A DNA stretch of 64,000 bases from Burkholderiales bacterium. Lineage in GTDB: Bacteria; Pseudomonadota; Gammaproteobacteria; Burkholderiales; Burkholderiaceae. The stretch spans positions 1 to 64,000 of the forward strand of contig CANBUA010000001.1 of NCBI GenBank assembly GCA_947372535.1, read 5' to 3'. Shown one piece after another: positions 1-64,000 of the stretch. Every line of letters begins with the position of its first letter. Positions within the stretch are counted from its first letter, which is position 1. A model generated the notes under the pieces. It did not search any database. It had not been told where the DNA came from and worked only from the letters and a program-made list of their open reading frames with translations. The position numbers were made by a program, and so were the translations under genes.

Positions 1-83
1 CCATCCATTGGCAGGCCTTGCGCTTGTGGCTCAAACGCAATCCCGTCCACGACCATCCCAAAGCTGCCGGAGATCACCCATGA
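1..83 (+). CDS. DUF1365 family protein, 3' end only
   Basis: Reading frame 3 is open from the window edge to a TGA at 81-83 and encodes 26 residues ending in ...WLKRNPVHDHPKAAGDHP. A WQALRLWLK-type tail followed by a His/Pro-rich end is typical of DUF1365 proteins, which commonly sit directly before a cyclopropane-synthase-type methyltransferase, as here. Its stop overlaps the start of the next gene (ATGA, 80-83), so the two are probably translationally coupled. The family's biochemical role is not established. Only the C-terminus is visible, so the assignment rests on the tail and the neighbourhood. Confidence 0.6.
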   Translation, partial: IHWQALRLWLKRNPVHDHPKAAGDHP

Positions 84-1357
84 ACAACACCCTTGAATCC
101 CCGTTGCTGGATGACCATGCATTGACCCAAGCGCCAGCTCTGAGTGGCAACGCCATCGATCGCCTGCTGCGCGCGCAACTGATCAAGCAGATGGCCAAGC
201 TACAGCACGGTCATCTTCACCTGACCGACGCCCACGGCCAAGTCGAATTGGGTGATGCCAGCAGCGAACTGCATGTCCGCATCCAGGTGCTCGACCCGGC
301 CTTCTACCGCGCTGTCGCCGCCAACGGCAGCGTGGGCGCCGGCGAGTCCTACATGGATGGTCAATGGTGCTGCGACAACCTCGTCGGCCTGATCCAACTG
401 CTGGTGCGCAACCGCGACTTGCTCGATGGCATGGAGACCGGCATGGCGCGTCTGGGAGGCATGGCGCTCAAGGCCTGGCACGCCTTGCGCCAGAACACCC
501 GCGATGGCAGCCGCCGCAACATCGCCGCCCACTACGACCTGGGCAACGATTTCTTCTCGCTCTTCCTCTCCCCCGACCTGATGTATTCATCGGCCCTGTG
601 GACGGATGAGCACGACACGCTGGAGGCGGCCTCCACCCGCAAGTTGGCGCGCATCTGCCAGCAGTTGCAACTCAAGCCAGGCGACCGCGTCATCGAGATC
701 GGCACCGGCTGGGGTGGTTTCGCCCTCCACGCCGCGCGCCACCATGGCTGCCACGTCACGACCACCACCATCTCCAAAGAGCAGCATGCCCTGGCCGAGC
801 AACGCGTCAAAGCAGCCGGCCTGCAAGATCGCATCACCTTGCTGCTGGAGGACTACCGTGACCTGACGGGCACTTACGACAAGCTGGTCTCCATCGAGAT
901 GGTCGAAGCCATCGGGGCGCCTTACCTGGACACCTACTTTGGCCAGCTGGGCCGACTTCTCAAGCCAGACGGCCTGGGCTTGATCCAGGCCATCACGATT
1001 GAAGACCACCGCTACGAACAAGCTGTCAAGTCCGTCGACTTCATCAAGCGCTTCATCTTCCCTGGCAGCTTCATCCCGTCGGTCAATGCCTTGCTGGCCG
1101 CCAAGACCCGCGCCAGCGATCTGGCTTTGATCGGCCTGGATGACTTCGGCCTGTCCTACGCCCGCACGCTACAAGCGTGGCGCGAACGTTTCATGGCGCA
1201 ACTGTCGCAAGTGCGCGCCCAGCAGTTCGACGAGCGCTTCATCCGCATGTGGGCTTTCTACCTGGCCTATTGCGAAGGCGGCTTCCGTGAGCGCTCCATC
1301 GGCGTGGCTCACCTGCTGCTGGCCAAGCCCGGCTACCGCGCGCCCATGCAGGCCTGA
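80..1357 (+). CDS. Cyclopropane-fatty-acyl-phospholipid synthase family methyltransferase (first copy)
   Basis: A 425-residue class I SAM methyltransferase of the CFA synthase family, which transfers a methyl group from SAM to unsaturated acyl chains of membrane phospholipids. The start at 80 has GGAG at 69-72 and overlaps the preceding stop. Visible marks are the YDLGNDFF segment, a YSSALW segment near residue 169, the glycine-rich SAM loop (IGTGWGGF, about 207-214), the acidic SIEMVEAIG segment and a C-terminal AYCEGGF segment matching the Cfa tail. E. coli Cfa has YSC where this protein has YSS, so the cysteine of the bicarbonate-binding active site is a serine. It may therefore be a methylase rather than a true cyclopropane synthase. 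It is the second gene of a six-gene overlapping operon. Confidence 0.9.
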   Translation: MNNTLESPLLDDHALTQAPALSGNAIDRLLRAQLIKQMAKLQHGHLHLTDAHGQVELGDASSELHVRIQVLDPAFYRAVAANGSVGAGESYMDGQWCCDNLVGLIQLLVRNRDLLDGMETGMARLGGMALKAWHALRQNTRDGSRRNIAAHYDLGNDFFSLFLSPDLMYSSALWTDEHDTLEAASTRKLARICQQLQLKPGDRVIEIGTGWGGFALHAARHHGCHVTTTTISKEQHALAEQRVKAAGLQDRITLLLEDYRDLTGTYDKLVSIEMVEAIGAPYLDTYFGQLGRLLKPDGLGLIQAITIEDHRYEQAVKSVDFIKRFIFPGSFIPSVNALLAAKTRASDLALIGLDDFGLSYARTLQAWRERFMAQLSQVRAQQFDERFIRMWAFYLAYCEGGFRERSIGVAHLLLAKPGYRAPMQA

Positions 1358-1897
1358 ATGCACAAGCCATGGGTCAACGCCATCGCTTATCAACTGGTCT
1401 GGTTCGCCGCCGTGATCGGGGCGAACCACGACTTGGCCTGGCCTGGCGTGCTGGCCGCGCTGGTCTTTTTGACCGCCACGCTGCGGTCATCGCCGCACCG
1501 TGCGCTGGACCTGCGGCTGATCACACTGGCCATGCTCTGCGGGCTGGTGATCGACACCGCCTGCGCGTGGTTGGAACTCGTGCACTATGCCGCCCCCATG
1601 GCCGGCCCGTGGCCCTTCATCGCGCCCTCATGGATCCTGGCTTTGTGGGCCTCGTTCTCGGCCACCTTGACACGTTCCATGCGCTGGCTGCTGCCCCGGC
1701 CCTGGCTGGGCGTGCTGCTGGGCGCGTTGGGCGCGCCCCTGGCCTACCGGGGCGCTGCGGCGCTGGGCACGTCCGTGATCCTCATCCCGCCCACCTGGCA
1801 GGCCCTGGTTGCCCTTGGCACGGGTTGGGCCGTCGCCATGGCGATGTTGCTGAGCGTCAGCCCACCACGCACCCCGCTTGAAAAGAGCCCATCATGA
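1358..1897 (+). CDS. DUF2878 family membrane protein
   Basis: A 179-residue hydrophobic protein whose ATG directly follows the stop of the upstream methyltransferase. Around five or six hydrophobic stretches span nearly the whole chain, and the opening (NAIAYQLVWFAAVIGA) matches the DUF2878 family, small inner-membrane proteins found with CFA-type methyltransferases and DUF1295 proteins. No catalytic motif is evident and the function is unknown. Its 3' end overlaps the next gene by four bases (ATGA), which supports one transcript and a shared role in membrane-lipid modification. A role as a membrane anchor or lipid-binding partner would be inference. Confidence 0.8.
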   Translation: MHKPWVNAIAYQLVWFAAVIGANHDLAWPGVLAALVFLTATLRSSPHRALDLRLITLAMLCGLVIDTACAWLELVHYAAPMAGPWPFIAPSWILALWASFSATLTRSMRWLLPRPWLGVLLGALGAPLAYRGAAALGTSVILIPPTWQALVALGTGWAVAMAMLLSVSPPRTPLEKSPS

Positions 1898-2691
1898 CCC
1901 TGACCCCTTGGATGACCTTGACCCTGCTGTGGGCCCTGGCTGCGCTGCTCATGACGGCAGGCTGGCTCTGGCAACGTCAGCGTGAGAACGCCGGCATCGT
2001 CGATGTGCTGTGGGCTGGCGGCCTGGGCGGATCAGCCGTGCTCATGGCGGGCCTGGGCGATGGCGCCGCGACCACCCGGTGCTTGCTGGCACTCATGGGC
2101 GGCGTCTGGGGCCTGCGCCTGGCCGCCCACTTGTGGCACCGCGTGAGCCATGAACCAGAGGACGGTCGCTACCGCTACCTGCGTGAGCACTGGCAAGGCA
2201 GCCAGTTCAACTTCTTCGTGTTCTTCCAGGCCCAGGCCCTGTTGATCGTGCTGTTCGCCCTGCCCTTCCTGGCCGCCTCGCGCACCCTGCAAGACCACCC
2301 GCTGCAGTTGGCTGGGGCCGCGCTCATCTGGCTGGCCTGCGTGGCTGGCGAAAGCTTGGCCGATCACCAACTCGCAGGATTTCGGGCCAAGCCGGCCAAC
2401 CAGGGCAAGACCTGCCGCGACGGCCTCTGGTGCTACTCCCGCCACCCCAATTATTTCTTCGAGTGGCTGCACTGGTTCAGCTATGTGGTGCTGGCCATCG
2501 GCTCGCCACTGTGGGCGCTGGCCTGGCTGGGCCCCGTGCTGATGTACCTGTTCCTGCGCTACCTCAGCGGCGTGCCCTTCACCGAGCAGCAGGCCCTGCG
2601 CACCCGCGGTCAGGACTACCGCGACTACCAGCGCACCACGCCCATGATCTTCCCCTGGTTTCCCAAGACATCCGACAGGAGCCCGACATGA
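1894..2691 (+). CDS. DUF1295 family membrane protein (steroid 5-alpha-reductase / ICMT-like fold)
   Basis: A 265-residue multi-spanning protein. The C-terminal signature YSRHPNYFFEW (about residues 181-191) is the hallmark of the DUF1295/steroid-5-alpha-reductase/isoprenylcysteine-methyltransferase superfamily, where this region contributes to cofactor binding. Several hydrophobic segments precede it. It overlaps both the DUF2878 gene (1894-1897) and the second methyltransferase gene (2688-2691) through ATGA junctions. In this setting a reductase acting on modified fatty acyl chains is a reasonable guess, but neither substrate nor cofactor can be read from the sequence. Confidence 0.85.
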   Translation: MTLTPWMTLTLLWALAALLMTAGWLWQRQRENAGIVDVLWAGGLGGSAVLMAGLGDGAATTRCLLALMGGVWGLRLAAHLWHRVSHEPEDGRYRYLREHWQGSQFNFFVFFQAQALLIVLFALPFLAASRTLQDHPLQLAGAALIWLACVAGESLADHQLAGFRAKPANQGKTCRDGLWCYSRHPNYFFEWLHWFSYVVLAIGSPLWALAWLGPVLMYLFLRYLSGVPFTEQQALRTRGQDYRDYQRTTPMIFPWFPKTSDRSPT

Positions 2692-3782
2692 CCACCACCC
2701 TCAGCAACAACGACCTCACCGAACTACCCCTGGACCGCCCCGCACCGGGCCTGCTGGGCTTGGCCGAGCGTGGCTTCGTGCCCGATGCCTTGCTGCGCCT
2801 GGGCATTGCCCGCCTGTGCGCACAGCGCCTGGCCGAAGAATCCGAAGGCAGCCAGGAAGACCAGGCCCGGCGCTTTCGCCAACGCATCAACGGCCTGCGC
2901 CAAAGCCCCATCGCCATTCACACCGATGCCGCCAACGCCCAGCACTACGAGTTACCGCCAGCCTTTTTCAAGCTCTGCCTGGGCAAGAACCTCAAGTACT
3001 CCAGCGCCTACTACGCCACCGGCCAAGAGACCCTGGACCAGGCCGAAGACGCCATGCTCGAACTCTACGGCGAGCGCGCCGAGCTGGCCGATGGCCAAGA
3101 CATCCTGGAGCTGGGCTGCGGCTGGGGCTCGCTGACCTTGTGGATGGCCCAGCGCTACCCCAACTCACGCATCGTCGGCGTCTCCAACTCGCGGCCACAA
3201 CGTGAGCACATCGAAGCGCGATGCCGTGAGCGCGGCCTGAGCAATGTCACCATCATGACCCAGGACGTCAACCGCCTTCAGCTCGATGGCCACCAGTTCG
3301 ACCGCTGTGTGTCCATCGAGATGTTCGAGCACATGCGCAACTACGACAGCCTGCTCGCCCGCATCGCCCATGGCCTGCGCCCAGGCGGCAAGCTTTTCGT
3401 GCACATCTTCGCGCACCGCACCCACATGTACCCTTTTGAGACCCAGGGCGAGGACAACTGGCTGGGCCGCCACTTCTTCACCGGCGGCCTGATGCCTGCG
3501 GCCGACACCCTGCTGTGGTTCCAGCGCGACCTGCAAATCCAGGCCCGCTGGCTGGTCGATGGCACTCACTACGAGCGTACCGCCAACCACTGGCTGGCCA
3601 AGCAGGACCAGAACCAGGACGCTGTCATGGCCGTGCTCCGGGACGCCTATGGCCGCGATGGCGCTGCCCTGTGGTCGCAGCGCTGGCGCATGTTCTGGAT
3701 GTCCTGCGCCGAGCTCTTTGGTTACGACGACGGCCAGCAATGGCTGGTGGCGCACTACCGATTCGCCAAGGAGACCACATGA
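2688..3782 (+). CDS. CFA-family SAM-dependent methyltransferase (second copy)
   Basis: A 364-residue SAM methyltransferase distantly related to the first copy. The chosen ATG at 2688 lies in an ATGA overlap with the upstream stop and has AGGA about 9 bases before it. Visible features are the YELPPAFFKL segment before YSSAYY (about 104-109), the SAM-binding LELGCGWGS loop (about 141-149) and SIEMFEHM. It lacks the C-terminal tail typical of Cfa and also has Ser instead of the E. coli active-site Cys. Paralogues of this shorter type occur in operons thought to make methylated or furan-type fatty acids; that function is inferred here, not shown. Confidence 0.85.
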   Translation: MTTTLSNNDLTELPLDRPAPGLLGLAERGFVPDALLRLGIARLCAQRLAEESEGSQEDQARRFRQRINGLRQSPIAIHTDAANAQHYELPPAFFKLCLGKNLKYSSAYYATGQETLDQAEDAMLELYGERAELADGQDILELGCGWGSLTLWMAQRYPNSRIVGVSNSRPQREHIEARCRERGLSNVTIMTQDVNRLQLDGHQFDRCVSIEMFEHMRNYDSLLARIAHGLRPGGKLFVHIFAHRTHMYPFETQGEDNWLGRHFFTGGLMPAADTLLWFQRDLQIQARWLVDGTHYERTANHWLAKQDQNQDAVMAVLRDAYGRDGAALWSQRWRMFWMSCAELFGYDDGQQWLVAHYRFAKETT

Positions 3783-4363
3783 CCAACCGACGCCGCACCT
3801 CGCGCTGGATGCCTTGGCTGGCCGCCTTGCTGCCGCTGGGGCTGGGCCTGGGCTTGACCGCCTGCAAGGACACCAGTGACGCGCCACCGATCGCGCCCGT
3901 CGCCCAAGTCGACCTGCCCCGCTACATGGGCGATTGGTACGTCATTGCCAGCATCCCCTCCTTCATTGAGCGCAAAGCTTTTGACGCCGTCGAGTCCTAC
4001 GAACTCAAGCCCGATGGCAAGGTGCAGACCACCTTCCGCTACCGCGAAGGCGCCCACGACTTGCCCGTCAAGACCATGTACCCGGTCGGCACGGTCAAGC
4101 CTGGCACCAACAACGCGGTCTGGGGCATGCAGTTCATCTGGCCGATCAAGGCGGAGTACCTCATCGCCTACCTCGACCAGGATTACCGCCAGACCATCGT
4201 GGCCCGCAACGCGCGCGACTACGTCTGGATCATGGCCCGAACACCGGCCATCTCGGAGGCCGACTACCAAGCGCACTTGGTCCGCATCAAGGCGATGGGC
4301 TACGACATCGAAAAGATCCGCAAGGTGCCTCAGCAGTCCTCACCGCTCAAATCACCCGGTTGA
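3779..4363 (+). CDS. Lipocalin family lipoprotein (Blc-like)
   Basis: A 194-residue protein with a basic N-terminus, a hydrophobic stretch and a lipobox LTAC with the cysteine at residue 29, so it is a predicted lipoprotein. The mature part opens with the lipocalin GxW motif (MGDWYVIA) and continues with the pattern of bacterial Blc-type lipocalins, which bind lysophospholipids or fatty acids at the outer membrane. The start was chosen because its ATG overlaps the preceding stop (ATGA, 3779-3782). As the last gene of the lipid-modification operon it may bind or carry the modified lipid; this is inferred from context. Confidence 0.88.
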   Translation: MTNRRRTSRWMPWLAALLPLGLGLGLTACKDTSDAPPIAPVAQVDLPRYMGDWYVIASIPSFIERKAFDAVESYELKPDGKVQTTFRYREGAHDLPVKTMYPVGTVKPGTNNAVWGMQFIWPIKAEYLIAYLDQDYRQTIVARNARDYVWIMARTPAISEADYQAHLVRIKAMGYDIEKIRKVPQQSSPLKSPG

Positions 4364-4473
4364 GCTCGCCAAGACGAGGGACGAGCCAAGCAAGGCCCTG
4401 ACCGATGCATCGACCAGGCGCAGGCACATCGATTGCCATTCAGCCTGAACCGCATCGATCAGGACCTTTCTTC

Positions 4474-4980
4474 ATGCCTCACCGCATCAACATCAACATC
4501 GTGCCCTCCCTCTGGTTCGACGACCAGGCCGAAGAAGCTGTGGCTTTTTATGTGGGTGTTTTCGACGACGCCCAGGTGCTCAGGACTGCGCATTACGGCA
4601 AGGCTGGCCAGGAGATCCATGGCCGCCCCGAAGGCTCGGTCATGACCATTGATTTCGAGATCGCCGGCAAGCGCTTCACGGCCCTCAACGGCGGCCCCGT
4701 CTTCCAGTTCAACGAAGCCGTGTCCTTCCAGATCATGTGCGACACGCAAGAGCAGATCGACCGCTACTGGTCCCAGCTGACGGTTGGCGGCGACGAGCGT
4801 GCCCAGCAGTGCGGCTGGCTCAAGGACAAATACGGCGTCTCGTGGCAGCTGGTGCCCAATGTCTTGGCCGATCTCGTGAGCGACCCCGACTCGGCCAAGT
4901 CGCAGCGTGCCTTCAGCGCCATGATGCAGATGAAGAAGCTGGACATCGCCGCTTTGAAGCAGGCTTACGCAGGCCAGTGA
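4474..4980 (+). CDS. VOC family protein (PhnB / 3-demethylubiquinone methyltransferase-like fold)
   Basis: A 168-residue protein of the vicinal-oxygen-chelate superfamily in the PhnB-like branch. The WFDDQAEEAVAFYVGVF opening, the SFQIMCDTQEQIDRYW segment and CGWLKDKYGVSWQLVP are typical of that branch. Despite names used in databases, these proteins have no demonstrated methyltransferase activity and the substrate is unknown. The ATG at 4474 follows AGGA by about 10 bases; an upstream in-frame start exists but lacks a ribosome site. A 110-base spacer separates it from the lipocalin gene, so it is probably a separate unit. Confidence 0.85.
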   Translation: MPHRININIVPSLWFDDQAEEAVAFYVGVFDDAQVLRTAHYGKAGQEIHGRPEGSVMTIDFEIAGKRFTALNGGPVFQFNEAVSFQIMCDTQEQIDRYWSQLTVGGDERAQQCGWLKDKYGVSWQLVPNVLADLVSDPDSAKSQRAFSAMMQMKKLDIAALKQAYAGQ

Positions 4981-5011
4981 CCCAGCCATGCCAGCAAGGC
5001 ATCTCAGGCCA

Positions 5012-5032
5012 AACGAACCTGCTTCGTTTTTC
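5012..5032 (+). terminator. Possible intrinsic terminator after the VOC gene
   Basis: A 6-7 bp inverted repeat (AACGAA / TTCGTT, loop CCTGC) runs straight into a short T tract (5027-5031). It lies between two convergent genes, the VOC gene and the amidase. The stem is short and AT-rich, so the call is tentative. Confidence 0.4.
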
Positions 5033-5077
5033 AACGGAGCAGCAACCATGGACTCAACGACACCCGTCTCCTCAGGG

Positions 5078-6541
5078 TCAAGGATGGCCGATTCCGGTTG
5101 TGAGTTCGGCAAGCAAGGCTGCGAAGTGCACCGTCTCGCGGTCCATGCGCGGCGCCCCGATGATCTGCACGTTCACCGGCAAGCCCTTGGGCGTCAAGGC
5201 AACCGGCGCGCTGGTGGCGGGCAGGCCCATGAGGGTCGCCGGGGCGATCCACATGAACAGATCGGAATAATGGCGGCGTTCGCCGTTCACGGTGATGCGA
5301 CGGTTGGCCATCAGCCCCTGGACGTGCTCGAACGCAGGGGTGAAAGTGGGCGGTGCCAGGATGACGTCGTAGCGACTCAGCACCGTGCCAATGAAGGCCT
5401 CGCGCAGGTGGTTGGCGTGCTCCACGACGTCAAACCAACCGGCTAGATCCGTGGTCATGCCCGCCAAGAAGCGGTCAAGGCTGTGGGGCAGGCTCACGAC
5501 CTTGCCAAGGTGCCGCATCAGCGGTGCCGTCGCCCGGCCGAGAGGCGCCACCATGCCTTGGGCTCGGCGCTCCGCACTGGTCAGCCAGGCACCCATCAGC
5601 GCACCCATTTGCTTGAAATAGGGCGGGTAAAGCTCGTTGAGGCCCAGGCCGGCCGGCGCGCCGATGTCGATCTGTGCGCCGGCGGCCCGCAGCTGTTGCG
5701 CCAGTGCCTGGTACACCGCCGCCATGTCGGCGTCGATGGGGCAGTCTGGATCGTCCACCCACATCAGCACGCGGTACTGGGCGAGCCGCTCGTGGCGGGG
5801 CAAGGGAAGGTCGGCGTCCGCCGCCATGATGTCGAGCAGCAGCCGCAGGTCCTCGGCCGAGCGGGCCATGGGCCCCGCCACCCCCAAGGGCGGCTCCGAC
5901 AGATGACCAGGCTCACCCGGGATGTGGCCCCTAAGGGAGATCAGGCCATGTGTGGCCTTGTGTCCATAGACGCCGCAGAAATGCGCGGGGATGCGGATGG
6001 AGCCGCCGATGTCGCTGCCGATTTCCAGCGGCGACATGCCGGTGGCCAACGCCACCGCGGCGCCGCCCGATGAGCCGCCGCAGGTGCGCGTCGGGTCCCA
6101 TGGGTTGCGCGTCGTGCCGAAGATGGGATTGAACGATTGCACGTCCAGCGCCTTGTACGGCACGTTGGTCTTGCCAAAGGGAATGGCGCCAGCTTCCAGC
6201 ACGCGCCGGACCACGGGACCAGCTTGCGTGGGGCGGTGCTGGCGGTATTGGGGCGCACCTGAGGTGCAGGTCATGCCAGGCACTTCCCAGGTGTCCTTCA
6301 CGGTCATGGGCAGGCCGTGCAGCGGCCCCCAGTGCTCTCCCCGGCGGCGCGCCTGATCGGCCACGTCGGCGCGCGCGCGGGCTGCATCAAGATTCTGGTC
6401 CACGATGGCGTTCAGGCCTGGGTTGAATGCTTCGACGCGCGCGATGTAGGTTTCCAGGAGCTCACGGGAGCTGAAGCTGCCGGCGTGCAGCCCGGCCAGT
6501 GCCTGCGTGGCGCTGAGGAAATGCAAAGGAATGTTGGTCAC
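5078..6541 (-). CDS. Amidase (amidase signature family)
   Basis: A 487-residue amidase signature enzyme that would hydrolyse a carboxamide to the acid and ammonia. The Ser-cisSer-Lys triad is visible as TVKDTW (Lys), CGGSSGG (cis-Ser) and GSDIGGSIR (Ser nucleophile). The length fits stand-alone amidases, and no GatB or GatC lies nearby, so it is not read as gatA. I chose the GTG at 6541 because it has an AGGA sequence just upstream and leaves about 100 bases for divergent promoters; an ATG at 6613 is the alternative. It is divergent from an AraC-type regulator that may control it. The substrate is unknown. Confidence 0.85.
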   Translation of the reverse strand: MTNIPLHFLSATQALAGLHAGSFSSRELLETYIARVEAFNPGLNAIVDQNLDAARARADVADQARRRGEHWGPLHGLPMTVKDTWEVPGMTCTSGAPQYRQHRPTQAGPVVRRVLEAGAIPFGKTNVPYKALDVQSFNPIFGTTRNPWDPTRTCGGSSGGAAVALATGMSPLEIGSDIGGSIRIPAHFCGVYGHKATHGLISLRGHIPGEPGHLSEPPLGVAGPMARSAEDLRLLLDIMAADADLPLPRHERLAQYRVLMWVDDPDCPIDADMAAVYQALAQQLRAAGAQIDIGAPAGLGLNELYPPYFKQMGALMGAWLTSAERRAQGMVAPLGRATAPLMRHLGKVVSLPHSLDRFLAGMTTDLAGWFDVVEHANHLREAFIGTVLSRYDVILAPPTFTPAFEHVQGLMANRRITVNGERRHYSDLFMWIAPATLMGLPATSAPVALTPKGLPVNVQIIGAPRMDRETVHFAALLAELTTGIGHP

Positions 6542-6640
6542 TCTGGGGTCCTGGACATGGTTCGGTGGTGCCAAACATTGTGTGGGCGGGCGGGTGGCGC
6601 CATGCTTCAGCATGGGACAAGTCGCTTATCATTTTTGGCC

Positions 6641-7651
6641 ATGGCCTTCCATACCTTACCTCGTGTGTTCCCCCAGACTTACCTGGAACTGGCTGGCGAG
6701 TCCGGCTGGTCCAGGCGCGACGTGCTGCGGCAGGCGGGCCTCACAGCCAGACAGGTCAATGCTGCTGGCGGCATGGGGTTGGAGGCTTACAGGCGCCTGC
6801 TGCTGGCCATCTGCGACGCGGCGCGGCGGGCCGGCGGCGGCACGGCCGTGGGCATCGAGATGGGTTGGCGCCTGCCGCCCACGGCCTTCGGCCCGCTGGG
6901 CACGGCCATCCTGTCGTCCGCGACGCTCCGCGAAGCTCTCGCAGTCACTGAAAAATACTGGCCGCTCTATGGCATGGGTTTGACGTTCGCGGTGCGCCAA
7001 GAACAAGGCCTGCAGGTGCTGGAGTTCGCCGCGCTGCCGTTCGTGCCGCCTGACGTGCGGGACATGGTACTGGAATCGGTCATTGCCAGCATCTACCGCA
7101 GCACGGCGGCACTGGCGGGGGTCAACGCGCTGCAAGGCCAAGTCTGGTTCGACTTCCCGGAACCGCCCCACGCGGCGGGGGCGCGGCGGCGCCTGGGAGA
7201 TGTGCGCTACGGCATGCCGGCGACACAGTGGCGGGTACCCCATGCGGGTTTGGACCAGCCCTTGCCCATGGCCAATGCCGTGAGCCTGCGTCAAGCCATC
7301 GCGCAATGCGAACTGGCGCTCACACAGCGCCTGCCGACGCATGCTGGCTTGGTCAGCGAGGTAAGCCGGCTGGTGGCGCTGGGCGAGGCAGGCTACCCCA
7401 GCTTGGAGGAGGTGGCCCAAATGTTGTGCTTGTCGTCGCGGACGTTACGGCGCCGGCTCAGCCACGAAGGTCTGAGCTACCTCGAATTGCTGAACCAAGC
7501 CCGCGCCAGGGATGCGAAGGCACTGTTGCAGAGCCCCCAACTCGAGATGCAGCAGATTGCAGAACGCTTGGGCTATCGGCACGCAGCTAATTTTGCGCGG
7601 GCTTTCAAAGCATGGACGGGCAAGACGCCTACTGCCTACAGGGACCGATAG
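6641..7651 (+). CDS. AraC family transcriptional regulator
   Basis: A 336-residue regulator with an N-terminal arabinose-binding-like domain (PF12625 type, roughly residues 20-210) and a C-terminal pair of helix-turn-helix motifs (about 245-336), including LEEVAQMLCLSSRTLRRRL and the second HTH IAERLGYRHAANFARAFKAWTG. This layout resembles OruR/ArgR-type regulators of catabolic genes. It is divergent from the amidase gene with about 100 bases between the starts, a common arrangement for a regulator and its target. The start at 6641 was chosen because it begins the conserved domain; the frame also runs further upstream inside the amidase gene. Confidence 0.88.
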   Translation: MAFHTLPRVFPQTYLELAGESGWSRRDVLRQAGLTARQVNAAGGMGLEAYRRLLLAICDAARRAGGGTAVGIEMGWRLPPTAFGPLGTAILSSATLREALAVTEKYWPLYGMGLTFAVRQEQGLQVLEFAALPFVPPDVRDMVLESVIASIYRSTAALAGVNALQGQVWFDFPEPPHAAGARRRLGDVRYGMPATQWRVPHAGLDQPLPMANAVSLRQAIAQCELALTQRLPTHAGLVSEVSRLVALGEAGYPSLEEVAQMLCLSSRTLRRRLSHEGLSYLELLNQARARDAKALLQSPQLEMQQIAERLGYRHAANFARAFKAWTGKTPTAYRDR

Positions 7652-7724
7652 CCGGGGCCCAGACAGGGAAGCTTCGACGCCAACATGAACAACGCCTCAC
7701 AGGGGTACCGCTGCGTTTTCTCTT

Positions 7725-8732
7725 TTACTTCGAGACGTTCACAGCAACCCCAGCCTTGGCCGCCTGCTCATCGGCGTGATAACTCGAGCGCACCATGGCA
7801 CCGACGGCCGCATGGTGAAACCCCATCGCGATCGCCTGCGCCTCGAACATCTTGAAGGTGCCCGGATGCACGTAACGCCGCACCGGTAAATGGTGCCCAC
7901 TGGGTGCCAGGTATTGCCCGATGGTGATCATGTCGATGCCGTGTTCGCGCATGTCGCGCATCACCTGCAGGATCTCGTCGTCCGTCTCGCCCAGGCCCAA
8001 CATCAATCCGCTCTTGGTCGGCACATGCGGCGCGAATTCCTTGAAACGCTTGAGCAGGTTCAGGCTGTACTGGTAGTCCGAGCCGGGGCGGGCCTCTTTG
8101 TACAGGCGCGGCACCGTCTCCAGGTTGTGGTTCATCACATCCGGCGGCGCAGCCTTGAGGATCTCGAGCGCGCGGTCCATGCGACCCCGGAAATCTGGCG
8201 TGAGGATCTCGATGCGGGTCTGCGGCGACAAGGCCCTGACTTTTTCGATGCATTCCACAAAATGCCCGGCACCACCGTCGCGCAGGTCGTCGCGGTCCAC
8301 GCTGGTGATCACCACATAACTCAACTTGAGCGCGGCGATCGTCTTGGCCAGGTTGGCGGGCTCGTCCACGTCCAGCGGGTCGGGTCGGCCGTGTCCCACA
8401 TCGCAAAACGGGCAGCGCCGTGTGCACTTGTCGCCCATGATCATGAACGTGGCCGTGCCCTTGCCGAAGCATTCGCCGATGTTGGGGCAGGAAGCTTCTT
8501 CGCAGACGGTGTGCAGCTTGTGCTCGCGCAGGATCTGCTTGATCTCGTAGAAGCGGGTGCTGGGCGATCCAGCCTTGACGCGGATCCAGTCCGGCTTCTT
8601 GAGCACCTCACCCATCGGCACGATCTTGATGGGGATGCGCGAGGTCTTGGCCTGGGCCTTTTGCTTGACGCTGGGATCGTGGACCGGCGCGGCGGCCAGG
8701 GCGGGGTCAAAAGGGGTGTTTTCTGAGGACAT
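7725..8732 (-). CDS. lipA: Lipoyl synthase
   Basis: A 335-residue radical-SAM enzyme that inserts two sulfurs into protein-bound octanoyl groups to make lipoate. Both 4Fe-4S sites are present: the auxiliary cluster cysteines C77, C82, C88 and the radical-SAM CxxxCxxC at C103, C107, C110, with the C-terminal RSSYHA serine region that also ligates the auxiliary cluster. The ATG at 8732 is preceded by AGG-rich sequence; a longer frame upstream has no family match. In many Burkholderiales lipB directly precedes lipA; here a plus-strand antiporter gene lies between them, so the two are not co-transcribed. Confidence 0.97.
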
Positions 8733-8872
8733 GGCGATGCAAAAGACCGCCAGAAGGGACAGGGGCGGCCCTGGCCTCACTGTAGCGGATATGGCTTGCC
8801 CCTGTTTTGCCGAAACCCGGCGGGATTGTGTTTCACTAGAATCAATCCACCTCACTTCAAACCAGGCCCCGC

Positions 8873-10597
8873 ATGCCCCACGACATCAGCCTGATCTCCA
8901 CCATCGCGGCCGGCTTCGGGCTGGCCTTGATTTTGGGTTTTGCCGCCACGCGCCTGCGCATGCCGCCACTGGTGGGCTACCTGCTGGCGGGCGTGCTGAT
9001 CGGGCCGGCCACGCCCGGTTTTGTGGCCGATGTCCACCTGTCCAGCCAGCTGGCCGAGATCGGCGTGATGCTGTTGATGTTCGGCGTGGGCCTGCATTTC
9101 TCACTGGCCGATCTGCTGGCCGTGCGGCGCATTGCCATCCCGGGCGCCATCGTGCAAATCCTGGTCGCCACGGGCTTAGGGCTGGCGCTGGCCATGCACT
9201 GGGGCTGGAGCCTGGGTGGCGCGCTGGTGCTGGGCCTGTGCCTGTCGGTGGCCAGCACGGTGGTGCTGCTCAAGGCGCTGGAGGCCAAGAATCTGCTGGA
9301 GACCGTCAACGGCCGCATCGCCGTGGGCTGGCTGGTGGTCGAAGACCTGGTCATGGTGCTGGTGCTGGTGTTGCTCCCAGCGTTCGCGGACATGCTCAAG
9401 CCCGGGCCGGCCGTGGCCGTGGCGGGCGACCCCTGGTGGCTCACCGTGGGCTGGACGCTCGCCAAGGTCTGTGCCTTCATCGCCAGCATGCTGGTGGTGG
9501 GCAAGCGCCTGTTCCCCAAGATGCTGTGGTGGGTGGCCAAATCCGGCTCGCGTGAGCTGTTCACGCTGTGCGTGGTCGCGGCGGCGGTCGGCGTGGCATA
9601 TGGCGCGGCCAAGTTGTTCGACGTGTCCTTCGCGTTGGGCGCCTTCTTCGCCGGCATGATGATGCGAGAGTCGGAGTTCGCCCACCGCGCCGCCGAAGAA
9701 TCCCTGCCCCTGCGCGATGCCTTCGCCGTGCTGTTTTTTGTCTCCGTGGGCATGTTGTTCGACCCCGCCGTGCTGTGGGAATCCCCTGGCAAGTTGCTGG
9801 CGGTGGTCGGCATCGTGCTGGTCGGCAAAACCTTGGCGGCCATGGCCCTGGTGCTGCTGTTCCGCTACCCACTCAACACGGCGCTCACGGTGGGGGCCAG
9901 CCTGGCGCAAATCGGCGAGTTCTCCTTCATCCTGGCCAGCCTGGGCACCACCCTGGGCCTGCTGCCCAAGGAGGGCCACGACCTCATCCTGGCCGCCGCC
10001 CTGGTCTCCATCGCGGCCAACTCGGCGCTGTTCGGCGCCATGGAACCCGCTTTGGTGTGGATACGATCACGCTCGGCCCTGGCCCGCAAGCTCGAGGCGC
10101 GCGACGACCACCTGGCGCAACTACCCCCAACCGTCGATCCGGCCCGGCTGACGGGGCAGGTCGTGCTGGTGGGCTACGGCAGCATCGGCCAGCAGATCGC
10201 CCGGCATTTGCAGGCCGGCCATGTGCACGTGGTCGTGGCCGATGACAACCGCGACACGGTCGAGGCCCTGCGCCGCGCGCACATCCCCGCCGTGAGCGGC
10301 GATGTCTGCTCGCCCGAGGTGCTAATCCAGGCACACATTGCGCGCGCGGCCGTGCTGGTGATCACCCTGCCCGACAGCCTGCGCATCCGCCAGATGGTGG
10401 ACATCGCCCGGCAGTTGAACGCGGGCATCCGGGTGGTCGTGCATGGCGCCAACGAGGAAGAAGCCGAGCTACTGCGCCAGGACATCCAGGGCGAGGTCTT
10501 CCTCAAGGAGCAGGAACTGGCGCGCAGCATGTCGCACCAGGTGCTGTCCTGGCTGGGGCCGGCTGGCGCGGCGGCGGCCGTGCCCGTGGGGCATTGA
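8873..10597 (+). CDS. ybaL: CPA2-family cation/proton antiporter with TrkA-N domain (YbaL-type)
   Basis: A 574-residue inner-membrane antiporter. The first about 400 residues form some 12 hydrophobic segments of the Na+/H+ exchanger (KefB/YbaL) fold. A cytoplasmic RCK/TrkA-N domain follows, with the Rossmann nucleotide motif GYGSIG near residue 430. It would exchange K+ or Na+ for protons under nucleotide control. No KefF/KefG-type ancillary subunit is adjacent, which suits YbaL rather than KefC. The gene is divergent from lipA with 140 bases between, and convergent with lipB 22 bases downstream. Confidence 0.9.
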
Positions 10598-10619
10598 CCA
10601 GGCCATCGGCGCTGTTCAA

Positions 10620-11303
10620 TCAGCGCGTCAGCCAATGATCCAGGTGACGCGCCAACAGACCGGCCGCCTCCTGCCACTCGACCTGCACGCCCAGGCTGGC
10701 CAGGTCCACCGTGCGCAGGCCGTTGTAGCCGCAGGGGTTGATGCGCTCGTAGGGCGCCAGGTCCATGGCCACGTTCAGCGCCACCCCGTGGTAGGTGCAA
10801 TGGCGGCTGACCTTGATGCCCAAGGCGGCGACCTTGCCCAGCCCCTTGAAGGGATCGCGCGGGTCACTGGGCCCGGTCAAGGCGGCGTGTGAAAAGGGGT
10901 CATCCAGGCGCAGATAGATGCCGGGTGAGCCGGCGATGCGGTGCCCCGTCACCCCGACATCGGCCAAGGTGCGGATCAAGGCCTCCTCCAGCCGGTGAAC
11001 ATACGCCTTGACGAAGTAGCCGCGTCGGCGCAGGTCCAGCAAAGGGTAAGCCACGACCTGCCCCGGGCCGTGGTAAGTCACCTGCCCGCCCCGGCTGGTC
11101 TGAACCACGGGGATGTGGTCCGGCCCTTCGGGGTTGAAGAGCACGTGCTCGGTCTTGCCGGCCAGGCCTTGCGTGAACACGCTGGGGTGCTGGCAGAGCC
11201 AGATCTCATCTGGGGTGTGCTCGTCGCGGGCCGCGGTGAAATCCTGCATGGCCTGGGCGGTGGGCTCATAGGGCACCAGGCCCAGCAGGCGGATGTCGGT
11301 CAT
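10620..11303 (-). CDS. lipB: Octanoyl-[ACP]:protein N-octanoyltransferase
   Basis: A 227-residue LipB that moves octanoate from acyl carrier protein to lipoyl domains, the step before LipA. The [12 protein letters not shown] motif (71-82), catalytic Lys164 (LGIK) and Cys191 (NPCGY) are present. Compared with E. coli LipB there is an extra stretch of about 20 residues between SPGIY and the Lys motif (roughly 131-157). The gene ends 22 bases from the convergent antiporter gene, and dprA lies 27 bases upstream on the same strand. Confidence 0.96.
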
Positions 11304-11330
11304 GGCGGCACCGATGCGTCGGGGTGCCGC

Positions 11331-12494
11331 TCAGGCGCGGGCCGAGCGTTGGAACAGTTGACCAGGCAAGCGCGAGACCAGGCCATCGAGCTCCAGGCTC
11401 AACAGGCGCGCGCCCAGTTCCGCCGGCCCCAGGCCAGTGCGTGCCGACAAGGCATCCTGGGTGACGGGGTCGTAGCCCATGGCAGAGAGCAACTCATCAC
11501 CTGAGGCTGCATCGTCGAGCGACAACGCTTCGGATGCGCCATCGCTCGGCACACCAACAGGCGCAGCCGTCAGACTGCCTGCACCGTACAAAGCATCCAG
11601 CACATCCTGGGCCGTCTCGACCAGGCTGGCGCCCTGTTTGATCAGCGCATGGGCGCCACGTGACTGCGGCGCATGGATGGAGCCGGGGATGGCCATGACC
11701 TCGCGCCCCATCTCGGCCGCCAACCGCGCCGTGATCAGCGAGCCCGATTGCAAGGCCGCCTCGACCACCAGCGTGCCTTGCGACAGCGCCGCCACGATGC
11801 GGTTGCGTTTGGGGAAATTGGCGCTCAAAGGCGGCGTGCCAATGGCGAACTCGCTCAGCAACAGGCCATGCTGGGCGATCTGGCGGGCCAGCGCGTGGTG
11901 CTTGGCGGGGTAGACGCGGTCCAGCCCGGTGCCCACCACGGCGATCGTGCTGCCTGCGCCGCCCGCCAGGTGCCCAGCCAGCGCCCCGGTGTGGGCCGCG
12001 CCATCGATGCCATCGGCCAAGCCGGAGACCACGGTCAACCCCGCCAGGCTGAGCGCTCGGGCAAAAGCCTCGGCGTTGTCACGGCCCTGCGGGGTGGGGT
12101 TGCGGCTGCCCACCATGGCCACGGCCGGCCTGTCCAGGCAAGCGAGGTTGCCCAGCGCAAAAAGCAGCAAGGGCGGATCAGCCGCCTGCAACAGCACCTG
12201 CGGATAACGCGGATCGGCCAGGCTCAGGATGGCATGTGGCGCATCGGCCGGGTCGCTGGATGCCAGCCAGGCCAGGGACTGCTCGACCCGTTCTGCCAGC
12301 AGTTCAGGCTCAGTCTGCAAGGCCTTGACCTCGCGCGCCGCCACAATCCGACCCAACACCTCGGCCGGCGCATCAAAAATGGCCTGAGGCGAACCCAACG
12401 CCGCCAGCAGCTTGCGGGCGGTGAGCAAGCCCACGCGGGGCGTGAGCATCAGGCGCAGCCACGCCTGAAGTTCAACTCGGTCCATGCCGTTCAT
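11331..12494 (-). CDS. dprA: DNA-processing protein DprA
   Basis: A 387-residue DprA/Smf that protects incoming single-stranded DNA and loads RecA during natural transformation. The Rossmann-like core shows the VGSRNPTPQG and VVSGLADGIDGAAH motifs, and the C-terminus has a DprA-type winged helix (ALSARTGLGPAELGARLLSLELDGLV in part). An internal ATG at 12485 is an alternative start. It lies between a LysM gene and lipB on the same strand, in the dprA-LysM // def-fmt arrangement usual for Burkholderiales. Confidence 0.95.
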   Translation of the reverse strand: MNGMDRVELQAWLRLMLTPRVGLLTARKLLAALGSPQAIFDAPAEVLGRIVAAREVKALQTEPELLAERVEQSLAWLASSDPADAPHAILSLADPRYPQVLLQAADPPLLLFALGNLACLDRPAVAMVGSRNPTPQGRDNAEAFARALSLAGLTVVSGLADGIDGAAHTGALAGHLAGGAGSTIAVVGTGLDRVYPAKHHALARQIAQHGLLLSEFAIGTPPLSANFPKRNRIVAALSQGTLVVEAALQSGSLITARLAAEMGREVMAIPGSIHAPQSRGAHALIKQGASLVETAQDVLDALYGAGSLTAAPVGVPSDGASEALSLDDAASGDELLSAMGYDPVTQDALSARTGLGPAELGARLLSLELDGLVSRLPGQLFQRSARA

Positions 12495-12532
12495 GCCTTA
12501 AAAAAAGGCCCAGGGATCGTCAAGGCACCCAA

Positions 12533-13696
12533 TCAAGGCTGCGTGAAGCGATCACCCGCCGTGACGGGTTGCTTGACCGTCAGGATCAGGGCGTAAGACA
12601 TCTTGTCGAACACGCGGAAGACATACAACAGGCCATGGCGCTCATCGGGCAGGGTGATCTGCGGCTTGGTCGGCTCGGTCATGTCGCGGGTGACGGAACC
12701 CGCATGCCACAGCGCCAGCACATGGCCGCGCTCGATGCCGTCGCGGGCACCCTTGTTGATGGCCACGATCTGGTTTTGGCCAGCGGTCAGGGATTCGCCA
12801 TAGATGCTGGCCACATAGCCCGTGATGTCGTTGGCCGGCGCATGGGGCACGGCCGCTTCGAAATCGCGCAGGCCCACGGGCGCCATTCGGTCACCCACGC
12901 TGGCTTCCTGGCGGGCCGTGGTGACCTTGATGGTCGAGGGGATCACCAGCGGCTTGCCGTCGGCGCCGGTGCCTTCGGTGCCTTGCTCCATCAACTCGGC
13001 CGTGCCCACGAAAACACCTTCGTAGCCCAGCACCTCTTTGGTCTTGGGATCGCGCAGCGGCTTGGGTTCGCGGAACAGGCGGAACTCGCGGCGATCGCCC
13101 ATGTCGCCACGGGCGTAGGCGGTTTCATCACGCGAGACCATCACGCGGCCTTCCTGCGTGGCCACGATGCGCGGCGCCTTGAGCAGGTCATCGCTGCTGT
13201 CAAAGATCACCGCCTCGTTGAAGAAGGGCTCCAGCAGGTGCAGCGGCACGGTGGCGATCGCGTCGTAGAGCGAGCCTTCGCGCATGCGCGGCGACAGCTT
13301 CACATCGCCGTTGGGCGCCAGGGCATTGCCCAGGCGCAGGCGAGCGCGGCCGTTGGATTTATCGAGGTAGAGCACCTGCCCGGGGAAGATCAAGTGCGGG
13401 TTGTGGATCTGCTGGAGGTTCATGCCCCACAGCTCGGGCCAGCGCCAGGGGCGCTTGAGGAACATGCCGGAGATCGCCCAGAGGGTGTCGCCGCGCTTGA
13501 CGGTGTAGGAATCAGGCGCCGTGGGAGAGAGTTCGGACAGTGGCACGCCGGCCTGAGCCACTTCGCGGGCCACGGCCTTTTGCTGGTTGGTGATGGGGTA
13601 GTTCGGAACGGCCTGGGCCTGCACGCCAAATGCAGTCAGGGTCGTCACCGCGCCCAGGCAGAGCGAAACGGCCAGGGACAAGGCATCACGGGTCAT
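12533..13696 (-). CDS. LysM peptidoglycan-binding domain protein
   Basis: A 387-residue exported protein. A signal peptide ends near VQAQA (about residue 29), followed by a single LysM domain (YTVKRGDTLWAISGMFLK and later HNPHLIFPGQVLYL, about 65-115). The remaining about 270 residues have no recognisable domain but match the LysM proteins encoded beside dprA in this order. It probably binds peptidoglycan in the periplasm. The ATG at 13696 was chosen because GGAG lies about 9 bases before it. It is divergent from def. Confidence 0.88.
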   Translation of the reverse strand: MTRDALSLAVSLCLGAVTTLTAFGVQAQAVPNYPITNQQKAVAREVAQAGVPLSELSPTAPDSYTVKRGDTLWAISGMFLKRPWRWPELWGMNLQQIHNPHLIFPGQVLYLDKSNGRARLRLGNALAPNGDVKLSPRMREGSLYDAIATVPLHLLEPFFNEAVIFDSSDDLLKAPRIVATQEGRVMVSRDETAYARGDMGDRREFRLFREPKPLRDPKTKEVLGYEGVFVGTAELMEQGTEGTGADGKPLVIPSTIKVTTARQEASVGDRMAPVGLRDFEAAVPHAPANDITGYVASIYGESLTAGQNQIVAINKGARDGIERGHVLALWHAGSVTRDMTEPTKPQITLPDERHGLLYVFRVFDKMSYALILTVKQPVTAGDRFTQP

Positions 13697-13909
13697 GAAA
13701 ACGGTCTCCAATTTGCCCCCCTACAACCCTCAAAGCAGGCCAAGCCTGACAAGGCTTGCGGAGTTTCGGCACAATCTGGTCAATGATCGCTTGATTCTGC
13801 CCGCAAATCGACGCCTCCCGCAACGCTGGTTGCCCTGTGTTACGGTGACGGCCCATCCCAGCGAGCGCCCGAGCGTTGCGCTAGTTCCACAGAGTTTTTC
13901 TTCACGACC

Positions 13910-14428
13910 ATGGCCCTGCTGCCCATCCTCAGTTATCCCGACCCTCGTCTGCACAAGGTGGCCAAGCCGGTCGCCCAGGTCGATCAGCGCATCCAGCGCC
14001 TGGTGGACGACATGCTCGAGACCATGTACGACGCCAAGGGCGTGGGCCTGGCCGCCACCCAGGTCGATGTGCACGAGCGCGTGGTCGTGATCGACACCAG
14101 CGAGGAGCGCAACGATCCGCTGGTGCTGATCAACCCCGAGATCATCGGGCGCAGTGCCGAGATGCTCATCTGGGAAGAAGGCTGCCTGTCGGTGCCCACC
14201 GTCTACGACAAGGTTGAGCGCCACGCCCGCGTGCGGGTGCGGGCCTTGAACCGCGACGGCCAGCCCTACGAGTTCGACGCCGAGGATGAATTGCTGTCGG
14301 TGTGCGTGCAGCACGAGCTTGATCACCTGGTGGGCAAGGTCTTCGTGGAATACCTCTCGCTGCTCAAGCGCAACCGCATCAAGACCAAGCTGTTGAAAAA
14401 AGCGCGCGACGACGAAGAGAACGCGTAA
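13910..14428 (+). CDS. def: Peptide deformylase
   Basis: A 172-residue metalloenzyme that removes the N-formyl group from nascent proteins. All three motifs are present: GVGLAATQ (44-51), EEGCLSVP with metal ligand Cys92, and HELDH with ligands His135 and His139. The length is normal for bacterial Def. It lies 12 bases before fmt, forming the classic formylation/deformylation pair. The promoter is presumably in the 213-base divergent gap shared with the LysM gene, in which I see no convincing sigma-70 pair. Confidence 0.97.
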
Positions 14429-14440
14429 AAGCGCCGCCGC

Positions 14441-15388
14441 ATGAAGCTCATTTTTGCCGGCACGCCGGAATTTGCCCGCGAGGCGCTGGCCGCCCTGCAT
14501 GCCGCCGGTCACGAGATCGCCCTGGTGATGAGCCAGCCCGACCGCCCCGCCGGGCGCGGCATGAAGCTGCAGGCCTCACCGGTCAAGCAATTCGCACTGG
14601 AACACGGCATGCCGGTGGCCCAGCCGCACAGCCTGAAGCTCGATGGCAAATATCCGGAAGAAGCGGCAAGCGCAAAAGCGCAGATCGAGGCTGTGAAGGC
14701 CGACGTGATGATCGTGGCCGCTTATGGCCTGATCCTGCCGCAATGGACTTTGAGCACACCGCGCCTGGGTTGCCTCAACATCCACGCCTCGCTGCTGCCG
14801 CGCTGGCGCGGTGCCGCCCCCATTCACCGAGCCATCGAGGCGGGCGATGCCGAGACGGGCATCACCATCATGCAGATGGACGCCGGTCTGGACACGGGCG
14901 ACATGCTGCTGATCGAGCACGATGCCATCTTGCCGCAGGACACCACCGCCGCTTTGCATGACCGCATGGCCGCGCTCGGCGGGCGCCTGATCGTGCAAGC
15001 CCTGGCGGAGATCGACGGCGGACGCGGCCTCAAGCCGCTGCCACAGCCGGCTGAAGGCGTGAACTACGCCCACAAGATCGAGAAATCGGAAAGTGCCATC
15101 GACTGGACGCTGCCAGCCAGCGTGATCGAGCGCCGCATCCGCGCTTTTGACCCCTTCCCCGGCTGCACTTTCCAGTGGGGCGGCGAGGTCGTCAAGGCCT
15201 GGGCGGCCAGCGTCGTGCCGGCCCAAGGCCAGCCTGGCGAACTGCTGCGCGCCCAGGGTGAATCGCTCATCGTGGCTTGTGGCGAACAGTCGCTGGCCTT
15301 GCACACCGTGCAACGCCCTGGAGGCAAACGCCTCCCCGTGGCCGATTTCCTGCGGGCCTGCGCCGAGCCCCCTGCCCGCCTGACTTGA
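14441..15388 (+). CDS. fmt: Methionyl-tRNA formyltransferase
   Basis: A 315-residue enzyme that formylates initiator Met-tRNA using 10-formyl-THF. The N-terminal Rossmann domain starts with [12 protein letters not shown] and carries the formyl-THF site signature [16 protein letters not shown] (about 114-129) with the downstream [11 protein letters not shown]. The C-terminal OB-type domain begins near residue 205. It is co-directional with and close to def. Confidence 0.97.
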
Positions 15389-15416
15389 ACTTCCGCGCTT
15401 GACCCGCATCTGACAC

Positions 15417-15436
15417 GGGCCGCCATGTGGCGGCTC
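15417..15436 (+). other. Intercistronic hairpin between fmt and htpX
   Basis: A perfect 6-bp GCCGCC/GGCGGC stem with an ATGT loop (15419-15434), extendable by two pairs including a GU, lies in the 79-base fmt-htpX gap. No T tract follows, so it is more likely a processing or stability element, or chance, than a terminator. Confidence 0.3.
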
Positions 15437-15467
15437 ACTGGCCCTGAGGCGACAAGGAGCCCACACC

Positions 15468-16319
15468 ATGTTCAACCTGTTCAAGACCGCTGTCCTGATG
15501 GCGGCGATCACCGCCCTGTTCATGGCCATTGGCGCCATGATCGGCGGGCGCTCGGGCATGATGCTCGCGCTGCTCGTGGCGGTCGGCATGAATTTCTTCA
15601 GCTACTGGTTTTCGGACAAGATGGTGCTGAAGATGTACAACGCCCGCGAGGTCGATGCCAGTTCCGCGCCGCAGTTCTACAACATGGTGCAAGAGCTGGC
15701 CCAGCGCGCGCAGCTGCCCATGCCCAAGGTCTACCTGATCAACGAGGCCTCGCCCAACGCCTTTGCCACCGGGCGCGGCCCCGAGCACGCGGCCGTGGCG
15801 GCCACCACTGGCATCCTCAACATCCTGAGCGAGCGCGAGTTGCGCGGCGTGATGGCGCACGAGCTGGCCCACGTCAAGCACCGCGACATCCTCATCAGCA
15901 CCATCAGCGCAACCATGGCCGGTGCGATCTCCATGCTGGCCAACTTCGCGATGTTCTTCGGCCACCGCGATGAAAACGGCCGCCCCGCCAACCCCATCGT
16001 GGGCATCGCCGTGGCCATCCTGGCGCCCGTGGCCGCCAGCCTGATCCAGATGGCGATCAGCCGCGCGCGTGAATTCGAGGCCGATCGGGGCGGCGCCGAG
16101 ATCAGCGGTGACCCGCAGGCCCTGGCCAGCGCCTTGCAGAAAATCCACCGGTACGCCCAGGGCATCCCCCTGGAGACCACGGAGCGGCACCCTGAGACCG
16201 CTCAGATGATGATCATGAACCCGCTCTCAGGCCAAGGCCTGGCGGGGCTGTTCTCGACCCACCCCTCCACCGAGGAGCGCGTGGCGCGCCTGCTGTCCAT
16301 GGCCCGCCCGGGGGGCTGA
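15468..16319 (+). CDS. htpX: Membrane-bound zinc metalloprotease HtpX
   Basis: A 283-residue M48 peptidase of the inner membrane, involved in quality control of membrane proteins with FtsH. Two N-terminal transmembrane segments (about 5-23 and 28-45) precede the zinc motif HELAH (about 139-143). A further hydrophobic pair lies near 145-200, and the third ligand region is REFEADR. The length is typical for the family. It follows def-fmt, a common order in Burkholderiales. Confidence 0.95.
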
Positions 16320-16400
16320 TTCAAGTTGTAACGTACCCGACCGATATCCAAGAGATCTGCTCTGGCATGTAGTCAAAGAGCCGACTCCTGAGGATGTTGG

Positions 16401-19400
16401 ATGCACGTGGACATACAACAAGCTGAATCGGAATCGACCTGGTTGCGCCGAGGCTCGTGGGTGGTTCTCGCCGTGGGCCTGCTCGCCAGCGCCCTGCTGT
16501 GGCAACACGCCGCGCGCACCGAGCAAGACCAGGCACGCGCCGAGTTTGAGCGCGAAGGCAATGACATTGCCCTGCGGCTGAATCAGACGCTGGACCACTA
16601 CGGCGACCTGCTGGGCAGCTTCCAGGCCCTGTTCAAGGTGACCCATGAGGTCGACCGCAAGACCTTCCATGCGCACTACGAGTCGCTGCACATCAGCCAG
16701 GACTATCCCGGGCTGATCGCCGTGCAATACGCGCAAAGCGTCGAGGATGCGGACAAGGCGGCTTTCGAGGCCGGCGTGCGCAAGGACAACAGCCTGCGAC
16801 CAGAAGGCAACCCGGGGTTTCGCATCCTGCCCGAGGGGCGCCGCGCCTTCTACGTGGCCACCAAGTACAACGAGCCCATGGCCGGCAATGAAGCCGTGCT
16901 GGGCTATGACACGGCCGCCGAACCCTTGCGCCGCCAAGCCCTCGAACGCGCCCGCGACCTGGGCACGCTCCAGGCGTCCGAACCCTTGTCGCTGCTCCAG
17001 ATCAAGGAAGCCGACAACACCGGCATCGTCCTGCGCGTGCCGATCTACCGGGCGGGTGCCGACATCAGCACCATGGTGGCGCGCAACCAGGCTTATGTGG
17101 GCCAGATCAGCGGCGTGTTGCATGCGTCCCGCCTGATGAAACAGCTGAACACCATCTCCCACGGCGCGGTGCTGACCTGGCGGATAGAGGACGTGGGCAC
17201 GGCCGATGGCCGCAGCAACGACGTGCCCAAGATGCTGTTCGACAGCCAGGCGCTGGAGCCGGTGATGGCCAAGGCTGGTCGACCGGCCTACCAGTCCTCC
17301 GGCAACATCGCGCGGACCGTGAATGTCGGTGGCCGCCAATGGCGCCTGACCTTCACGCCCCCGGTGATCAACCAATCCTTGCAGCCGTATCCCTTGGCAC
17401 TGCTGGTGTGCGGCCTGCTGGCCTCCATCGGGCTGTGGTGGTCCTTCAAAAACGCGGCCAACCGCCATCGCCAGGCCGCGCGCATGGCACGCCGGTTGAG
17501 CGACCAGGCCGTGCAAAGCGAGCGGCGCTTGCGCTCGGTCATGGACCACACGGTCGACGGCATCATCACGATCGCCTCCACGGGCTGGATCATCGGGGTC
17601 AACGAGGCGGTGTGCCGCATCTTCGGCTACAGCGAGCAGGAACTGCTGCGCAAGCACCTGAGCCAGTTGATGCCCGCGGCCATCAATTACGCCCGCACGG
17701 CCACGCTGGATGACTTTCTCATGGCCCAGCACGTCGGGCTCGATGGCGTGGGACGCCGTGCCGAAGGACGCCGCAGCAATGGCGAGACCTTCCCCATGGA
17801 CCTGGCCGTGAGCACCATGGACCAAGACGGCCACACGCAATACATCGGCGTGCTGCGTGACCTGAGTGCCGAGCGTGCCGCCGAACTGGCCGTGATCGAA
17901 GCACACCGTCAGCTCAACGAGGTGGACGAGATGCGCCGTGTGATCGTGCACCACGCGCCTTACGCCATCTTCGTGCTCAACCGCCAGGGCATCATCCAGA
18001 CCATCAACCCGGCCGGCGAGATCCTGCTGGGCTACCGCTCCAGCGACCTGATCGGCGCCAGCACCACGCAGCGCTTCTTCGACCAGGACCAGTTGAACGA
18101 ACGCGCCCACCTGCTGGCCATGCGCACCAATTCACCCGAGGAAGAGCTGGACGTGCTGGTGCACCTGGCCGAGCAATCACCCGGGCTGCCCAGCGAATGG
18201 ACGCTCATCCGCGCCGATGGCCGCTCGCTGGTGGCCGAGGTCTCGGTGACCGTGTTGAGCGACGAGTTCGGGCAGCTCACAGGCTACCTGGCCATGGCCC
18301 AGGACGTGACCTCGCGCTGCGATGCCGAGAGCCAGGTCCAGCACATGGCCAAGCACGACTCGCTGACCGCCCTGCCCAACCGCAACATGTTGCAGGAGCA
18401 ACTGCGCGCCTCCATGGCCCTGGCCGACCGCGAAGGCCACATCATGGCCTTGATGTTCATCGACCTGGACCGCTTCAAGAAGATCAACGACACCCTGGGC
18501 CACCACATCGGCGACAGCGTGCTGATTGAGGTGGCGCGGCGCCTGCGCTCGGCCATGCGCACGTCCGACATCGTGGCGCGCATTGGTGGCGACGAGTTCG
18601 TGGTGCTGCTGCCCCGCATCGCCGCCTCCGAAGACGGCCTGCGTGTGGCCGAGAAGGTGCTCGAAGAGTTCATCGAACCGTTGCGCGTGGGCCCGCACGA
18701 GTTGCGCGTGACGCCCAGCATCGGCCTGGTGCTCTACCCCGAGCACGGCACCGACGCCATCACCTTGATGCGCCATGCCGACCTGGCCATGTACCAGTCC
18801 AAGCACCTGGGACGCAACCGCGTGCAGGTCTACAGCGACCACATCGAATCGCCCACGGCCGACACCCTGGTGTTGGAGAACGACCTCTACAAGGCGCTGG
18901 ACCGCGAGGAGTTCCGCTTGCACTTCCAACCGCAGTTCGATTGCGCCACGGGCCACATCACGGGTGCCGAGGCTTTGATTCGCTGGGAGCACAACGGCAA
19001 GCTCGTGCCGCCGAACGATTTCATCCCGCTGGCCGAAGAGACGGGCCTGATCGTGGCCATCGGCGAATGGGTGCTGCGGCGCGCTTGCGCGCAAGCACAA
19101 CATTGGCGCGAGCTCAGCGGCTGGCCACTGCGCGTGGCCGTGAACCTGTCGGCTGTGCAACTGGACCGCCCCGACATCGCCGAGACGGTCGCCAATGCCC
19201 TGCGCGACACGGGCCTGCCGCCGACCGCGCTGGAACTGGAGATCACCGAAAGCGTGGTGGTGCGTGAGTCACTGCGCGCAGCCGACGTGCTCAACGACCT
19301 GCGCGCGCTGGGCATCACGGTGGCCATCGACGACTTCGGTGTCGGTTATTCGAGCTTTGCCTACCTGCGAGAGTTGCCGGTGGACCGCTTCAAGCTGGAC

Positions 19401-19691
19401 CGCAGCTTCCTGGCCGCCGTGCCGCAGTCCATGGGCGACAGCCGATTGACCGCCGCCTTGATCGCCATGGCGCATCGACTGGAGGTGGGCATCGTGGCCG
19501 AAGGGGTGGAGACGGCCGAACAGCACGCCTTCCTGCGGGATCACGGCTGTGACGAGGTGCAGGGCTATCACCTGGGCAGGCCCATGAATGAGGCGGCTTT
19601 CGAGGCGCTGATCATGGCGCACAGCCGAGAGCATCTGGACACGATCAAGGCGCTGGCCCCCAGTCAAGCACAGGGACAGATTCCGGCCTGA
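16401..19691 (+). CDS. CHASE-PAS-PAS-GGDEF-EAL cyclic-di-GMP enzyme
   Basis: A 1096-residue membrane sensor. TM1 is near residues 21-36, then a periplasmic CHASE domain (about 60-300), TM2 near 330-348, PAS1 (about 373-490), PAS2 (about 505-630), GGDEF (about 650-815) and EAL (about 825-1085). The GGDEF motif is intact (near residue 729) with an RTSD allosteric I-site five residues upstream. The EAL domain keeps EALIRW, the DDFGVGYSS loop and EGVET. Both cyclase and phosphodiesterase activities are therefore possible. The gene stands alone and ends 22 bases from the convergent end of the MSHA pilus locus, whose ATPase carries a c-di-GMP-binding motif. Confidence 0.93.
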   Translation: MHVDIQQAESESTWLRRGSWVVLAVGLLASALLWQHAARTEQDQARAEFEREGNDIALRLNQTLDHYGDLLGSFQALFKVTHEVDRKTFHAHYESLHISQDYPGLIAVQYAQSVEDADKAAFEAGVRKDNSLRPEGNPGFRILPEGRRAFYVATKYNEPMAGNEAVLGYDTAAEPLRRQALERARDLGTLQASEPLSLLQIKEADNTGIVLRVPIYRAGADISTMVARNQAYVGQISGVLHASRLMKQLNTISHGAVLTWRIEDVGTADGRSNDVPKMLFDSQALEPVMAKAGRPAYQSSGNIARTVNVGGRQWRLTFTPPVINQSLQPYPLALLVCGLLASIGLWWSFKNAANRHRQAARMARRLSDQAVQSERRLRSVMDHTVDGIITIASTGWIIGVNEAVCRIFGYSEQELLRKHLSQLMPAAINYARTATLDDFLMAQHVGLDGVGRRAEGRRSNGETFPMDLAVSTMDQDGHTQYIGVLRDLSAERAAELAVIEAHRQLNEVDEMRRVIVHHAPYAIFVLNRQGIIQTINPAGEILLGYRSSDLIGASTTQRFFDQDQLNERAHLLAMRTNSPEEELDVLVHLAEQSPGLPSEWTLIRADGRSLVAEVSVTVLSDEFGQLTGYLAMAQDVTSRCDAESQVQHMAKHDSLTALPNRNMLQEQLRASMALADREGHIMALMFIDLDRFKKINDTLGHHIGDSVLIEVARRLRSAMRTSDIVARIGGDEFVVLLPRIAASEDGLRVAEKVLEEFIEPLRVGPHELRVTPSIGLVLYPEHGTDAITLMRHADLAMYQSKHLGRNRVQVYSDHIESPTADTLVLENDLYKALDREEFRLHFQPQFDCATGHITGAEALIRWEHNGKLVPPNDFIPLAEETGLIVAIGEWVLRRACAQAQHWRELSGWPLRVAVNLSAVQLDRPDIAETVANALRDTGLPPTALELEITESVVVRESLRAADVLNDLRALGITVAIDDFGVGYSSFAYLRELPVDRFKLDRSFLAAVPQSMGDSRLTAALIAMAHRLEVGIVAEGVETAEQHAFLRDHGCDEVQGYHLGRPMNEAAFEALIMAHSREHLDTIKALAPSQAQGQIPA

Positions 19692-19713
19692 CCACAGCTG
19701 GCCAGGACCGCGA

Positions 19714-20211
19714 TCAACGATCGGTCAACTGAACCTGCCGCATGCGCTCGACGTAGGTGTGGGTGGCAGCCCGGGTGGCATCGGGACAGGTGCCCGCTGC
19801 CGTCGTGGTGCAGGCCACCGACTCGACGGTGTACAGGCGCACCACCTGGTCCGCCCCGGCCGAAGTCTGGCCCTCGTTGAACGAACTGGAGTTGCAGGTC
19901 ACGGTCACCATGAAGCCCATGGTGCTGATCATGTTGATGGTCTGGGTGGTGTTCGCGCAGGTCGTCCAGGTGCCCCGCAGGGCCTGGAACATCCCCCACT
20001 CCAGGCCAGCACTGGCCGCCTGGGAAGCCCGCGCGCCCTGGATGTCCTGGGCGAAGTTCGATTGCTCGACCCAGCCCATCTTCACCACGCCCGCCGCCAG
20101 CGACGACAGGATGACCAGCACCACGATGGCCGCGATGGCACCCAGGCCATGCTGAGCATGGCCCGCACCCGGCTTGAGCATGAAAGGTGGCAAACGATGG
20201 TTCATGGTCAT
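19714..20211 (-). CDS. mshP: MSHA biogenesis protein MshP-like
   Basis: A 165-residue protein with one hydrophobic helix near the N-terminus (GAIAAIVVLVILSSLA, about 25-40) followed by QASAAGLEW-type text resembling the PilX/MshP class of minor pilus components. It lacks the usual GF cleavage site and the Glu at +5, as is typical for MshP. The mature part contains several cysteines. The ATG at 20211 overlaps the mshO stop by four bases, so it is the last gene of the pilus operon, converging on the c-di-GMP enzyme gene. Confidence 0.75.
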   Translation of the reverse strand: MTMNHRLPPFMLKPGAGHAQHGLGAIAAIVVLVILSSLAAGVVKMGWVEQSNFAQDIQGARASQAASAGLEWGMFQALRGTWTTCANTTQTINMISTMGFMVTVTCNSSSFNEGQTSAGADQVVRLYTVESVACTTTAAGTCPDATRAATHTYVERMRQVQLTDR

Positions 20212-21119
20212 GGCACGTTCATCACATGAGCCCCCTGGGCCAGGTAGGCGGTTTCGTTGTTGCGCGCGATGGAAAGCTCCAGCCACAAGAAGCCGCTTTG
20301 CTGGGTCGCACCCTGGTTGGGGTTGTAGATGAAGGTACACGACCTGACATTGTTGGCGATGACATCACCGCCGACCGTGGACGGGCAGGCCGCCGGGTAG
20401 GCGGCATTGAACCCATAGTTCTTGACACGGTACAGCGTGCCCTTGCCGTTGCCGCTGGAATCGACGGTGCCGTCGGCGCCGGAGCACACGTAGAACACGG
20501 CTTTCTGGTTGTTGGGCACCACGCCGAAACGACCACCCGTGTAGCCCGAAGGGAACTGAATGGGCGTGATGACGATGCGCTGCTTGCCTTGCCAGGCGCT
20601 TGTCGAGGCCCCGACGGGGGCGGTGATGTCCGATCGGTTGCTGCCGCTGTAGACATCGTTGACGTTCTGGTTGTCGATCACGATCCAGTCACCGACCGCA
20701 GGGGTGGTTGAGAGCGTGGTCAAGGTGTCGAACTGGCTGGTGGCCTGCGTCGGGTCGATGAAGGCCGAGCATGCCGAGGTTGGGCAATTGGGCGAGGTGT
20801 TGTCCGCCGATGGCGAGGCGTCGCTGTCCATGCGATAGCGCCCGCCAGCCATCGTGGGGACCACCTCGAAGCAGGCCGCGTTGGGCATCCGCAAGGAGTT
20901 GGGCACCGCCATGCGCACATCGCGCAGCATGCGTCGCAAGGCGGTGTCGGTCTGATCGACCAGGTCGGAGCGGTTGCGCGTGTCCCTGAACGACTTGAGC
21001 GCTGGCGGCAGGAAAATCGACAAGGTGGCGGCCATGACCGCGCCCACCACGATCACCACGATCAACTCGATCAGGGTGAAGCCACGATCGGCACGACGGT
21101 TCAGGTGCTGGGTCATCAT
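20208..21119 (-). CDS. mshO: MSHA minor prepilin MshO-like
   Basis: A 303-residue type IV prepilin-like protein. The N-terminus carries the class III prepilin signal GFTLIELIVVIVVGAVMA, including Glu at +5, to be cleaved by the PilD peptidase. The following FRDTRNRSDLVDQ-like text and the MLRDVRMAVPNS segment fit MshO/PilW-type minor pilins. The chosen ATG overlaps the mshD stop (ATGA, 21116-21119). It would prime or cap the pseudopilus at the inner membrane. Confidence 0.82.
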   Translation of the reverse strand: MMTQHLNRRADRGFTLIELIVVIVVGAVMAATLSIFLPPALKSFRDTRNRSDLVDQTDTALRRMLRDVRMAVPNSLRMPNAACFEVVPTMAGGRYRMDSDASPSADNTSPNCPTSACSAFIDPTQATSQFDTLTTLSTTPAVGDWIVIDNQNVNDVYSGSNRSDITAPVGASTSAWQGKQRIVITPIQFPSGYTGGRFGVVPNNQKAVFYVCSGADGTVDSSGNGKGTLYRVKNYGFNAAYPAACPSTVGGDVIANNVRSCTFIYNPNQGATQQSGFLWLELSIARNNETAYLAQGAHVMNVP

Positions 21120-21583
21120 GGTCCCGCGTAGTTCGTTCGCCATCCCACCATCGTGATGCTCTCCGAGCCCCGCGCCGCGGTGACCGTGATTTTCACGGCC
21201 TCGGTGACGGTCTGGAGTGTCGTCACCACCGCCGTGACATTCACCGAATACCCGTTGAGCGAGGCGATGGCCGTGCCGTCAATGTCGTAGATCTTGGCCA
21301 CCGAGGTGGTGTTGTAGCCGTTGTAGTCCAGCACATCGTTGTAGGTGTTGCGCGCATAGCCCGTGGGCGCGGTGTTGGCCGTCACTCGGTAAGGCTTGAG
21401 TTCGATTTCTTCGAGCATTTCCTCGGCAATGGCCAGGAGTTGCTTGCGCACCACCGGATCGGCATTGTTTTTGGAAACCTGGCTGAATGCCATCATCACC
21501 CCGGCGATGCCCACGCCGATGACCACGATGGCAATGATCATCTCGATCATGGTGAAGCCGAGGACGCGGCGTTTACTGGACAT
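21116..21583 (-). CDS. mshD: MSHA minor prepilin MshD-like
   Basis: A 155-residue prepilin-like protein with the cleavage and helix motif GFTMIEMIIAIVVIGVGIAG, as in MshD/PilV-type minor pilins, followed by a QLLAIAEEMLEEIELKPY-type segment. GGAG stands before the ATG at 21583. The gene overlaps the ends of both neighbours (mshC and mshO), which implies one transcript. It is likely a minor subunit of the MSHA pilus. Confidence 0.82.
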   Translation of the reverse strand: MSSKRRVLGFTMIEMIIAIVVIGVGIAGVMMAFSQVSKNNADPVVRKQLLAIAEEMLEEIELKPYRVTANTAPTGYARNTYNDVLDYNGYNTTSVAKIYDIDGTAIASLNGYSVNVTAVVTTLQTVTEAVKITVTAARGSESITMVGWRTNYAGP

Positions 21584-22103
21584 AGCCGGTCTCCCCATTC
21601 ACGGTGATGTCGGAGGCGCCGCTCATGGAAATCGTACGCGTCGAGGACGTGCTCCCCGCGCCGTCGCTGGTGATGCGACCATCAGGCTGGAAGTAGATCA
21701 CGCCCGCTGGCGAGACCGTCGTGCCAGCACTGCTGTTGGTGGTCGATGCCGCCGTGCCGGTGCCATCGCTGCCCTGCAAGGCGGTGCTGCACGAGCTGGC
21801 CGGATTGACGGTGGCCACGGTCAAGGTGACGGACGTGGTGGTCACGGTGGCACAGACCAGGCGTCGATGGCCCACGGCACTTTTTTGCGCATACCGCATG
21901 CTGGCCAGGACCTGATCGTGCCAGCCCGCATCGCGCATGCTCAACGCACCCTGCAGCTTGGGCAGCACGAAACTGGCCAGCGCGCCCACCAGTACCACGA
22001 TCACGATCAACTCGATCGCGGTGTAGCCCCGCACACGCCCGCCCACACGCGGGCTCGCGTGGCGGCTGATGCTCAAAAGGTGATCAGAAGAGCTCTCGCA
22101 CAT
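21573..22103 (-). CDS. mshC: MSHA minor prepilin MshC-like
   Basis: A 176-residue prepilin-like protein. A fairly long leader of about 25 residues precedes GYTAIELIVIVVLVG, in which Tyr replaces the usual first Phe of the mature chain and Glu +5 is kept. The rest is Ser/Thr-rich with the VIYFQPDGRITSDG segment seen in GspH/MshC-type pseudopilins. Its start lies within the end of the first MshQ-like gene (overlap of about 20 bases). Confidence 0.78.
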   Translation of the reverse strand: MCESSSDHLLSISRHASPRVGGRVRGYTAIELIVIVVLVGALASFVLPKLQGALSMRDAGWHDQVLASMRYAQKSAVGHRRLVCATVTTTSVTLTVATVNPASSCSTALQGSDGTGTAASTTNSSAGTTVSPAGVIYFQPDGRITSDGAGSTSSTRTISMSGASDITVNGETGYVQ

Positions 22104-25100
22104 GGATGGTTCTTTTTGTCTCGGGGGCATAGACCCCAAAGGTGATGCGCGCTGAAGGGTCCCGGTCGAAGGTGACCGCGCAGTTGCCGTTGCGAGCGCG
22201 CAGCCAACTCAGGTTAGCACCTGTGGTGGTGGCGTGGCTGCTCAGGCAGGCGTTGTCGGTCGTGGTCGCGCCCAGGTTGAAGGCGATGTCCACGCTGCCC
22301 GTGGCGGTGGGGCTGGGCGCGCTCAGGCTCAAGGTACCGTTGCCACCGCCAATGACCACAGACGATGCCGTCGTGCTCCAGGCCGCCGTGCTGGCGCCTT
22401 TGTAGTCCAGGTAGTTGGACCGGCCCACGGCAGCCATCGGGACCGTGGTGCAGTTGTCCGCACTGTTGAGGATCCAGGCCTTGCCGCTCCAGTGTTGCGC
22501 ACTCACCTGCACGCTCAGGTTGCTCTTTTCCGAGCCGAAGGTGTTGGCGAATTTCAATTGTCCGCTTCGCAAGGCCACGCTGCCTTCGGCATAGCCGCTC
22601 GACGAGATGCCGTTGGCGTCCACCGCCCGCACAGTCACCGAGGTGGGCGACGTTTGCTTTTGACTGAACACGAAGGACGGGGAGGTGGATGAGGCGGTCA
22701 CCGTGGCCACACCGGCTGCGAAGTTGCCCTTGAGTACCGAGAAGTTGCTCGAGGTTCCAGTGCCGCCATTGGTGGTGGCAGACAAGGTGATGTCCTGGGC
22801 CGGGCTGGACGAGAGGCCCCCGTCGTAGTTCAGCGTGGTGGCGCTGGCTGCATTGCGCGCCGTGACCGTCACGCCAAAGGGTTGCCCGCTGTAGGTGAAG
22901 GTGCTGCAGGCATCAGTGACACCGAGGTCCAGGTGGTGCGGCCGAAACGGCCCGGCCGCGCCCGTGACCGTCGTGTCCGCTCCGGAAGTGACGATGTAGG
23001 CACAGTTTTTGGTGACCGCAGGGATGGGATCGGTGAACACCGCGTTGGTGCAGGCCACCGACCCGGTTTGCCCCGCCGCATATTTGTACAAGCCGTTGGC
23101 ACCGTAGGACACCAAGGCCGTGGCACCGGTGGGCAGGGCGCAGGTGCCGCCCTGGACCGCGCACGCCGTCCAGGCCGTGGCGTTGCCGGAGTTGCCGGCC
23201 ACGTGGAACCCCGAACTCAGGTAACTGCCGCTGCTCAACAGCGCCGTGACGTCCCCCTGGCCCACTTCCGTCCATGCCATGTTGGTGGATGTAGCCACCC
23301 CGGCAGTGAAGGCCCCGACCGAGCCCGTGAAGGTGCCATTGACCGCCCCCATGCCGCTGGGCTTGGCCCGCGCGAAACCCAGGGTGACACCTTCCGGCGA
23401 GGTTTCGCGACCAAAGTTCGGCGTGGTGGCGTTCAAGGCATTGCGGGCCGTCACGGTGCCGTTGAAGCTGCTGGCTGCCGTGAGGGGGCTCGCGGAGGTA
23501 ACCGCCACATCGAAGCGGTAGGGCGCTGCCACGAATGTGGCGCTGCCGGCGACGCTCAAGCCAGCCTCGGTGCCGGTGCCGGTATAGGCGGCGGTCATGC
23601 CCACCTGCCCCACGTCGGCATACTGCACGGTGGTTGATGCCACGCCACTGGCGTCGAAGCTCAGGTTCACTGCCCGTCCCGTGGCATCGCAAACCGCTGC
23701 CGCGTTATTGCTTGCATTGAGCGCTGCGCCGCCCACACGCACGGCCTTCGTGCCGGTGGTCGGATTGCCATACGTGCATTTGAACGTCACGTCCCGGTTC
23801 ACGCTGGCGAAGGCTGGCGTGCACACCAGTCCATTGTCAGACGAGCGAACCGCGCTCACGGTCACCGCCTGAGAGACCTCAGCCACATGGTTGGGCACGC
23901 TAAAGAGGATGCCCGATGTGTTGGCGGTGTAGACGCAGCTGCCGCCTGCGCTGGCCGCCGTGCCCATGCCGCAGTACGGGCTGGAGCCGGCAGAAGGCAC
24001 GGGCGACAAGCTGCTCAAGCCCGCCGTGACAGCACCCGCCGTGGTGATGTGCGCAGCCACCGTGGTCGTGGCACTGGCAGCGGGAATCGTGAACGCCGAG
24101 GTGTAGTTGACGGTGGGGGTGCCCGAGAGCACCAGGTTGCCCGACATGCCCGTCGTGTAGGTGCTGCTGCAATCGGCGTTGGCACAGGCTTTGATCGTGT
24201 AAGTGAGCGGATTGCAGGTCACGCCGCTCGCGCTGCTGGTGGTCACTTCCAGGTGGTGCGGCCCAGGCGTGCTGCAACTGGGCGATTCGGCATACACGGT
24301 CGAGACTTCCGCTGCGGTCAATTCGGCGTCATACAACTTGATCTGGTCGAAATAGCCATAGGCCGAATTCACCTCGGCCGAGCCAGCAACACGGTTATCG
24401 CCGAAATAAAGCGTACTGATGGCGCTGGCAATGGCGCCGCTGGCCACCGTGAACAGCTGCTCGTCCTGTTGAACGCCGTCCACATAGAGGCGCATGCGCG
24501 TCGCATTGGTGCCCGTCGTGAATTTCCAGGTCACCACGACATGAGTCCAGGTCGCGTCGCTCATGGCATTGAGCTTGTCCACGTTCCGGCTGGTGCCGCC
24601 GCCGTCGGTGGTGTAGGCGTTCAAATCCACGCCACTGTTGGCGTCATCACGGTAGAGATAGAACTGGTTCGAGCTTGACGACGAGGCGTCGTACAGCATG
24701 CGGTGTTCGACGCCCGTTGTCACGGACTTGTACCAAAACGCCACGGTGCCAGAGTTGCCGATGGCGTTGACGTCGATGCCCGTGTCGAAGGCGTCGATGG
24801 CCGTCGTCAGGTTCCTCGGAATCAGCAAGCCGCGGCAGAACTTGCCGCTGGACGTGGACGAGGCCCCGCCAACGATCTTGCCGTGCCGCTTGTTGCCAGA
24901 GCTGTCAAGCACCTCGCCGTCGGTACCGTCATAGCTGTTTTGCTCAAAGCTGTATTCAGCAAACAGGCCGCTGCTGGGCCAAGAGCACGTCGCGGGTTTG
25001 GGCGTGCCGCTCACGCAGGTGCTGGTGCACGTGCTACCGGCGCCACAGCAGGCGCCAGCCACCGCCGCCGCCGAAGGCACCGTGATGGTCGATGCCCCGG

Positions 25101-26136
25101 TGGAACGCACGCATTTGGCCGAAGTGCTGCCCGTGCCCATGGCGATCGTCGAATTGGCGGTGATGTTGCCACCCACCGAGCTGTTGGTCGTCATGCTGAC
25201 ATAGGACTGCGCCTTGATGCCACCGCCGATGGTGGCACTGCCATGGATGTCGACATAGGTGCCAAGCGCATTGAGCGAACCACCCACCGTGGTCGCCGCC
25301 CCCGTGTCGATGTACGACGTGGCCGAGGTGATCGAACCCGTGATGTTGCTGCTGCCACCTGTGTCCACATAGGTCTGGGAATAGATGGAGCCGTTGACCG
25401 TGGCGTTGCCCCCCAGGCTGACATAAGTGGTGGTGGTGGTGATCGAGCCGTTGAACACGTTGTGCCCAGCAGCGGACAGCAGATAAGCCACTGTGTCCCC
25501 GTCGATGCGGTTGTACGAGTTGATGGTGAGCGTGCCGCCAGAGCTAACGCCGCCCACCGTCGTGTAGTTGACGGCGGTGCCCGTCAGCAAGGTGATGGCC
25601 CCTGTCACGGTGGTCAAGGTGCCGGCCACGTTCGTGCCCGCCCCCAGGGAGATGGCCCCCCCACCGGTCGTGGTGATGCTGCCGCCATAGGTCACGGCGC
25701 CGGAACTGACCACGGAGCCTGAATTGACGTTGCCCTTGATGGTGGCGCCACTGGCCGCCGTCAAGGCGCCTGTCATGGTCAATGTCAGGTTGGCGACCCC
25801 CGCAGCGTTGATCTGGGCATTGTTGGCGCTCAGCGACGTCAAGGTGATGGTGGTGCTGGGGTTGACCACCGTGACCGTGTCCCCTGAGCTCAGGCTCAGC
25901 GCCCCACAGGTGTAAGAGGTGCCGCTGCCGCTGCAGCCGCCAGGCAGGGCACCAGGGAAACTGTAGCTGGCGGCCCAGGCTGACGACGAAACCGACAGCC
26001 CCCCCAGCAGCCAACAAGCCAAGGTCAGGCCTGTGGCCATGGCCCGATCGGCAAACTTGCAAATCCAATTGAACATCACGCGCGTCATGGTCAGACTGCC
26101 TCTCCAGGTACTGCAGGCATCGATCAGCTTGATCAT
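22084..26136 (-). CDS. mshQ: Giant MshQ-like protein with LamG and DUF6701 regions (copy 1)
   Basis: A 1350-residue exported protein. A signal peptide ends at SSAWA. Then come an 18-19-residue repeat array (DNA about 25130-25460), a Cys-rich linker, a LamG/concanavalin-like domain (YSFEQNSYDGTDGEV, then VVVTWKF), one HHLEV...YCGMG module and a long C-terminal DUF6701-type region ending IHVRELF. MshQ of Vibrio and Shewanella has this general plan and is a candidate tip adhesin. The ATG at 26136 has GGAG five bases upstream; an ATG at 26088 would give a more usual 40-residue signal peptide. It is homologous over roughly its last 700 residues to the gene upstream. Confidence 0.82.
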   Translation of the reverse strand: MIKLIDACSTWRGSLTMTRVMFNWICKFADRAMATGLTLACWLLGGLSVSSSAWAASYSFPGALPGGCSGSGTSYTCGALSLSSGDTVTVVNPSTTITLTSLSANNAQINAAGVANLTLTMTGALTAASGATIKGNVNSGSVVSSGAVTYGGSITTTGGGAISLGAGTNVAGTLTTVTGAITLLTGTAVNYTTVGGVSSGGTLTINSYNRIDGDTVAYLLSAAGHNVFNGSITTTTTYVSLGGNATVNGSIYSQTYVDTGGSSNITGSITSATSYIDTGAATTVGGSLNALGTYVDIHGSATIGGGIKAQSYVSMTTNSSVGGNITANSTIAMGTGSTSAKCVRSTGASTITVPSAAAVAGACCGAGSTCTSTCVSGTPKPATCSWPSSGLFAEYSFEQNSYDGTDGEVLDSSGNKRHGKIVGGASSTSSGKFCRGLLIPRNLTTAIDAFDTGIDVNAIGNSGTVAFWYKSVTTGVEHRMLYDASSSSSNQFYLYRDDANSGVDLNAYTTDGGGTSRNVDKLNAMSDATWTHVVVTWKFTTGTNATRMRLYVDGVQQDEQLFTVASGAIASAISTLYFGDNRVAGSAEVNSAYGYFDQIKLYDAELTAAEVSTVYAESPSCSTPGPHHLEVTTSSASGVTCNPLTYTIKACANADCSSTYTTGMSGNLVLSGTPTVNYTSAFTIPAASATTTVAAHITTAGAVTAGLSSLSPVPSAGSSPYCGMGTAASAGGSCVYTANTSGILFSVPNHVAEVSQAVTVSAVRSSDNGLVCTPAFASVNRDVTFKCTYGNPTTGTKAVRVGGAALNASNNAAAVCDATGRAVNLSFDASGVASTTVQYADVGQVGMTAAYTGTGTEAGLSVAGSATFVAAPYRFDVAVTSASPLTAASSFNGTVTARNALNATTPNFGRETSPEGVTLGFARAKPSGMGAVNGTFTGSVGAFTAGVATSTNMAWTEVGQGDVTALLSSGSYLSSGFHVAGNSGNATAWTACAVQGGTCALPTGATALVSYGANGLYKYAAGQTGSVACTNAVFTDPIPAVTKNCAYIVTSGADTTVTGAAGPFRPHHLDLGVTDACSTFTYSGQPFGVTVTARNAASATTLNYDGGLSSSPAQDITLSATTNGGTGTSSNFSVLKGNFAAGVATVTASSTSPSFVFSQKQTSPTSVTVRAVDANGISSSGYAEGSVALRSGQLKFANTFGSEKSNLSVQVSAQHWSGKAWILNSADNCTTVPMAAVGRSNYLDYKGASTAAWSTTASSVVIGGGNGTLSLSAPSPTATGSVDIAFNLGATTTDNACLSSHATTTGANLSWLRARNGNCAVTFDRDPSARITFGVYAPETKRTIHVRELF
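25130..25460 (-). repeat. Six 18-19-residue repeats encoding a probable beta-solenoid in MshQ copy 1
   Basis: Six consecutive units follow the pattern (V/I/F)-x-G-S/G/N-(I/L)-x-x-x-x-x-Y/T-(V/I)-x-x-x-x-(A/S)-(T/S). Examples are VNGSIYSQTYVDTGG and VGGSLNALGTYVDIHG. The regular GS-I / YV alternation resembles bactofilin-type or other right-handed beta-helix repeats. The units are divergent at DNA level, so this is protein-level repetition and not a recent expansion. Confidence 0.65.
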
Positions 26137-26293
26137 CACTACTCCAGGCTGTGATGGCAGCAACATTCCAGACCCGCTTTGGGGCGTGGGCGCCGCAACC
26201 ATTCGATGCAATGGCCAAGGAGCCGCCAATGTCTACATTGTCCTCAGCCTCATTCAGTGATGTGCGTGAAATAAGCCATGAATGTCGGTCGAT

Positions 26294-29200
26294 TCAGAAC
26301 ACATCTCGCAGATGGACGGTTCTCTGGGTCTCGGGCGAATACACACCGAAGCTGATGCGCGCCGACGGATCGCGGTCGTAGGTGGCCGCGCAATTGCCGT
26401 TGCGCGAACGCAGCCAACTCAAGCCGGCGCCCGTGGTCACGGCATGCGTGCTCAGGCAGCCGTTGTCCGCAGTGGTGGCGCCCAGGTTGAACGCAATGCC
26501 CACGCTGCCGGTGGCAGTCGGCGAAGGGGCGCCCAAGGTCAAGGTGCCATTGCCACCGCTGATGACCACCGCATTGGTCGTCGCCCCCACGGGCGTGACC
26601 GTGGTGGTCCAGGCTGCCGTGCTGGCGCCTTTGTTGTCGACATAGCCGGAGCGACTCACCGCCGAGACCGGCACCACCGAGCACACATCGAGGTTGTTGA
26701 GGATCCAGGCCTTGCCGCTCCAGTACTGCGCCTGCACAGGGATGTCCAGGCTCGCTTTCTCGGAGGCAAAAGCATTGGAAAAAGTCAGGCGTCCGCTGCG
26801 CATCCCCAGGGTGGGCTCGGCATATCCGCTCGACGAAATCGAATCCGCGTCCAGCGCACGCAGGGTGATGGCCGTGGCCCCGGTGAGCTTGCTGGTGAAA
26901 GTGAAGACATTGCTGAAAGTCGCGACGCCGGCAACAAAGCTGGCCGGCAGCAAGCTGCCCGTGCCCAAGCTGCCATTGCTGCCATTGACGGCAGACAAGG
27001 TGACATTTTTGGCGAAGTTGGGAGCGGTGTCGACCGTGCCGTCGTAGTTGGCTGTCGTGACACCTGCCGCATTGACCGCCGTCACCGTCTGGGTAAAGGG
27101 CTGGCCGCTGTATGAAAACGAACCGGCCAGACAGGTTTGTGGGGCGGTGATGTTGAAGTGATGTGGAACGAACGGTCCGAAGGCTCCGGTGTAGAAATAA
27201 TCCGTCGCCGCACCCGTGATGAGCCAGTAGTCGCAGTGTTTGGCCGCACCCACCGCAGGATCGCCAAATACGGCGTTGCTGCAAGTGACCGTGCCCGACA
27301 AATCCGTCCGGGATTTGACAAAGCCGCTGGCGCTGTACCGCACCAGGGCCGTGACGCCCGATGGCAAGTTGCAGGTCCAATTTTCGTTCGCGCAGCTGTA
27401 CATGCCGGAAGATGAGCCGCCGGTCACGGGCAAACCTGAACCGAGGTAGTTGCCGCTTGTCAAAAGCGCAGAGACGTCCCCTCGCCCCACCTCGCTCCAT
27501 GTCAGATTGCTGCCTGTCGCCACGCCTGCAGTGAAACTGCCCAAGGTCCCGCTGAACGTGCCATTGACCGCATTGTTGCCTTTGGGCTGAGCGCGTACAA
27601 AAGTCAGCGTTGCGCCTTCTGGCGAACTCTCCCTGCCAAAGTTGGGTGTGGCCACGCTGTTGTAGTTCAAGGCGGTGACGGACGCAGAAAACGTACCGCC
27701 CGCCACGATGTTGCCTGTTCCAACACGGCTGACTCCGAAGGTATACGGCGCGGCAATGACGCTGTCGCTGCCCGCCATGAGCAGGCCAGCATCCGTGCCG
27801 GATCCGGTGTAGCTGGCCGTCAACCCCACCTGTCCGGCATCTGCATACTGGAACGTGGTGGTCGCCACACCGCTGGCGTTGAAGGCCAGGCTCACACTGC
27901 GCCCCGTGCCGTCGCAAGCCGATGTTGCGCTGTTGGCGGCATTGAGTGCAGAGCCGCCCACGATCACTGGCTTGGTGCCCGTGGAGGGGTTGGCATAGGT
28001 GCATTTGAAAAGGACGGATTTGCTGACACTGGCAAAACCCGGCGTGCAGACCGCACCGTTGTCGGATGCTTTCACCGCCGTGACCGTGACCGATTGCGGA
28101 ACATCCGAGTAATGGTTGGGCACATCAAACAGCAAGGCGGATGTGCTGGTGGTGAAGTTGCAACTGCCACCACTCGTGGCCGCCACACCCATGCCGCAAT
28201 AGGTGCCCGGGCTGCCCAGCGGGACGGGCACCACCAGCGACAAGGCCGCCGTCACCGTGCCGGCCGTGGTCGCTTGGGCCGTGGCCGTGGCGGTGCCACT
28301 GGCGGGGATGGTGAACAGCTGCGTGCCTGGATTGACCGTCACGCCCGTGCCGCTGACGGTCAGCGTGCCAGCGACGCCGCCAGTGTAGACCGAGGTGCAG
28401 GAGGCATCCACGCAGGCCTTGAGCGTGTAGGTGATGGGGTTGCAAGTCACGCCGCTGCTGGCCGATGTGGTCACCTCGATATGGTGCAGGCCCAGGCTGA
28501 TCGTCATGGCGCAGCTGTTGCCGTTGGCCGCCGCCACCCCCATGCCGCAATACAGAGAGGCTGCGGGCGCGGGGCTGGGCGAGGTGATCGATGCCGTCGC
28601 CGTGCCGAAGGTCATGGTTGCAGCCACCGTCGTCGATGAGGTGCCTGCCGTGATGCTGAAGGCCGCCGCAGGCGAGTAACTGGCGACCACGCCACTGATG
28701 GCCAAGGTCCCCGTGACGCCCCCGGTGTAGAGCGTGCTGCAGGCGGCATCGGCGCAGGCCTTGATCGTGTAGGTCACGCTGACCCCAGCCGCCGCGCTGC
28801 TGGCCGCCGTGGTGAGTTCCAGGTGATGCAGCCCCAGCACCGTCAAGGTACAGGCGTTGCCGCTGGCGGCCGCCACGCCCATGCCGCAATACACCGCCGG
28901 CGTGCCGCTGATGGTTCGACTGGGGGCGCTCAGTGCCACCGTGGCGGCGCCACCAGAGCCCATGCTGGCCTGGATGGTGGTGCTGCCGCTGCGGGCGCCG
29001 ATGGTGTAGGTCGAGGTTCCGGGGTAGCTGACGGTGCCGGCCCCCGTGATGCCCAGGGTGCCGGACAAGCCCGTGGTGTAGAGCGTGCAGGCCGCGTCGG
29101 AGCAGGACTTGACCGTGAAGGTCACTGGCGTGCCAGCCGTGACGGTCGCGCCTGGCGTGGTGATCTCGACATGGTGAGGGCCCACCAGCGGGTCCACGTA

Positions 29201-29896
29201 GCTGAGGTTGTCAATGTCGAAGTTCTGGCTGGCGTTGCTGCCCAGGAAGCCGCAACCACCGCATCGGCTGTTGAAGAACTGCACCTTGGTGATGGTGACG
29301 CCTGAGGCCGGCGTATAAGTCAGGTAGGCGCTGTCATAGGAGTTCCCGCCCAGGATGAAAGACAGCAGATTGCTCAGGAAACTCGCCAGCCAGTTGCTGG
29401 GAACATACTGGCCCACGCAGGTCGAGGTGGCGGTGCTCTGGCAGTTGTAGAGCGTGACCGTGGTGTTGTCGCTGAAGGTGTAGGTCACGTACTGCGAGTT
29501 CTCGTCCTTGAGGGACAAGCCCCACAGGAAGGCCACATAACTGGTCCCGCCATTGGGAAAATTGATGGTCAGGGACGAAGCACTGGCCCCTGTGCCCGAG
29601 GCGATCTCCACCGAGTTGCCCGCAAAGCCTGTCAGCCCGGTGCTGGTGTCGTTGTACTTGATGGAGGCGCCACTGGCCAGGGAGGATGAATAGCTCAGCC
29701 GTGTCGCAGTCTGCTCGGCGGCCAGGGTCACGGTGCTGAAGTCGACCGTGCGCAGGTTGGCGTACGCCGTCGGGGTGTTGAAACCAGCTTGCCCGGTCGT
29801 GGTCATGACCCAGCCTGCCTGCGCGGGCTGCCATGGGCAGGCCAGCAAGGCCCACAGGCCCAGCCACCCCAGCAAACGACGCATCATCTTGTTCAC
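26294..29896 (-). CDS. mshQ: Giant MshQ-like protein with three tandem modules and DUF6701 region (copy 2)
   Basis: A 1200-residue exported protein. The GTG start at 29896 has GAGG nine bases upstream; the signal peptide ends near QPAQA. An N-terminal domain of about 210 residues (PEP-CTERM-exported-protein-like, with VAFLWGL and FDIDNLSYVD) leads to three tandem modules of about 115 residues (see the repeat entry), then the same DUF6701-type C-terminal region as copy 1, ending VHLRDVF. There is no LamG domain. The 64-base gap to copy 1 and shared orientation suggest duplication and divergence of the adhesin gene. Its function as an alternative adhesin is inferred. Confidence 0.8.
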   Translation of the reverse strand: MNKMMRRLLGWLGLWALLACPWQPAQAGWVMTTTGQAGFNTPTAYANLRTVDFSTVTLAAEQTATRLSYSSSLASGASIKYNDTSTGLTGFAGNSVEIASGTGASASSLTINFPNGGTSYVAFLWGLSLKDENSQYVTYTFSDNTTVTLYNCQSTATSTCVGQYVPSNWLASFLSNLLSFILGGNSYDSAYLTYTPASGVTITKVQFFNSRCGGCGFLGSNASQNFDIDNLSYVDPLVGPHHVEITTPGATVTAGTPVTFTVKSCSDAACTLYTTGLSGTLGITGAGTVSYPGTSTYTIGARSGSTTIQASMGSGGAATVALSAPSRTISGTPAVYCGMGVAAASGNACTLTVLGLHHLELTTAASSAAAGVSVTYTIKACADAACSTLYTGGVTGTLAISGVVASYSPAAAFSITAGTSSTTVAATMTFGTATASITSPSPAPAASLYCGMGVAAANGNSCAMTISLGLHHIEVTTSASSGVTCNPITYTLKACVDASCTSVYTGGVAGTLTVSGTGVTVNPGTQLFTIPASGTATATAQATTAGTVTAALSLVVPVPLGSPGTYCGMGVAATSGGSCNFTTSTSALLFDVPNHYSDVPQSVTVTAVKASDNGAVCTPGFASVSKSVLFKCTYANPSTGTKPVIVGGSALNAANSATSACDGTGRSVSLAFNASGVATTTFQYADAGQVGLTASYTGSGTDAGLLMAGSDSVIAAPYTFGVSRVGTGNIVAGGTFSASVTALNYNSVATPNFGRESSPEGATLTFVRAQPKGNNAVNGTFSGTLGSFTAGVATGSNLTWSEVGRGDVSALLTSGNYLGSGLPVTGGSSSGMYSCANENWTCNLPSGVTALVRYSASGFVKSRTDLSGTVTCSNAVFGDPAVGAAKHCDYWLITGAATDYFYTGAFGPFVPHHFNITAPQTCLAGSFSYSGQPFTQTVTAVNAAGVTTANYDGTVDTAPNFAKNVTLSAVNGSNGSLGTGSLLPASFVAGVATFSNVFTFTSKLTGATAITLRALDADSISSSGYAEPTLGMRSGRLTFSNAFASEKASLDIPVQAQYWSGKAWILNNLDVCSVVPVSAVSRSGYVDNKGASTAAWTTTVTPVGATTNAVVISGGNGTLTLGAPSPTATGSVGIAFNLGATTADNGCLSTHAVTTGAGLSWLRSRNGNCAATYDRDPSARISFGVYSPETQRTVHLRDVF
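28135..29185 (-). repeat. Three tandem about-115-residue modules within MshQ copy 2
   Basis: Each module starts with (G)xHH(V/L/I)E(I/L/V)TT, contains a paired-cysteine segment of the type C(S/A/V)DA(A/S)CTxxYT(T/G)G(L/V)xGTL, and ends with YCGMG(V)AAxxGxxC. A single related module lies in copy 1 at about 23930-24255. The conserved cysteine spacing suggests Ig-like disulfide-bonded units. A fourth, degenerate unit may follow the third. Confidence 0.75.
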
Positions 29897-30028
29897 GGTG
29901 GATTACCTCGACAAGCAGGCACGCTCGACAGGAGACGCCTTCAGGACATTGTGCGCATCAGGCCTGTTTTTCGCATGCCAAAAACGACCACAAATCCCGT
30001 CCTTGTCCTGCTTTCTGCAAAAGCTTGA

Positions 30029-30442
30029 TCAGAATCCAGCACCGATGCCGTCGAAGGTGGCCGTTTGAAGGGTCGAGTTCTGGGTGACGGTGCAAGCCGT
30101 TGACACCCCCGAGGTCAAAGCCCCGGCCGCCACGGTGTAGCCAGTAGGAACCTCGCTGTTGTGGAGGAGGGCTTTGACGCCCGTGGCGCTGGTGCCATCG
30201 CAGTTGTTCACCAGGACACACTTGCCTGCCGTGGGCACATTGCTGGTGACCAGACAACCACCATAGTTGATGGACATGGCACTGCCCAGCGTGCCAACCA
30301 CCCCATTGAGCGCCGCGCTTTCCGCATTGGCCTGCACGTTCACAAACTTGGGCAAGGCCGTGGCCGCCAGGACGCCGAGGATCACGATCACCACGATCAG
30401 CTCGATCATCGTGAAGCCTGACTGCATTCGCTTCTTGGTCAT
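30029..30442 (-). CDS. mshA: MSHA major pilin (copy 1)
   Basis: A 137-residue type IVa/b-like major pilin. A nine-residue leader ends in Gly, followed by FTMIELIVVIVILGVLAATA with Glu +5. Four cysteines (GGC, GKC, NNC, TAC) can form the pilin disulfides. GGAG stands before the ATG at 30442. Over the 128 mature residues it differs from the neighbouring copy at about 22 positions by my reading, and the last 20 residues are almost identical. Transcription runs from the second copy through a perfect palindrome into this gene. Confidence 0.92.
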   Translation of the reverse strand: MTKKRMQSGFTMIELIVVIVILGVLAATALPKFVNVQANAESAALNGVVGTLGSAMSINYGGCLVTSNVPTAGKCVLVNNCDGTSATGVKALLHNSEVPTGYTVAAGALTSGVSTACTVTQNSTLQTATFDGIGAGF

Positions 30443-30474
30443 GGGCACTCCAATGTCTTGATGGCTTGACAAGC

Positions 30475-30504
30475 GCGCTAATCCAGCACGTGCTGGATTA
30501 GCGC
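30475..30504. repeat. Perfect 30-bp palindrome between the two pilin genes
   Basis: All 15 base pairs match around the centre at 30489/30490: each arm reads GCGCTAATCCAGCAC. In the leftward transcript it would lie 45 bases after the stop of pilin copy 2 and 33 bases before the start of pilin copy 1. No U tract follows on either strand, so a simple intrinsic terminator is unlikely. It could be a protein-binding operator or an mRNA hairpin that stabilises the upstream pilin message. Confidence 0.85.
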
Positions 30505-30549
30505 ATTCGGCGTCAGGGACCCGGCCCAGGCCCGTTGTCAGCCGTTGGC

Positions 30550-30969
30550 TTAGAAGCCGGCACCGATGCCATCGAAGGTGGCTGTCTGGAGGGTCGACGT
30601 CTGCGTCACGGTGCAGGCAGTCGAGACACCCGACGTCAGCGCGGCCGCAGCCACTGTGTAGCCCGTGGGCACCGTATTGCCTTGCAGCAGGGCTTTGATG
30701 CCAGTCGCGCTAAGGCCGTCACACGTGTTCACCAGCACGCACCGGCCTGCCTGGGGGGCGTTATTCGTCACCAGGCATCCACCATAGTTGACAGACATGG
30801 CACTGGCCATGGCACCGGCCACACCAGCCAAGGCAGCCGCTTCCGCGTTCTGACGCACGTTCACGAATTTGGGCAAGGCCGTCGCGGCCAGAACGCCCAG
30901 GATGACGATGACCACGATCAATTCGATCATGGTGAAACCAGTTTGAATGCTGCGGTTGCTGCGTTTCAT
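30550..30969 (-). CDS. mshA: MSHA major pilin (copy 2)
   Basis: A 139-residue major pilin with an 11-residue leader ending in Gly and the same FTMIELIVVIVILGVLAATA helix as copy 1. The four cysteines and the C-terminal TLQTATFDGIGAGF are conserved. GAGG precedes the ATG at 30969 by about nine bases. Changes against copy 1 cluster in the segments after the helix and around residues 85-100, likely surface-exposed. It is first of the pair in transcription order and follows mshG after 94 bases, room enough for its own promoter. Confidence 0.92.
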   Translation of the reverse strand: MKRSNRSIQTGFTMIELIVVIVILGVLAATALPKFVNVRQNAEAAALAGVAGAMASAMSVNYGGCLVTNNAPQAGRCVLVNTCDGLSATGIKALLQGNTVPTGYTVAAAALTSGVSTACTVTQTSTLQTATFDGIGAGF

Positions 30970-31063
30970 GGAAGTACCTCTTTCAACAATTAAAGGCCGG
31001 GGTTATTGCCGCTCAGCACGGCTTGGTCGTCAATGCACGATGATTCTTTTTCGACATGTCAAA

Positions 31064-32329
31064 TCATTTCTTGAACGACATTTGTCCAAGATTCCACATC
31101 GGGAGGAAAACGCCGAGGGCCAGGATCAACACCATGATCCCGAGGAAGACGATGAGGATGGGCTCGATCTGCTGCGAGAGGGTCTTGAGTGCATATTGCA
31201 CATCGTTTCCATACATCTCGCCGATCTCTTCGAGCAGCTCGTCGATCATCCCGGTCTCTTCGCCAATGGCGATCATCTGCAGCACGACCGGCGTGAACAC
31301 ACCGGCCCAGGCCGCTGCATGCGCCATGCTTTCGCCGCGCATGATGTGGTCTTTCATGCCTTCGACACGCTGGCTGATGTAGGCGTTGTCGGCCGTCATG
31401 GCCACGCCGCCCAGGGCTTTTTCGATGGGCACACCGCTGCGCAAAGCCAGTGCGAACGCCCGTGTGAAGCGCGCCAGTGAGGCTTTCGTCACGATGTCGC
31501 CCACCAGCGGCATCTTGAGGACCGAGCGGTCCCAGATGAGGCGACCCTCCGGTGTGGTCAACCAATACTTGAACAGCGCGAACGCTGCAAACGCGCCAAT
31601 CAACATGGACCAGCCATGCTTGACCGTGAACTCCGACGTGGCCAACAAGATCTTGGTTGCCAACGGCAATTCCGTGCCAAAACCCTTGAACACCTCCGCA
31701 AAAGCGGGGATGACCATGACATTGATCACACCGATGGCCGCGACCATGGCCATGATCACAAAGCTGGGATAGCGCAACGCCGACTTGACCTGCTGGCGCA
31801 TGAACTGCTCGAACTCAAGGTGCTGGAACAAGCGCAGGAAGACCTCTTCCATGCGGCCCGAGGCCTCGCCCACCTTCACCATGGACACGAAAAAGTTGTC
31901 GAACACCTTGGGGTGGTGCAGCATGGCGGCGGAAAACTCGATGCCGCCCTCCAGGCTGCGGCGCAGGTCCAGCAGCACCGCTTTCATGGTCGGATTGGTC
32001 GTTGTTTCCTGCAAGCCAGCCAGCGCCCGCAGGATGGGGACACCGGCCTTGAACAAGGTGTAGATCTGCCGACAAAACAGCATCACATCGGTGGTCAGGA
32101 TCTTGGGCTGCATCCAGGAGGGCTTGCTCACGGGCTCGCCTGCGCCACCACCGCCCCCGCTGCTGCCGGCCGGCTTGCTGGCGGACTGCATGTTGTTGAC
32201 CGACTTGACGGTCAGGGGCACCAGGCCACGCATGGTCAACTGGTCAGCGGCGGCCGAGGATGAATCGGCATCCTCGACGCCTTCGACCATGCCATGCGGC
32301 CCCCGGGCCTTGTAGACGTATTTGCCCAT
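31064..32329 (-). CDS. mshG: MSHA platform protein MshG (GspF/PilC family)
   Basis: A 421-residue polytopic inner-membrane platform protein for pilus assembly. Two GspF repeats are visible, each beginning with an FxRQ(I/M)xxLxxAGVPI-type segment (CRQIYTLFKAGVPI and RAFALALRSGVPI). Three hydrophobic segments lie near residues 195-215, 245-265 and 390-412. A Gly-rich linker (about 55-66) precedes the first repeat. The ATG at 32329 overlaps the mshE stop (TGATG). Confidence 0.92.
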   Translation of the reverse strand: MGKYVYKARGPHGMVEGVEDADSSSAAADQLTMRGLVPLTVKSVNNMQSASKPAGSSGGGGGAGEPVSKPSWMQPKILTTDVMLFCRQIYTLFKAGVPILRALAGLQETTTNPTMKAVLLDLRRSLEGGIEFSAAMLHHPKVFDNFFVSMVKVGEASGRMEEVFLRLFQHLEFEQFMRQQVKSALRYPSFVIMAMVAAIGVINVMVIPAFAEVFKGFGTELPLATKILLATSEFTVKHGWSMLIGAFAAFALFKYWLTTPEGRLIWDRSVLKMPLVGDIVTKASLARFTRAFALALRSGVPIEKALGGVAMTADNAYISQRVEGMKDHIMRGESMAHAAAWAGVFTPVVLQMIAIGEETGMIDELLEEIGEMYGNDVQYALKTLSQQIEPILIVFLGIMVLILALGVFLPMWNLGQMSFKK

Positions 32330-34035
32330 CAATCCACCTGTGCGCTCACGCGCATGGCCTCATCGACGGTCGTGCGACCCTCCAGGACCAGGCGCGCGGC
32401 ATCGCGGCGCAAGGTATTGCCCGCCATGTGCTCTTTGGCGGCCTTGCCAAACACATTGGAGCGTTCGTCGGACATGGCCTCGATGAGGTCCTGCGTCATC
32501 TCCAGGAACTCGTAGACACCGGTGCGGCCTTTGAAGCCCGTCTTGGCGCACTCGGGGCAGCCCCGGCCGTGGCGCAAAGGCTTGCCCTCCACCTCGTCGC
32601 CCCATTCGCGTTTGAGCCAGACGGTCTCCTGGGGCGTGGGCTCGTAAGGCGCGGCGCAGGCCAGGCAGAGCGTTCGCACCAGTCGCTGAGCGACCACCAG
32701 TTGCACGGACAAGGCCACCATCCAACGCGGCACCCCCATGTCGATGAGTCGCGCGGGCGTGGTCACCGCGTCATTGGTGTGCAAGGTTGACAAGACCAAG
32801 TGGCCCGTCATGGCCGCGCGCATGCCGATCTCGGCCGTGGTGCGGTCGCGCATTTCACCGACCAGGACGACATCGGGATCCTGCCGCAAAGCAGCCCGCA
32901 GGATGCGCTCGAAGGTCAGGTCGATCTTGTCCATCACCTGCACCTGGTTCAGGCCGGGCAGGCGGTACTCCACCGGGTCTTCCACCGTGATGATCTTGCG
33001 CTCGGTGGTGTTGAGCGCGTTGAGCGCCGCATACAGCGTGGTGGTCTTGCCGCTGCCAGTCGGCCCCGTCACCAGGATGATGCCGCTGGGCTTTTCAATG
33101 GCCCGCTTCATCGCCGCCAGCATGGGGCCAGGCATGCGCAGCTTTTCCAGGTCGAGCATGCCGCTGCTCTGGCTGAGCAGGCGCATCACCACCGATTCGC
33201 CGTACTGCGCGGGCATGGTCGAGATCCGCACATCCACCGTGCCGTCTTTGAGGCGCACGGCAAAGCGGCCGTCCTGCGGCAGGCGCTTTTCAGAGATGTC
33301 CAGGCCGGACATGAGCTTGAGCCGCAAGGCCACGGCGCCGGAAATCTTGGAGTCGGCCTCGGTCTGGATCTGCAACTCGCCGTCGATCCGAAAACGGATG
33401 CGCAGGTTTTTTTCCTGCGGCTCGATGTGGATGTCCGACGCACGCGATTTCAAGGCCTGCTCGAACACCGAATACAACAGGCGCACCACCGGCGCATCCT
33501 CGTTGCTGGTCGTGTCCATGCCGAGCAGGTCGCCCAGGTCGGTCTCGGTGCCGGCCAACTCGCTGGTCAGCTCGCGCGCCAAGCCTTCGATCTCCTGCGT
33601 GCTCGTGTAGACGCGGTCCAGCGCCGCGGCCAGGTGACTCTCGGTAACCACGGCCAGGTCGATGGCGCGCTTGAGGACACGGCCGATCTCGTCGAAGGCG
33701 TAGATGTCGGTCGGATCGGCCATGCCGATCATCAGGCCGGACGGTGGATCGTCCAGCACGATGGCATGCATGCGCCGCGCCTGTGCTTCAGGCAGCAACT
33801 GGGCCAGCTCGGGCCTCAGCGGGTAATGGGCCAGGTCGATGTAGGGCGCATGGAGTTGACGGGCCACGGCCTTGGCAATCTGCGCTTCCGTGATCCAGCC
33901 CATCTCGACCAGCACCTGGCCAAGCTTGCGCCCGCTGCTCTTCTGGGCACCCAGCCCTTGCTCAAGCTGCTCCTGCGTGATGAGTGAATCCTGAACGAGC
34001 AGGTCACCCAATCTGAATTTCTGTGGACGCGGCAT
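32329..34035 (-). CDS. mshE: MSHA assembly ATPase MshE with c-di-GMP-binding N-domain
   Basis: A 568-residue GspE/PilB-family hexameric ATPase that powers pilus extension. The C-terminal half has Walker A GPTGSGKTT (about 322-330), the Asp and His boxes, and a zinc-type tetracysteine (CLACAAPY ... CPECAKTG). The first about 60 residues contain two MshEN half-motifs (RLGDLLVQDSLI...QLEQGL and KLGQVLVEMGWI...QIAKAV), which bind c-di-GMP in Vibrio MshE. It lies directly between mshL and mshG, without the mshM and mshN genes usually found there. Confidence 0.95.
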   Translation of the reverse strand: MPRPQKFRLGDLLVQDSLITQEQLEQGLGAQKSSGRKLGQVLVEMGWITEAQIAKAVARQLHAPYIDLAHYPLRPELAQLLPEAQARRMHAIVLDDPPSGLMIGMADPTDIYAFDEIGRVLKRAIDLAVVTESHLAAALDRVYTSTQEIEGLARELTSELAGTETDLGDLLGMDTTSNEDAPVVRLLYSVFEQALKSRASDIHIEPQEKNLRIRFRIDGELQIQTEADSKISGAVALRLKLMSGLDISEKRLPQDGRFAVRLKDGTVDVRISTMPAQYGESVVMRLLSQSSGMLDLEKLRMPGPMLAAMKRAIEKPSGIILVTGPTGSGKTTTLYAALNALNTTERKIITVEDPVEYRLPGLNQVQVMDKIDLTFERILRAALRQDPDVVLVGEMRDRTTAEIGMRAAMTGHLVLSTLHTNDAVTTPARLIDMGVPRWMVALSVQLVVAQRLVRTLCLACAAPYEPTPQETVWLKREWGDEVEGKPLRHGRGCPECAKTGFKGRTGVYEFLEMTQDLIEAMSDERSNVFGKAAKEHMAGNTLRRDAARLVLEGRTTVDEAMRVSAQVD

Positions 34036-34047
34036 GGCAGGCTCCGT

Positions 34048-35826
34048 TCAGCGACTGGGCGTAGGGGGGCTGATCATCGACGTGTTGGGCTCGTTGCTCA
34101 TCCAGCCGGAGCCGTCTTCGCCGATCACCGTGGGTCGAATCAGCACCACCAGTTCGCGCTTGTTGGTATAGGTCTCTTTCTGTCGAAACAGCCCACCCAC
34201 ACCGGGCACCTCGCTCAGGCCGGGCACGCCATTGCGGTCGGCCGTGGTCGTCACCCGCATCAGTCCGCCGATGGCGACGATGTGGCCGTCCATCACCTTG
34301 ACGATGCTGTCGGTCTCATTGATGGAGCTGGTCGCCAAGGGCAGCTTGTACAAGCCCAGGTTGCCCAGGTCGATGGTCTTTTGTTTCTCGGTGACCGCGC
34401 TGATCGCCGGGTGGATGTGCATCATGACCATGCCCGAATCGTCGATCTGCGGCGTCACATCCAGCGAGATGCCACTGAAGAAGGGCTGCAAGGTCAGGGT
34501 GGGCGTGGTCACGGTGTTGTTGCCCGAGCTCGTAGAATCGGTCTTGACGCCCGTCACGAACAATTCGTCGCTGCCCACCTTGAGCACGGCTTTCTGGTTG
34601 TTCATGGTCGCGATGCGCGGGCTGGAGAGCACCTGCACATCGCCCTGCGTCTGCAGGAAATTGATCAAGGCCATGAAGTTGGTGGTCTGCACGGCCAGGC
34701 CATAAAAGCCCGCCGCGCCAGCTGTGAAAGTCGGCCCCTTGGTGATCGACACATCCGCGCTGGAGATCTGGTCTTGCTTGAGCGTCACGCCCGGCGCCAG
34801 GTTGGCAATGCCGCCCCCCCGGGAGCCATGGTTGCCGAACAAGGACCAATTCACGCCGGTGGCGGACGAACTGGTCAGTTGCACCTCGACGATCTTGGCC
34901 TCCAGCATCACTTGGCGCTCGATGTTGACCTGCACGGCCTTGAGGAAATCCGTCACATGGCGGTGCTCGGCCGGGGTGGCGCGGATCACGACCACGCCAG
35001 CGGCCGGGTTCATCACCACGCCACGGCCATTGGCGGTCCCCACCATCGAGACCAGCGATTCCTGCACCTCTTTCCAGAAATCGCTGTCCGAGGTTGTGCG
35101 CACATGCGCGGTGTCATCGCTGCGAGCGCCGCTGTTGCTCGACGAACCACCAGATGAACTGCCGGATGAACCGCCGCTCGACGAATTGGAGGAGCCGCCC
35201 GATGACGAGCCACTGTTCGATCCACCCGTGCCCTGGATTGAGCTGGAAGACACATGCAGCTCCGACAGCCCCTGACGGCGTCCGGGCAGGTAGTTGATGC
35301 GGTAGATCCGCGTCTGCACCGTGTTGGGATAAACGAAGACGCGGTTGCCGGCGATTCGGTAGTCGTAGCCGAAGAGTTCGCGCAGCACCTCCAGGGCCTC
35401 GGGCACGGTGGTGTTCTTCAGGCCGATGGTGATGGCGCCCGACAGCTCGGGCGAGACCAGGATGTTGTAGCCCGTGTTCAAGCCCAATTGCAGGAAGACT
35501 TGCGCCGCCGGTGCGTTGTTGACCGACAGTTCGAAGCGGGCATCGAGGTCGCGGGCGCTGCCCGACACCACCACTGCTTTAGGCACAGGATTGGCCAGGC
35601 TGGTGCTCATGATGCCGGCCGCCGTCGCAGGGTATTGATCGAAGCTCTGTGCCTGCTGGACGGGCGTAGAAAAGTCCGCGCCTGGATCGGCTGCGGCCTG
35701 GTCCGCCGCAGCCAGCGCTGCGTAGTCGGGCTTGGGTGCCTTGTGCTTCTTGCCGGCAGCCTGGGCTTGATCAGCCATGGCCACGGCCAGCACAGTGGTG
35801 CACAGCACGATTTGGAAGCGATTCAT
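34048..35826 (-). CDS. mshL: MSHA outer-membrane secretin MshL
   Basis: A 592-residue secretin that forms the outer-membrane pore for the pilus. A signal peptide ends near QAQA (about residue 23); no lipobox is seen. An STN-type domain follows (FELSVNNAPAAQVFLQL, about 97-165), then a Ser/Gly/Asn-only linker of about 40 residues, an N1-type domain and the secretin core with VLSSPRIATMNNQKAVLKVG and the VPGLSEVPGVGGLF gate region. The stop lies 12 bases before mshE, and the gene overlaps mshK by four bases. Confidence 0.94.
   Translation of the reverse strand: MNRFQIVLCTTVLAVAMADQAQAAGKKHKAPKPDYAALAAADQAAADPGADFSTPVQQAQSFDQYPATAAGIMSTSLANPVPKAVVVSGSARDLDARFELSVNNAPAAQVFLQLGLNTGYNILVSPELSGAITIGLKNTTVPEALEVLRELFGYDYRIAGNRVFVYPNTVQTRIYRINYLPGRRQGLSELHVSSSSIQGTGGSNSGSSSGGSSNSSSGGSSGSSSGGSSSNSGARSDDTAHVRTTSDSDFWKEVQESLVSMVGTANGRGVVMNPAAGVVVIRATPAEHRHVTDFLKAVQVNIERQVMLEAKIVEVQLTSSSATGVNWSLFGNHGSRGGGIANLAPGVTLKQDQISSADVSITKGPTFTAGAAGFYGLAVQTTNFMALINFLQTQGDVQVLSSPRIATMNNQKAVLKVGSDELFVTGVKTDSTSSGNNTVTTPTLTLQPFFSGISLDVTPQIDDSGMVMMHIHPAISAVTEKQKTIDLGNLGLYKLPLATSSINETDSIVKVMDGHIVAIGGLMRVTTTADRNGVPGLSEVPGVGGLFRQKETYTNKRELVVLIRPTVIGEDGSGWMSNEPNTSMISPPTPSR
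35125..35240 (-). repeat. Ser/Gly/Asn low-complexity linker in MshL
   Basis: About 40 codons encode almost only Ser, Gly and Asn, with repeated SSGGSS units. Such short in-frame repeats are prone to slippage, so length may vary between strains. It joins the STN-type domain to the next periplasmic domain of the secretin. Confidence 0.7.
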
Positions 35827-36281
35827 GGAGACTCCTTTTCACTGCTCGACGCAGCCGAGGCGGCCGAGGCCACCTCTTGATACGTGGCCGACAAGAGCGT
35901 CAGCCGTTGTGTTCCTCTGGCACCACGGAGAGTGACCCCCCGGGTGTCGATCGCCGCCACGGTCAGCTCTCCGATCCGATCCCCCACAGACACAGCCTGC
36001 CCGTCGATCAGCGCCACGCTCTTCGCGCCGAATGCGCTCACGCGCACCAGGGTCAGTCGCAAAATCGGTTTCTTTCTTGGCGCCGAAGCACCCGAAGCCG
36101 GCTCCGACGCCGCCTGAGGCACCGCCTCCGGCAGACCAGGCACCAGCGGCTGAGTAGCTCTGAACACACTGGCCGGCGGCCGCGTGGGATCAGGCAGGGT
36201 CGCCATCTGATCGATCGGCCACACCCGGCTGGAGGTGGCGGTCAGCACCAACATCAGGCACCACCATTTGTGACGCGTCAT
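35823..36281 (-). CDS. mshK: MSHA biogenesis protein MshK-like
   Basis: A 152-residue protein with an N-terminal hydrophobic anchor or signal (about 5-20), a Pro/Ala-rich linker and a small C-terminal beta domain (VALIDGQAVSVGDRIGELTVAAID), reminiscent of GspC/PilP-type domains that contact secretins. MshK is the only family with this position and size between mshL and mshJ. Both neighbours overlap it by four bases. Assignment rests mainly on gene order and the PilP-like pattern. Confidence 0.75.
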   Translation of the reverse strand: MTRHKWWCLMLVLTATSSRVWPIDQMATLPDPTRPPASVFRATQPLVPGLPEAVPQAASEPASGASAPRKKPILRLTLVRVSAFGAKSVALIDGQAVSVGDRIGELTVAAIDTRGVTLRGARGTQRLTLLSATYQEVASAASAASSSEKESP

Positions 36282-36970
36282 GGTGCAATCTCCAAACTTT
36301 CGCGGTCGGGACTGAAGGTGTGGACCATCACGGTCAGGCTCAAGCGAGCCTCGTCGTCCGAGACGAGCTTGATGCTGTCCCACAGCAAGCGATGGGGCAG
36401 GTTCTCGGTGCTGCTCAGCCAGCCCAGCATGTCGTGGAAGCTGCCCTCCACTGTGATGTCCATGCCATGTCGATAAAGCTGTACGCTCTCGTTCGGCCCG
36501 CCACCCACGCCCAGGTTGACCTCCCGCGGTGCCAGCGTCTTCATGGATTTCACACGCAACTGACCGTGTTGCGCCAGCAGGCCTTCGAGCAACTGACGCA
36601 TCTCGCGTGCAGGTGCCAGCATCGCCTGCACCTGCTTGAGCGCCACCTGGCCCTCAGCCACGCGCTGACGTGTCTGTTCCAGCTCGGCCTTGGCCTCGCG
36701 TTGCTGGGCTTCGATCTCTGCCGCATGGCGGCCCGCCAGCACCTTGAGGGCATCGCGCGCCGACTCGGTCGTCTGTCTGCGCTTGTTGGCCGCATTGAGG
36801 GCCTCATAAGCTGGCGTCATCCAGAGCGTGTCCATGATCAGCCAGAGCACGCACACCACGGCCACGATCATGAGCCGGCGCTCGTTCATCAACCGAGCAT
36901 CGAAGGCACGGCGGCCGCGCTGCCAGCGGGTCTGCAGCAGGGGGATCAGCTGTTGAAGGCGGGCGTTCAT
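36278..36970 (-). CDS. mshJ: MSHA biogenesis protein MshJ (PilO-like)
   Basis: A 230-residue bitopic inner-membrane protein: a transmembrane helix near residues 33-50, a coiled coil of about 80 residues rich in Glu, Gln, Arg and Ala, and a ferredoxin-like C-terminal domain. This is the PilO/GspM layout and forms the alignment complex with MshI and MshK. The ATG at 36970 is the first plausible start after the mshI stop; a TTG two codons upstream is less likely. Confidence 0.85.
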   Translation of the reverse strand: MNARLQQLIPLLQTRWQRGRRAFDARLMNERRLMIVAVVCVLWLIMDTLWMTPAYEALNAANKRRQTTESARDALKVLAGRHAAEIEAQQREAKAELEQTRQRVAEGQVALKQVQAMLAPAREMRQLLEGLLAQHGQLRVKSMKTLAPREVNLGVGGGPNESVQLYRHGMDITVEGSFHDMLGWLSSTENLPHRLLWDSIKLVSDDEARLSLTVMVHTFSPDRESLEIAP

Positions 36971-36972
36971 GG

Positions 36973-38580
36973 TCAACGTCGCTCCGCCAGCTGTTTGAGC
37001 GCCGGGTCCATGGGGACTTCGATCACCGCCTTGGCGCTCATGCTCGATTCCTTGGCGCGCAAAGTGAACTCGGTGATGGCGGGGCCGGCCCCGACTTCGC
37101 TGAGGTTGATCGCCTTGAGTTCGATCTGCGCGAAACGCCGTCCACGGAAGCGATCTTCCTGTTGCAGGCGGGCCAAGTAGTTGGGCAAGGCCGCGTTGTC
37201 GGTCATGCGGCCGGTCAGCTCCAAGTCACGGCCATCGTCGTGCAGGCTCATGCCGGTGATCCACAGGTTGGGCACGGTCTGATGGCCCAGGGCCACCAGG
37301 TACCCGGAGTAGCCGGGCGTGGCCGACATCACCGTGTTGCGCAGCGCTTCGTGCATCTGGCGCTGGCGAACCTCGGTCTTGCGCAGCAAGGCCAACTCCT
37401 TCACATCGGCCATGGGCGGCATGGTGGAGGCGGCCTGGCGCAACTCGACCATGTCGTGCTCCAGGTTTTCAGTCTGCGTCTTCACGTACTTGGTGGCCAC
37501 GGTGAGCCCGAGCCCAGCCAGCACGGTCACGGCGAACACGCCCCCGGCCGCCGCCACGCCCCACATCGCGCCCCAGGTCAAGGTTTGCGATTTGAGGGTC
37601 TCGGGGTCGAGCAGGTTGACGCTCTGGCGCCCGGCGGCCTCGCTGTAGGCTCGCAAGGCCGAGCCAATGACGCACAGCTCGCCCAGGCTAGGGCCCTTGG
37701 CCAGTTCCTCGGCACGCGCCTCCCCCAGGGCCGACAGGTCAACGCAATCGGCCAGCGAGAAATACTTGATGGGCACATAGACCAAGTCGGCCAACACTTC
37801 CAGCACATCGGCATCGCCGCCCTGCGGCGGCACCACCGACAAGCCAGCCAAGGTGGCCTGGCTGTGCATGCGCTCAAAGGTGTCCAGGGTCCGCAGTACC
37901 TCGAGGGCGGCACGCCCCAGGGCGGCGCCACGCGCCTCGTTGGTGCCGGTCACGGCCGACACCGCCACCTCGATGTTGCGGGTCATCAGCAACTCACCCT
38001 GGTAGGTGATCACCAGCATGCCGTGCGACTCGCCGAACACCAGCAGCGCGTGGGCCTGACCTTCGGTCTCGGCCATGGCCGAAAGGTTGCGCAAGGCAGT
38101 CTCGGCCGTGTCCATTGCAGACCAGCGCAGGCCCACGTCATCCGCGGCCAGCGACACGCGGTCATAGTCGGCCCGCTGAACCACCAGGGCAATCGCCGGG
38201 AACATCTGCCGCAACTGGGTGTCCTGCGGCACGGCCAGGACCTCCAGCAGGGCATCTTCCATGGAGAAATCGACCTGCTCCTTGATCCGCCACCGCATGG
38301 CATCACGCCATTCCTCGCGGGGCACATCGGGCACCTCGGTGGACAGCAGCCGGTATTGGGTGCGTTCCAGCTGGTTGACCAGCGACAGGCCTTTGAGCGG
38401 GTGGGCACGCTTGAGCGAGGTCAATGCCTCCGACAGGCTGGCCGTCTCCTGCGTCCACAGCCAGAGCAGGCGCGGGCGTTGGCCCTCGATGTGCGCCACC
38501 TGCGCGGCGTGCACACTCGAGCCCTCCTGAGCCACTGCGACCCATTGACTACCTGCTACGACACGCCGCCTCAAGAACAT
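36973..38580 (-). CDS. mshI: MSHA biogenesis protein MshI, PilM-PilN fusion
   Basis: A 535-residue protein. The first about 320 residues follow a PilM/actin-like fold (LLVFGESHGMLVITYQGEL, ALEVLRTLDTFERM). A transmembrane helix near residues 345-367 and a PilN-like periplasmic domain (about 370-515) follow, including VNLLDPET before the helix. In other species these are often separate genes (mshI1/mshI2 or pilM/pilN). It is the first gene of the minus-strand pilus operon; the 155 bases before it should hold the promoter, but I see no convincing -35/-10 pair. Confidence 0.85.
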   Translation of the reverse strand: MFLRRRVVAGSQWVAVAQEGSSVHAAQVAHIEGQRPRLLWLWTQETASLSEALTSLKRAHPLKGLSLVNQLERTQYRLLSTEVPDVPREEWRDAMRWRIKEQVDFSMEDALLEVLAVPQDTQLRQMFPAIALVVQRADYDRVSLAADDVGLRWSAMDTAETALRNLSAMAETEGQAHALLVFGESHGMLVITYQGELLMTRNIEVAVSAVTGTNEARGAALGRAALEVLRTLDTFERMHSQATLAGLSVVPPQGGDADVLEVLADLVYVPIKYFSLADCVDLSALGEARAEELAKGPSLGELCVIGSALRAYSEAAGRQSVNLLDPETLKSQTLTWGAMWGVAAAGGVFAVTVLAGLGLTVATKYVKTQTENLEHDMVELRQAASTMPPMADVKELALLRKTEVRQRQMHEALRNTVMSATPGYSGYLVALGHQTVPNLWITGMSLHDDGRDLELTGRMTDNAALPNYLARLQQEDRFRGRRFAQIELKAINLSEVGAGPAITEFTLRAKESSMSAKAVIEVPMDPALKQLAERR

Positions 38581-38735
38581 GGCAACCCCTCAATTCACAC
38601 AATGGTGATCTTGGCGAAATGCCGTTCCGTCAGGTGGAAAGAATAAAAGCCTTTAGCCCGTGCTTATTTCACATGACCGAATCGGGGACACACGAAACTG
38701 TGGAGCAGGGGCCACGCCGCCCCTCTACAGCAAGG

Positions 38736-41114
38736 TTAATTCAGCAGGCGATCCGGGTCAGCGTCCAGCTTGGCCAGCGCATCCCGCGTGGCCCGGACGG
38801 TGAGGGATTCTTCCTCCAGCGGCACCAGCAGGCCCGCTTGAAGGAATGCCGCCAGGCGATGCACCTGGAACAGCACGCCGCGCCCCTGGGGCGTGACGAA
38901 CAGCAGCAAATGCCGCTGCATGCCCCGCCAGGCCAGTTGGACGTGCTCGTGGCGATGGCGGTAGTCCAGGTCGAACCAGGCACCCAGTTTGAGTTCGGCT
39001 GCCCAGGCCAGCATCGCCGGGGTGGGCATGGTGCCGCCCTCGGCCACAACTTCCAGGTCCTCGCTCTCGTGGCCCGACAGGTCGCGCAGGGTGTCGGCGT
39101 CCAGGTCGATCTCGCCCAGTTCGGGCAGGACACCGTCGATGGCCTCCAGCCGCTGGGTGACTTCCAGCATGCGTTCGGCCGAAATCGCCGCCGCCTTGGC
39201 GGAGAACGCCGCCGCGAACACCTGGTTGAGCGCCTGGATGTGCTGCTCCTGCTGCTCGCTGTTCATGCCGGTGCGGCCCATGCCTTCGCGCAGGGCCTTG
39301 AGCAGAGGCGGCAGGCGCTGAAGCACCTCGTGGCGCTCTTCCCGCGAGGACTTGGCACCAGCCGACCAGATCAGATCACCCGCCAGGCGTTTGAGCGCCT
39401 TGGTGTCCTCGCTGCCCGGGCCGCCATGCACCGCGCTGTGCGCCAGCACATCGGCCCAGACTTTGAACACGAACTCGCGCACGCCCTCGTGCACGGGCAC
39501 GCTGGCCAGCATCTTGCGCAACTCGATGGTGTACTGGATGGCATAGGCCTCGCGCTGCTCCACCTGCTGGGCCAGCGAGACGCCCTTGCGGCTCGCCTCA
39601 TTGCCCTCGCGGAAATAGCGCTCCAGGAAGTGCTCGAACTCGATCATCACGGTCTGGAAGACCCGCCGGCCCGTGTCCGGATAAGCCTCGATGGTCTGCA
39701 CCACCCGCTTGATTTCCTTGTGCAGATTGTCCTGAGCCGAGGCATCACCCGCCTCGCCACCCCCCGAGAAACCCATGACACAGGCCCCCATGCGGTCGAT
39801 CAGCAGGCGCGCGGGATGGTCCAGCGTCGCGAAAAAGTCCGGTTCGGTGACGGCCACGCGCAGCACGGGCATTTGCAGGCGCGCGAACCACACCCGCACA
39901 GCGGCGGGCAAGCGCTCTTCCATGAGGATGCTCTGGAACAAGAGCGCCACCACCTCGATCACGGCCCGCTCGACCGGCGTACTGGCCGCAGCCTTGAGCT
40001 CGCGTTTCTGGGCTTGCAGGTCGCGCACCAGGGTGCCGGGACTGACTGGCAGCGATTCGGAGACAGTGTCGGCCTGCCCTTGCACCACCCGTTGGGTGCT
40101 CAGGATGGCCTGGCCGAGTTGCGACGGCATGGCTAAGCCGGCCTGATCGCCTGATGCGTTGGCGCCACTCGTTTGTGGCATGAACTCCGGCACCTGGCGG
40201 GCCACCAGTTGATTGAGCTTGCCCAAGGTGGCTTGGTTTTGAGCCACCGACCTCAGGCCCGGCGTCTGGGTCAACTGGCGGGTTTCTTCAAAGCTCCCAT
40301 GGGCGTCGGATTCCGAACTCGGCCCGGTCCGAAAAGCACCCGCCCCGGTACTGCCACCGCTGGCACCAAACCGCGCGCCGCGATCGGCCACACCGGGCGA
40401 TGGTGTCAAGGTCCGCAACACGCCCGCATCCTTGGTGCGCCGGATGAAGGCCCGCAAATCGATTTCAGGGCGCACGCCACGCTCGAGCAGGACGCGGTTG
40501 GCTTCGTGATAGGCCGCTTCGGCCCAGTGGGCTGCCTCGTCATGCAGCACCGTTTGCAAGGTGCCCCAATGGGTCTGACCCAGGCCGGCGGTCATCCAGG
40601 CGTCCAGCACCCAGTGGGCCGGTTTTTGAGGGCGCAGCACCTCGGCTTGGTCCAGGTTGCCATCACCCTGGACGCCTTCCAGCGTGCTCAGACGGGCATT
40701 GAGGTCGGTGTATTCCCAACCGGCCCGGTCCACCAGTGTCTGCGCCAAGCGCGACTCCAGCATCGACAACTCCACCGCCGAATCGGCCACCAGGCTGAGG
40801 GTCTCGGAGGCCGGGCCGTGGCCGGTCACATGCTCGGCGCGCAAGACAGCCGCCAAGTCGCCGCCCCGCTCCAGGGTGATCATCAAGGCCTCGATGTGCC
40901 GCAGCAGGGCCTGGCACCAGCTCGCTTCGTAGCTGGGCAGGTCCAGCACAAGGTCACGCCGGCGGGCGTAAAGCGCCGGTTCGGCCGCCTGGGTCGCCAG
41001 CGCGCGCGCGCCGTCGGTGCACGCCGCGATCAGCTCAGGCGTGCCGGCTCGGAGCGCCTCCAGGAAAGTGCGGCGGGCCAGGCTGGCCAGGTCTTTGGTC
41101 GAACCCAGTGTCAT
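38736..41114 (-). CDS. DUF1631 family protein
   Basis: A 792-residue soluble, mostly helical protein matching the DUF1631 family of beta- and gammaproteobacteria along its length, including the C-terminal segment LAWRGMQRHLLLFVTPQGRGVLFQ. These proteins have no known enzymatic activity; the C-terminal part resembles PilZ-like or flavin-binding folds in some annotations, but I see no clear motif. It is not in the pilus operon proper: 155 bases separate it from mshI, and a U-less hairpin lies between. Confidence 0.85.
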   Translation of the reverse strand: MTLGSTKDLASLARRTFLEALRAGTPELIAACTDGARALATQAAEPALYARRRDLVLDLPSYEASWCQALLRHIEALMITLERGGDLAAVLRAEHVTGHGPASETLSLVADSAVELSMLESRLAQTLVDRAGWEYTDLNARLSTLEGVQGDGNLDQAEVLRPQKPAHWVLDAWMTAGLGQTHWGTLQTVLHDEAAHWAEAAYHEANRVLLERGVRPEIDLRAFIRRTKDAGVLRTLTPSPGVADRGARFGASGGSTGAGAFRTGPSSESDAHGSFEETRQLTQTPGLRSVAQNQATLGKLNQLVARQVPEFMPQTSGANASGDQAGLAMPSQLGQAILSTQRVVQGQADTVSESLPVSPGTLVRDLQAQKRELKAAASTPVERAVIEVVALLFQSILMEERLPAAVRVWFARLQMPVLRVAVTEPDFFATLDHPARLLIDRMGACVMGFSGGGEAGDASAQDNLHKEIKRVVQTIEAYPDTGRRVFQTVMIEFEHFLERYFREGNEASRKGVSLAQQVEQREAYAIQYTIELRKMLASVPVHEGVREFVFKVWADVLAHSAVHGGPGSEDTKALKRLAGDLIWSAGAKSSREERHEVLQRLPPLLKALREGMGRTGMNSEQQEQHIQALNQVFAAAFSAKAAAISAERMLEVTQRLEAIDGVLPELGEIDLDADTLRDLSGHESEDLEVVAEGGTMPTPAMLAWAAELKLGAWFDLDYRHRHEHVQLAWRGMQRHLLLFVTPQGRGVLFQVHRLAAFLQAGLLVPLEEESLTVRATRDALAKLDADPDRLLN

Positions 41115-41145
41115 GGAGCCAAACAGATGTCAAGTCGGGATGACT

Positions 41146-42165
41146 CTACACCACGGCGCCAGCGTTTGGATCGTTGGGATCGATGTCTTTGGCCACGCCC
41201 TTGACGAGATCTTCGCGCTTGACACCCAGCCACATGGCGATGGCCGCGGCCACGAACACGGAGGAGTAGATGCCAAACAGGATGCCGATGGTCAGGGCCG
41301 CCGCGAAGTAGTGCAACGTGGGGCCGCCGAACAGCAGCATGCCCAGCACCATCATCTGGGTCGAGCCGTGGGTGATGATCGTCCGGCTGGTGGTGCTCGT
41401 GATCGCATGGTCGATGACCTCAGCGCTCGTGAGCTTGCGGTGTTTGCGGAAGGTCTCGCGGATCCGGTCGAAAATCACCACCGACTCGTTCACCGAATAA
41501 CCGAGCACCGCCAGCACCGCCGCCAGCACCGAGAGCGAGAACTCCCACTGAAAGAAGGCGAAAAAGCCCAGGATGATGACCACGTCGTGCAGGTTGGCCA
41601 CGATGCCGGCCACGGCGAACTTCCACTCGAAGCGGAAGGCCAAGTAAAGCATGATACCGATGACGGTGACGCCCAGCGCCTTGGCACCGTCAGTGGCCAG
41701 TTCTTCGCCCACTTGCGGGCCGACGAACTCGCTGCGCTGCAGGGTGACAGGCTCGCTCGCGCCAGCCTGGCAGACGTCGCGCGTCTCACCCTTGTCGTTG
41801 GTCTTTTTGACGATCTGGCCGCTCTCGGCCTTGCACAGCGCGCCAAAGACTTGGCCAACCACTTCGGTCTGCTTCATTTTGCCGTGCAAGGGCAGGCGGA
41901 TCAGCACGTCACGCGCAGTGCCGAAGTTCTGCACCTGCACATCGCCGTAGTTGAGCGATTCGACCGCCTGACGCGAGCGGTTGATGTCGGCATTCTGGGC
42001 GTACTGCACCTCGATGACCGAGCCCCCCGTGAACTCGATCGAGAAGTGCAGACCGCGGTGGACCAGGAAAAACACCGCTGCCGCAAACGTGATGAACGAG
42101 ATCACATTGAAGATCAGCGCATGCCGCATGAACGGGATGTCGCGCTTGATTCGGAAAAATTCCAT
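41146..42165 (-). CDS. secF: Protein translocase subunit SecF
   Basis: A 339-residue inner-membrane protein of the SecDF complex, which uses the proton motive force to help complete protein export. It has one N-terminal transmembrane segment, a periplasmic P4 domain (with the FTGGSVIEV segment), and five further segments from about residue 175. The length fits; there is a small insertion near residues 105-130 (LCKAESGQIVKKTNDKG). It follows secD by six bases. Confidence 0.96.
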   Translation of the reverse strand: MEFFRIKRDIPFMRHALIFNVISFITFAAAVFFLVHRGLHFSIEFTGGSVIEVQYAQNADINRSRQAVESLNYGDVQVQNFGTARDVLIRLPLHGKMKQTEVVGQVFGALCKAESGQIVKKTNDKGETRDVCQAGASEPVTLQRSEFVGPQVGEELATDGAKALGVTVIGIMLYLAFRFEWKFAVAGIVANLHDVVIILGFFAFFQWEFSLSVLAAVLAVLGYSVNESVVIFDRIRETFRKHRKLTSAEVIDHAITSTTSRTIITHGSTQMMVLGMLLFGGPTLHYFAAALTIGILFGIYSSVFVAAAIAMWLGVKREDLVKGVAKDIDPNDPNAGAVV

Positions 42166-42171
42166 GATTGA

Positions 42172-44034
42172 TTACTCCTGTGCCTTCCAGATCTGACCGA
42201 TCGAGACACTCTTGAGCTTTTTCTGACGGCCGTACCAGAGGTTGACCAGGCCGCGCGAGAAGAACACCGCCGAGAACATCGAGGTGATGATGCCCAGGCA
42301 ATGCACCACCGCGAAACCGCGCACGGGGCCGGAGCCAAAGGCCAACAGCGACAGGCCGGCGATCAGGGTGGTCACGTTCGAGTCCAGGATGGTGGCCCAG
42401 GCGTGTTCATAACCCGCGTTGATGGCCGTTTGCGGCGCCGAGCCATTGCGCAGCTCTTCGCGCACACGCTCGTTGATCAGCACGTTCGAGTCGATGGCCA
42501 TGCCCAGGGTCAAGGCGATGGCCGCGATGCCAGGCAGCGTCAGCGTGGCTTGCAGCATGGACAGCACGGCCACCAGCAGCAGCAGGTTGACCGACAGCGC
42601 GATGGTCGAGAACACGCCAAACAGCATGTAGTACAGCATCATGAACACGGCGATCGCCAGGAAGCCGTACATCAGGCTGTGAAAGCCCATGGTGATGTTC
42701 TCGGCGCCCAGGCTGGGGCCGACGGTGCGCTCTTCGATGATTTCCATGGGCGCGGCCAGGGAGCCGGCGCGCAGCAGCAGGGCCGTGTCGGCGGCTTCTT
42801 CGGAGCTCATGCGGCCCGAGATCTGCACCCGGCCACCGCTGATTTCGCCGCGGATCACGGGTGCGGTCACGACCTCGCCCTTGCCTTTTTCGAACAGCAG
42901 GATGGCCATGCGCTTGCCAATGCTCTCACGCGTGACATCGCGGAAAATGCGGGCACCGCGGGCGTCCAGCGTCAGGTGCACGGCCGCTTCGTGGTTCTCG
43001 TCGAAGCCAGGCTGGGCATCGGTCAGGTTGTCGCCGGTCAACACCACTTGGCGCTTGACGATGACGGCCAAGCCGCCGCGCTCCTGATAACGCTCGGTCC
43101 CGAAGGGCACGTTGCCACCAGCCGCCGCGGCCTGGGCCTCGGTGCTGTCATCGACCATGCGCACTTCCAGCGTGGCCGTGCGGCCGATGATGTCCTTGGC
43201 CTTGGCCGTGTCTTGCACGCCAGGCAACTGCACCACCACGCGATCCAGGCCCTGTTGCTGGATCACAGGCTCGGCCACACCCAGCTCGTTGATCCGGTTG
43301 TGCAAGGTGGTGATGTTCTGCTTGAGCGCTTGCTCCTGCACCTTGCGGGTCGACTCGGGCTTGAGCGTGCCGACCAGCGTCAGCTCGCCAGAGCCGCCGG
43401 TGTCGGTGCCTGGCGTCCAGACCAGGTCAGGCAGGGGATCGGCCAGCACGGCCTGGGCGGCCTTGCGGGTGGCTTCATCGCGAAAATGGATCTGCACCGA
43501 ATTGCCATCGCGGCGGATGCCGGCGTGGCGAATGTCCTTGTCGCGCAGCAGCGAGCGGATGTCGCCAGTCATGCTCTCGACCTTTTGCGTCAGGGCCGCC
43601 TTCATGTCCACCTGCATCAGGAAGTGCACGCCGCCGCGCAAGTCCAGGCCCAAGTACATGGGCTGGGCGTGCAGGCTGCGCAGCCATTGCGGCGAGCGCG
43701 ACAGCAGGTTCAGCGCCACGATGTAGTGCGGATCGGCCTGATCGGGGTTGAAGGCGCGGTTGATCGCATCCTTGGCCTTGAGCTGGGTGTCCGTGTCCTT
43801 GAACCGGGCCTTGATCGAGCCGTTGTCGAACTCGACGAAATCGGCGGTGATGCCGCCCTCGCCCAGCACGGATTCGACCTTGCCGACCGCCTCAGCGGTG
43901 AGCTTGACGGTGGCCTTGCCGCTGGAGAGCTGCACGGCCGGCGCCTCGCCAAAGACATTGGGCAAGGAATAGATCACCCCGACCAGCAGGGCCACGGCGA
44001 TGATGAGGTATTTCCACCAGGCGTAACGGTTCAT
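42172..44034 (-). CDS. secD: Protein translocase subunit SecD
   Basis: A 620-residue SecD. The first transmembrane segment (about 9-27) is followed by a large periplasmic region with the YLGLDLRGGVHFLMQV motif, and by five C-terminal segments (from about 455) with the conserved GMAIDSNVLINERVREE and TLIAGL motifs carrying the Asp and Arg of proton transfer. The order yajC-secD-secF is standard. Confidence 0.97.
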   Translation of the reverse strand: MNRYAWWKYLIIAVALLVGVIYSLPNVFGEAPAVQLSSGKATVKLTAEAVGKVESVLGEGGITADFVEFDNGSIKARFKDTDTQLKAKDAINRAFNPDQADPHYIVALNLLSRSPQWLRSLHAQPMYLGLDLRGGVHFLMQVDMKAALTQKVESMTGDIRSLLRDKDIRHAGIRRDGNSVQIHFRDEATRKAAQAVLADPLPDLVWTPGTDTGGSGELTLVGTLKPESTRKVQEQALKQNITTLHNRINELGVAEPVIQQQGLDRVVVQLPGVQDTAKAKDIIGRTATLEVRMVDDSTEAQAAAAGGNVPFGTERYQERGGLAVIVKRQVVLTGDNLTDAQPGFDENHEAAVHLTLDARGARIFRDVTRESIGKRMAILLFEKGKGEVVTAPVIRGEISGGRVQISGRMSSEEAADTALLLRAGSLAAPMEIIEERTVGPSLGAENITMGFHSLMYGFLAIAVFMMLYYMLFGVFSTIALSVNLLLLVAVLSMLQATLTLPGIAAIALTLGMAIDSNVLINERVREELRNGSAPQTAINAGYEHAWATILDSNVTTLIAGLSLLAFGSGPVRGFAVVHCLGIITSMFSAVFFSRGLVNLWYGRQKKLKSVSIGQIWKAQE

Positions 44035-44060
44035 ACGTGTCTTTCAGGCCAGCGGCCAGA

Positions 44061-44384
44061 TCACTTGAGGCTGCCCTTGGGCAGGACCTGGATGATGGCC
44101 GAGCGCTGGACCTGCACTTCGGTGCCGGTGGCGATCTCCAAGCCGACGAAGGTATCGCCCAGCTTGCTGATCTTGCCCAGCAGGCCACCTTGCGTGACGA
44201 CTTCGTCGCCCTTGGCCAAGGCCGACAGCATGTTGGTGACTTCTTTCTGGCGCTTCATCTGAGGGCGCACCATCACGAAGTACAGCACCACGATCATGAG
44301 CACGGGTAAAGCGAACTGAGACAGGTTCGCCATGGGGGAGGCGGCCGCACCGGCGGCCTGAGCGTAAGCGTTGGAAATGAACAC
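44061..44384 (-). CDS. yajC: Preprotein translocase subunit YajC
   Basis: A 107-residue protein with a single transmembrane segment (FALPVLMIVVLYFVMVRP, about 24-41) and the diagnostic RPQMKRQKE motif right after it, then a small basic cytoplasmic domain (VVTQGGLLGKI). It associates with SecDF. It is first of the yajC-secD-secF operon, 26 bases before secD. Confidence 0.96.
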   Translation of the reverse strand: MFISNAYAQAAGAAASPMANLSQFALPVLMIVVLYFVMVRPQMKRQKEVTNMLSALAKGDEVVTQGGLLGKISKLGDTFVGLEIATGTEVQVQRSAIIQVLPKGSLK

Positions 44385-44456
44385 AGTGATCCTTCTGCCC
44401 GCACATGGGGCAACCGCCGATTGTATGCGGCGCCCGTGGTGGCGCCAGCGTGGGCT

Positions 44457-44753
44457 TTACAGCACGTACTTGACCAGGGGGTGGCTGGTCAAAGCGCGGT
44501 AGATGGTGTCGAGCTGTTCGCGGCTGATGGCCGTGACGGTGACGGTCAGGCCCAGGTACTTGCCGGCACTGCTGGGGCGCTTTTCGAGGTGCCGGTCGGC
44601 ATCGAAGAGCGGGTCGTGGGTCTGCGCGATGGTCACCACGGCCGCCACGAACTCATCGGCGTGCACGCCCATCACCTTGATCGGGAAGGCGCTGGGGTAC
44701 TCGATGAGCGATTGCTCGGGCGGGATGGCGGGGTTGACGGGTTGGTCGGTCAT
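44457..44753 (-). CDS. ybeD: DUF493 family protein (YbeD-like)
   Basis: A 98-residue protein of the DUF493/YbeD family, a small ACT-like fold often encoded after dacA and before lipB. Typical segments are SLIEYPSAFPIKVMG and YLGLTVTVTA, with the C-terminal HPLVKYVL. The ATG at 44753 follows GGAG by 11 bases; an upstream GTG overlaps the dacA stop but lacks a ribosome site. Its function is not established. The order dacA-ybeD is conserved, although lipB is elsewhere in this window. Confidence 0.88.
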   Translation of the reverse strand: MTDQPVNPAIPPEQSLIEYPSAFPIKVMGVHADEFVAAVVTIAQTHDPLFDADRHLEKRPSSAGKYLGLTVTVTAISREQLDTIYRALTSHPLVKYVL

Positions 44754-44776
44754 GTCGGTTTGAACTCCATCGACGG

Positions 44777-45973
44777 TCACTTGATGGCCAAGCGCAGGGC
44801 ATCCCAGACGCGGCCGAAAAAACCGGCGCTGGGCACGGGCTCCAGCACCTGCAAGGGCAACTCCTGCCAGGGCTGGGTGCCCAGGCTGATCCGGAGCGTG
44901 CCCACCACCTGGCCCTTGGTCAAGGGGGCGAGCAAAGGGTCGGTGCGCACCACATTGGACTTGATCGAGGCGGCCTGGCCACGCGGTACGACAACCACCA
45001 GCGGATCAAGCCGGCCCAGCCGGACCGTGTTGGCCGCGCCCTTGAAGACCGGGGCCGTGGTGGCCACCTGGCCGGCATCGAACAGCTTGATGACATCAAA
45101 CGCGCTGAAGCCCCAGTTGAGCAGCTTCTGGCTCTCGTTGGCGCGGGATTCGGGCGAGGCCGCGCCCACCACCACGCTGATCAATCGGCGCGGCGCGCCA
45201 CCCACGCTGCGTTTGGCGGTGGCGATCATGCAGTAGCCGGCCGCTTCGGTGTAACCCGTCTTGAGGCCATCGACCGTCGGGTCACGCCACAGCAGCAGGT
45301 TGCGGTTGGCCTGCTTGATGCCGTTGTACGTGAACTCCTTGGTCGAGTAATACGGCAAGGCATCCGGGAAATCGGTGACCAAGCGCATGGCGATCACCGA
45401 CAGCTCGCGCGCCGTGCTGACGTGGCCCGGCGCGGTCAGCCCGTCGGGGTTGCGAAAGGAGGTGGCCTTCAGGCCAAAGGCCTGGGCCTGGCGGTTCATC
45501 ATCGCCACGAAGTTCTCGACCGAGCCGCCCACGCCCTCGGCCAGGGCCACGGTGGCGTCGTTGCCGCTCTGCACGACCATGCCCTTGATCAGGTCATCGA
45601 CCCTCACCCGGCTGTTGATCTTGATGAAGCTGCGCGAGGCGCCCGTCATGCCGGTGCGCCAGGCCCGCTCGGACACGGGCAGCTCCTGCGTCAGTTGCAG
45701 CTTGCCGCTTTGCAGCGCCTGGAAGACCAGGTAGCTGGACATCAGCTTGGTCAGGGACGCCGGCTCGACCGACAGGTCCGCCTGACGGGCCGCCAGGGTC
45801 TGCGCCGTGGTGATGTCCTGCAGGATGAAGGCGCGCGCAGCCACCTCGGGCGGCTGAGGCATGTTGGTGGCGGCTGCCGCCTGCGCGGCCTTCAACGCAG
45901 ACGGCGCCAGCAATGCCATAGACAGCCCGGCGGCCAGTAGCCAGGCGCGGCGATCAGCAAAAAACACATTCAT
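44777..45973 (-). CDS. dacA: D-alanyl-D-alanine carboxypeptidase (PBP5/6 type)
   Basis: A 398-residue exported low-molecular-weight PBP that trims the terminal D-Ala of peptidoglycan stem peptides. A signal peptide covers about residues 1-35. The three active-site motifs are SLTK (Ser73, Lys76), SGN and KTG, in the correct order. A C-terminal PBP5-type domain and an amphipathic anchor (GRVWDALRLAIK) follow. The start at 45973 gives a clean signal peptide; longer starts upstream do not. Confidence 0.95.
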   Translation of the reverse strand: MNVFFADRRAWLLAAGLSMALLAPSALKAAQAAAATNMPQPPEVAARAFILQDITTAQTLAARQADLSVEPASLTKLMSSYLVFQALQSGKLQLTQELPVSERAWRTGMTGASRSFIKINSRVRVDDLIKGMVVQSGNDATVALAEGVGGSVENFVAMMNRQAQAFGLKATSFRNPDGLTAPGHVSTARELSVIAMRLVTDFPDALPYYSTKEFTYNGIKQANRNLLLWRDPTVDGLKTGYTEAAGYCMIATAKRSVGGAPRRLISVVVGAASPESRANESQKLLNWGFSAFDVIKLFDAGQVATTAPVFKGAANTVRLGRLDPLVVVVPRGQAASIKSNVVRTDPLLAPLTKGQVVGTLRISLGTQPWQELPLQVLEPVPSAGFFGRVWDALRLAIK

Positions 45974-46068
45974 GGGAGCAATGGCATCCAAATGGGTCGA
46001 CGGGGACAAGCATGACATGGCCAGGTGGCCCACCCGATCAGGCCGCGGGCATCACGCCGTGTGGATGC

Positions 46069-46710
46069 TCAAGGCGTCCAGGCCTGAAGGTGTGCCTGCA
46101 CCAGTTGCTTGAGCGTGCCCAACTGGCCGTGGAAAAAATGGCCGGCGCCCGGCACCACGGTGACGGGCAGGCTTTGGGGGCGGGCCCAGTTCAGGATGTC
46201 GGCCAGGGGCACGACGTCATCGAGCTCGCCTTCGACCACCAAGGTGTCGGCAGGTACCTCCGGCACGCTGTAGCGCCCCGTGGCCGGGCTGATCAGCACC
46301 AGCGGCTTGACCGCCTGGCCCTGATCGATCAGCCGGCGGGCGGCGTTGGCGGCCACATACCCGCCAAATGAGAAGCCAGCCAGCGCCAAAGGCGCCTGAC
46401 TTAACACGGGATCTGCCCGGTGGTGGGCCACCACGGCCAGCATGTCCTCGATCTCGCCCGGCCCTTCGGCCCAGGTGGACGCCGACCCGCCCACGCCCCG
46501 GAAATTGAAGCGCACCGTCTGCCAGCCCTGGCTGGCAAAAGCGCGCACCAGGGTGTGAACCACCTTGTTGTCCATGGTGCCACCCATCAGGGGATGCGGG
46601 TGGGCCACCACGGCCAGGCCAATCGGCGCACCCTGCGCGGGCGGCTCGACGACCACCTCCAGCACGCCAGCTGGCCCGTCGATCAAGTTAGACGATGGAC
46701 GGCCAATCAT
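46069..46710 (-). CDS. Alpha/beta hydrolase (COG2945-like)
   Basis: A 213-residue cytoplasmic alpha/beta hydrolase. Visible features are HPHPLMGGTMDNKVV, the nucleophile elbow GFSFGG, an acidic residue in VEGELDDVV and the catalytic His in GAGHFF. There is no signal peptide. The closest recognisable group is COG2945, whose substrate is unknown. It ends about 95 bases after dacA in transcription order and starts four bases after the ferredoxin gene, suggesting co-transcription with it. Confidence 0.85.
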   Translation of the reverse strand: MIGRPSSNLIDGPAGVLEVVVEPPAQGAPIGLAVVAHPHPLMGGTMDNKVVHTLVRAFASQGWQTVRFNFRGVGGSASTWAEGPGEIEDMLAVVAHHRADPVLSQAPLALAGFSFGGYVAANAARRLIDQGQAVKPLVLISPATGRYSVPEVPADTLVVEGELDDVVPLADILNWARPQSLPVTVVPGAGHFFHGQLGTLKQLVQAHLQAWTP

Positions 46711-46714
46711 TCGC

Positions 46715-47041
46715 TCAGCGCCCCACGTTCGGCGGCAACTCCAACCGGGCGACGACCTCGCCACCGATCAGGTGCTTGTGCACGATCTCTTCGATGTCGG
46801 CGTTGTCCAGGAAGGTGTACCACGTGCCTTCGGGGTACACCACCGCCACCGGGCCGCCAGCGCAGCGGTCCAGGCAACCAGCCTTGTTGACCCGAACCTT
46901 GCCGACGCCATTGGCGCCGGCGGTGGCCACCAGCTTCTTGCAGTGGTCGAAACCTTCCTTGGCGCCATGGTTGGCACAACAGTCCTCACCCTCCACGCGC
47001 TGGTTGAGGCAGAAAAAGATGTGGCGCTCGTAATAGCTCAT
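46715..47041 (-). CDS. (2Fe-2S) thioredoxin-like ferredoxin
   Basis: A 108-residue thioredoxin-fold ferredoxin (COG3411 type). It opens YERHIFFCLNQR and has a later CCANHG pair and an AGCLDRC segment, matching cluster-ligating cysteines of this family. It probably transfers electrons, but the partner is unknown. It is packed between the VanZ-like gene (nine bases) and the hydrolase gene (four bases). Confidence 0.88.
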   Translation of the reverse strand: MSYYERHIFFCLNQRVEGEDCCANHGAKEGFDHCKKLVATAGANGVGKVRVNKAGCLDRCAGGPVAVVYPEGTWYTFLDNADIEEIVHKHLIGGEVVARLELPPNVGR

Positions 47042-47050
47042 GGCCCGATT

Positions 47051-48199
47051 TTAGGCGTTGCGGCCCACCAGGCGGCTGACCAGCCACAGGAAAGCCGCAT
47101 AAGGCCAAAGGAGACCGAACCAGCGGGCCAGCCCGTGGAAGCGGATGAAGCGCCCGTTCTCCCAGGCTTGCAGGGTCTGCGCGTAATAGGGGTCGGACGG
47201 CACTTGGTGCACCAGCCAGACCATCGCAGCCAACACCACCAGGCCCACGATGGTGGCGGTCACCCGGCTGCGGTAGACCAGCAGCGCGCCGCCCATCGCA
47301 CCCACGGACAAGCCGACCAGCACCGGCAAGCTGAGCCAGGTCAAGGCATGCTCAGGGCCGTAATTCATGGCCATGGACAAGGTCGTCCCTGCAACGGCAA
47401 TCAACCACGCACCCACCAGCAAGACCAGGCGCAAGGCCGGCGGGCGGGCCAGCGCGCAGGCAACGGCCATGGGCGCCAGCAGGCCCAGCGCCACGATCGC
47501 CGAATCACGCATCGGGAACCACCACACCTGGGTCGCATCGGCCATCGCGAGGCCGGGCCATTGGCTGTTCAGGAAGACGCCCAGCAAGTCGTCATCGGGC
47601 ATCAGGAAGGCCTGCAAGGGCGTGCCCTCCGACCAATCGAGCAGCATCCAGTGCAAGGTGGGCCACAACTGCCCCTCGGCCAGGGGCAGCGGCGGCGGGA
47701 ACAGCAAACCCAGCGGCCACAGCCACAGCAGCGTCAGCCCCACGCTGGCCTGCGGGATGAACCAGCGCTCGCGCCAGCGGTGCCACCAATCCAGCAGCCC
47801 CAGCGCCTGGGCGGTCAGGGCCGCCAGCACGCCCCAGGCCGCGCCCAAGGTGTTGAGCGTCCAGTCCGAGATCGAGGGCACCCGGCCGGGCAAGGTGAAC
47901 TGGATCAGCTCCAGGGTGTAGGACAGGGCCGAGCAGCACAGCAGTGTGATCAACGCGCTGGCGGCCGGCGGGGTGTCGCTGCGCAACCAGGCCACGCAGA
48001 ACACGGCGCCCAGGGGGATGTAGCCCAGCAGATTGCCGATCAGGTCGGAGGTGTACTCCATCCGCAGTCGGGGCAGCACCCAACTGAAGTTGCCGGTGGC
48101 CGGCCAGTGCCAGCCCGTCCAGGGGTGCAGCGTCGCGTAGACGACGAGCGTCATGGCCACCCACGTCAGTGGCCAGGCGGTGGTGCGGTGAAGGCTCAT
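47051..48199 (-). CDS. VanZ-like membrane protein
   Basis: A 382-residue polytopic membrane protein with about nine or ten hydrophobic segments. The N-terminal half (SDLIGNLLGYIPLG...ELIQFTLPGRVPSISDWTLNTLG) is the VanZ-like domain; the C-terminal half is an extra hydrophobic region common in betaproteobacterial members. VanZ affects teicoplanin sensitivity in enterococci, but the role of Gram-negative relatives is unknown. It follows hemJ after 21 bases and precedes the ferredoxin. Confidence 0.85.
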   Translation of the reverse strand: MSLHRTTAWPLTWVAMTLVVYATLHPWTGWHWPATGNFSWVLPRLRMEYTSDLIGNLLGYIPLGAVFCVAWLRSDTPPAASALITLLCCSALSYTLELIQFTLPGRVPSISDWTLNTLGAAWGVLAALTAQALGLLDWWHRWRERWFIPQASVGLTLLWLWPLGLLFPPPLPLAEGQLWPTLHWMLLDWSEGTPLQAFLMPDDDLLGVFLNSQWPGLAMADATQVWWFPMRDSAIVALGLLAPMAVACALARPPALRLVLLVGAWLIAVAGTTLSMAMNYGPEHALTWLSLPVLVGLSVGAMGGALLVYRSRVTATIVGLVVLAAMVWLVHQVPSDPYYAQTLQAWENGRFIRFHGLARWFGLLWPYAAFLWLVSRLVGRNA

Positions 48200-48220
48200 G
48201 GCAAGGCCAGATCAAGGCCT

Positions 48221-48661
48221 TTAGAAAGGCTTGACCACGACCAGTATGACGGCGACGGCGAACAGGATGACAGAGACCTCGTTGAAGATCCGATAGAACA
48301 CGTGGGTACGTCGGTTCTTGAGTTGCTCGAACTCATACAGGAAGCGGCGGCACAGGTATTGGTAACCCAGCGCCAGGGCGACAACACCCAGCTTGGCGTG
48401 AAGCCAGCCATTGCCCGGGCCCTCTTTGCCCACACCGAACTTCAGCCACATCAGGATGCCGAACGCCAAGGCGGGCACCATCAGCAGATTGGTGAATTGG
48501 TAGAGCTTGCGGGCCATGAGCAGCAGGCGTTCGCGTTCGACATGGCTGTCCGGGCCCACCTGAGCCAGGTTGACATACAGACGTGGCAGATAGAACAAGC
48601 CGGCGAACCAGCTGGCCACGAAGATGATATGCAACGCCTTGATCCAGAGCATGCGCTGCAT
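48221..48661 (-). CDS. hemJ: Protoporphyrinogen oxidase HemJ
   Basis: A 146-residue membrane protein with four hydrophobic segments, matching HemJ (UPF0093, often mislabelled CopD). Diagnostic parts are LWIKALHIIFVASWFAGLFYLPRLYV at the N-terminus (with the conserved His) and HAKLGVVA in the second half. It oxidises protoporphyrinogen IX late in heme synthesis. It is divergent from hemB, the second heme pathway gene. The start at 48661 is the first ATG of the conserved region; a small-RNA/leader unit ends 65 bases upstream. Confidence 0.9.
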   Translation of the reverse strand: MQRMLWIKALHIIFVASWFAGLFYLPRLYVNLAQVGPDSHVERERLLLMARKLYQFTNLLMVPALAFGILMWLKFGVGKEGPGNGWLHAKLGVVALALGYQYLCRRFLYEFEQLKNRRTHVFYRIFNEVSVILFAVAVILVVVKPF

Positions 48662-48725
48662 TATGAGCCCCGCCCACTGACCCGCTGTGTTGTCTGTCCG
48701 ATACGTGACAAAAATGCGGCGGGAC

Positions 48726-48756
48726 AAAAAAAAGAGCCCCGGCGTTGGCCGGGGCT
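48726..48756 (-). terminator. Intrinsic terminator of the candidate small RNA
   Basis: A perfect 9-bp stem AGCCCCGGC/GCCGGGGCT with a 4-base loop (48735-48756) is followed on the minus strand by eight U residues (48733-48726). No minus-strand protein gene lies upstream that it could serve. Confidence 0.9.
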
Positions 48757-48840
48757 TTGAAGCCTTAACGCTGTCATCACGGTAAGGCACCTGCTCAGGG
48801 AGGAAAAGCAGGGAATGAAGGCCCGAAGGCGTATCATCCG
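48726..48840 (-). ncRNA. Candidate small RNA (about 115 nt), or hemJ 5' leader with attenuator
   Basis: On the minus strand a strong promoter, about 115 transcribed bases and an intrinsic terminator are lined up with no gene in between. The RNA would fold into four hairpins: SL1 (48837-48815, UUCG loop), SL2 (48812-48790, 6-bp CCUGCU/AGCAGG stem with an 11-base loop displaying CCUCCC), SL3 (48788-48762, GCCUUA/UAAGGC stem) and SL4, the terminator. The CCUCCC loop is complementary to Shine-Dalgarno sequences, as in several proteobacterial sRNAs. Since hemJ starts 65 bases beyond the terminator, a cis-acting leader is the alternative reading. Confidence 0.7.
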
Positions 48841-48846
48841 AGGTCG

Positions 48847-48875
48847 ATTATAGACTGGTTCTTAAACCATGCCCA
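48847..48875 (-). promoter_or_regulatory. Sigma-70-type promoter of the candidate small RNA
   Basis: On the minus strand the -35 TGGGCA (48875-48870) and a perfect -10 TATAAT (48852-48847) are separated by 17 bases. Transcription would start near 48840. Confidence 0.7.
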
Positions 48876-48945
48876 GCGCTTATGTCCGAAATCAATAATA
48901 TGGGCTTGTTTTTCCGCTGTGCTTTGCATTCCTTCACATCTTTGA

Positions 48946-49959
<1,014 letters not shown>

Positions 49960-49988
49960 CAAGCCAGGCCTGAGGGCTGGGGGGTGGT

Positions 49989-51218
49989 GTGCGGTTTTTT
50001 CTGATTCAAGACGGCTTTACCGAGCTCGATGCCTGGCCCACCAGCCTGCCCGCCCATGGCTTTTTATGGGTCACCAGCGGGCGGCGGGAATTCGAGGTGC
50101 AGCTCGGCGACATCCAGGCACACCTGCAAAGCCTGGCGGGTGGCACGCTGGTCGATCTGCACGTCACCGACCTGCTGAACCCACAGCTGCCCTCGCAGTA
50201 CGACTACACCTCCTGGTACGACCTGATGGTCTTCCGACGCTTGGCGGCGGGCACCGGTACCGAGCGCCTGTTCCTGGACGACGCTCAGGGCACGGCGTCC
50301 TCCGCGCGCCAGGCACTGGCCAGCATCGACACCAGCCCGGTGGGCTTCGCGTTGTTTGACCGTGTGCTGCTGACGGTGCACCCGGCCGATTGCTCGGTGC
50401 GGGATTTCTTCGTCAACCGACTCAGCCAGATCGGCGCGGCCGTCATGCGCGGCGAGACCGGCGCCGGCCACAGCGCCTCGCCACGCATGGAGCCGTCCAT
50501 GCGCGACCCGGATGACGATGCCGACGAGCACCTTCACCTGGGGCAACTGAGCAGCGGCCTGGCCGAGCTGAACCCCACCCCGCGTGGCGTGGCCAGCCGC
50601 ATGCCCACCGGCCCGGCCGACCTGATGCTGCGCGTGATCAACCACATGGTCGACAGTTACCTGGATTTGCGCCGCCTGCTGACGCGCCAGTTCGGCTACC
50701 TGCAGCACGAGCTGCTGGCCAGCAACAGCCGGTTCACCAGTTGGCAGGCCCTGCTCGAATCGCGCAATGCCCTGCACCTGCTGGAAGACACCTGCGAGGA
50801 CCAGCGGAGCGCCGTGCAGGAATGGATCGACGCACTGGACGAGTGGCCCATCCCGGCCGAGCCTGCTGCCGCGCGCGAACGAGAACTGCTGCGCGTGCGC
50901 TCCAAGGACGTCCACGAACACATCGACCGGGTGCTCACGCATGTGCGGCGCCTGGAGAGCTCGGCCGAGAGCGCGGTGCAGATGCATTTTTCGGCGCAGG
51001 GCAGCCGCACCAACGAGATCATGCGCACGCTCACGGTGCTGACCGCCGTGTTCCTGCCCTTGAACCTGATCACCGGCATTTTCGGCATGAACTTCGATGC
51101 GCTGCCGCTGATCCACTCGGCCAAAGGCTTCGTGCTGGCCATGATGCTGATGCTGCTGGTGGGCATCGGCCTGGTGACGCTGTTCTGGCGAAAACGCTAC
51201 CTGGGCGAGGACCGCTGA
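49989..51218 (+). CDS. corA: CorA family divalent cation transporter
   Basis: A 409-residue transporter. Two C-terminal transmembrane segments (about 350-370 and 380-400) carry the signature GMN motif (FGMNFDALP) in the pore loop between them, so Mg2+ or a related divalent cation is the likely substrate. The long N-terminal domain is cytoplasmic. An insertion of about 45 residues rich in Asp and Glu (about 155-200) lies in the cytoplasmic domain. The start is GTG; the sequence before it is G-rich. It lies 30 bases after hemB. Confidence 0.88.
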   Translation: MRFFLIQDGFTELDAWPTSLPAHGFLWVTSGRREFEVQLGDIQAHLQSLAGGTLVDLHVTDLLNPQLPSQYDYTSWYDLMVFRRLAAGTGTERLFLDDAQGTASSARQALASIDTSPVGFALFDRVLLTVHPADCSVRDFFVNRLSQIGAAVMRGETGAGHSASPRMEPSMRDPDDDADEHLHLGQLSSGLAELNPTPRGVASRMPTGPADLMLRVINHMVDSYLDLRRLLTRQFGYLQHELLASNSRFTSWQALLESRNALHLLEDTCEDQRSAVQEWIDALDEWPIPAEPAAARERELLRVRSKDVHEHIDRVLTHVRRLESSAESAVQMHFSAQGSRTNEIMRTLTVLTAVFLPLNLITGIFGMNFDALPLIHSAKGFVLAMMLMLLVGIGLVTLFWRKRYLGEDR

Positions 51219-51247
51219 GCGGCGGCCCCTGACCCGGCCACCCAGGC

Positions 51248-52063
51248 TCAGCCCTGGCGGGCCAGCACCTCGCGGGCCAGGCACAGATCGTCCCAGCTCA
51301 AGGCCTTGTCGGCCGGGTTGCGCAGCAAATAAGCCGGGTGGTAGGTGACGACCACCGGCACGCCCTGGTACTCGTGCACGCGGCCCCGCAGCTTGCCGAT
51401 GGGCTCGCTGGAGCGCAAGAGCGATTGCACGGCAAAACGCCCCATGGCCAAGATCAGGCGCGGCTGCACCAGTTGCACCTGGCGGATCAGGTAGGGCTCG
51501 CACTGGGCGACCTCTTCGGGCAAGGGGTTGCGGTTGCCCGGGGGACGGCACTTGATCACGTTGGCGATGTAGACCTGGCGCTCGGCGTCGGCCTCGCTGC
51601 GGGTCAGCCCGACCGCGGTGAGCATGCGGTCAAGCAACTGCCCGGCACGGCCCACGAAGGGCTCGCCGAGCCGATCCTCTTGCTCGCCCGGGGCTTCGCC
51701 CACGATCATCCAGCGGGCCTGCTCGTGGCCCACGCCGAACACCGTCTGGCGGCGGCCCTTGCACAAGCCGCAGGCCTCGCAGCCGGCCACCGTCTGGCGC
51801 AGCTCAGGCCAGTCCATGGTGGCGATGCCTTCGGGGTCCTTGCCCAGGCGCTGCGGGGCGGCCGAAGCCAGCACCGTTGAGACGGACTGGAACGACTCGC
51901 GGGCGGTTGGGGGGCGCGAAGGGGGCGCAGGGGCTGGCGGCGCAGCTTCGGTTTGAGCGGGGGCAACAGGGGCAGCCGTGACGGCTTCAGGCGCGGGCGG
52001 CCAGAAATGCTGCACGCCCATCTCACGCAACATGCCCACCTGGCGGTCAGTCCAGCGTGGCAT
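51248..52063 (-). CDS. Uracil-DNA glycosylase, family 4
   Basis: A 271-residue 4Fe-4S uracil-DNA glycosylase that removes uracil from DNA. An N-terminal extension of about 75 residues, rich in Pro and Ala, precedes the catalytic domain. CEACGLC starts the cluster-ligating set; VGEAPGEQEDRLGEPFVG is the GEAPG active-site motif, with NVIKCRPPGNRNP and HPAYLLRNP following. It overlaps the end of rimI by 17 bases. Confidence 0.93.
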   Translation of the reverse strand: MPRWTDRQVGMLREMGVQHFWPPAPEAVTAAPVAPAQTEAAPPAPAPPSRPPTARESFQSVSTVLASAAPQRLGKDPEGIATMDWPELRQTVAGCEACGLCKGRRQTVFGVGHEQARWMIVGEAPGEQEDRLGEPFVGRAGQLLDRMLTAVGLTRSEADAERQVYIANVIKCRPPGNRNPLPEEVAQCEPYLIRQVQLVQPRLILAMGRFAVQSLLRSSEPIGKLRGRVHEYQGVPVVVTYHPAYLLRNPADKALSWDDLCLAREVLARQG

Positions 52064-52526
52064 CGGGCACCTCCTGCTTCATCACCAGGGCGTCTTCGCG
52101 GCCGCCGACATCGGGGTAATAGTGCTTGCGAAGGCTGATGTCCTGGTAGCCCTGCGCTGTGTAGAGCGCCCGCGCGCCCGTGTTGCTGGGCCGCACCTCC
52201 AGCCAGATGGCCTGGAGGTGGTGAGCCTGGCACAGCTCGACCAGGCGGTCGAGCATCCAGCGTGCGACCCCCTGCCGGTGCCAACGGCTGGCCACGGCGA
52301 TGTTGAGCAGGTGCAGCTCGTCGACGCCGAACATGCAGACGCATACTCCGGCGATCTCCTGATCGGGCGTGCACAGCACCCGCATCCAGTAACCGCTGCC
52401 CAGCGACGAGGCGTAGTTGTCCGCGTTCCAGGCGTGGATGGGGTGGCGGCAGGCGGCCTGCTCCAACTCGCAAACGGTGGTGATGTCGGCGCGTGTCATG
52501 GGGCGCCAGGTCCAGCCGGCCTTCAT
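52047..52526 (-). CDS. rimI: Ribosomal protein S18 alanine N-acetyltransferase
   Basis: A 159-residue GNAT acetyltransferase that acetylates the N-terminus of ribosomal protein S18. The LLNIAVASRWHRQGVARWML segment is motif A with the acetyl-CoA loop, and LEVRPSNTGARALYTAQGY is typical of RimI. It overlaps tsaB by four bases, a conserved arrangement. Confidence 0.93.
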   Translation of the reverse strand: MKAGWTWRPMTRADITTVCELEQAACRHPIHAWNADNYASSLGSGYWMRVLCTPDQEIAGVCVCMFGVDELHLLNIAVASRWHRQGVARWMLDRLVELCQAHHLQAIWLEVRPSNTGARALYTAQGYQDISLRKHYYPDVGGREDALVMKQEVPDATLD

Positions 52527-53272
52527 GTCAGGGCGCCCTGTCGCCGCTCGGCGGTGGTCTGGGCGACTTTGTCGCGCACGTACAAAGGCAAGGCCAGGGC
52601 GGCGTCGATCTGCTCACCTTGCCGCCAGGCCGCCACGGCCAGTGTGGCCAAGGCTTCGCCGGCGGGCGCGGCCTGAGTCACGCCCACGCCCTGCAAGGCT
52701 TGAAAACAATCCGGATACGCCAGGAGCGCACTGCCGGCGGCCAAGCGCACCTGGCCGGCCAGCACTTGTTCGCTCAGGTGCGCCAGAGGCCATAACTGGG
52801 GGGCCGCGTCGGCATGCCAACGTTGCGCGGCCTCATCCCAGGTGTAGGCCGCGGCGTAGACCTCGCTCATGCGGGCATCTTGCAAGACCCACAGGCGCGC
52901 GGTGGGCTCGGCGATCAAGGCCTGGGCCAGCCCGGGCGATTGCACGCGGGCCGATTCGGCCACCGCCATGAGGGTGTCGAGCGCCAGCACGGGCTTGTCC
53001 AGGCCCAAGGCCAGCCCCTGGGTGATGGCGCAGGCTGTGCGCAGGCCGGTGAAAGCGCCAGGCCCGCGGCCAAAGGCCAGCGCGTCCAGGTCGGCCCAAG
53101 TCACCCCGGCTTCCGCCATCAAGGCCTGTACACCGGGCAAGGTGCTGCTGGATGCCTGTGCACCACCGGCCAGCGCACGCACGTGACAGCGCCCACGCAC
53201 CCAAAGGGCCAGGTGAACCACTTCGGTGGCGGTGTCCATGGCCAGCAGGCAGGTGGGATCGGTCGGGAACAT
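52523..53272 (-). CDS. tsaB: tRNA threonylcarbamoyladenosine biosynthesis protein TsaB
   Basis: A 249-residue ASKHA-fold protein, partner of TsaD in making the t6A base of tRNA. The N-terminal LAMDTATEVVHLAL and the GRGPGAFTGLRTAC loop are diagnostic. It heads the tsaB-rimI-udg operon. TsaC, which makes the threonylcarbamoyl-AMP, is also in the window (56713-57774). Confidence 0.95.
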   Translation of the reverse strand: MFPTDPTCLLAMDTATEVVHLALWVRGRCHVRALAGGAQASSSTLPGVQALMAEAGVTWADLDALAFGRGPGAFTGLRTACAITQGLALGLDKPVLALDTLMAVAESARVQSPGLAQALIAEPTARLWVLQDARMSEVYAAAYTWDEAAQRWHADAAPQLWPLAHLSEQVLAGQVRLAAGSALLAYPDCFQALQGVGVTQAAPAGEALATLAVAAWRQGEQIDAALALPLYVRDKVAQTTAERRQGALT

Positions 53273-53325
53273 AGGGCGCCAGTGTAGCGAGTCGCCCGGC
53301 AGTGGCCGCCCCTATGATGCGGGGC

Positions 53326-54906
53326 ATGCCCCTCCTGTGTTGTCTTGTGCGCTCCACCTTCGCCGCTCGCATGGCCATCTCCCTGGTGATGCTGGCCAGC
53401 GTCCCCCAGGCCCAGGCACTCAGCCTGGATGGGACGGCCTCCCTGCCCTCGGCCAGCCCGGCCCCCTGGCCACCCGCCATCAACCAGGCCCTCAAGGCTG
53501 CCGGGTTGCCGCAGTCGTCCTTGTCGGCGTGGGTGCAGCCGGTGGACCAGCGCACGCCCCGCCTGGCCATCGCCCCGGACACGCCCCGGCAGATGGCCTC
53601 GGTGATGAAGCTGCTGACCACCGGGGTGGCGCTGCGCACGCTGGGCCCGGCCTTCAGCTGGGAAACCTGGACAGCGCTGTCGGGCCCGCTTGATGCGAAT
53701 GGCGTGCTGCACGGCGATGTGCTGATCAAAGCCAGCGGTGACCCCAGCCTGGACGGCATGCGCCTGAACGCCGCCTTGCAGCAGTGGCGTGAGGCGGGCT
53801 TGCGCGAGATCCAGGGCGATGTCCGGGTGGACCGGTCCGTGATGAGCCTGGCACCGCACGACCCGGCGGCCTTCGACCATCAGGCGCTCAAGCCCTACAA
53901 CGCCGGGGCCGATGCCTTCTTGCTGGCGCACGGTGCCGTCAGCCTGATGTGGCGCATCGACACCAGCCGACCAGGCTGGGCGCAACTGAGCTTGAATCCG
54001 CCCTTGGCGGGCGTCCAGCTTGATGCCCAGGTCAAGCTGGCCCCGGCGTCAGTGCCCTGCGGCGCCTGGCGCGAGGCCTTGTCGCTCCAGGTCAGCGGCG
54101 CCCCCGCCGTGGCCGAGGGGCAGGCCCTGCCGCCGCGTACCCTCCAGGTCCGCGGCACCTACCCCAGCGCCTGCGGCAATCAGGGCTGGCCCATCCTCTG
54201 GCCGCAGGCTCAAGCCCTGGAGCACAGCGCCCGCACTTGGCAAGCCGCTTGGCAGCAACTGGGTGGCAGCCTCAAAGGCGTGGTACGTGACGGCGTCTGG
54301 CCAGCCGGCACCGTGCCCTGGGTCAAATGGACATCGCCACCGCTGGCCGAGGTCATCCGCGACATCAACAAGTACAGCAACAACGTGATGGCGCGCCAGC
54401 TCTTCCTGACGCTGGGGCGCGGCGACGATGGCGCACCCGCCACCATTGAGCGCGCGCGTTCGGTCGTGACCAGTCATGTGCGCGATGCCACACGGCGGCC
54501 CGGCGAGCACAACAGCCCCTGCGATGGCCGCGATGCGCTGGTGCTGGACAACGGTGCGGGCCTCTCACGCACCGAGGCCACCACGACGCGTTGTCTGGCG
54601 CGCTGGATCGAGCTCATGTGGGCTGACCCGCTCATGCCGGAATGGCTGGCATCGCTGCCGGTGGCGGGCGTCGATGGCACGGCCAAACGCATGGTCAACG
54701 CGGTGGGCCGCGCCCACCTCAAGACCGGCTCGCTTGATGACGCCACCGCCTTGGCGGGTGTGGTGCAGGACGAGGCGGGCCAGCGTTTGATCGTGATCGC
54801 CGTGGTCAACGATCCGAAGGCCGAGGCCGCCCGCCCGGTGCTGCAGGCCGTGCTGGGCTGGGCCGCTGCCAGCCAGAGCACCGCTGCTCCAGGGAGCGCG
54901 CCATGA
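53326..54906 (+). CDS. dacB: D-alanyl-D-alanine carboxypeptidase/endopeptidase (PBP4)
   Basis: A 526-residue PBP4-type enzyme (S13 family), periplasmic. A signal peptide ends near PQAQA. Active-site motifs are SVMK (Ser-x-x-Lys), a YSNN (SxN) and KTG near the C-terminus (LKTGS). The insert domain typical of S13 lies between the first two. Starts at 53314 and 53317 are equally possible; the chosen one gives a 25-28-residue signal peptide. It overlaps the SemiSWEET gene by four bases. Confidence 0.93.
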   Translation: MPLLCCLVRSTFAARMAISLVMLASVPQAQALSLDGTASLPSASPAPWPPAINQALKAAGLPQSSLSAWVQPVDQRTPRLAIAPDTPRQMASVMKLLTTGVALRTLGPAFSWETWTALSGPLDANGVLHGDVLIKASGDPSLDGMRLNAALQQWREAGLREIQGDVRVDRSVMSLAPHDPAAFDHQALKPYNAGADAFLLAHGAVSLMWRIDTSRPGWAQLSLNPPLAGVQLDAQVKLAPASVPCGAWREALSLQVSGAPAVAEGQALPPRTLQVRGTYPSACGNQGWPILWPQAQALEHSARTWQAAWQQLGGSLKGVVRDGVWPAGTVPWVKWTSPPLAEVIRDINKYSNNVMARQLFLTLGRGDDGAPATIERARSVVTSHVRDATRRPGEHNSPCDGRDALVLDNGAGLSRTEATTTRCLARWIELMWADPLMPEWLASLPVAGVDGTAKRMVNAVGRAHLKTGSLDDATALAGVVQDEAGQRLIVIAVVNDPKAEAARPVLQAVLGWAAASQSTAAPGSAP

Positions 54907-55196
54907 TGAGCTTGTCTGTGACATGGATCAACGCGCTAGACGCCCGCGTGATCGAGGGCATCGGTAGCCTGGCCGCCACGCTCACCACGGTGTCCTTCTT
55001 GCCGCAGGCCTGGCTGACCTTTCGCACGCGCGATGTCAGCGGGATCTCGCTGGGCATGTACAGCGCCTTCACGGTAGGCGTGGCGATGTGGCTGATCTAC
55101 GGCCTGGCCAAAGGCTCCTGGCCGATGACGGTGGCCAATGGGATCACCTTGAGCCTGGCCATCGCGATCCTGGGGATGAAGCTGCGCTTTGGCTGA
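54903..55196 (+). CDS. SemiSWEET sugar transporter
   Basis: A 97-residue membrane protein with three transmembrane helices, the half-transporter size of bacterial SemiSWEETs, which work as dimers. The PQ motif is in the first helix (SFLPQAW), and the VSGISLGMY segment follows, both diagnostic. The ATG overlaps the dacB stop. The substrate is probably a small sugar; it cannot be read from the sequence. Confidence 0.92.
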   Translation: MMSLSVTWINALDARVIEGIGSLAATLTTVSFLPQAWLTFRTRDVSGISLGMYSAFTVGVAMWLIYGLAKGSWPMTVANGITLSLAIAILGMKLRFG

Positions 55197-55209
55197 AGCC
55201 AAGCGTAGC

Positions 55210-55227
55210 GGGCTGCCTGAGCAGCCC
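55210..55227. other. Perfect hairpin between convergent genes
   Basis: A 7-bp GGGCTGC/GCAGCCC stem with a CTGA loop lies in the 39-base gap between the SemiSWEET gene and the convergent SGNH-type gene. No T tract follows on either strand, so it is at best a weak bidirectional terminator. Confidence 0.45.
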
Positions 55228-55235
55228 TAGAACCA

Positions 55236-56642
55236 TCACAGCGGATTGGCAGTGATCTGGTTGTAGACCACCGAACCAATGATCGCGTGTCCGGCTGGCC
55301 CCAGATGGGTGTCGTCGGCCCAAAGATAGGTCGATTGGTCTGCCGTCGACGCCACGCCAGTCAAGCTGGAGCAAAAGAGCACCACGTCTGGATCGCTGGC
55401 ACTCACCAAGGTGCCGTCGGGTCGGCGGGCCTTGGTGCTGTCGCACCAAGCGGCGTTGGTCACACTATAGAGACTGGGATTGTCAAATCGCGGGTTGAAC
55501 TCAGAGGGGATCTGGACCCCTGCAGCCACTTTGTGGCCGTCGTCCACCGCGCCGTTGGAGCCCGTCAATCCGCTGTTAAAGGCCTCGACCAGCGCTTGCA
55601 GGAAAGCGCCGTCCTGGCCAGTTCCTGCCGTGATCAAAGGGGCGCGACTCAGATCGGGCAAGATGGCATAGGCCACACGAGCACCCGTGCGGGTGATTTC
55701 GTTGATGATCTGACCCAACTCCTGGCCCTTGGCCTTCATGTCGCTCTTGGCGGTTGCAATGATTTGGGCTGCGCTGGCAGGTGTTGGCGCGGCCGCAGCA
55801 CCGGCCAGTGCTGATTTGTATTTCGCCACCACATCGTTCTGGCCGGCCAACATGGTCACCAAGGTGTTCCGGTCCAGGTCACCGATGTGCTCGGTGACCT
55901 GATCTCGCACGCTCTTGACGGTCATGCCCACGGGTGAGCTCGAGACCAGTGCATGGGGCTGGGCGTAGGTCACCGCGCCAGTCAGGAGGTCGGCCGGACA
56001 GCCGGCCTTGGGCTCGGAGGCCGCCGTGCCTGGGTTGTAGCCCTTGCCGAACCCTGCAGCCACGATCTGGATCCAGAGCTTGTTGGCCACGTAGCAATCG
56101 TGACTGTAGGCAAAATCGACCGTGCCATTGGACAGTTGTTGCGTGGTCGGCGTGGCCGTGGGGTCAGTATAGAAAATGGACAGCACCGCCTGGAACGTCC
56201 GGCCCACGATGTCGGGCAAGCCGGAGAGGCTGCTAACGGTGGAGGAAGAAATCGACGATGCCGGCACCGACGCCGGCCCATATGGGCCCCACGCTGCCGC
56301 ATTGGACGCCGCATTGGCCACCGACACCGATGCTGCGCCAGAAGCGGGCAGCCGCGAATCGTTGGGAACCGCCGTCCAAGTGACGTAATTGACGCCGTAC
56401 TTCTGCCCATGGATGTACTGAGGCGCACTGGCGGCCGAGGCCACTTCCACGGTCACCAAGGCACTGCTTTCGTCACCGAAAGACACGATCTTGGACGGCA
56501 CGAACTTTTCGGCCTGGGTGCCGCCACCACAGGCGCTCAACACGCCCGAGGCCACGGCCGTGGCCACACACAGGGCCAGGGGGCTCCTGGGCACCCAGCG
56601 GCTCAGGCGGTCAAAGAGGGTGGAAGCGGCAAAAATCGTCAT
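55236..56642 (-). CDS. SGNH/GDSL-type hydrolase-like lipoprotein
   Basis: A 468-residue predicted lipoprotein: the lipobox VLSAC ends at Cys38. Block III is GQND (near residue 262) and block V is the DxxH-type DDTHLGPAGH (Asp444, His446), so the fold is SGNH-type esterase/lipase. Block I is unusual: FGDES instead of FGDS, so Glu occupies the place of the nucleophile Ser and Ser follows one residue later. It may be inactive, have a shifted nucleophile, or belong to a variant subfamily. The ATG at 56642 has GGAG upstream. Only an 18-base gapped hairpin separates it from the SemiSWEET gene. Confidence 0.8.
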   Translation of the reverse strand: MTIFAASTLFDRLSRWVPRSPLALCVATAVASGVLSACGGGTQAEKFVPSKIVSFGDESSALVTVEVASAASAPQYIHGQKYGVNYVTWTAVPNDSRLPASGAASVSVANAASNAAAWGPYGPASVPASSISSSTVSSLSGLPDIVGRTFQAVLSIFYTDPTATPTTQQLSNGTVDFAYSHDCYVANKLWIQIVAAGFGKGYNPGTAASEPKAGCPADLLTGAVTYAQPHALVSSSPVGMTVKSVRDQVTEHIGDLDRNTLVTMLAGQNDVVAKYKSALAGAAAAPTPASAAQIIATAKSDMKAKGQELGQIINEITRTGARVAYAILPDLSRAPLITAGTGQDGAFLQALVEAFNSGLTGSNGAVDDGHKVAAGVQIPSEFNPRFDNPSLYSVTNAAWCDSTKARRPDGTLVSASDPDVVLFCSSLTGVASTADQSTYLWADDTHLGPAGHAIIGSVVYNQITANPL

Positions 56643-56712
56643 GAAAGCTCCATCGGTCAGCCCGCTAGCATACAGGCTGGGTTTGGTCGTTTTGTAAAGC
56701 GCCGCCCCGCGT

Positions 56713-57774
56713 TCAGGCGGCGGCCGCGCGGGCCAGGCGGTCGCGCACGCCGTCCCAGGCTGGGTCCGGCGGCGGGTTCTCCACCCAGATTTGTTCCACA
56801 CCTTGCGCATCCATCTCGCGCAGAGCGGCGAACAGTTCATGGGCGGCCAGCGCGGGCTGCGCGGGCATGACGCGCATCAACACGCCGGGCTGCACCGGGC
56901 GGTGGGCCCAGGCGCTGCGCGAGTAGACCGCCACCTTCGCCGGGTTCTTGGCCGGCCAACCCACCAGCACGGGCACCAGGTCATCGAGGGCGCGCATGAG
57001 CAGGCTTTCCTCCATCAAGCGCAGCTTGGCCCGCGGTGCGTAGTGCGCCAGCAAGGTGCCCGAGGCGCGCGGCGCCTGTGGGTCGGGCGCTTCGGGCCGG
57101 GACAAGGCCAGGGGCTGACCCGCCACGGCTTCGAGCTCGTCCCGCGTGAGCAGGCCGGGCCGCAGCAGCACCGGGTGATCGCGCGAGCAGTCGACGATGG
57201 CCGATTCGATGCCGACTTCACAGGCGCCGCCATCGAGCACCCAGAGGTCGTCGTTGGCAAACTCATCAACCACGTGGTCGGCGCGGGTCGGGCTGATGCG
57301 GCCAAAGCGGTTGGCACTCGGCGCGGCCACGCCCGGCACGCCCAAATGCGCCGCCTGGCGCAACAAGGCCAGGGCGATGGGATGGGCCGGGCAGCGCAGG
57401 CCGATGGTGTCCTGGCCGCCGGCAGAGGCCAGCCCCACGCCGGGGCGGCGCGGCACGATCACGGTGAGCGGACCGGGCCAGTAGCGTGCCATGAGGCGAC
57501 GGGCCACGGGTGGGATCTCGGCCGCGAAAGCCATGGCCTCGGCCGCGTCGTGCACATGCACGATCAAGGGGTGGTCGCTGGGCCGGCCCTTGGCCGCGAA
57601 GATGCGCGCCACCGCCGCGTCGTCATCGGCGCGGGCACCCAGGCCGTAGACGGTCTCGGTCGGGAAGGCCACCAGCAGGCCCTGGGCCAGGCGCTGCGCC
57701 GCTTGCACGATGGCATCGTGCTGCACGGCGGGGTCAAGCACCGTGGGGCGGGCAGGCGGCGAAGGCTGGGTCAT
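56713..57774 (-). CDS. tsaC: L-threonylcarbamoyladenylate synthase (Sua5/TsaC family)
   Basis: A 353-residue Sua5-type enzyme, longer than the E. coli TsaC (about 190). The N-terminal YrdC domain has PTETVYGLG (about 36-44), KGRPSDHPLIVH and SANRFG; the C-terminal Sua5 domain follows an HYAPRAKL linker. It makes the threonylcarbamoyl-AMP precursor of tRNA t6A. It lies 30 bases after purK in the transcription order. Confidence 0.95.
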   Translation of the reverse strand: MTQPSPPARPTVLDPAVQHDAIVQAAQRLAQGLLVAFPTETVYGLGARADDDAAVARIFAAKGRPSDHPLIVHVHDAAEAMAFAAEIPPVARRLMARYWPGPLTVIVPRRPGVGLASAGGQDTIGLRCPAHPIALALLRQAAHLGVPGVAAPSANRFGRISPTRADHVVDEFANDDLWVLDGGACEVGIESAIVDCSRDHPVLLRPGLLTRDELEAVAGQPLALSRPEAPDPQAPRASGTLLAHYAPRAKLRLMEESLLMRALDDLVPVLVGWPAKNPAKVAVYSRSAWAHRPVQPGVLMRVMPAQPALAAHELFAALREMDAQGVEQIWVENPPPDPAWDGVRDRLARAAAA

Positions 57775-57804
57775 GCGGGCTCGGGCTGCATCAGGCGGCG
57801 TGGG

Positions 57805-58986
57805 TCAGAACGCCTCGATGCCAAGGATGGCCGCGGCCTTCAAGGCCACCGCATGGGCAGCCTCAGGCGTCGCGCCGGTGACAGTCAGGTGGCCCATCTT
57901 GCGGCCGGCGCGCGCTTCCTGCTTGCCGTAGAGGTGCAGGTGGGTGCCACTCATGGCCAGGATGGCCGCCCAATCGGGCTCGCCCTGCTCCATGTCGCCG
58001 GCGGTGAACCACAGGTCGCCCAGCAGGTTGAGCATCAGGCACGGGCTGTGCAGCACCGGCTCGACCAGCGGCAGGCCGGTCATGGCGCGCACCTGCATCT
58101 CGAACTGCGAGACATCGCAGGCATCGATGGTGTGGTGCCCCGAGTTGTGCGGGCGCGGTGCCATCTCGTTGGCCACCAGGGTGCCATCCTGCAGCATGAA
58201 GAACTCGACGCACAACACGCCGACGTAATCCAGCGAGGCGGCGATCTGGCGGGCGTGCCGCACGGCGTCTTGCGAGACCTCATCGGGCACGCCGGGCGCA
58301 GGCACGGTGGTCACGGCCAGGATGCCGTCGCGGTGCAGGTTGCGCTGCACGGGGAAGTTGACGACCTGGCCGTCACGGGCGCGGGCCACGATCACGCTGA
58401 CCTCGAAGTCCAGCGGCAGCATCTTCTCAAGCACGCAAGGCACGCGCTTGAGCTCGTCCCAGGCGGCGGCCAGCTCGGCGCGCGTCTTGATGCGCACCTG
58501 GCCCTTGCCGTCGTAACCCATGCGGGCGGTCTTGAGGATGCCAGGGAGCAGGTTGTCGGCAATGGCGGTGAGCTGCTCGGGCGTCTCGATCAGGGCGTGA
58601 GGCGCGCAGGGCACGCCGCAGGCGGTGAAATGGGCCTTCTCGCGGGCACGGTCCTGGCAGACGGACACGGCCGCGCCCGAGGGCGCGACGGGGCGGGTGC
58701 GGGCCAGCAGGTCCAGCGCCTGCGCGGGCACGTTCTCGAACTCGGTGGTGACGGCGGCGCACAGCTCGGCCATGCGTTTGAGCGCCTCGGCATCGAGGTA
58801 GTCGGCCAGCAGGTGCTCGTGTGAGATCAGACCGGCAGGGCTGTGGGGATCGGGGTCCAGCACCACGGTGGCATAACCCATGGCCTGGGCTGCGTGCATG
58901 AACATGCGGCCGAGCTGGCCGCCGCCCATGACGCCCAGGGTGGCGCCGGGCAGGATCACGTCGTCGCCGACATCGGATGCCGTCAT
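57805..58986 (-). CDS. purK: N5-carboxyaminoimidazole ribonucleotide synthase
   Basis: A 393-residue ATP-grasp enzyme that carboxylates AIR in purine synthesis. The N-terminal [12 protein letters not shown] (Rossmann-like) and the ATP-grasp loop ([13 protein letters not shown]) are present, followed by the RPHNSGHHT motif. It overlaps purE by four bases, the standard purE-purK pair. Confidence 0.97.
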
Positions 58987-59492
58987 TTGGGATCCAGCGT
59001 GAGGTCGGCGCTCATGGCTTGGGCCGCTTGCGTCTGCCGTGTGCGGAAAGCATCGAGCTTGTCGCGCAGCACCGGATCGCCGCTGGCCAGCATCGCCACG
59101 GCGAACAGGGCCGCGTTGGCCGCGCCAGCCGCGCCGATGGCGAAGGTGGCCACGGGCACACCCTTGGGCATCTGCACGATGGAGTGCAGGGAATCGACGC
59201 CTTGCAGGTGGCGCGAAGGCACGGGCACGCCCAGGACAGGCACGGGCGTCTTGGCCGCGAGCATGCCTGGCAGGTGGGCGGCACCGCCCGCGCCGGCGAT
59301 GATGGCGCGCAGACCGCGTGCACGGGCCTGCTCGGCGTAGGCGAACAATTCGTCGGGCATGCGGTGGGCGGAGACCACCTTGGCCTCGAAAGGCACCCCG
59401 AACTCGGTCAGAATCTCGGCAGAAAGGCGCATGATGTCCCAGTCACTGCTGGAGCCCATCACCACGCCAATCAGGGGCGTTGTGCTGTTCAC
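58983..59492 (-). CDS. purE: N5-carboxyaminoimidazole ribonucleotide mutase
   Basis: A 169-residue class I PurE that converts N5-CAIR to CAIR. The GSSSDWD motif (about 13-19), the SAHRMP segment with catalytic His, and [10 protein letters not shown] are all present. It is first of a purE-purK-tsaC minus-strand run and divergent from the thioredoxin-TPR gene (73 bases). Confidence 0.97.
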
Positions 59493-59565
59493 AGCGCTCT
59501 CCTCAGGTCAGAAAACCTCGATTTTAGGCGCTCGCGTTACCAGCGGGCCTGCCACGACAAAGAAC

Positions 59566-60546
59566 ATGATCGACATCACCATCGAAAACTTCGAAACCGA
59601 CCTGCTGGCGGTGTCCGCCCAGGTCCCCGTCCTGCTGGACATCTGGGCCCCCTGGTGCGGCCCCTGCAAGCAGCTCGGCCCCGTGCTGGAGCGCCTGGAG
59701 GAGGCCTACGGCGGCCGCTTCATCCTGGCCAAGGTCAATGCCGACGAGCAGCCCGAAATCTCGGGCCAACTCTCGCAGATGTTCGGCGTGCGCTCCATCC
59801 CTTTTTGCGTGATGTTCACGGGCGGCCAGCCGGTCGATGGCTTCGTCGGCGCCCTGCCCGAGGACAAGATCCGCGAGTTCCTGGACAAGCACGTGCCGCC
59901 AGGCGACGATGAGCTGGATTCGCCAGATGCCTTGGCCCAGGAAGAGGCCGATGCGGCTGACCAGGAGGAAAGCGGCGATGACATCTTGAACAAGCTGCAA
60001 GAGGCCTTGCTTCGTGATCCGGGCAATGACGAAGCGCGCTTCGAGTTCATCAAGCTGATGCTCGAGCGTGGTGACGTGGCTCAGGCGCAGGAAGCTTTCC
60101 AGCCCATCGCCGGCCGCGCCGCTGGCCCCATTCCGGAGATGCGTGTGCTGGCCTTTGGCCTGTATGTGGCCGCCGCGCAGGCCGCGCCAGGCGCACGGTC
60201 CATCGAGGCGCTGGCGGCGGCCATTGCCACCAACAAGCGCGATTTCGAGGCCCGCTTCGAGCTGGCCCAGGTGCACTTTGCCGCCGGTCGATTCCTCGAC
60301 GCCATGGAAGCGCTGCTGGAGATCATCATGCGCGACAAGGCCTGGTCGGACGAAAAGGCCCGCAAGACCTACGTCGCCATTTTGGAGGTGATGACCAAGC
60401 CGCTGCCCAAGCCCAAAGCGGGCGGCAAACCCGCGGCGGCGCCGGGCGACCAACCCAAGCTGGAGGTGGCCGGCAAGATCGACGTCACGCCGGCCGATCC
60501 AGTGATCGATCAATATCGGCGCAAGCTCAGCATGGCGCTGTTTTGA
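59566..60546 (+). CDS. cnoX: Thioredoxin-TPR chaperone-redoxin (CnoX/YbbN family)
   Basis: A 326-residue protein: a thioredoxin domain (about 1-110) with an intact WCGPC active site (Cys31, Cys34), an acidic linker and a TPR-like helical C-terminus. The E. coli YbbN has lost one of these cysteines, so this member may keep redox activity in addition to its holdase role with GroEL. A tail of about 55 residues rich in Lys, Pro and Ala precedes the end. The ATG at 59566 was chosen because the thioredoxin fold begins there. Confidence 0.92.
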   Translation: MIDITIENFETDLLAVSAQVPVLLDIWAPWCGPCKQLGPVLERLEEAYGGRFILAKVNADEQPEISGQLSQMFGVRSIPFCVMFTGGQPVDGFVGALPEDKIREFLDKHVPPGDDELDSPDALAQEEADAADQEESGDDILNKLQEALLRDPGNDEARFEFIKLMLERGDVAQAQEAFQPIAGRAAGPIPEMRVLAFGLYVAAAQAAPGARSIEALAAAIATNKRDFEARFELAQVHFAAGRFLDAMEALLEIIMRDKAWSDEKARKTYVAILEVMTKPLPKPKAGGKPAAAPGDQPKLEVAGKIDVTPADPVIDQYRRKLSMALF

Positions 60547-60764
60547 ATCAAGCCGCTTGATTTGCGCGTTGGGACAATGTGTTTTCGCAAGCAAACACAG
60601 GCTTGAAAAATCCCCAGGGTAAACCTGCCGCCTGAGTTGGGGGCGGCCTGGTGAAAACCCGCGCATCACCCAAGCAGCGTCATTCTTACGCTCGATCCAT
60701 GGCCGGATCTCGGGGCATCTCGAGCATCCACACACGCTTAACTCAACAGCCAAGGTTCGACACC

Positions 60765-61661
60765 ATGATGAACACCTCCAGCGCACTGCGCTCGCCCCTG
60801 AACCGCCTGAGCCTGGGCGTCGCCGCCTTCGTGGTCTCCATGGCCGCCGTTCTGCCCGCCCACGCCGTCGAAAACGGCCCCGCGCCCACCAAGACCTACG
60901 TCGAAAGCGAGAAGGGTGGCTACACCGTCGGCACAGTCAAGATCTCCAAGGCCGATGCCAAGACCTACGGCGGCGCCACCGTGTACTACCCCACGGGCAC
61001 CGGCCAGACCTTCGGCGTGGTCTCGCTGACCCCGGGCTTCACGGGCTTTCAGGCGGTCTACGCCTGGCTGGCCACACGCCTGGCCTCCTTCGGTTTCGTC
61101 GTGATCAACCTGGACACCACCACCGTGCTGGACCAGCCACCGGCCCGCGCCAAGCAGATGGTCGATGCCATCAACCAGGTCATCGCCCTGAGCAAGACCG
61201 CCGGCTCGCCGCTCAATGGCGTGGTTGACGCCGAACGCCGCGCCGTGATCGGTCACTCCATGGGTGGCGGCGGCACGCTGCTGGCCGCCACGGCTGATCC
61301 ATCGCTCAAGGCCGCTGTGGCCCTGACGCCCTGGAGCCTGCTGACCAAAAATTTCCCCACACTCGCAGTGCCCACCATGATCGTTGGCGCCGAAAAGGAC
61401 ATCATCGCCCCCAACAGCGGCCACTCCGACCGCTTCTGGGCCAGCTTTGACGACCAACTGGTGCGTGGCTACGTGATGATCGCCGGCGCCGACCACCTGG
61501 TCGCCACCAGCTTGTCCAACGCCAAGTACCGCACCACACTGGCCAAGTCCACCGTCTCCTGGCTCAAGCTCTTCCTCGACGAAGACAGCCGCTACACCGA
61601 CCTGGTCAAGACGGGCAACAACGGCGCCGACTACAAGAGCTACCAGATCGAAGGTTTCTGA
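60765..61661 (+). CDS. Secreted PETase/cutinase-like polyester hydrolase
   Basis: A 298-residue secreted hydrolase of the PET hydrolase/dienelactone-hydrolase-type alpha/beta family, close in length to Ideonella PETase. A signal peptide ends near AHA. The triad is Ser165 (GHSMGGGG), Asp212 and His244; the oxyanion and aromatic pocket use Phe92 (GFT), Met166 and Trp190. By alignment to Ideonella PETase, Trp159, Ser214 and Ile218 correspond to His164, His220 and Phe224, the arrangement of classical cutinases. No cysteine occurs anywhere, so both PETase disulfides are absent. AAGG lies nine bases before the ATG. An intrinsic terminator follows. Confidence 0.88.
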   Translation: MMNTSSALRSPLNRLSLGVAAFVVSMAAVLPAHAVENGPAPTKTYVESEKGGYTVGTVKISKADAKTYGGATVYYPTGTGQTFGVVSLTPGFTGFQAVYAWLATRLASFGFVVINLDTTTVLDQPPARAKQMVDAINQVIALSKTAGSPLNGVVDAERRAVIGHSMGGGGTLLAATADPSLKAAVALTPWSLLTKNFPTLAVPTMIVGAEKDIIAPNSGHSDRFWASFDDQLVRGYVMIAGADHLVATSLSNAKYRTTLAKSTVSWLKLFLDEDSRYTDLVKTGNNGADYKSYQIEGF

Positions 61662-61706
61662 TCTCTGGGGCACAACCCCGGCGCCTCACGGCGCTTGCAC
61701 GGCATC

Positions 61707-61738
61707 AGCCCCTGCGCCACAAGCCCAGGGGCTTTTTT
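61707..61738 (+). terminator. Intrinsic terminator after the first PETase-like gene
   Basis: An 8-bp stem AGCCCCTG/CAGGGGCT (61707-61714 and 61726-61733) with an 11-base loop is followed by a T6 tract (61733-61738). It lies 45 bases after the stop codon and before the sulfurtransferase gene. Confidence 0.88.
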
Positions 61739-61767
61739 CATGCGATGGCTTGCGACACAATGGCCAG

Positions 61768-62667
61768 ATGCCAACACCGACGACCACCCCTGATTCGCCT
61801 CTGATCAGCGCGCCCGCCCTGCTGGCCATTCATCAGGCCGCTGCCCGCGATGGCGCCCCAGATCTGCTGGTCCTGGATTGCCGCTTCCAACTGGCCGCCC
61901 CGGATGCCGGCCAGCAGGCCTACGCACAAGGCCACATCGATGGCGCCGCTTATGCGCACCTGGATCACGACCTGTCCGGCCCGAAAACCGGGCTGAACGG
62001 CCGCCACCCGCTGCCCACGCCCGAAGCCCTCGCCGCCACACTGGGCCGCTGGGGCGTGACACCCCAGACGCAGGTCGTGGCCTATGACGATGCCGGCGGC
62101 ATCTTCGCGGCCCGCGCCTGGTGGTTGCTGCAGTGGTTGGGCCATGCGCGCGTGCAGGTGCTCGATGGCGGCTGGGCGGCGTGGGAGGCCACCGGTGGCC
62201 CGATCAGCGCAGCGCAGCCGTCGCGCACGCGAACTCAGGTGCCTGCGCACGCGCACCAAGGCTGGGTGGTCACCACGCCCGAGGTGCTGGCGCACGTTCA
62301 GGCCGGCGACCACGACGCCCAGTCGACCGCCATGCGCCTGCTGGACGCCCGCACCGCCGAGCGCTTTCACGGCATCGGCGAGACCATGGACCCCGTCGGT
62401 GGCCACATCCCCGGCGCGCGCAACCGCTGGTTCGGGCTCAACCTGCAAGAAGGTGGCCGCTTCAAGGCCCCAAGCCAGTTGCAGGCTGAATTCACCGAGC
62501 TGCTAGCCGGCCAAAGCGCCACCACCCTCGTGCACCAGTGCGGCTCCGGCGTCACCGCCTGCCACAACCTGCTGGCCATGGCCCAGGCTGGGCTGGGCAT
62601 GGGTCGCTTGTATGCGGGCTCGTGGAGCGAATGGTGCGCCAACCCGACCAGACCCGTGGTGAGCTGA
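61768..62667 (+). CDS. Sulfurtransferase (rhodanese family, 3-mercaptopyruvate type)
   Basis: A 299-residue protein of two rhodanese domains (about 10-150 and 160-295). The catalytic Cys258 lies in CGSGVTA, the active-site loop of mercaptopyruvate sulfurtransferases (SseA), instead of CRKGVTA of thiosulfate sulfurtransferases. It would move sulfur from mercaptopyruvate to thiols or cyanide. The ATG at 61768 was preferred over a TTG six codons upstream. It stands 29 bases after the terminator. Confidence 0.93.
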   Translation: MPTPTTTPDSPLISAPALLAIHQAAARDGAPDLLVLDCRFQLAAPDAGQQAYAQGHIDGAAYAHLDHDLSGPKTGLNGRHPLPTPEALAATLGRWGVTPQTQVVAYDDAGGIFAARAWWLLQWLGHARVQVLDGGWAAWEATGGPISAAQPSRTRTQVPAHAHQGWVVTTPEVLAHVQAGDHDAQSTAMRLLDARTAERFHGIGETMDPVGGHIPGARNRWFGLNLQEGGRFKAPSQLQAEFTELLAGQSATTLVHQCGSGVTACHNLLAMAQAGLGMGRLYAGSWSEWCANPTRPVVS

Positions 62668-62724
62668 ACCTTCGGGCTTGCGATTAAACTCCAGGCTTCC
62701 AGCCAGGACCACATCAAACCTCCC

Positions 62725-63333
62725 ATGATTCCTGCACTTGAAGCGCTAGAGCGTCTCCGCGAAGGCAACCGCCGTTTCGTGGCCAGCCTTGACCAGGGCG
62801 GCCTGCACGTTACCCCGCCACAGCGTTTCGAGCTGTCGCAGGAGCAGGAGCCTTTTGCCATCATCCTGGGCTGCTCCGATGCCCGCGTGCCGGCCGAGAT
62901 CGTCTTCGATCAGGGCCTGGGCGATCTGTTCGTGATCCGCGTGGCCGGCAACATCGTCGCGCCGTCGCAAGTGGGCAGCGTGGAGTTCGCCGCTTCACGC
63001 TTCAACACGCGCCTGGTGGTGGTGCTGGGGCACTCCAACTGTGGCGCGATCACGGCCACCATCGAGCAGTTGCAGCAACCGGTCGAGACCCAGTCGCGCA
63101 ACCTCAGCTCCATCGTGGACCGCGTGCGCCCGTCCGTCGAAGGCCTGCTCAAGACAGAGCTGCGCCATGACCTGCCCGCCCTGGTTCATCACGCCGTGCG
63201 CTCGAACGTGCACGTCTCGGTCAACCACCTGCGCTACGGCTCGCCCGTGCTGGAGCAACTGATCCGCAGCGAGGGCCTCATGATCGTGGGCGCCGAGTAC
63301 TCGCTGGAAACCGGCGAAGTCGAGTTCCTCTGA
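62725..63333 (+). CDS. Beta-carbonic anhydrase
   Basis: A 202-residue beta-class carbonic anhydrase that interconverts CO2 and bicarbonate. Zinc ligands are Cys50 (CSDAR, with Asp52-Arg54 dyad), His103 and Cys106 (HSNCG). The length and the GSVEFAASRF segment are normal for the class. It lies 57 bases after the sulfurtransferase and 140 bases before the second PETase-like gene, in which gap I see no clear promoter. Confidence 0.95.
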   Translation: MIPALEALERLREGNRRFVASLDQGGLHVTPPQRFELSQEQEPFAIILGCSDARVPAEIVFDQGLGDLFVIRVAGNIVAPSQVGSVEFAASRFNTRLVVVLGHSNCGAITATIEQLQQPVETQSRNLSSIVDRVRPSVEGLLKTELRHDLPALVHHAVRSNVHVSVNHLRYGSPVLEQLIRSEGLMIVGAEYSLETGEVEFL

Positions 63334-63473
63334 AACCATCCGATTTGTTACCCCCCGATACACGGGGCTGGGCGCTGGCGTAAACACGGGTGGCTTGATC
63401 GTTATACGAGCCCTAGCATGCGTGGCGCACTCGCTCATTGGCGAACGCCCCCTACACAAGGACTCTTTCAAAC

Positions 63474-64000
63474 ATGACGACGATCATCGCCAAGCTGGCC
63501 ATCGCGGCCAGTGCCGCCGTTCTGGCCACTGCCGCTTTTGCCCAACAGCAAGGCCCTGAACAAACCGCTGCACAGCTGGAAGCGGGTAAAGGCCCCTTCA
63601 CAGTGGCCACGGCCAAGATCGCCACGCCTTCGGGCTACGGCGGCGGCACGGTGTACTACCCCACCAATGCCAGCGGCAAGGTCGGCCTGATCGTGGTCGC
63701 GCCCGGCTTCACGGAAACGCAATCGGCCATGAACATGTGGGGCCCCATCCTGGCCTCCAACGGCTTTGCCGTGATCAACATCGACACCAAGTCCACGCTG
63801 GACCAGCCCCCTGCACGCGCCACGCAAATGATGGCGGCGCTCAAGCAGGTCTCTGACCTGAGCAAGACCACAGCCTCGCCTTACTACAACAAGATCGACG
63901 TGACCCGCCAGGCCGTGATGGGCCACTCCATGGGCGGCGGCGGTACCCTGGTCGCCGCCACGGCCAACCCTGCGCTCAAGGCCGCCATCCCGGCAGCCCC
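63474..64000 (+). CDS. Secreted PETase/cutinase-like polyester hydrolase, 5' part (runs off window)
   Basis: The visible 175 residues are the N-terminal part of a second enzyme of the same family as the 60765 gene. A signal peptide ends near AFA. Close matches to PETase-type proteins are GPFTV (40-44), [13 protein letters not shown] (53-65), PGFT (77-80, oxyanion Phe79), TLDQPPAR and GHSMGGGG with nucleophile Ser152. His151 again stands where Ideonella PETase has Trp159. The visible part has no cysteine. AAGGA precedes the ATG at 63474. The Asp and His of the triad are beyond the window. Confidence 0.88.

What the first reader, a model, noticed from the sequence alone, without database searches (positions are those of the whole stretch)
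60765..64000. Two cysteine-free PETase/cutinase-like hydrolases within 3.2 kb
Two secreted members of the PET-hydrolase family lie in the same orientation, separated by a sulfurtransferase and a beta-carbonic anhydrase. Both have the GHSMGGGG elbow; the complete one has the full triad, the Trp and a cutinase-type His220/Phe224 pair instead of the Ser/Ile seen in Ideonella PETase, and neither visible sequence has any cysteine, so the family's usual C-terminal disulfide is missing. Such a pair has potential polyester-hydrolysing capacity and an unusual stability basis. Homology and residues are seen; PET activity is inference.
Basis: partly seen in the sequence, partly recalled or inferred. Interest (0 to 1): 0.8.

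Follow-up and report, generated by a model that had tools for sequence, protein, structure and literature searches.

The report
One cysteine-free PETase-like enzyme
The window holds two related, probably secreted enzymes of the plastic-degrading PETase family; the first has lost both of the family's stabilising sulphur bridges, while the second only looked bridge-free because the window cuts it short, so this is an unusual variant of a known enzyme kind, not a new system.

The parts
60765..61661 (+). P1: PETase-family serine hydrolase, 298 aa, probable Sec signal peptide, no cysteine (=P0001)
   Evidence: PF12740 270.5 bits; translation equals P0001; model pLDDT 93.4; signal peptide read by eye, no predictor run
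61257..61259 (+). P1 catalytic Ser165 codon (TCC) in GHSMGGGG
   Evidence: invariant in the alignment
61389..61391 (+). P1 Ala209 codon (GCC) where IsPETase has Cys203
61398..61400 (+). P1 catalytic Asp212 codon
61494..61496 (+). P1 catalytic His244 codon
61500..61502 (+). P1 Val246 codon (GTC) where IsPETase has Cys239
61768..62667 (+). rhodanese-domain sulfurtransferase (neighbour, probably unrelated in function)
   Evidence: PF00581 92.8 bits; NF008557 below its cut-off
62725..63333 (+). beta-carbonic anhydrase (neighbour, probably unrelated in function)
   Evidence: PF00484 131.9 bits
63474..64000 (+). P2: PETase-family serine hydrolase, first 175 of 283 aa (full length = P0053); Ser152 codon at 63927-63929
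   Evidence: PF12740 198.8 bits for the fragment; 100% over 175 aa to P0053; C196/C233 in P0053
59566..60546 (+). thioredoxin-like (YbbN-type) gene upstream; with purE/purK it marks a slot shared with other Aquabacterium genomes
   Evidence: thioredoxin models hit the 59359-60546 frame below their cut-offs; synteny in L160; start chosen by eye; name YbbN recalled

Best explanation
P1 and P2 are two anciently diverged paralogues of the secreted, IsPETase-related polyester-hydrolase family, encoded by a bacterium of or near the genus Aquabacterium. Each is an alpha/beta hydrolase that cuts ester bonds with a Ser-Asp-His triad in an open cleft with an aromatic clamp (Phe and Trp at the Tyr87 and Trp185 positions of IsPETase). 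The likely natural substrates are insoluble aliphatic esters and polyesters (cutin-like material, lipids, bacterial polyesters), with PET at most a side activity. In their clade the C-terminal disulfide is usually gone and the active-site disulfide is usually kept. P2 keeps that one pair. P1 has lost it as well, both partner cysteines being replaced (Ala209, Val246), so its active-site loops must be held by packing; its beta8-alpha6 stretch is two residues longer than in IsPETase. Shown: family, triad, cysteine states, derived loss, fold by prediction. Inferred: secretion, bond formation, substrate, how P1 stays stable.
Against: No activity data for P1, P2 or any measured close relative. IsPETase C203A/C239A falls from Tm 46.8 to 33.6 C with dramatically decreased activity (PMC5785972, passages), so P1 might be weak or unstable. 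P1 has Leu and P2 Gln at the IsPETase Ser238 position, unlike types I and II. Signal peptides were not run through a predictor. In PMC10547765 Dh4, 79% identical to IsPETase, showed no activity (its expression was not confirmed), and six of the eight enzymes gave no large PCL zone, so family membership does not guarantee activity.
Confidence: 0.8

Rival explanations
1. P1 and P2 are general secreted carboxylesterases/lipases for small or lipid esters with no useful polyester activity; PETase is only the family's name.
For: Many relatives are called dienelactone hydrolase or triacylglycerol lipase by their sources. The NCBIfam BHET-hydrolase model NF051441 is hit far below its cut-off (P1 259.5 of 520 bits). 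No terephthalate gene was recognised among the 24 window proteins scanned for families; the rest of the window was not scanned.
Against: Aromatic clamp, triad and fold match known polyester hydrolases; an enzyme from the same genus label is active on PCL and PET.
Confidence: 0.3
2. P1 is a decaying paralogue: loss of the active-site disulfide marks relaxed constraint.
For: The same Cys loss in IsPETase is destabilising. Two other pair-less lineages (L143/L156, P0150/P0161) also lost the Trp185 equivalent.
Against: P1 keeps Ser, Asp, His, Trp190 and H220/F224; two Cys-free orthologues, P0002 (89%) and P0003 (87%), are complete.
Confidence: 0.12
3. The pair is a functional operon in which the carbonic anhydrase and sulfurtransferase support polyester degradation.
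For: Same strand and close spacing in the window; a family member also lies near the sulfurtransferase gene in five other genomes (positions).
Against: Of 17 regions around PETase-like genes compared with the window's neighbours, one (L160) held any of them, and none held the carbonic anhydrase. The sulfurtransferase is found in 41 of 42 genomes, a PETase-like gene in 28 of 42. A terminator-like site follows P1 at 61721-61734, but 3 sites were found where 1.9 are expected, so it is weak.
Confidence: 0.03

Closest known systems
IsPETase (type IIb; PDB 5xjh) and other type II PET hydrolases
   Same: Fold, triad, aromatic clamp, extended beta8-alpha6 loop; P2 keeps the C203/C239 cysteine pair.
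   Different: No C-terminal disulfide; P1 has no disulfide at all; stretch two residues longer; His at 159, Leu/Gln at 238, His/Phe at 214/218.
Type I cutinases (T. fusca 5zoa, LCC 4eb0)
   Same: 5zoa is P1's top structural hit, by about one Z unit over IsPETase; small residues at the C203/C239 positions, as in P1 (Ala/Ala in actinobacterial rows; Ala in PMC5785972).
   Different: Type I has the C-terminal disulfide and no extended loop; P1 lacks the bond and has the loop.
Dh5, Aquabacterium sp. MBI3384080.1 (PMC10547765)
   Same: Same genus label, same broad family, extended loop with partly type I subsite II, Leu at the fourth subsite-II position (taken by me as 238, Leu in P1 too); shown active on PCL and PET powder.
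PET30 of Kaistella jeonii (PMC8767016)
   Same: Lacks the active-site disulfide, with Gly/Val in its place, close to P1's Ala/Val.
   Different: Keeps a disulfide at C262-C285.
GuaPA (PMC12599313)
   Same: A PETase reported thermostable without a disulfide bond (passage).
   Different: From deep-sea metagenomes, with residues that fit neither type I nor type II; not compared here by sequence.
Type III PETases (HaloPETase1, PMC12442448)
   Same: Also break the type I/II disulfide scheme.
   Different: GHSQG motif and other disulfides (C64-C126, C273-C276); P1 and P2 have GHSMG and neither pair.

Membership tests
Pfam PF12740 PETase | score above the gathering cut-off (28 bits) | tested here: met
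   P1 270.5, P2 fragment 198.8 bits
PF12740 PETase-like serine hydrolase | Ser-Asp-His triad and GxSxG | tested here: met
   P1 S165/D212/H244; P2 S152/D199/H231 in P0053
Type I PET hydrolase (Joo 2018) | one disulfide, C-terminal | tested here: not met
   no Cys at the 273/289 equivalents in P1 or P2
Type I PET hydrolase (Joo 2018) | no extended loop | tested here: not met
   21 residues in P1 and P2 against 16 in 91 of 108 C-terminal-bond-only rows
Type II PET hydrolase (Joo 2018) | two disulfides | tested here: not met
   P1 has no Cys, P2 only the active-site pair
Type II PET hydrolase (Joo 2018) | extended beta8-alpha6 loop | tested here: met
Type IIb PET hydrolase | Trp159 and Ser238 | tested here: not met
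   P1 His/Leu, P2 His/Gln
Type IIa PET hydrolase | Phe or Tyr at the Ser238 position | tested here: not met
   P1 Leu, P2 Gln; orthologues P0002 and P0121 have Phe
Type III PETase (Turak 2025) | GHSQG motif and its two displaced disulfides | tested here: not met
   GHSMG; P1 has no Cys, P2 only C196/C233
BHET hydrolase BdeA (NF051441) | curated cut-off 520 bits | tested here: not met
   P1 259.5, P2 fragment 161.7; full-length P2 was not scanned
Dienelactone hydrolase PF01738 | gathering cut-off 21 bits | tested here: not met
   P1 20.5 bits; P0053 carries a precomputed PF01738 mark beside PF12740
PET-degrading enzyme | hydrolysis of PET | not testable with these tools
   needs purified protein

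The most novel reading that the evidence does not exclude
P1 represents a natural, active, fully disulfide-free branch of the IsPETase-like family. It arose by joint loss of both partner cysteines within an Aquabacterium paralogue radiation in which disulfides are lost, kept or re-paired as units: C203-C239, C239 with a cysteine nine residues on (33 sequences), C273-C289, or none, with three separate losses of the active-site pair by parsimony. The radiation would be a natural experiment on how PET hydrolases stabilise the active site without that bond.
Probability: 0.45. Interest if true: 0.55.

Novelty: new variant of a known kind. Interest (0 to 1): 0.35.

Why it matters
In IsPETase the active-site disulfide is costly to remove (Tm 46.8 to 33.6 C), and wild-type IsPETase was made better in a disulfide-forming E. 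coli strain, although two engineered variants were not (PMC11587651, passages). A natural relative that has dropped both bonds, with close sisters that keep one, would show which substitutions compensate and might give enzymes that fold in a reducing cytoplasm. The type I/II scheme, which counts disulfides, also leaves out a branch that made up 111 of the 310 sequences sampled here (one of them, the reference, by a labelling fault). For the scan, the 'pair of cysteine-free enzymes' is a window-edge artefact in one of its two members.

Tried and rejected
Rejected: (1) both enzymes cysteine-free: P0053 refutes it. (2) Recent tandem duplication: P1 and P2 are 52% identical over the mature part and sit in different subclades; their respective orthologues P0003 and P0121, with a third copy P0062, are all listed with a longest contig of 24,804 bp, taken as one contig, order unknown. 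(3) P1 as the orthologue of the gene in the same slot elsewhere: the genes near the sulfurtransferase in G803, G528, G802 and G804 are one other paralogue (82-92% identical in the five pairs computed, 44-46% to P1, GHSAGGG, no Trp at the 185 position). (4) Functional operon: little support. (5) Sequencing error at the Cys positions: two base changes needed at each, and shared by P0002 and P0003.

Led nowhere: the genome-contig scan returned 18 loci, none close (45% identity at best), mostly actinobacterial among the stronger ones; no whole genome is held for the window. No third copy was seen on the 68,016-bp contig, but only the best 120 of 714 and of 196 proteins were listed. Paper searches for Aquabacterium PET hydrolases or for cysteine-free or disulfide-less ones gave GuaPA and PET30 as the nearest precedents; the library lacks most subscription papers, including the Aquabacterium parvum lipase paper, seen only in a reference list. 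The structure models gave no coordinates, so Cys-Cys distances were not measured.

Limits of the counts: the 310-row alignment holds relatives of P1 and P2, not a census of the family; sequences under 240 aa and loci L004-L008 and L010 were left out. Row REF_7osb ends at residue 286 and is therefore mislabelled as lacking the C-terminal bond. Labels allow one column of slack for C203, C239, the +9 cysteine and C273, and four for C289; the pair table allows none for the first three. Ten of the 310 rows have no cysteine after IsPETase residue 31 (P0001-P0003, L054, L081_1392, L139, L140, L143_2060, L156_6484, L009), so P1 is not alone; several of the others are divergent or odd. Trees use rows thinned at 80% identity per label (141 rows); the careful tree has 76 rows, with two long-branched rows (L137_720, P0142) dropped and 15 outgroups chosen by hand. 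Inside the 61-row clade, P0131 and P0149 carry both bonds and P0133, P0137 and P0139 only the C-terminal one, so loss of the C-terminal bond is not a clean single event.

Full report
What is there. P1 (60765-61661, +) is a complete 298-aa protein and P2 (from 63474, +) is cut by the window end after 175 aa. Both are PF12740 PETase members well above cut-off (270.5 and 198.8 bits against 28). Between them lie a rhodanese-type sulfurtransferase (PF00581) and a beta-carbonic anhydrase (PF00484). P1 has S165, D212, H244, W190, H220 and F224. The 60 rows shown of each PDB sequence search carry names such as PET hydrolase, cutinase, esterase, lipase, PBS(A) depolymerase, alpha/beta hydrolase or DLH domain-containing protein.

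The cysteine claim. P1 has no cysteine. The second half of the claim fails. On the alignment these fall on IsPETase C203 and C239, the bond beside the active site. Neither protein has the C-terminal pair. Of the 221 proteins listed by the two homology searches (best 120 of 714 and of 196), four have no cysteine: P0001, P0002, P0003 and the 190-aa P0162.

Cysteines come as pairs. In 310 aligned relatives, C203 and C239 occur together in 146, C239 with a cysteine nine residues further on in 33, none of the three in 130, and there is one exception (P0207). The C-terminal pair is complete in 143, absent in 162 and single in 5. Of those five, the reference ends early and P0130 has a second cysteine near its end that falls outside the tolerated columns; P0174, P0218 and L081_281 were not examined. 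By class: active-site bond only 111, C-terminal only 108, both 35, re-paired 33, none 23. Joint presence and absence is what covalent partners would show. That P2's pair is a disulfide is inferred.

When the bond was lost. On the careful tree of 76 rows (trait columns blanked) P1 and P2 lie in one 61-row clade (100/100), 48 rows of which are labelled active-site bond only. P0001-P0003 form a Cys-free clade (100/99) whose next relatives P0004 and P0005 keep both active-site cysteines. The seven rows without a pair need three changes (5-95% range over 200 bootstrap trees: 3 to 3). Holding all seven together is rejected (p-AU 6.7e-46), as is holding P0001-3 with L143/L156 (p-AU 0.0007). These groups were named after the tree was seen, so the p values are indicative. 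In P1 the pair became Ala209 (GCC) and Val246 (GTC). Joo 2018 reports Ala at both positions in the other PET hydrolases they compared (PMC5785972, passage), and PET30 has Gly/Val (PMC8767016, passage).

Types. Joo 2018 defines type I by one C-terminal disulfide and no extended loop, and type II by an additional disulfide and an extended loop (PMC5785972, passages). Turak 2025 adds type III with other bonds and GHSQG (PMC12442448, passages). P2 (loop, active-site pair only) and P1 (loop, no cysteine) fit none of these. They probably work like type II enzymes; by the strict bond count they are not members of type I, II or III.

Organism and copies. PurK and PurE of the window are 80% and 81% identical to those of G803. 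The genus of G803 and G528 is taken as Aquabacterium because contig lengths of G800 and G814 (40,949; 316,150; 126,524) equal those of proteins named Aquabacterium. In that genus 28 of 42 genomes carry at least one family member at E<=1e-20, up to five. In the genus of G713, which holds the 200,976-bp Piscinibacter gummiphilus plasmid, 7 of 11 do, up to six; in the genus of G587, 11 of 16 do, up to two. In a wider draw from the family of G226, with P0053 as query, 11 of 399 do. Close pairs recur (G713, G581, G587, G814, G799), so two copies within 3.2 kb is not remarkable here. Four genomes (G803, G528, G802, G804) have a family member about 1.1 kb upstream of the sulfurtransferase gene on the same strand, and G790 has one about 160 bases downstream (positions). 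Gene order was read only in G803 (L160). The gene of these four is another paralogue.

Function. The most likely function is secreted hydrolysis of insoluble esters and polyesters. The nearest published support is Dh5 of Aquabacterium, active on PCL and PET powder (PMC10547765, passages). Against PET as the natural substrate: no terephthalate pathway gene was recognised among the 24 window proteins scanned, which is not the whole window, and PET is recent. Signal peptides are judged by eye from the N-termini.

Verdict. A correct and useful family call, with one headline feature half wrong and another (His/Phe) ordinary. What remains is a natural disulfide-free PETase-like enzyme in a radiation where disulfides appear to have been lost repeatedly. 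It is a new variant of a known kind; GuaPA (PMC12599313, passage) already shows that a PETase can do without a disulfide.

Noticed in passing
P0070 and 32 other rows, e.g. L122, L125, L126, and one ORF each of L143 and L156: A re-paired cysteine arrangement: the C239-equivalent cysteine is kept, C203 is lost, and a new cysteine appears nine residues downstream in the extended loop (33 of 310 sequences).
   Followed up: partly
L143 and L156 (G814:C39:55723-57383, G799:C16:64614-66309): Same-strand neighbours of which one has the re-paired cysteines and the other no mature cysteine, GHSAGGG and no Trp185 equivalent.
   Followed up: partly
   Followed up: no
L160 5864-6772: At the same chromosomal slot in G803, and near the sulfurtransferase in three other genomes, lies a conserved paralogue with GHSAGGG and Ala at the Trp185 position, triad kept.
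   Followed up: partly
L035 850-12759: A PETase gene on the 201-kb plasmid of Piscinibacter gummiphilus SBD 7-3 lies between IS1071 and IS91-like transposase genes, near two genes annotated as lipase secretion chaperones.
   Followed up: no
window 22084-35826, -: Cluster with a MshEN/T2SSE ATPase, a secretin and a 1381-aa DUF6701/laminin-G protein, looking like an MSHA-type pilus locus (MSHA name recalled).
   Followed up: no
window 48728-48814, -: Rfam anti-hemB sRNA (59.7 bits, cut-off 49.5) on the opposite strand just upstream of hemB (porphobilinogen synthase) at 48958-49959.
   Followed up: no
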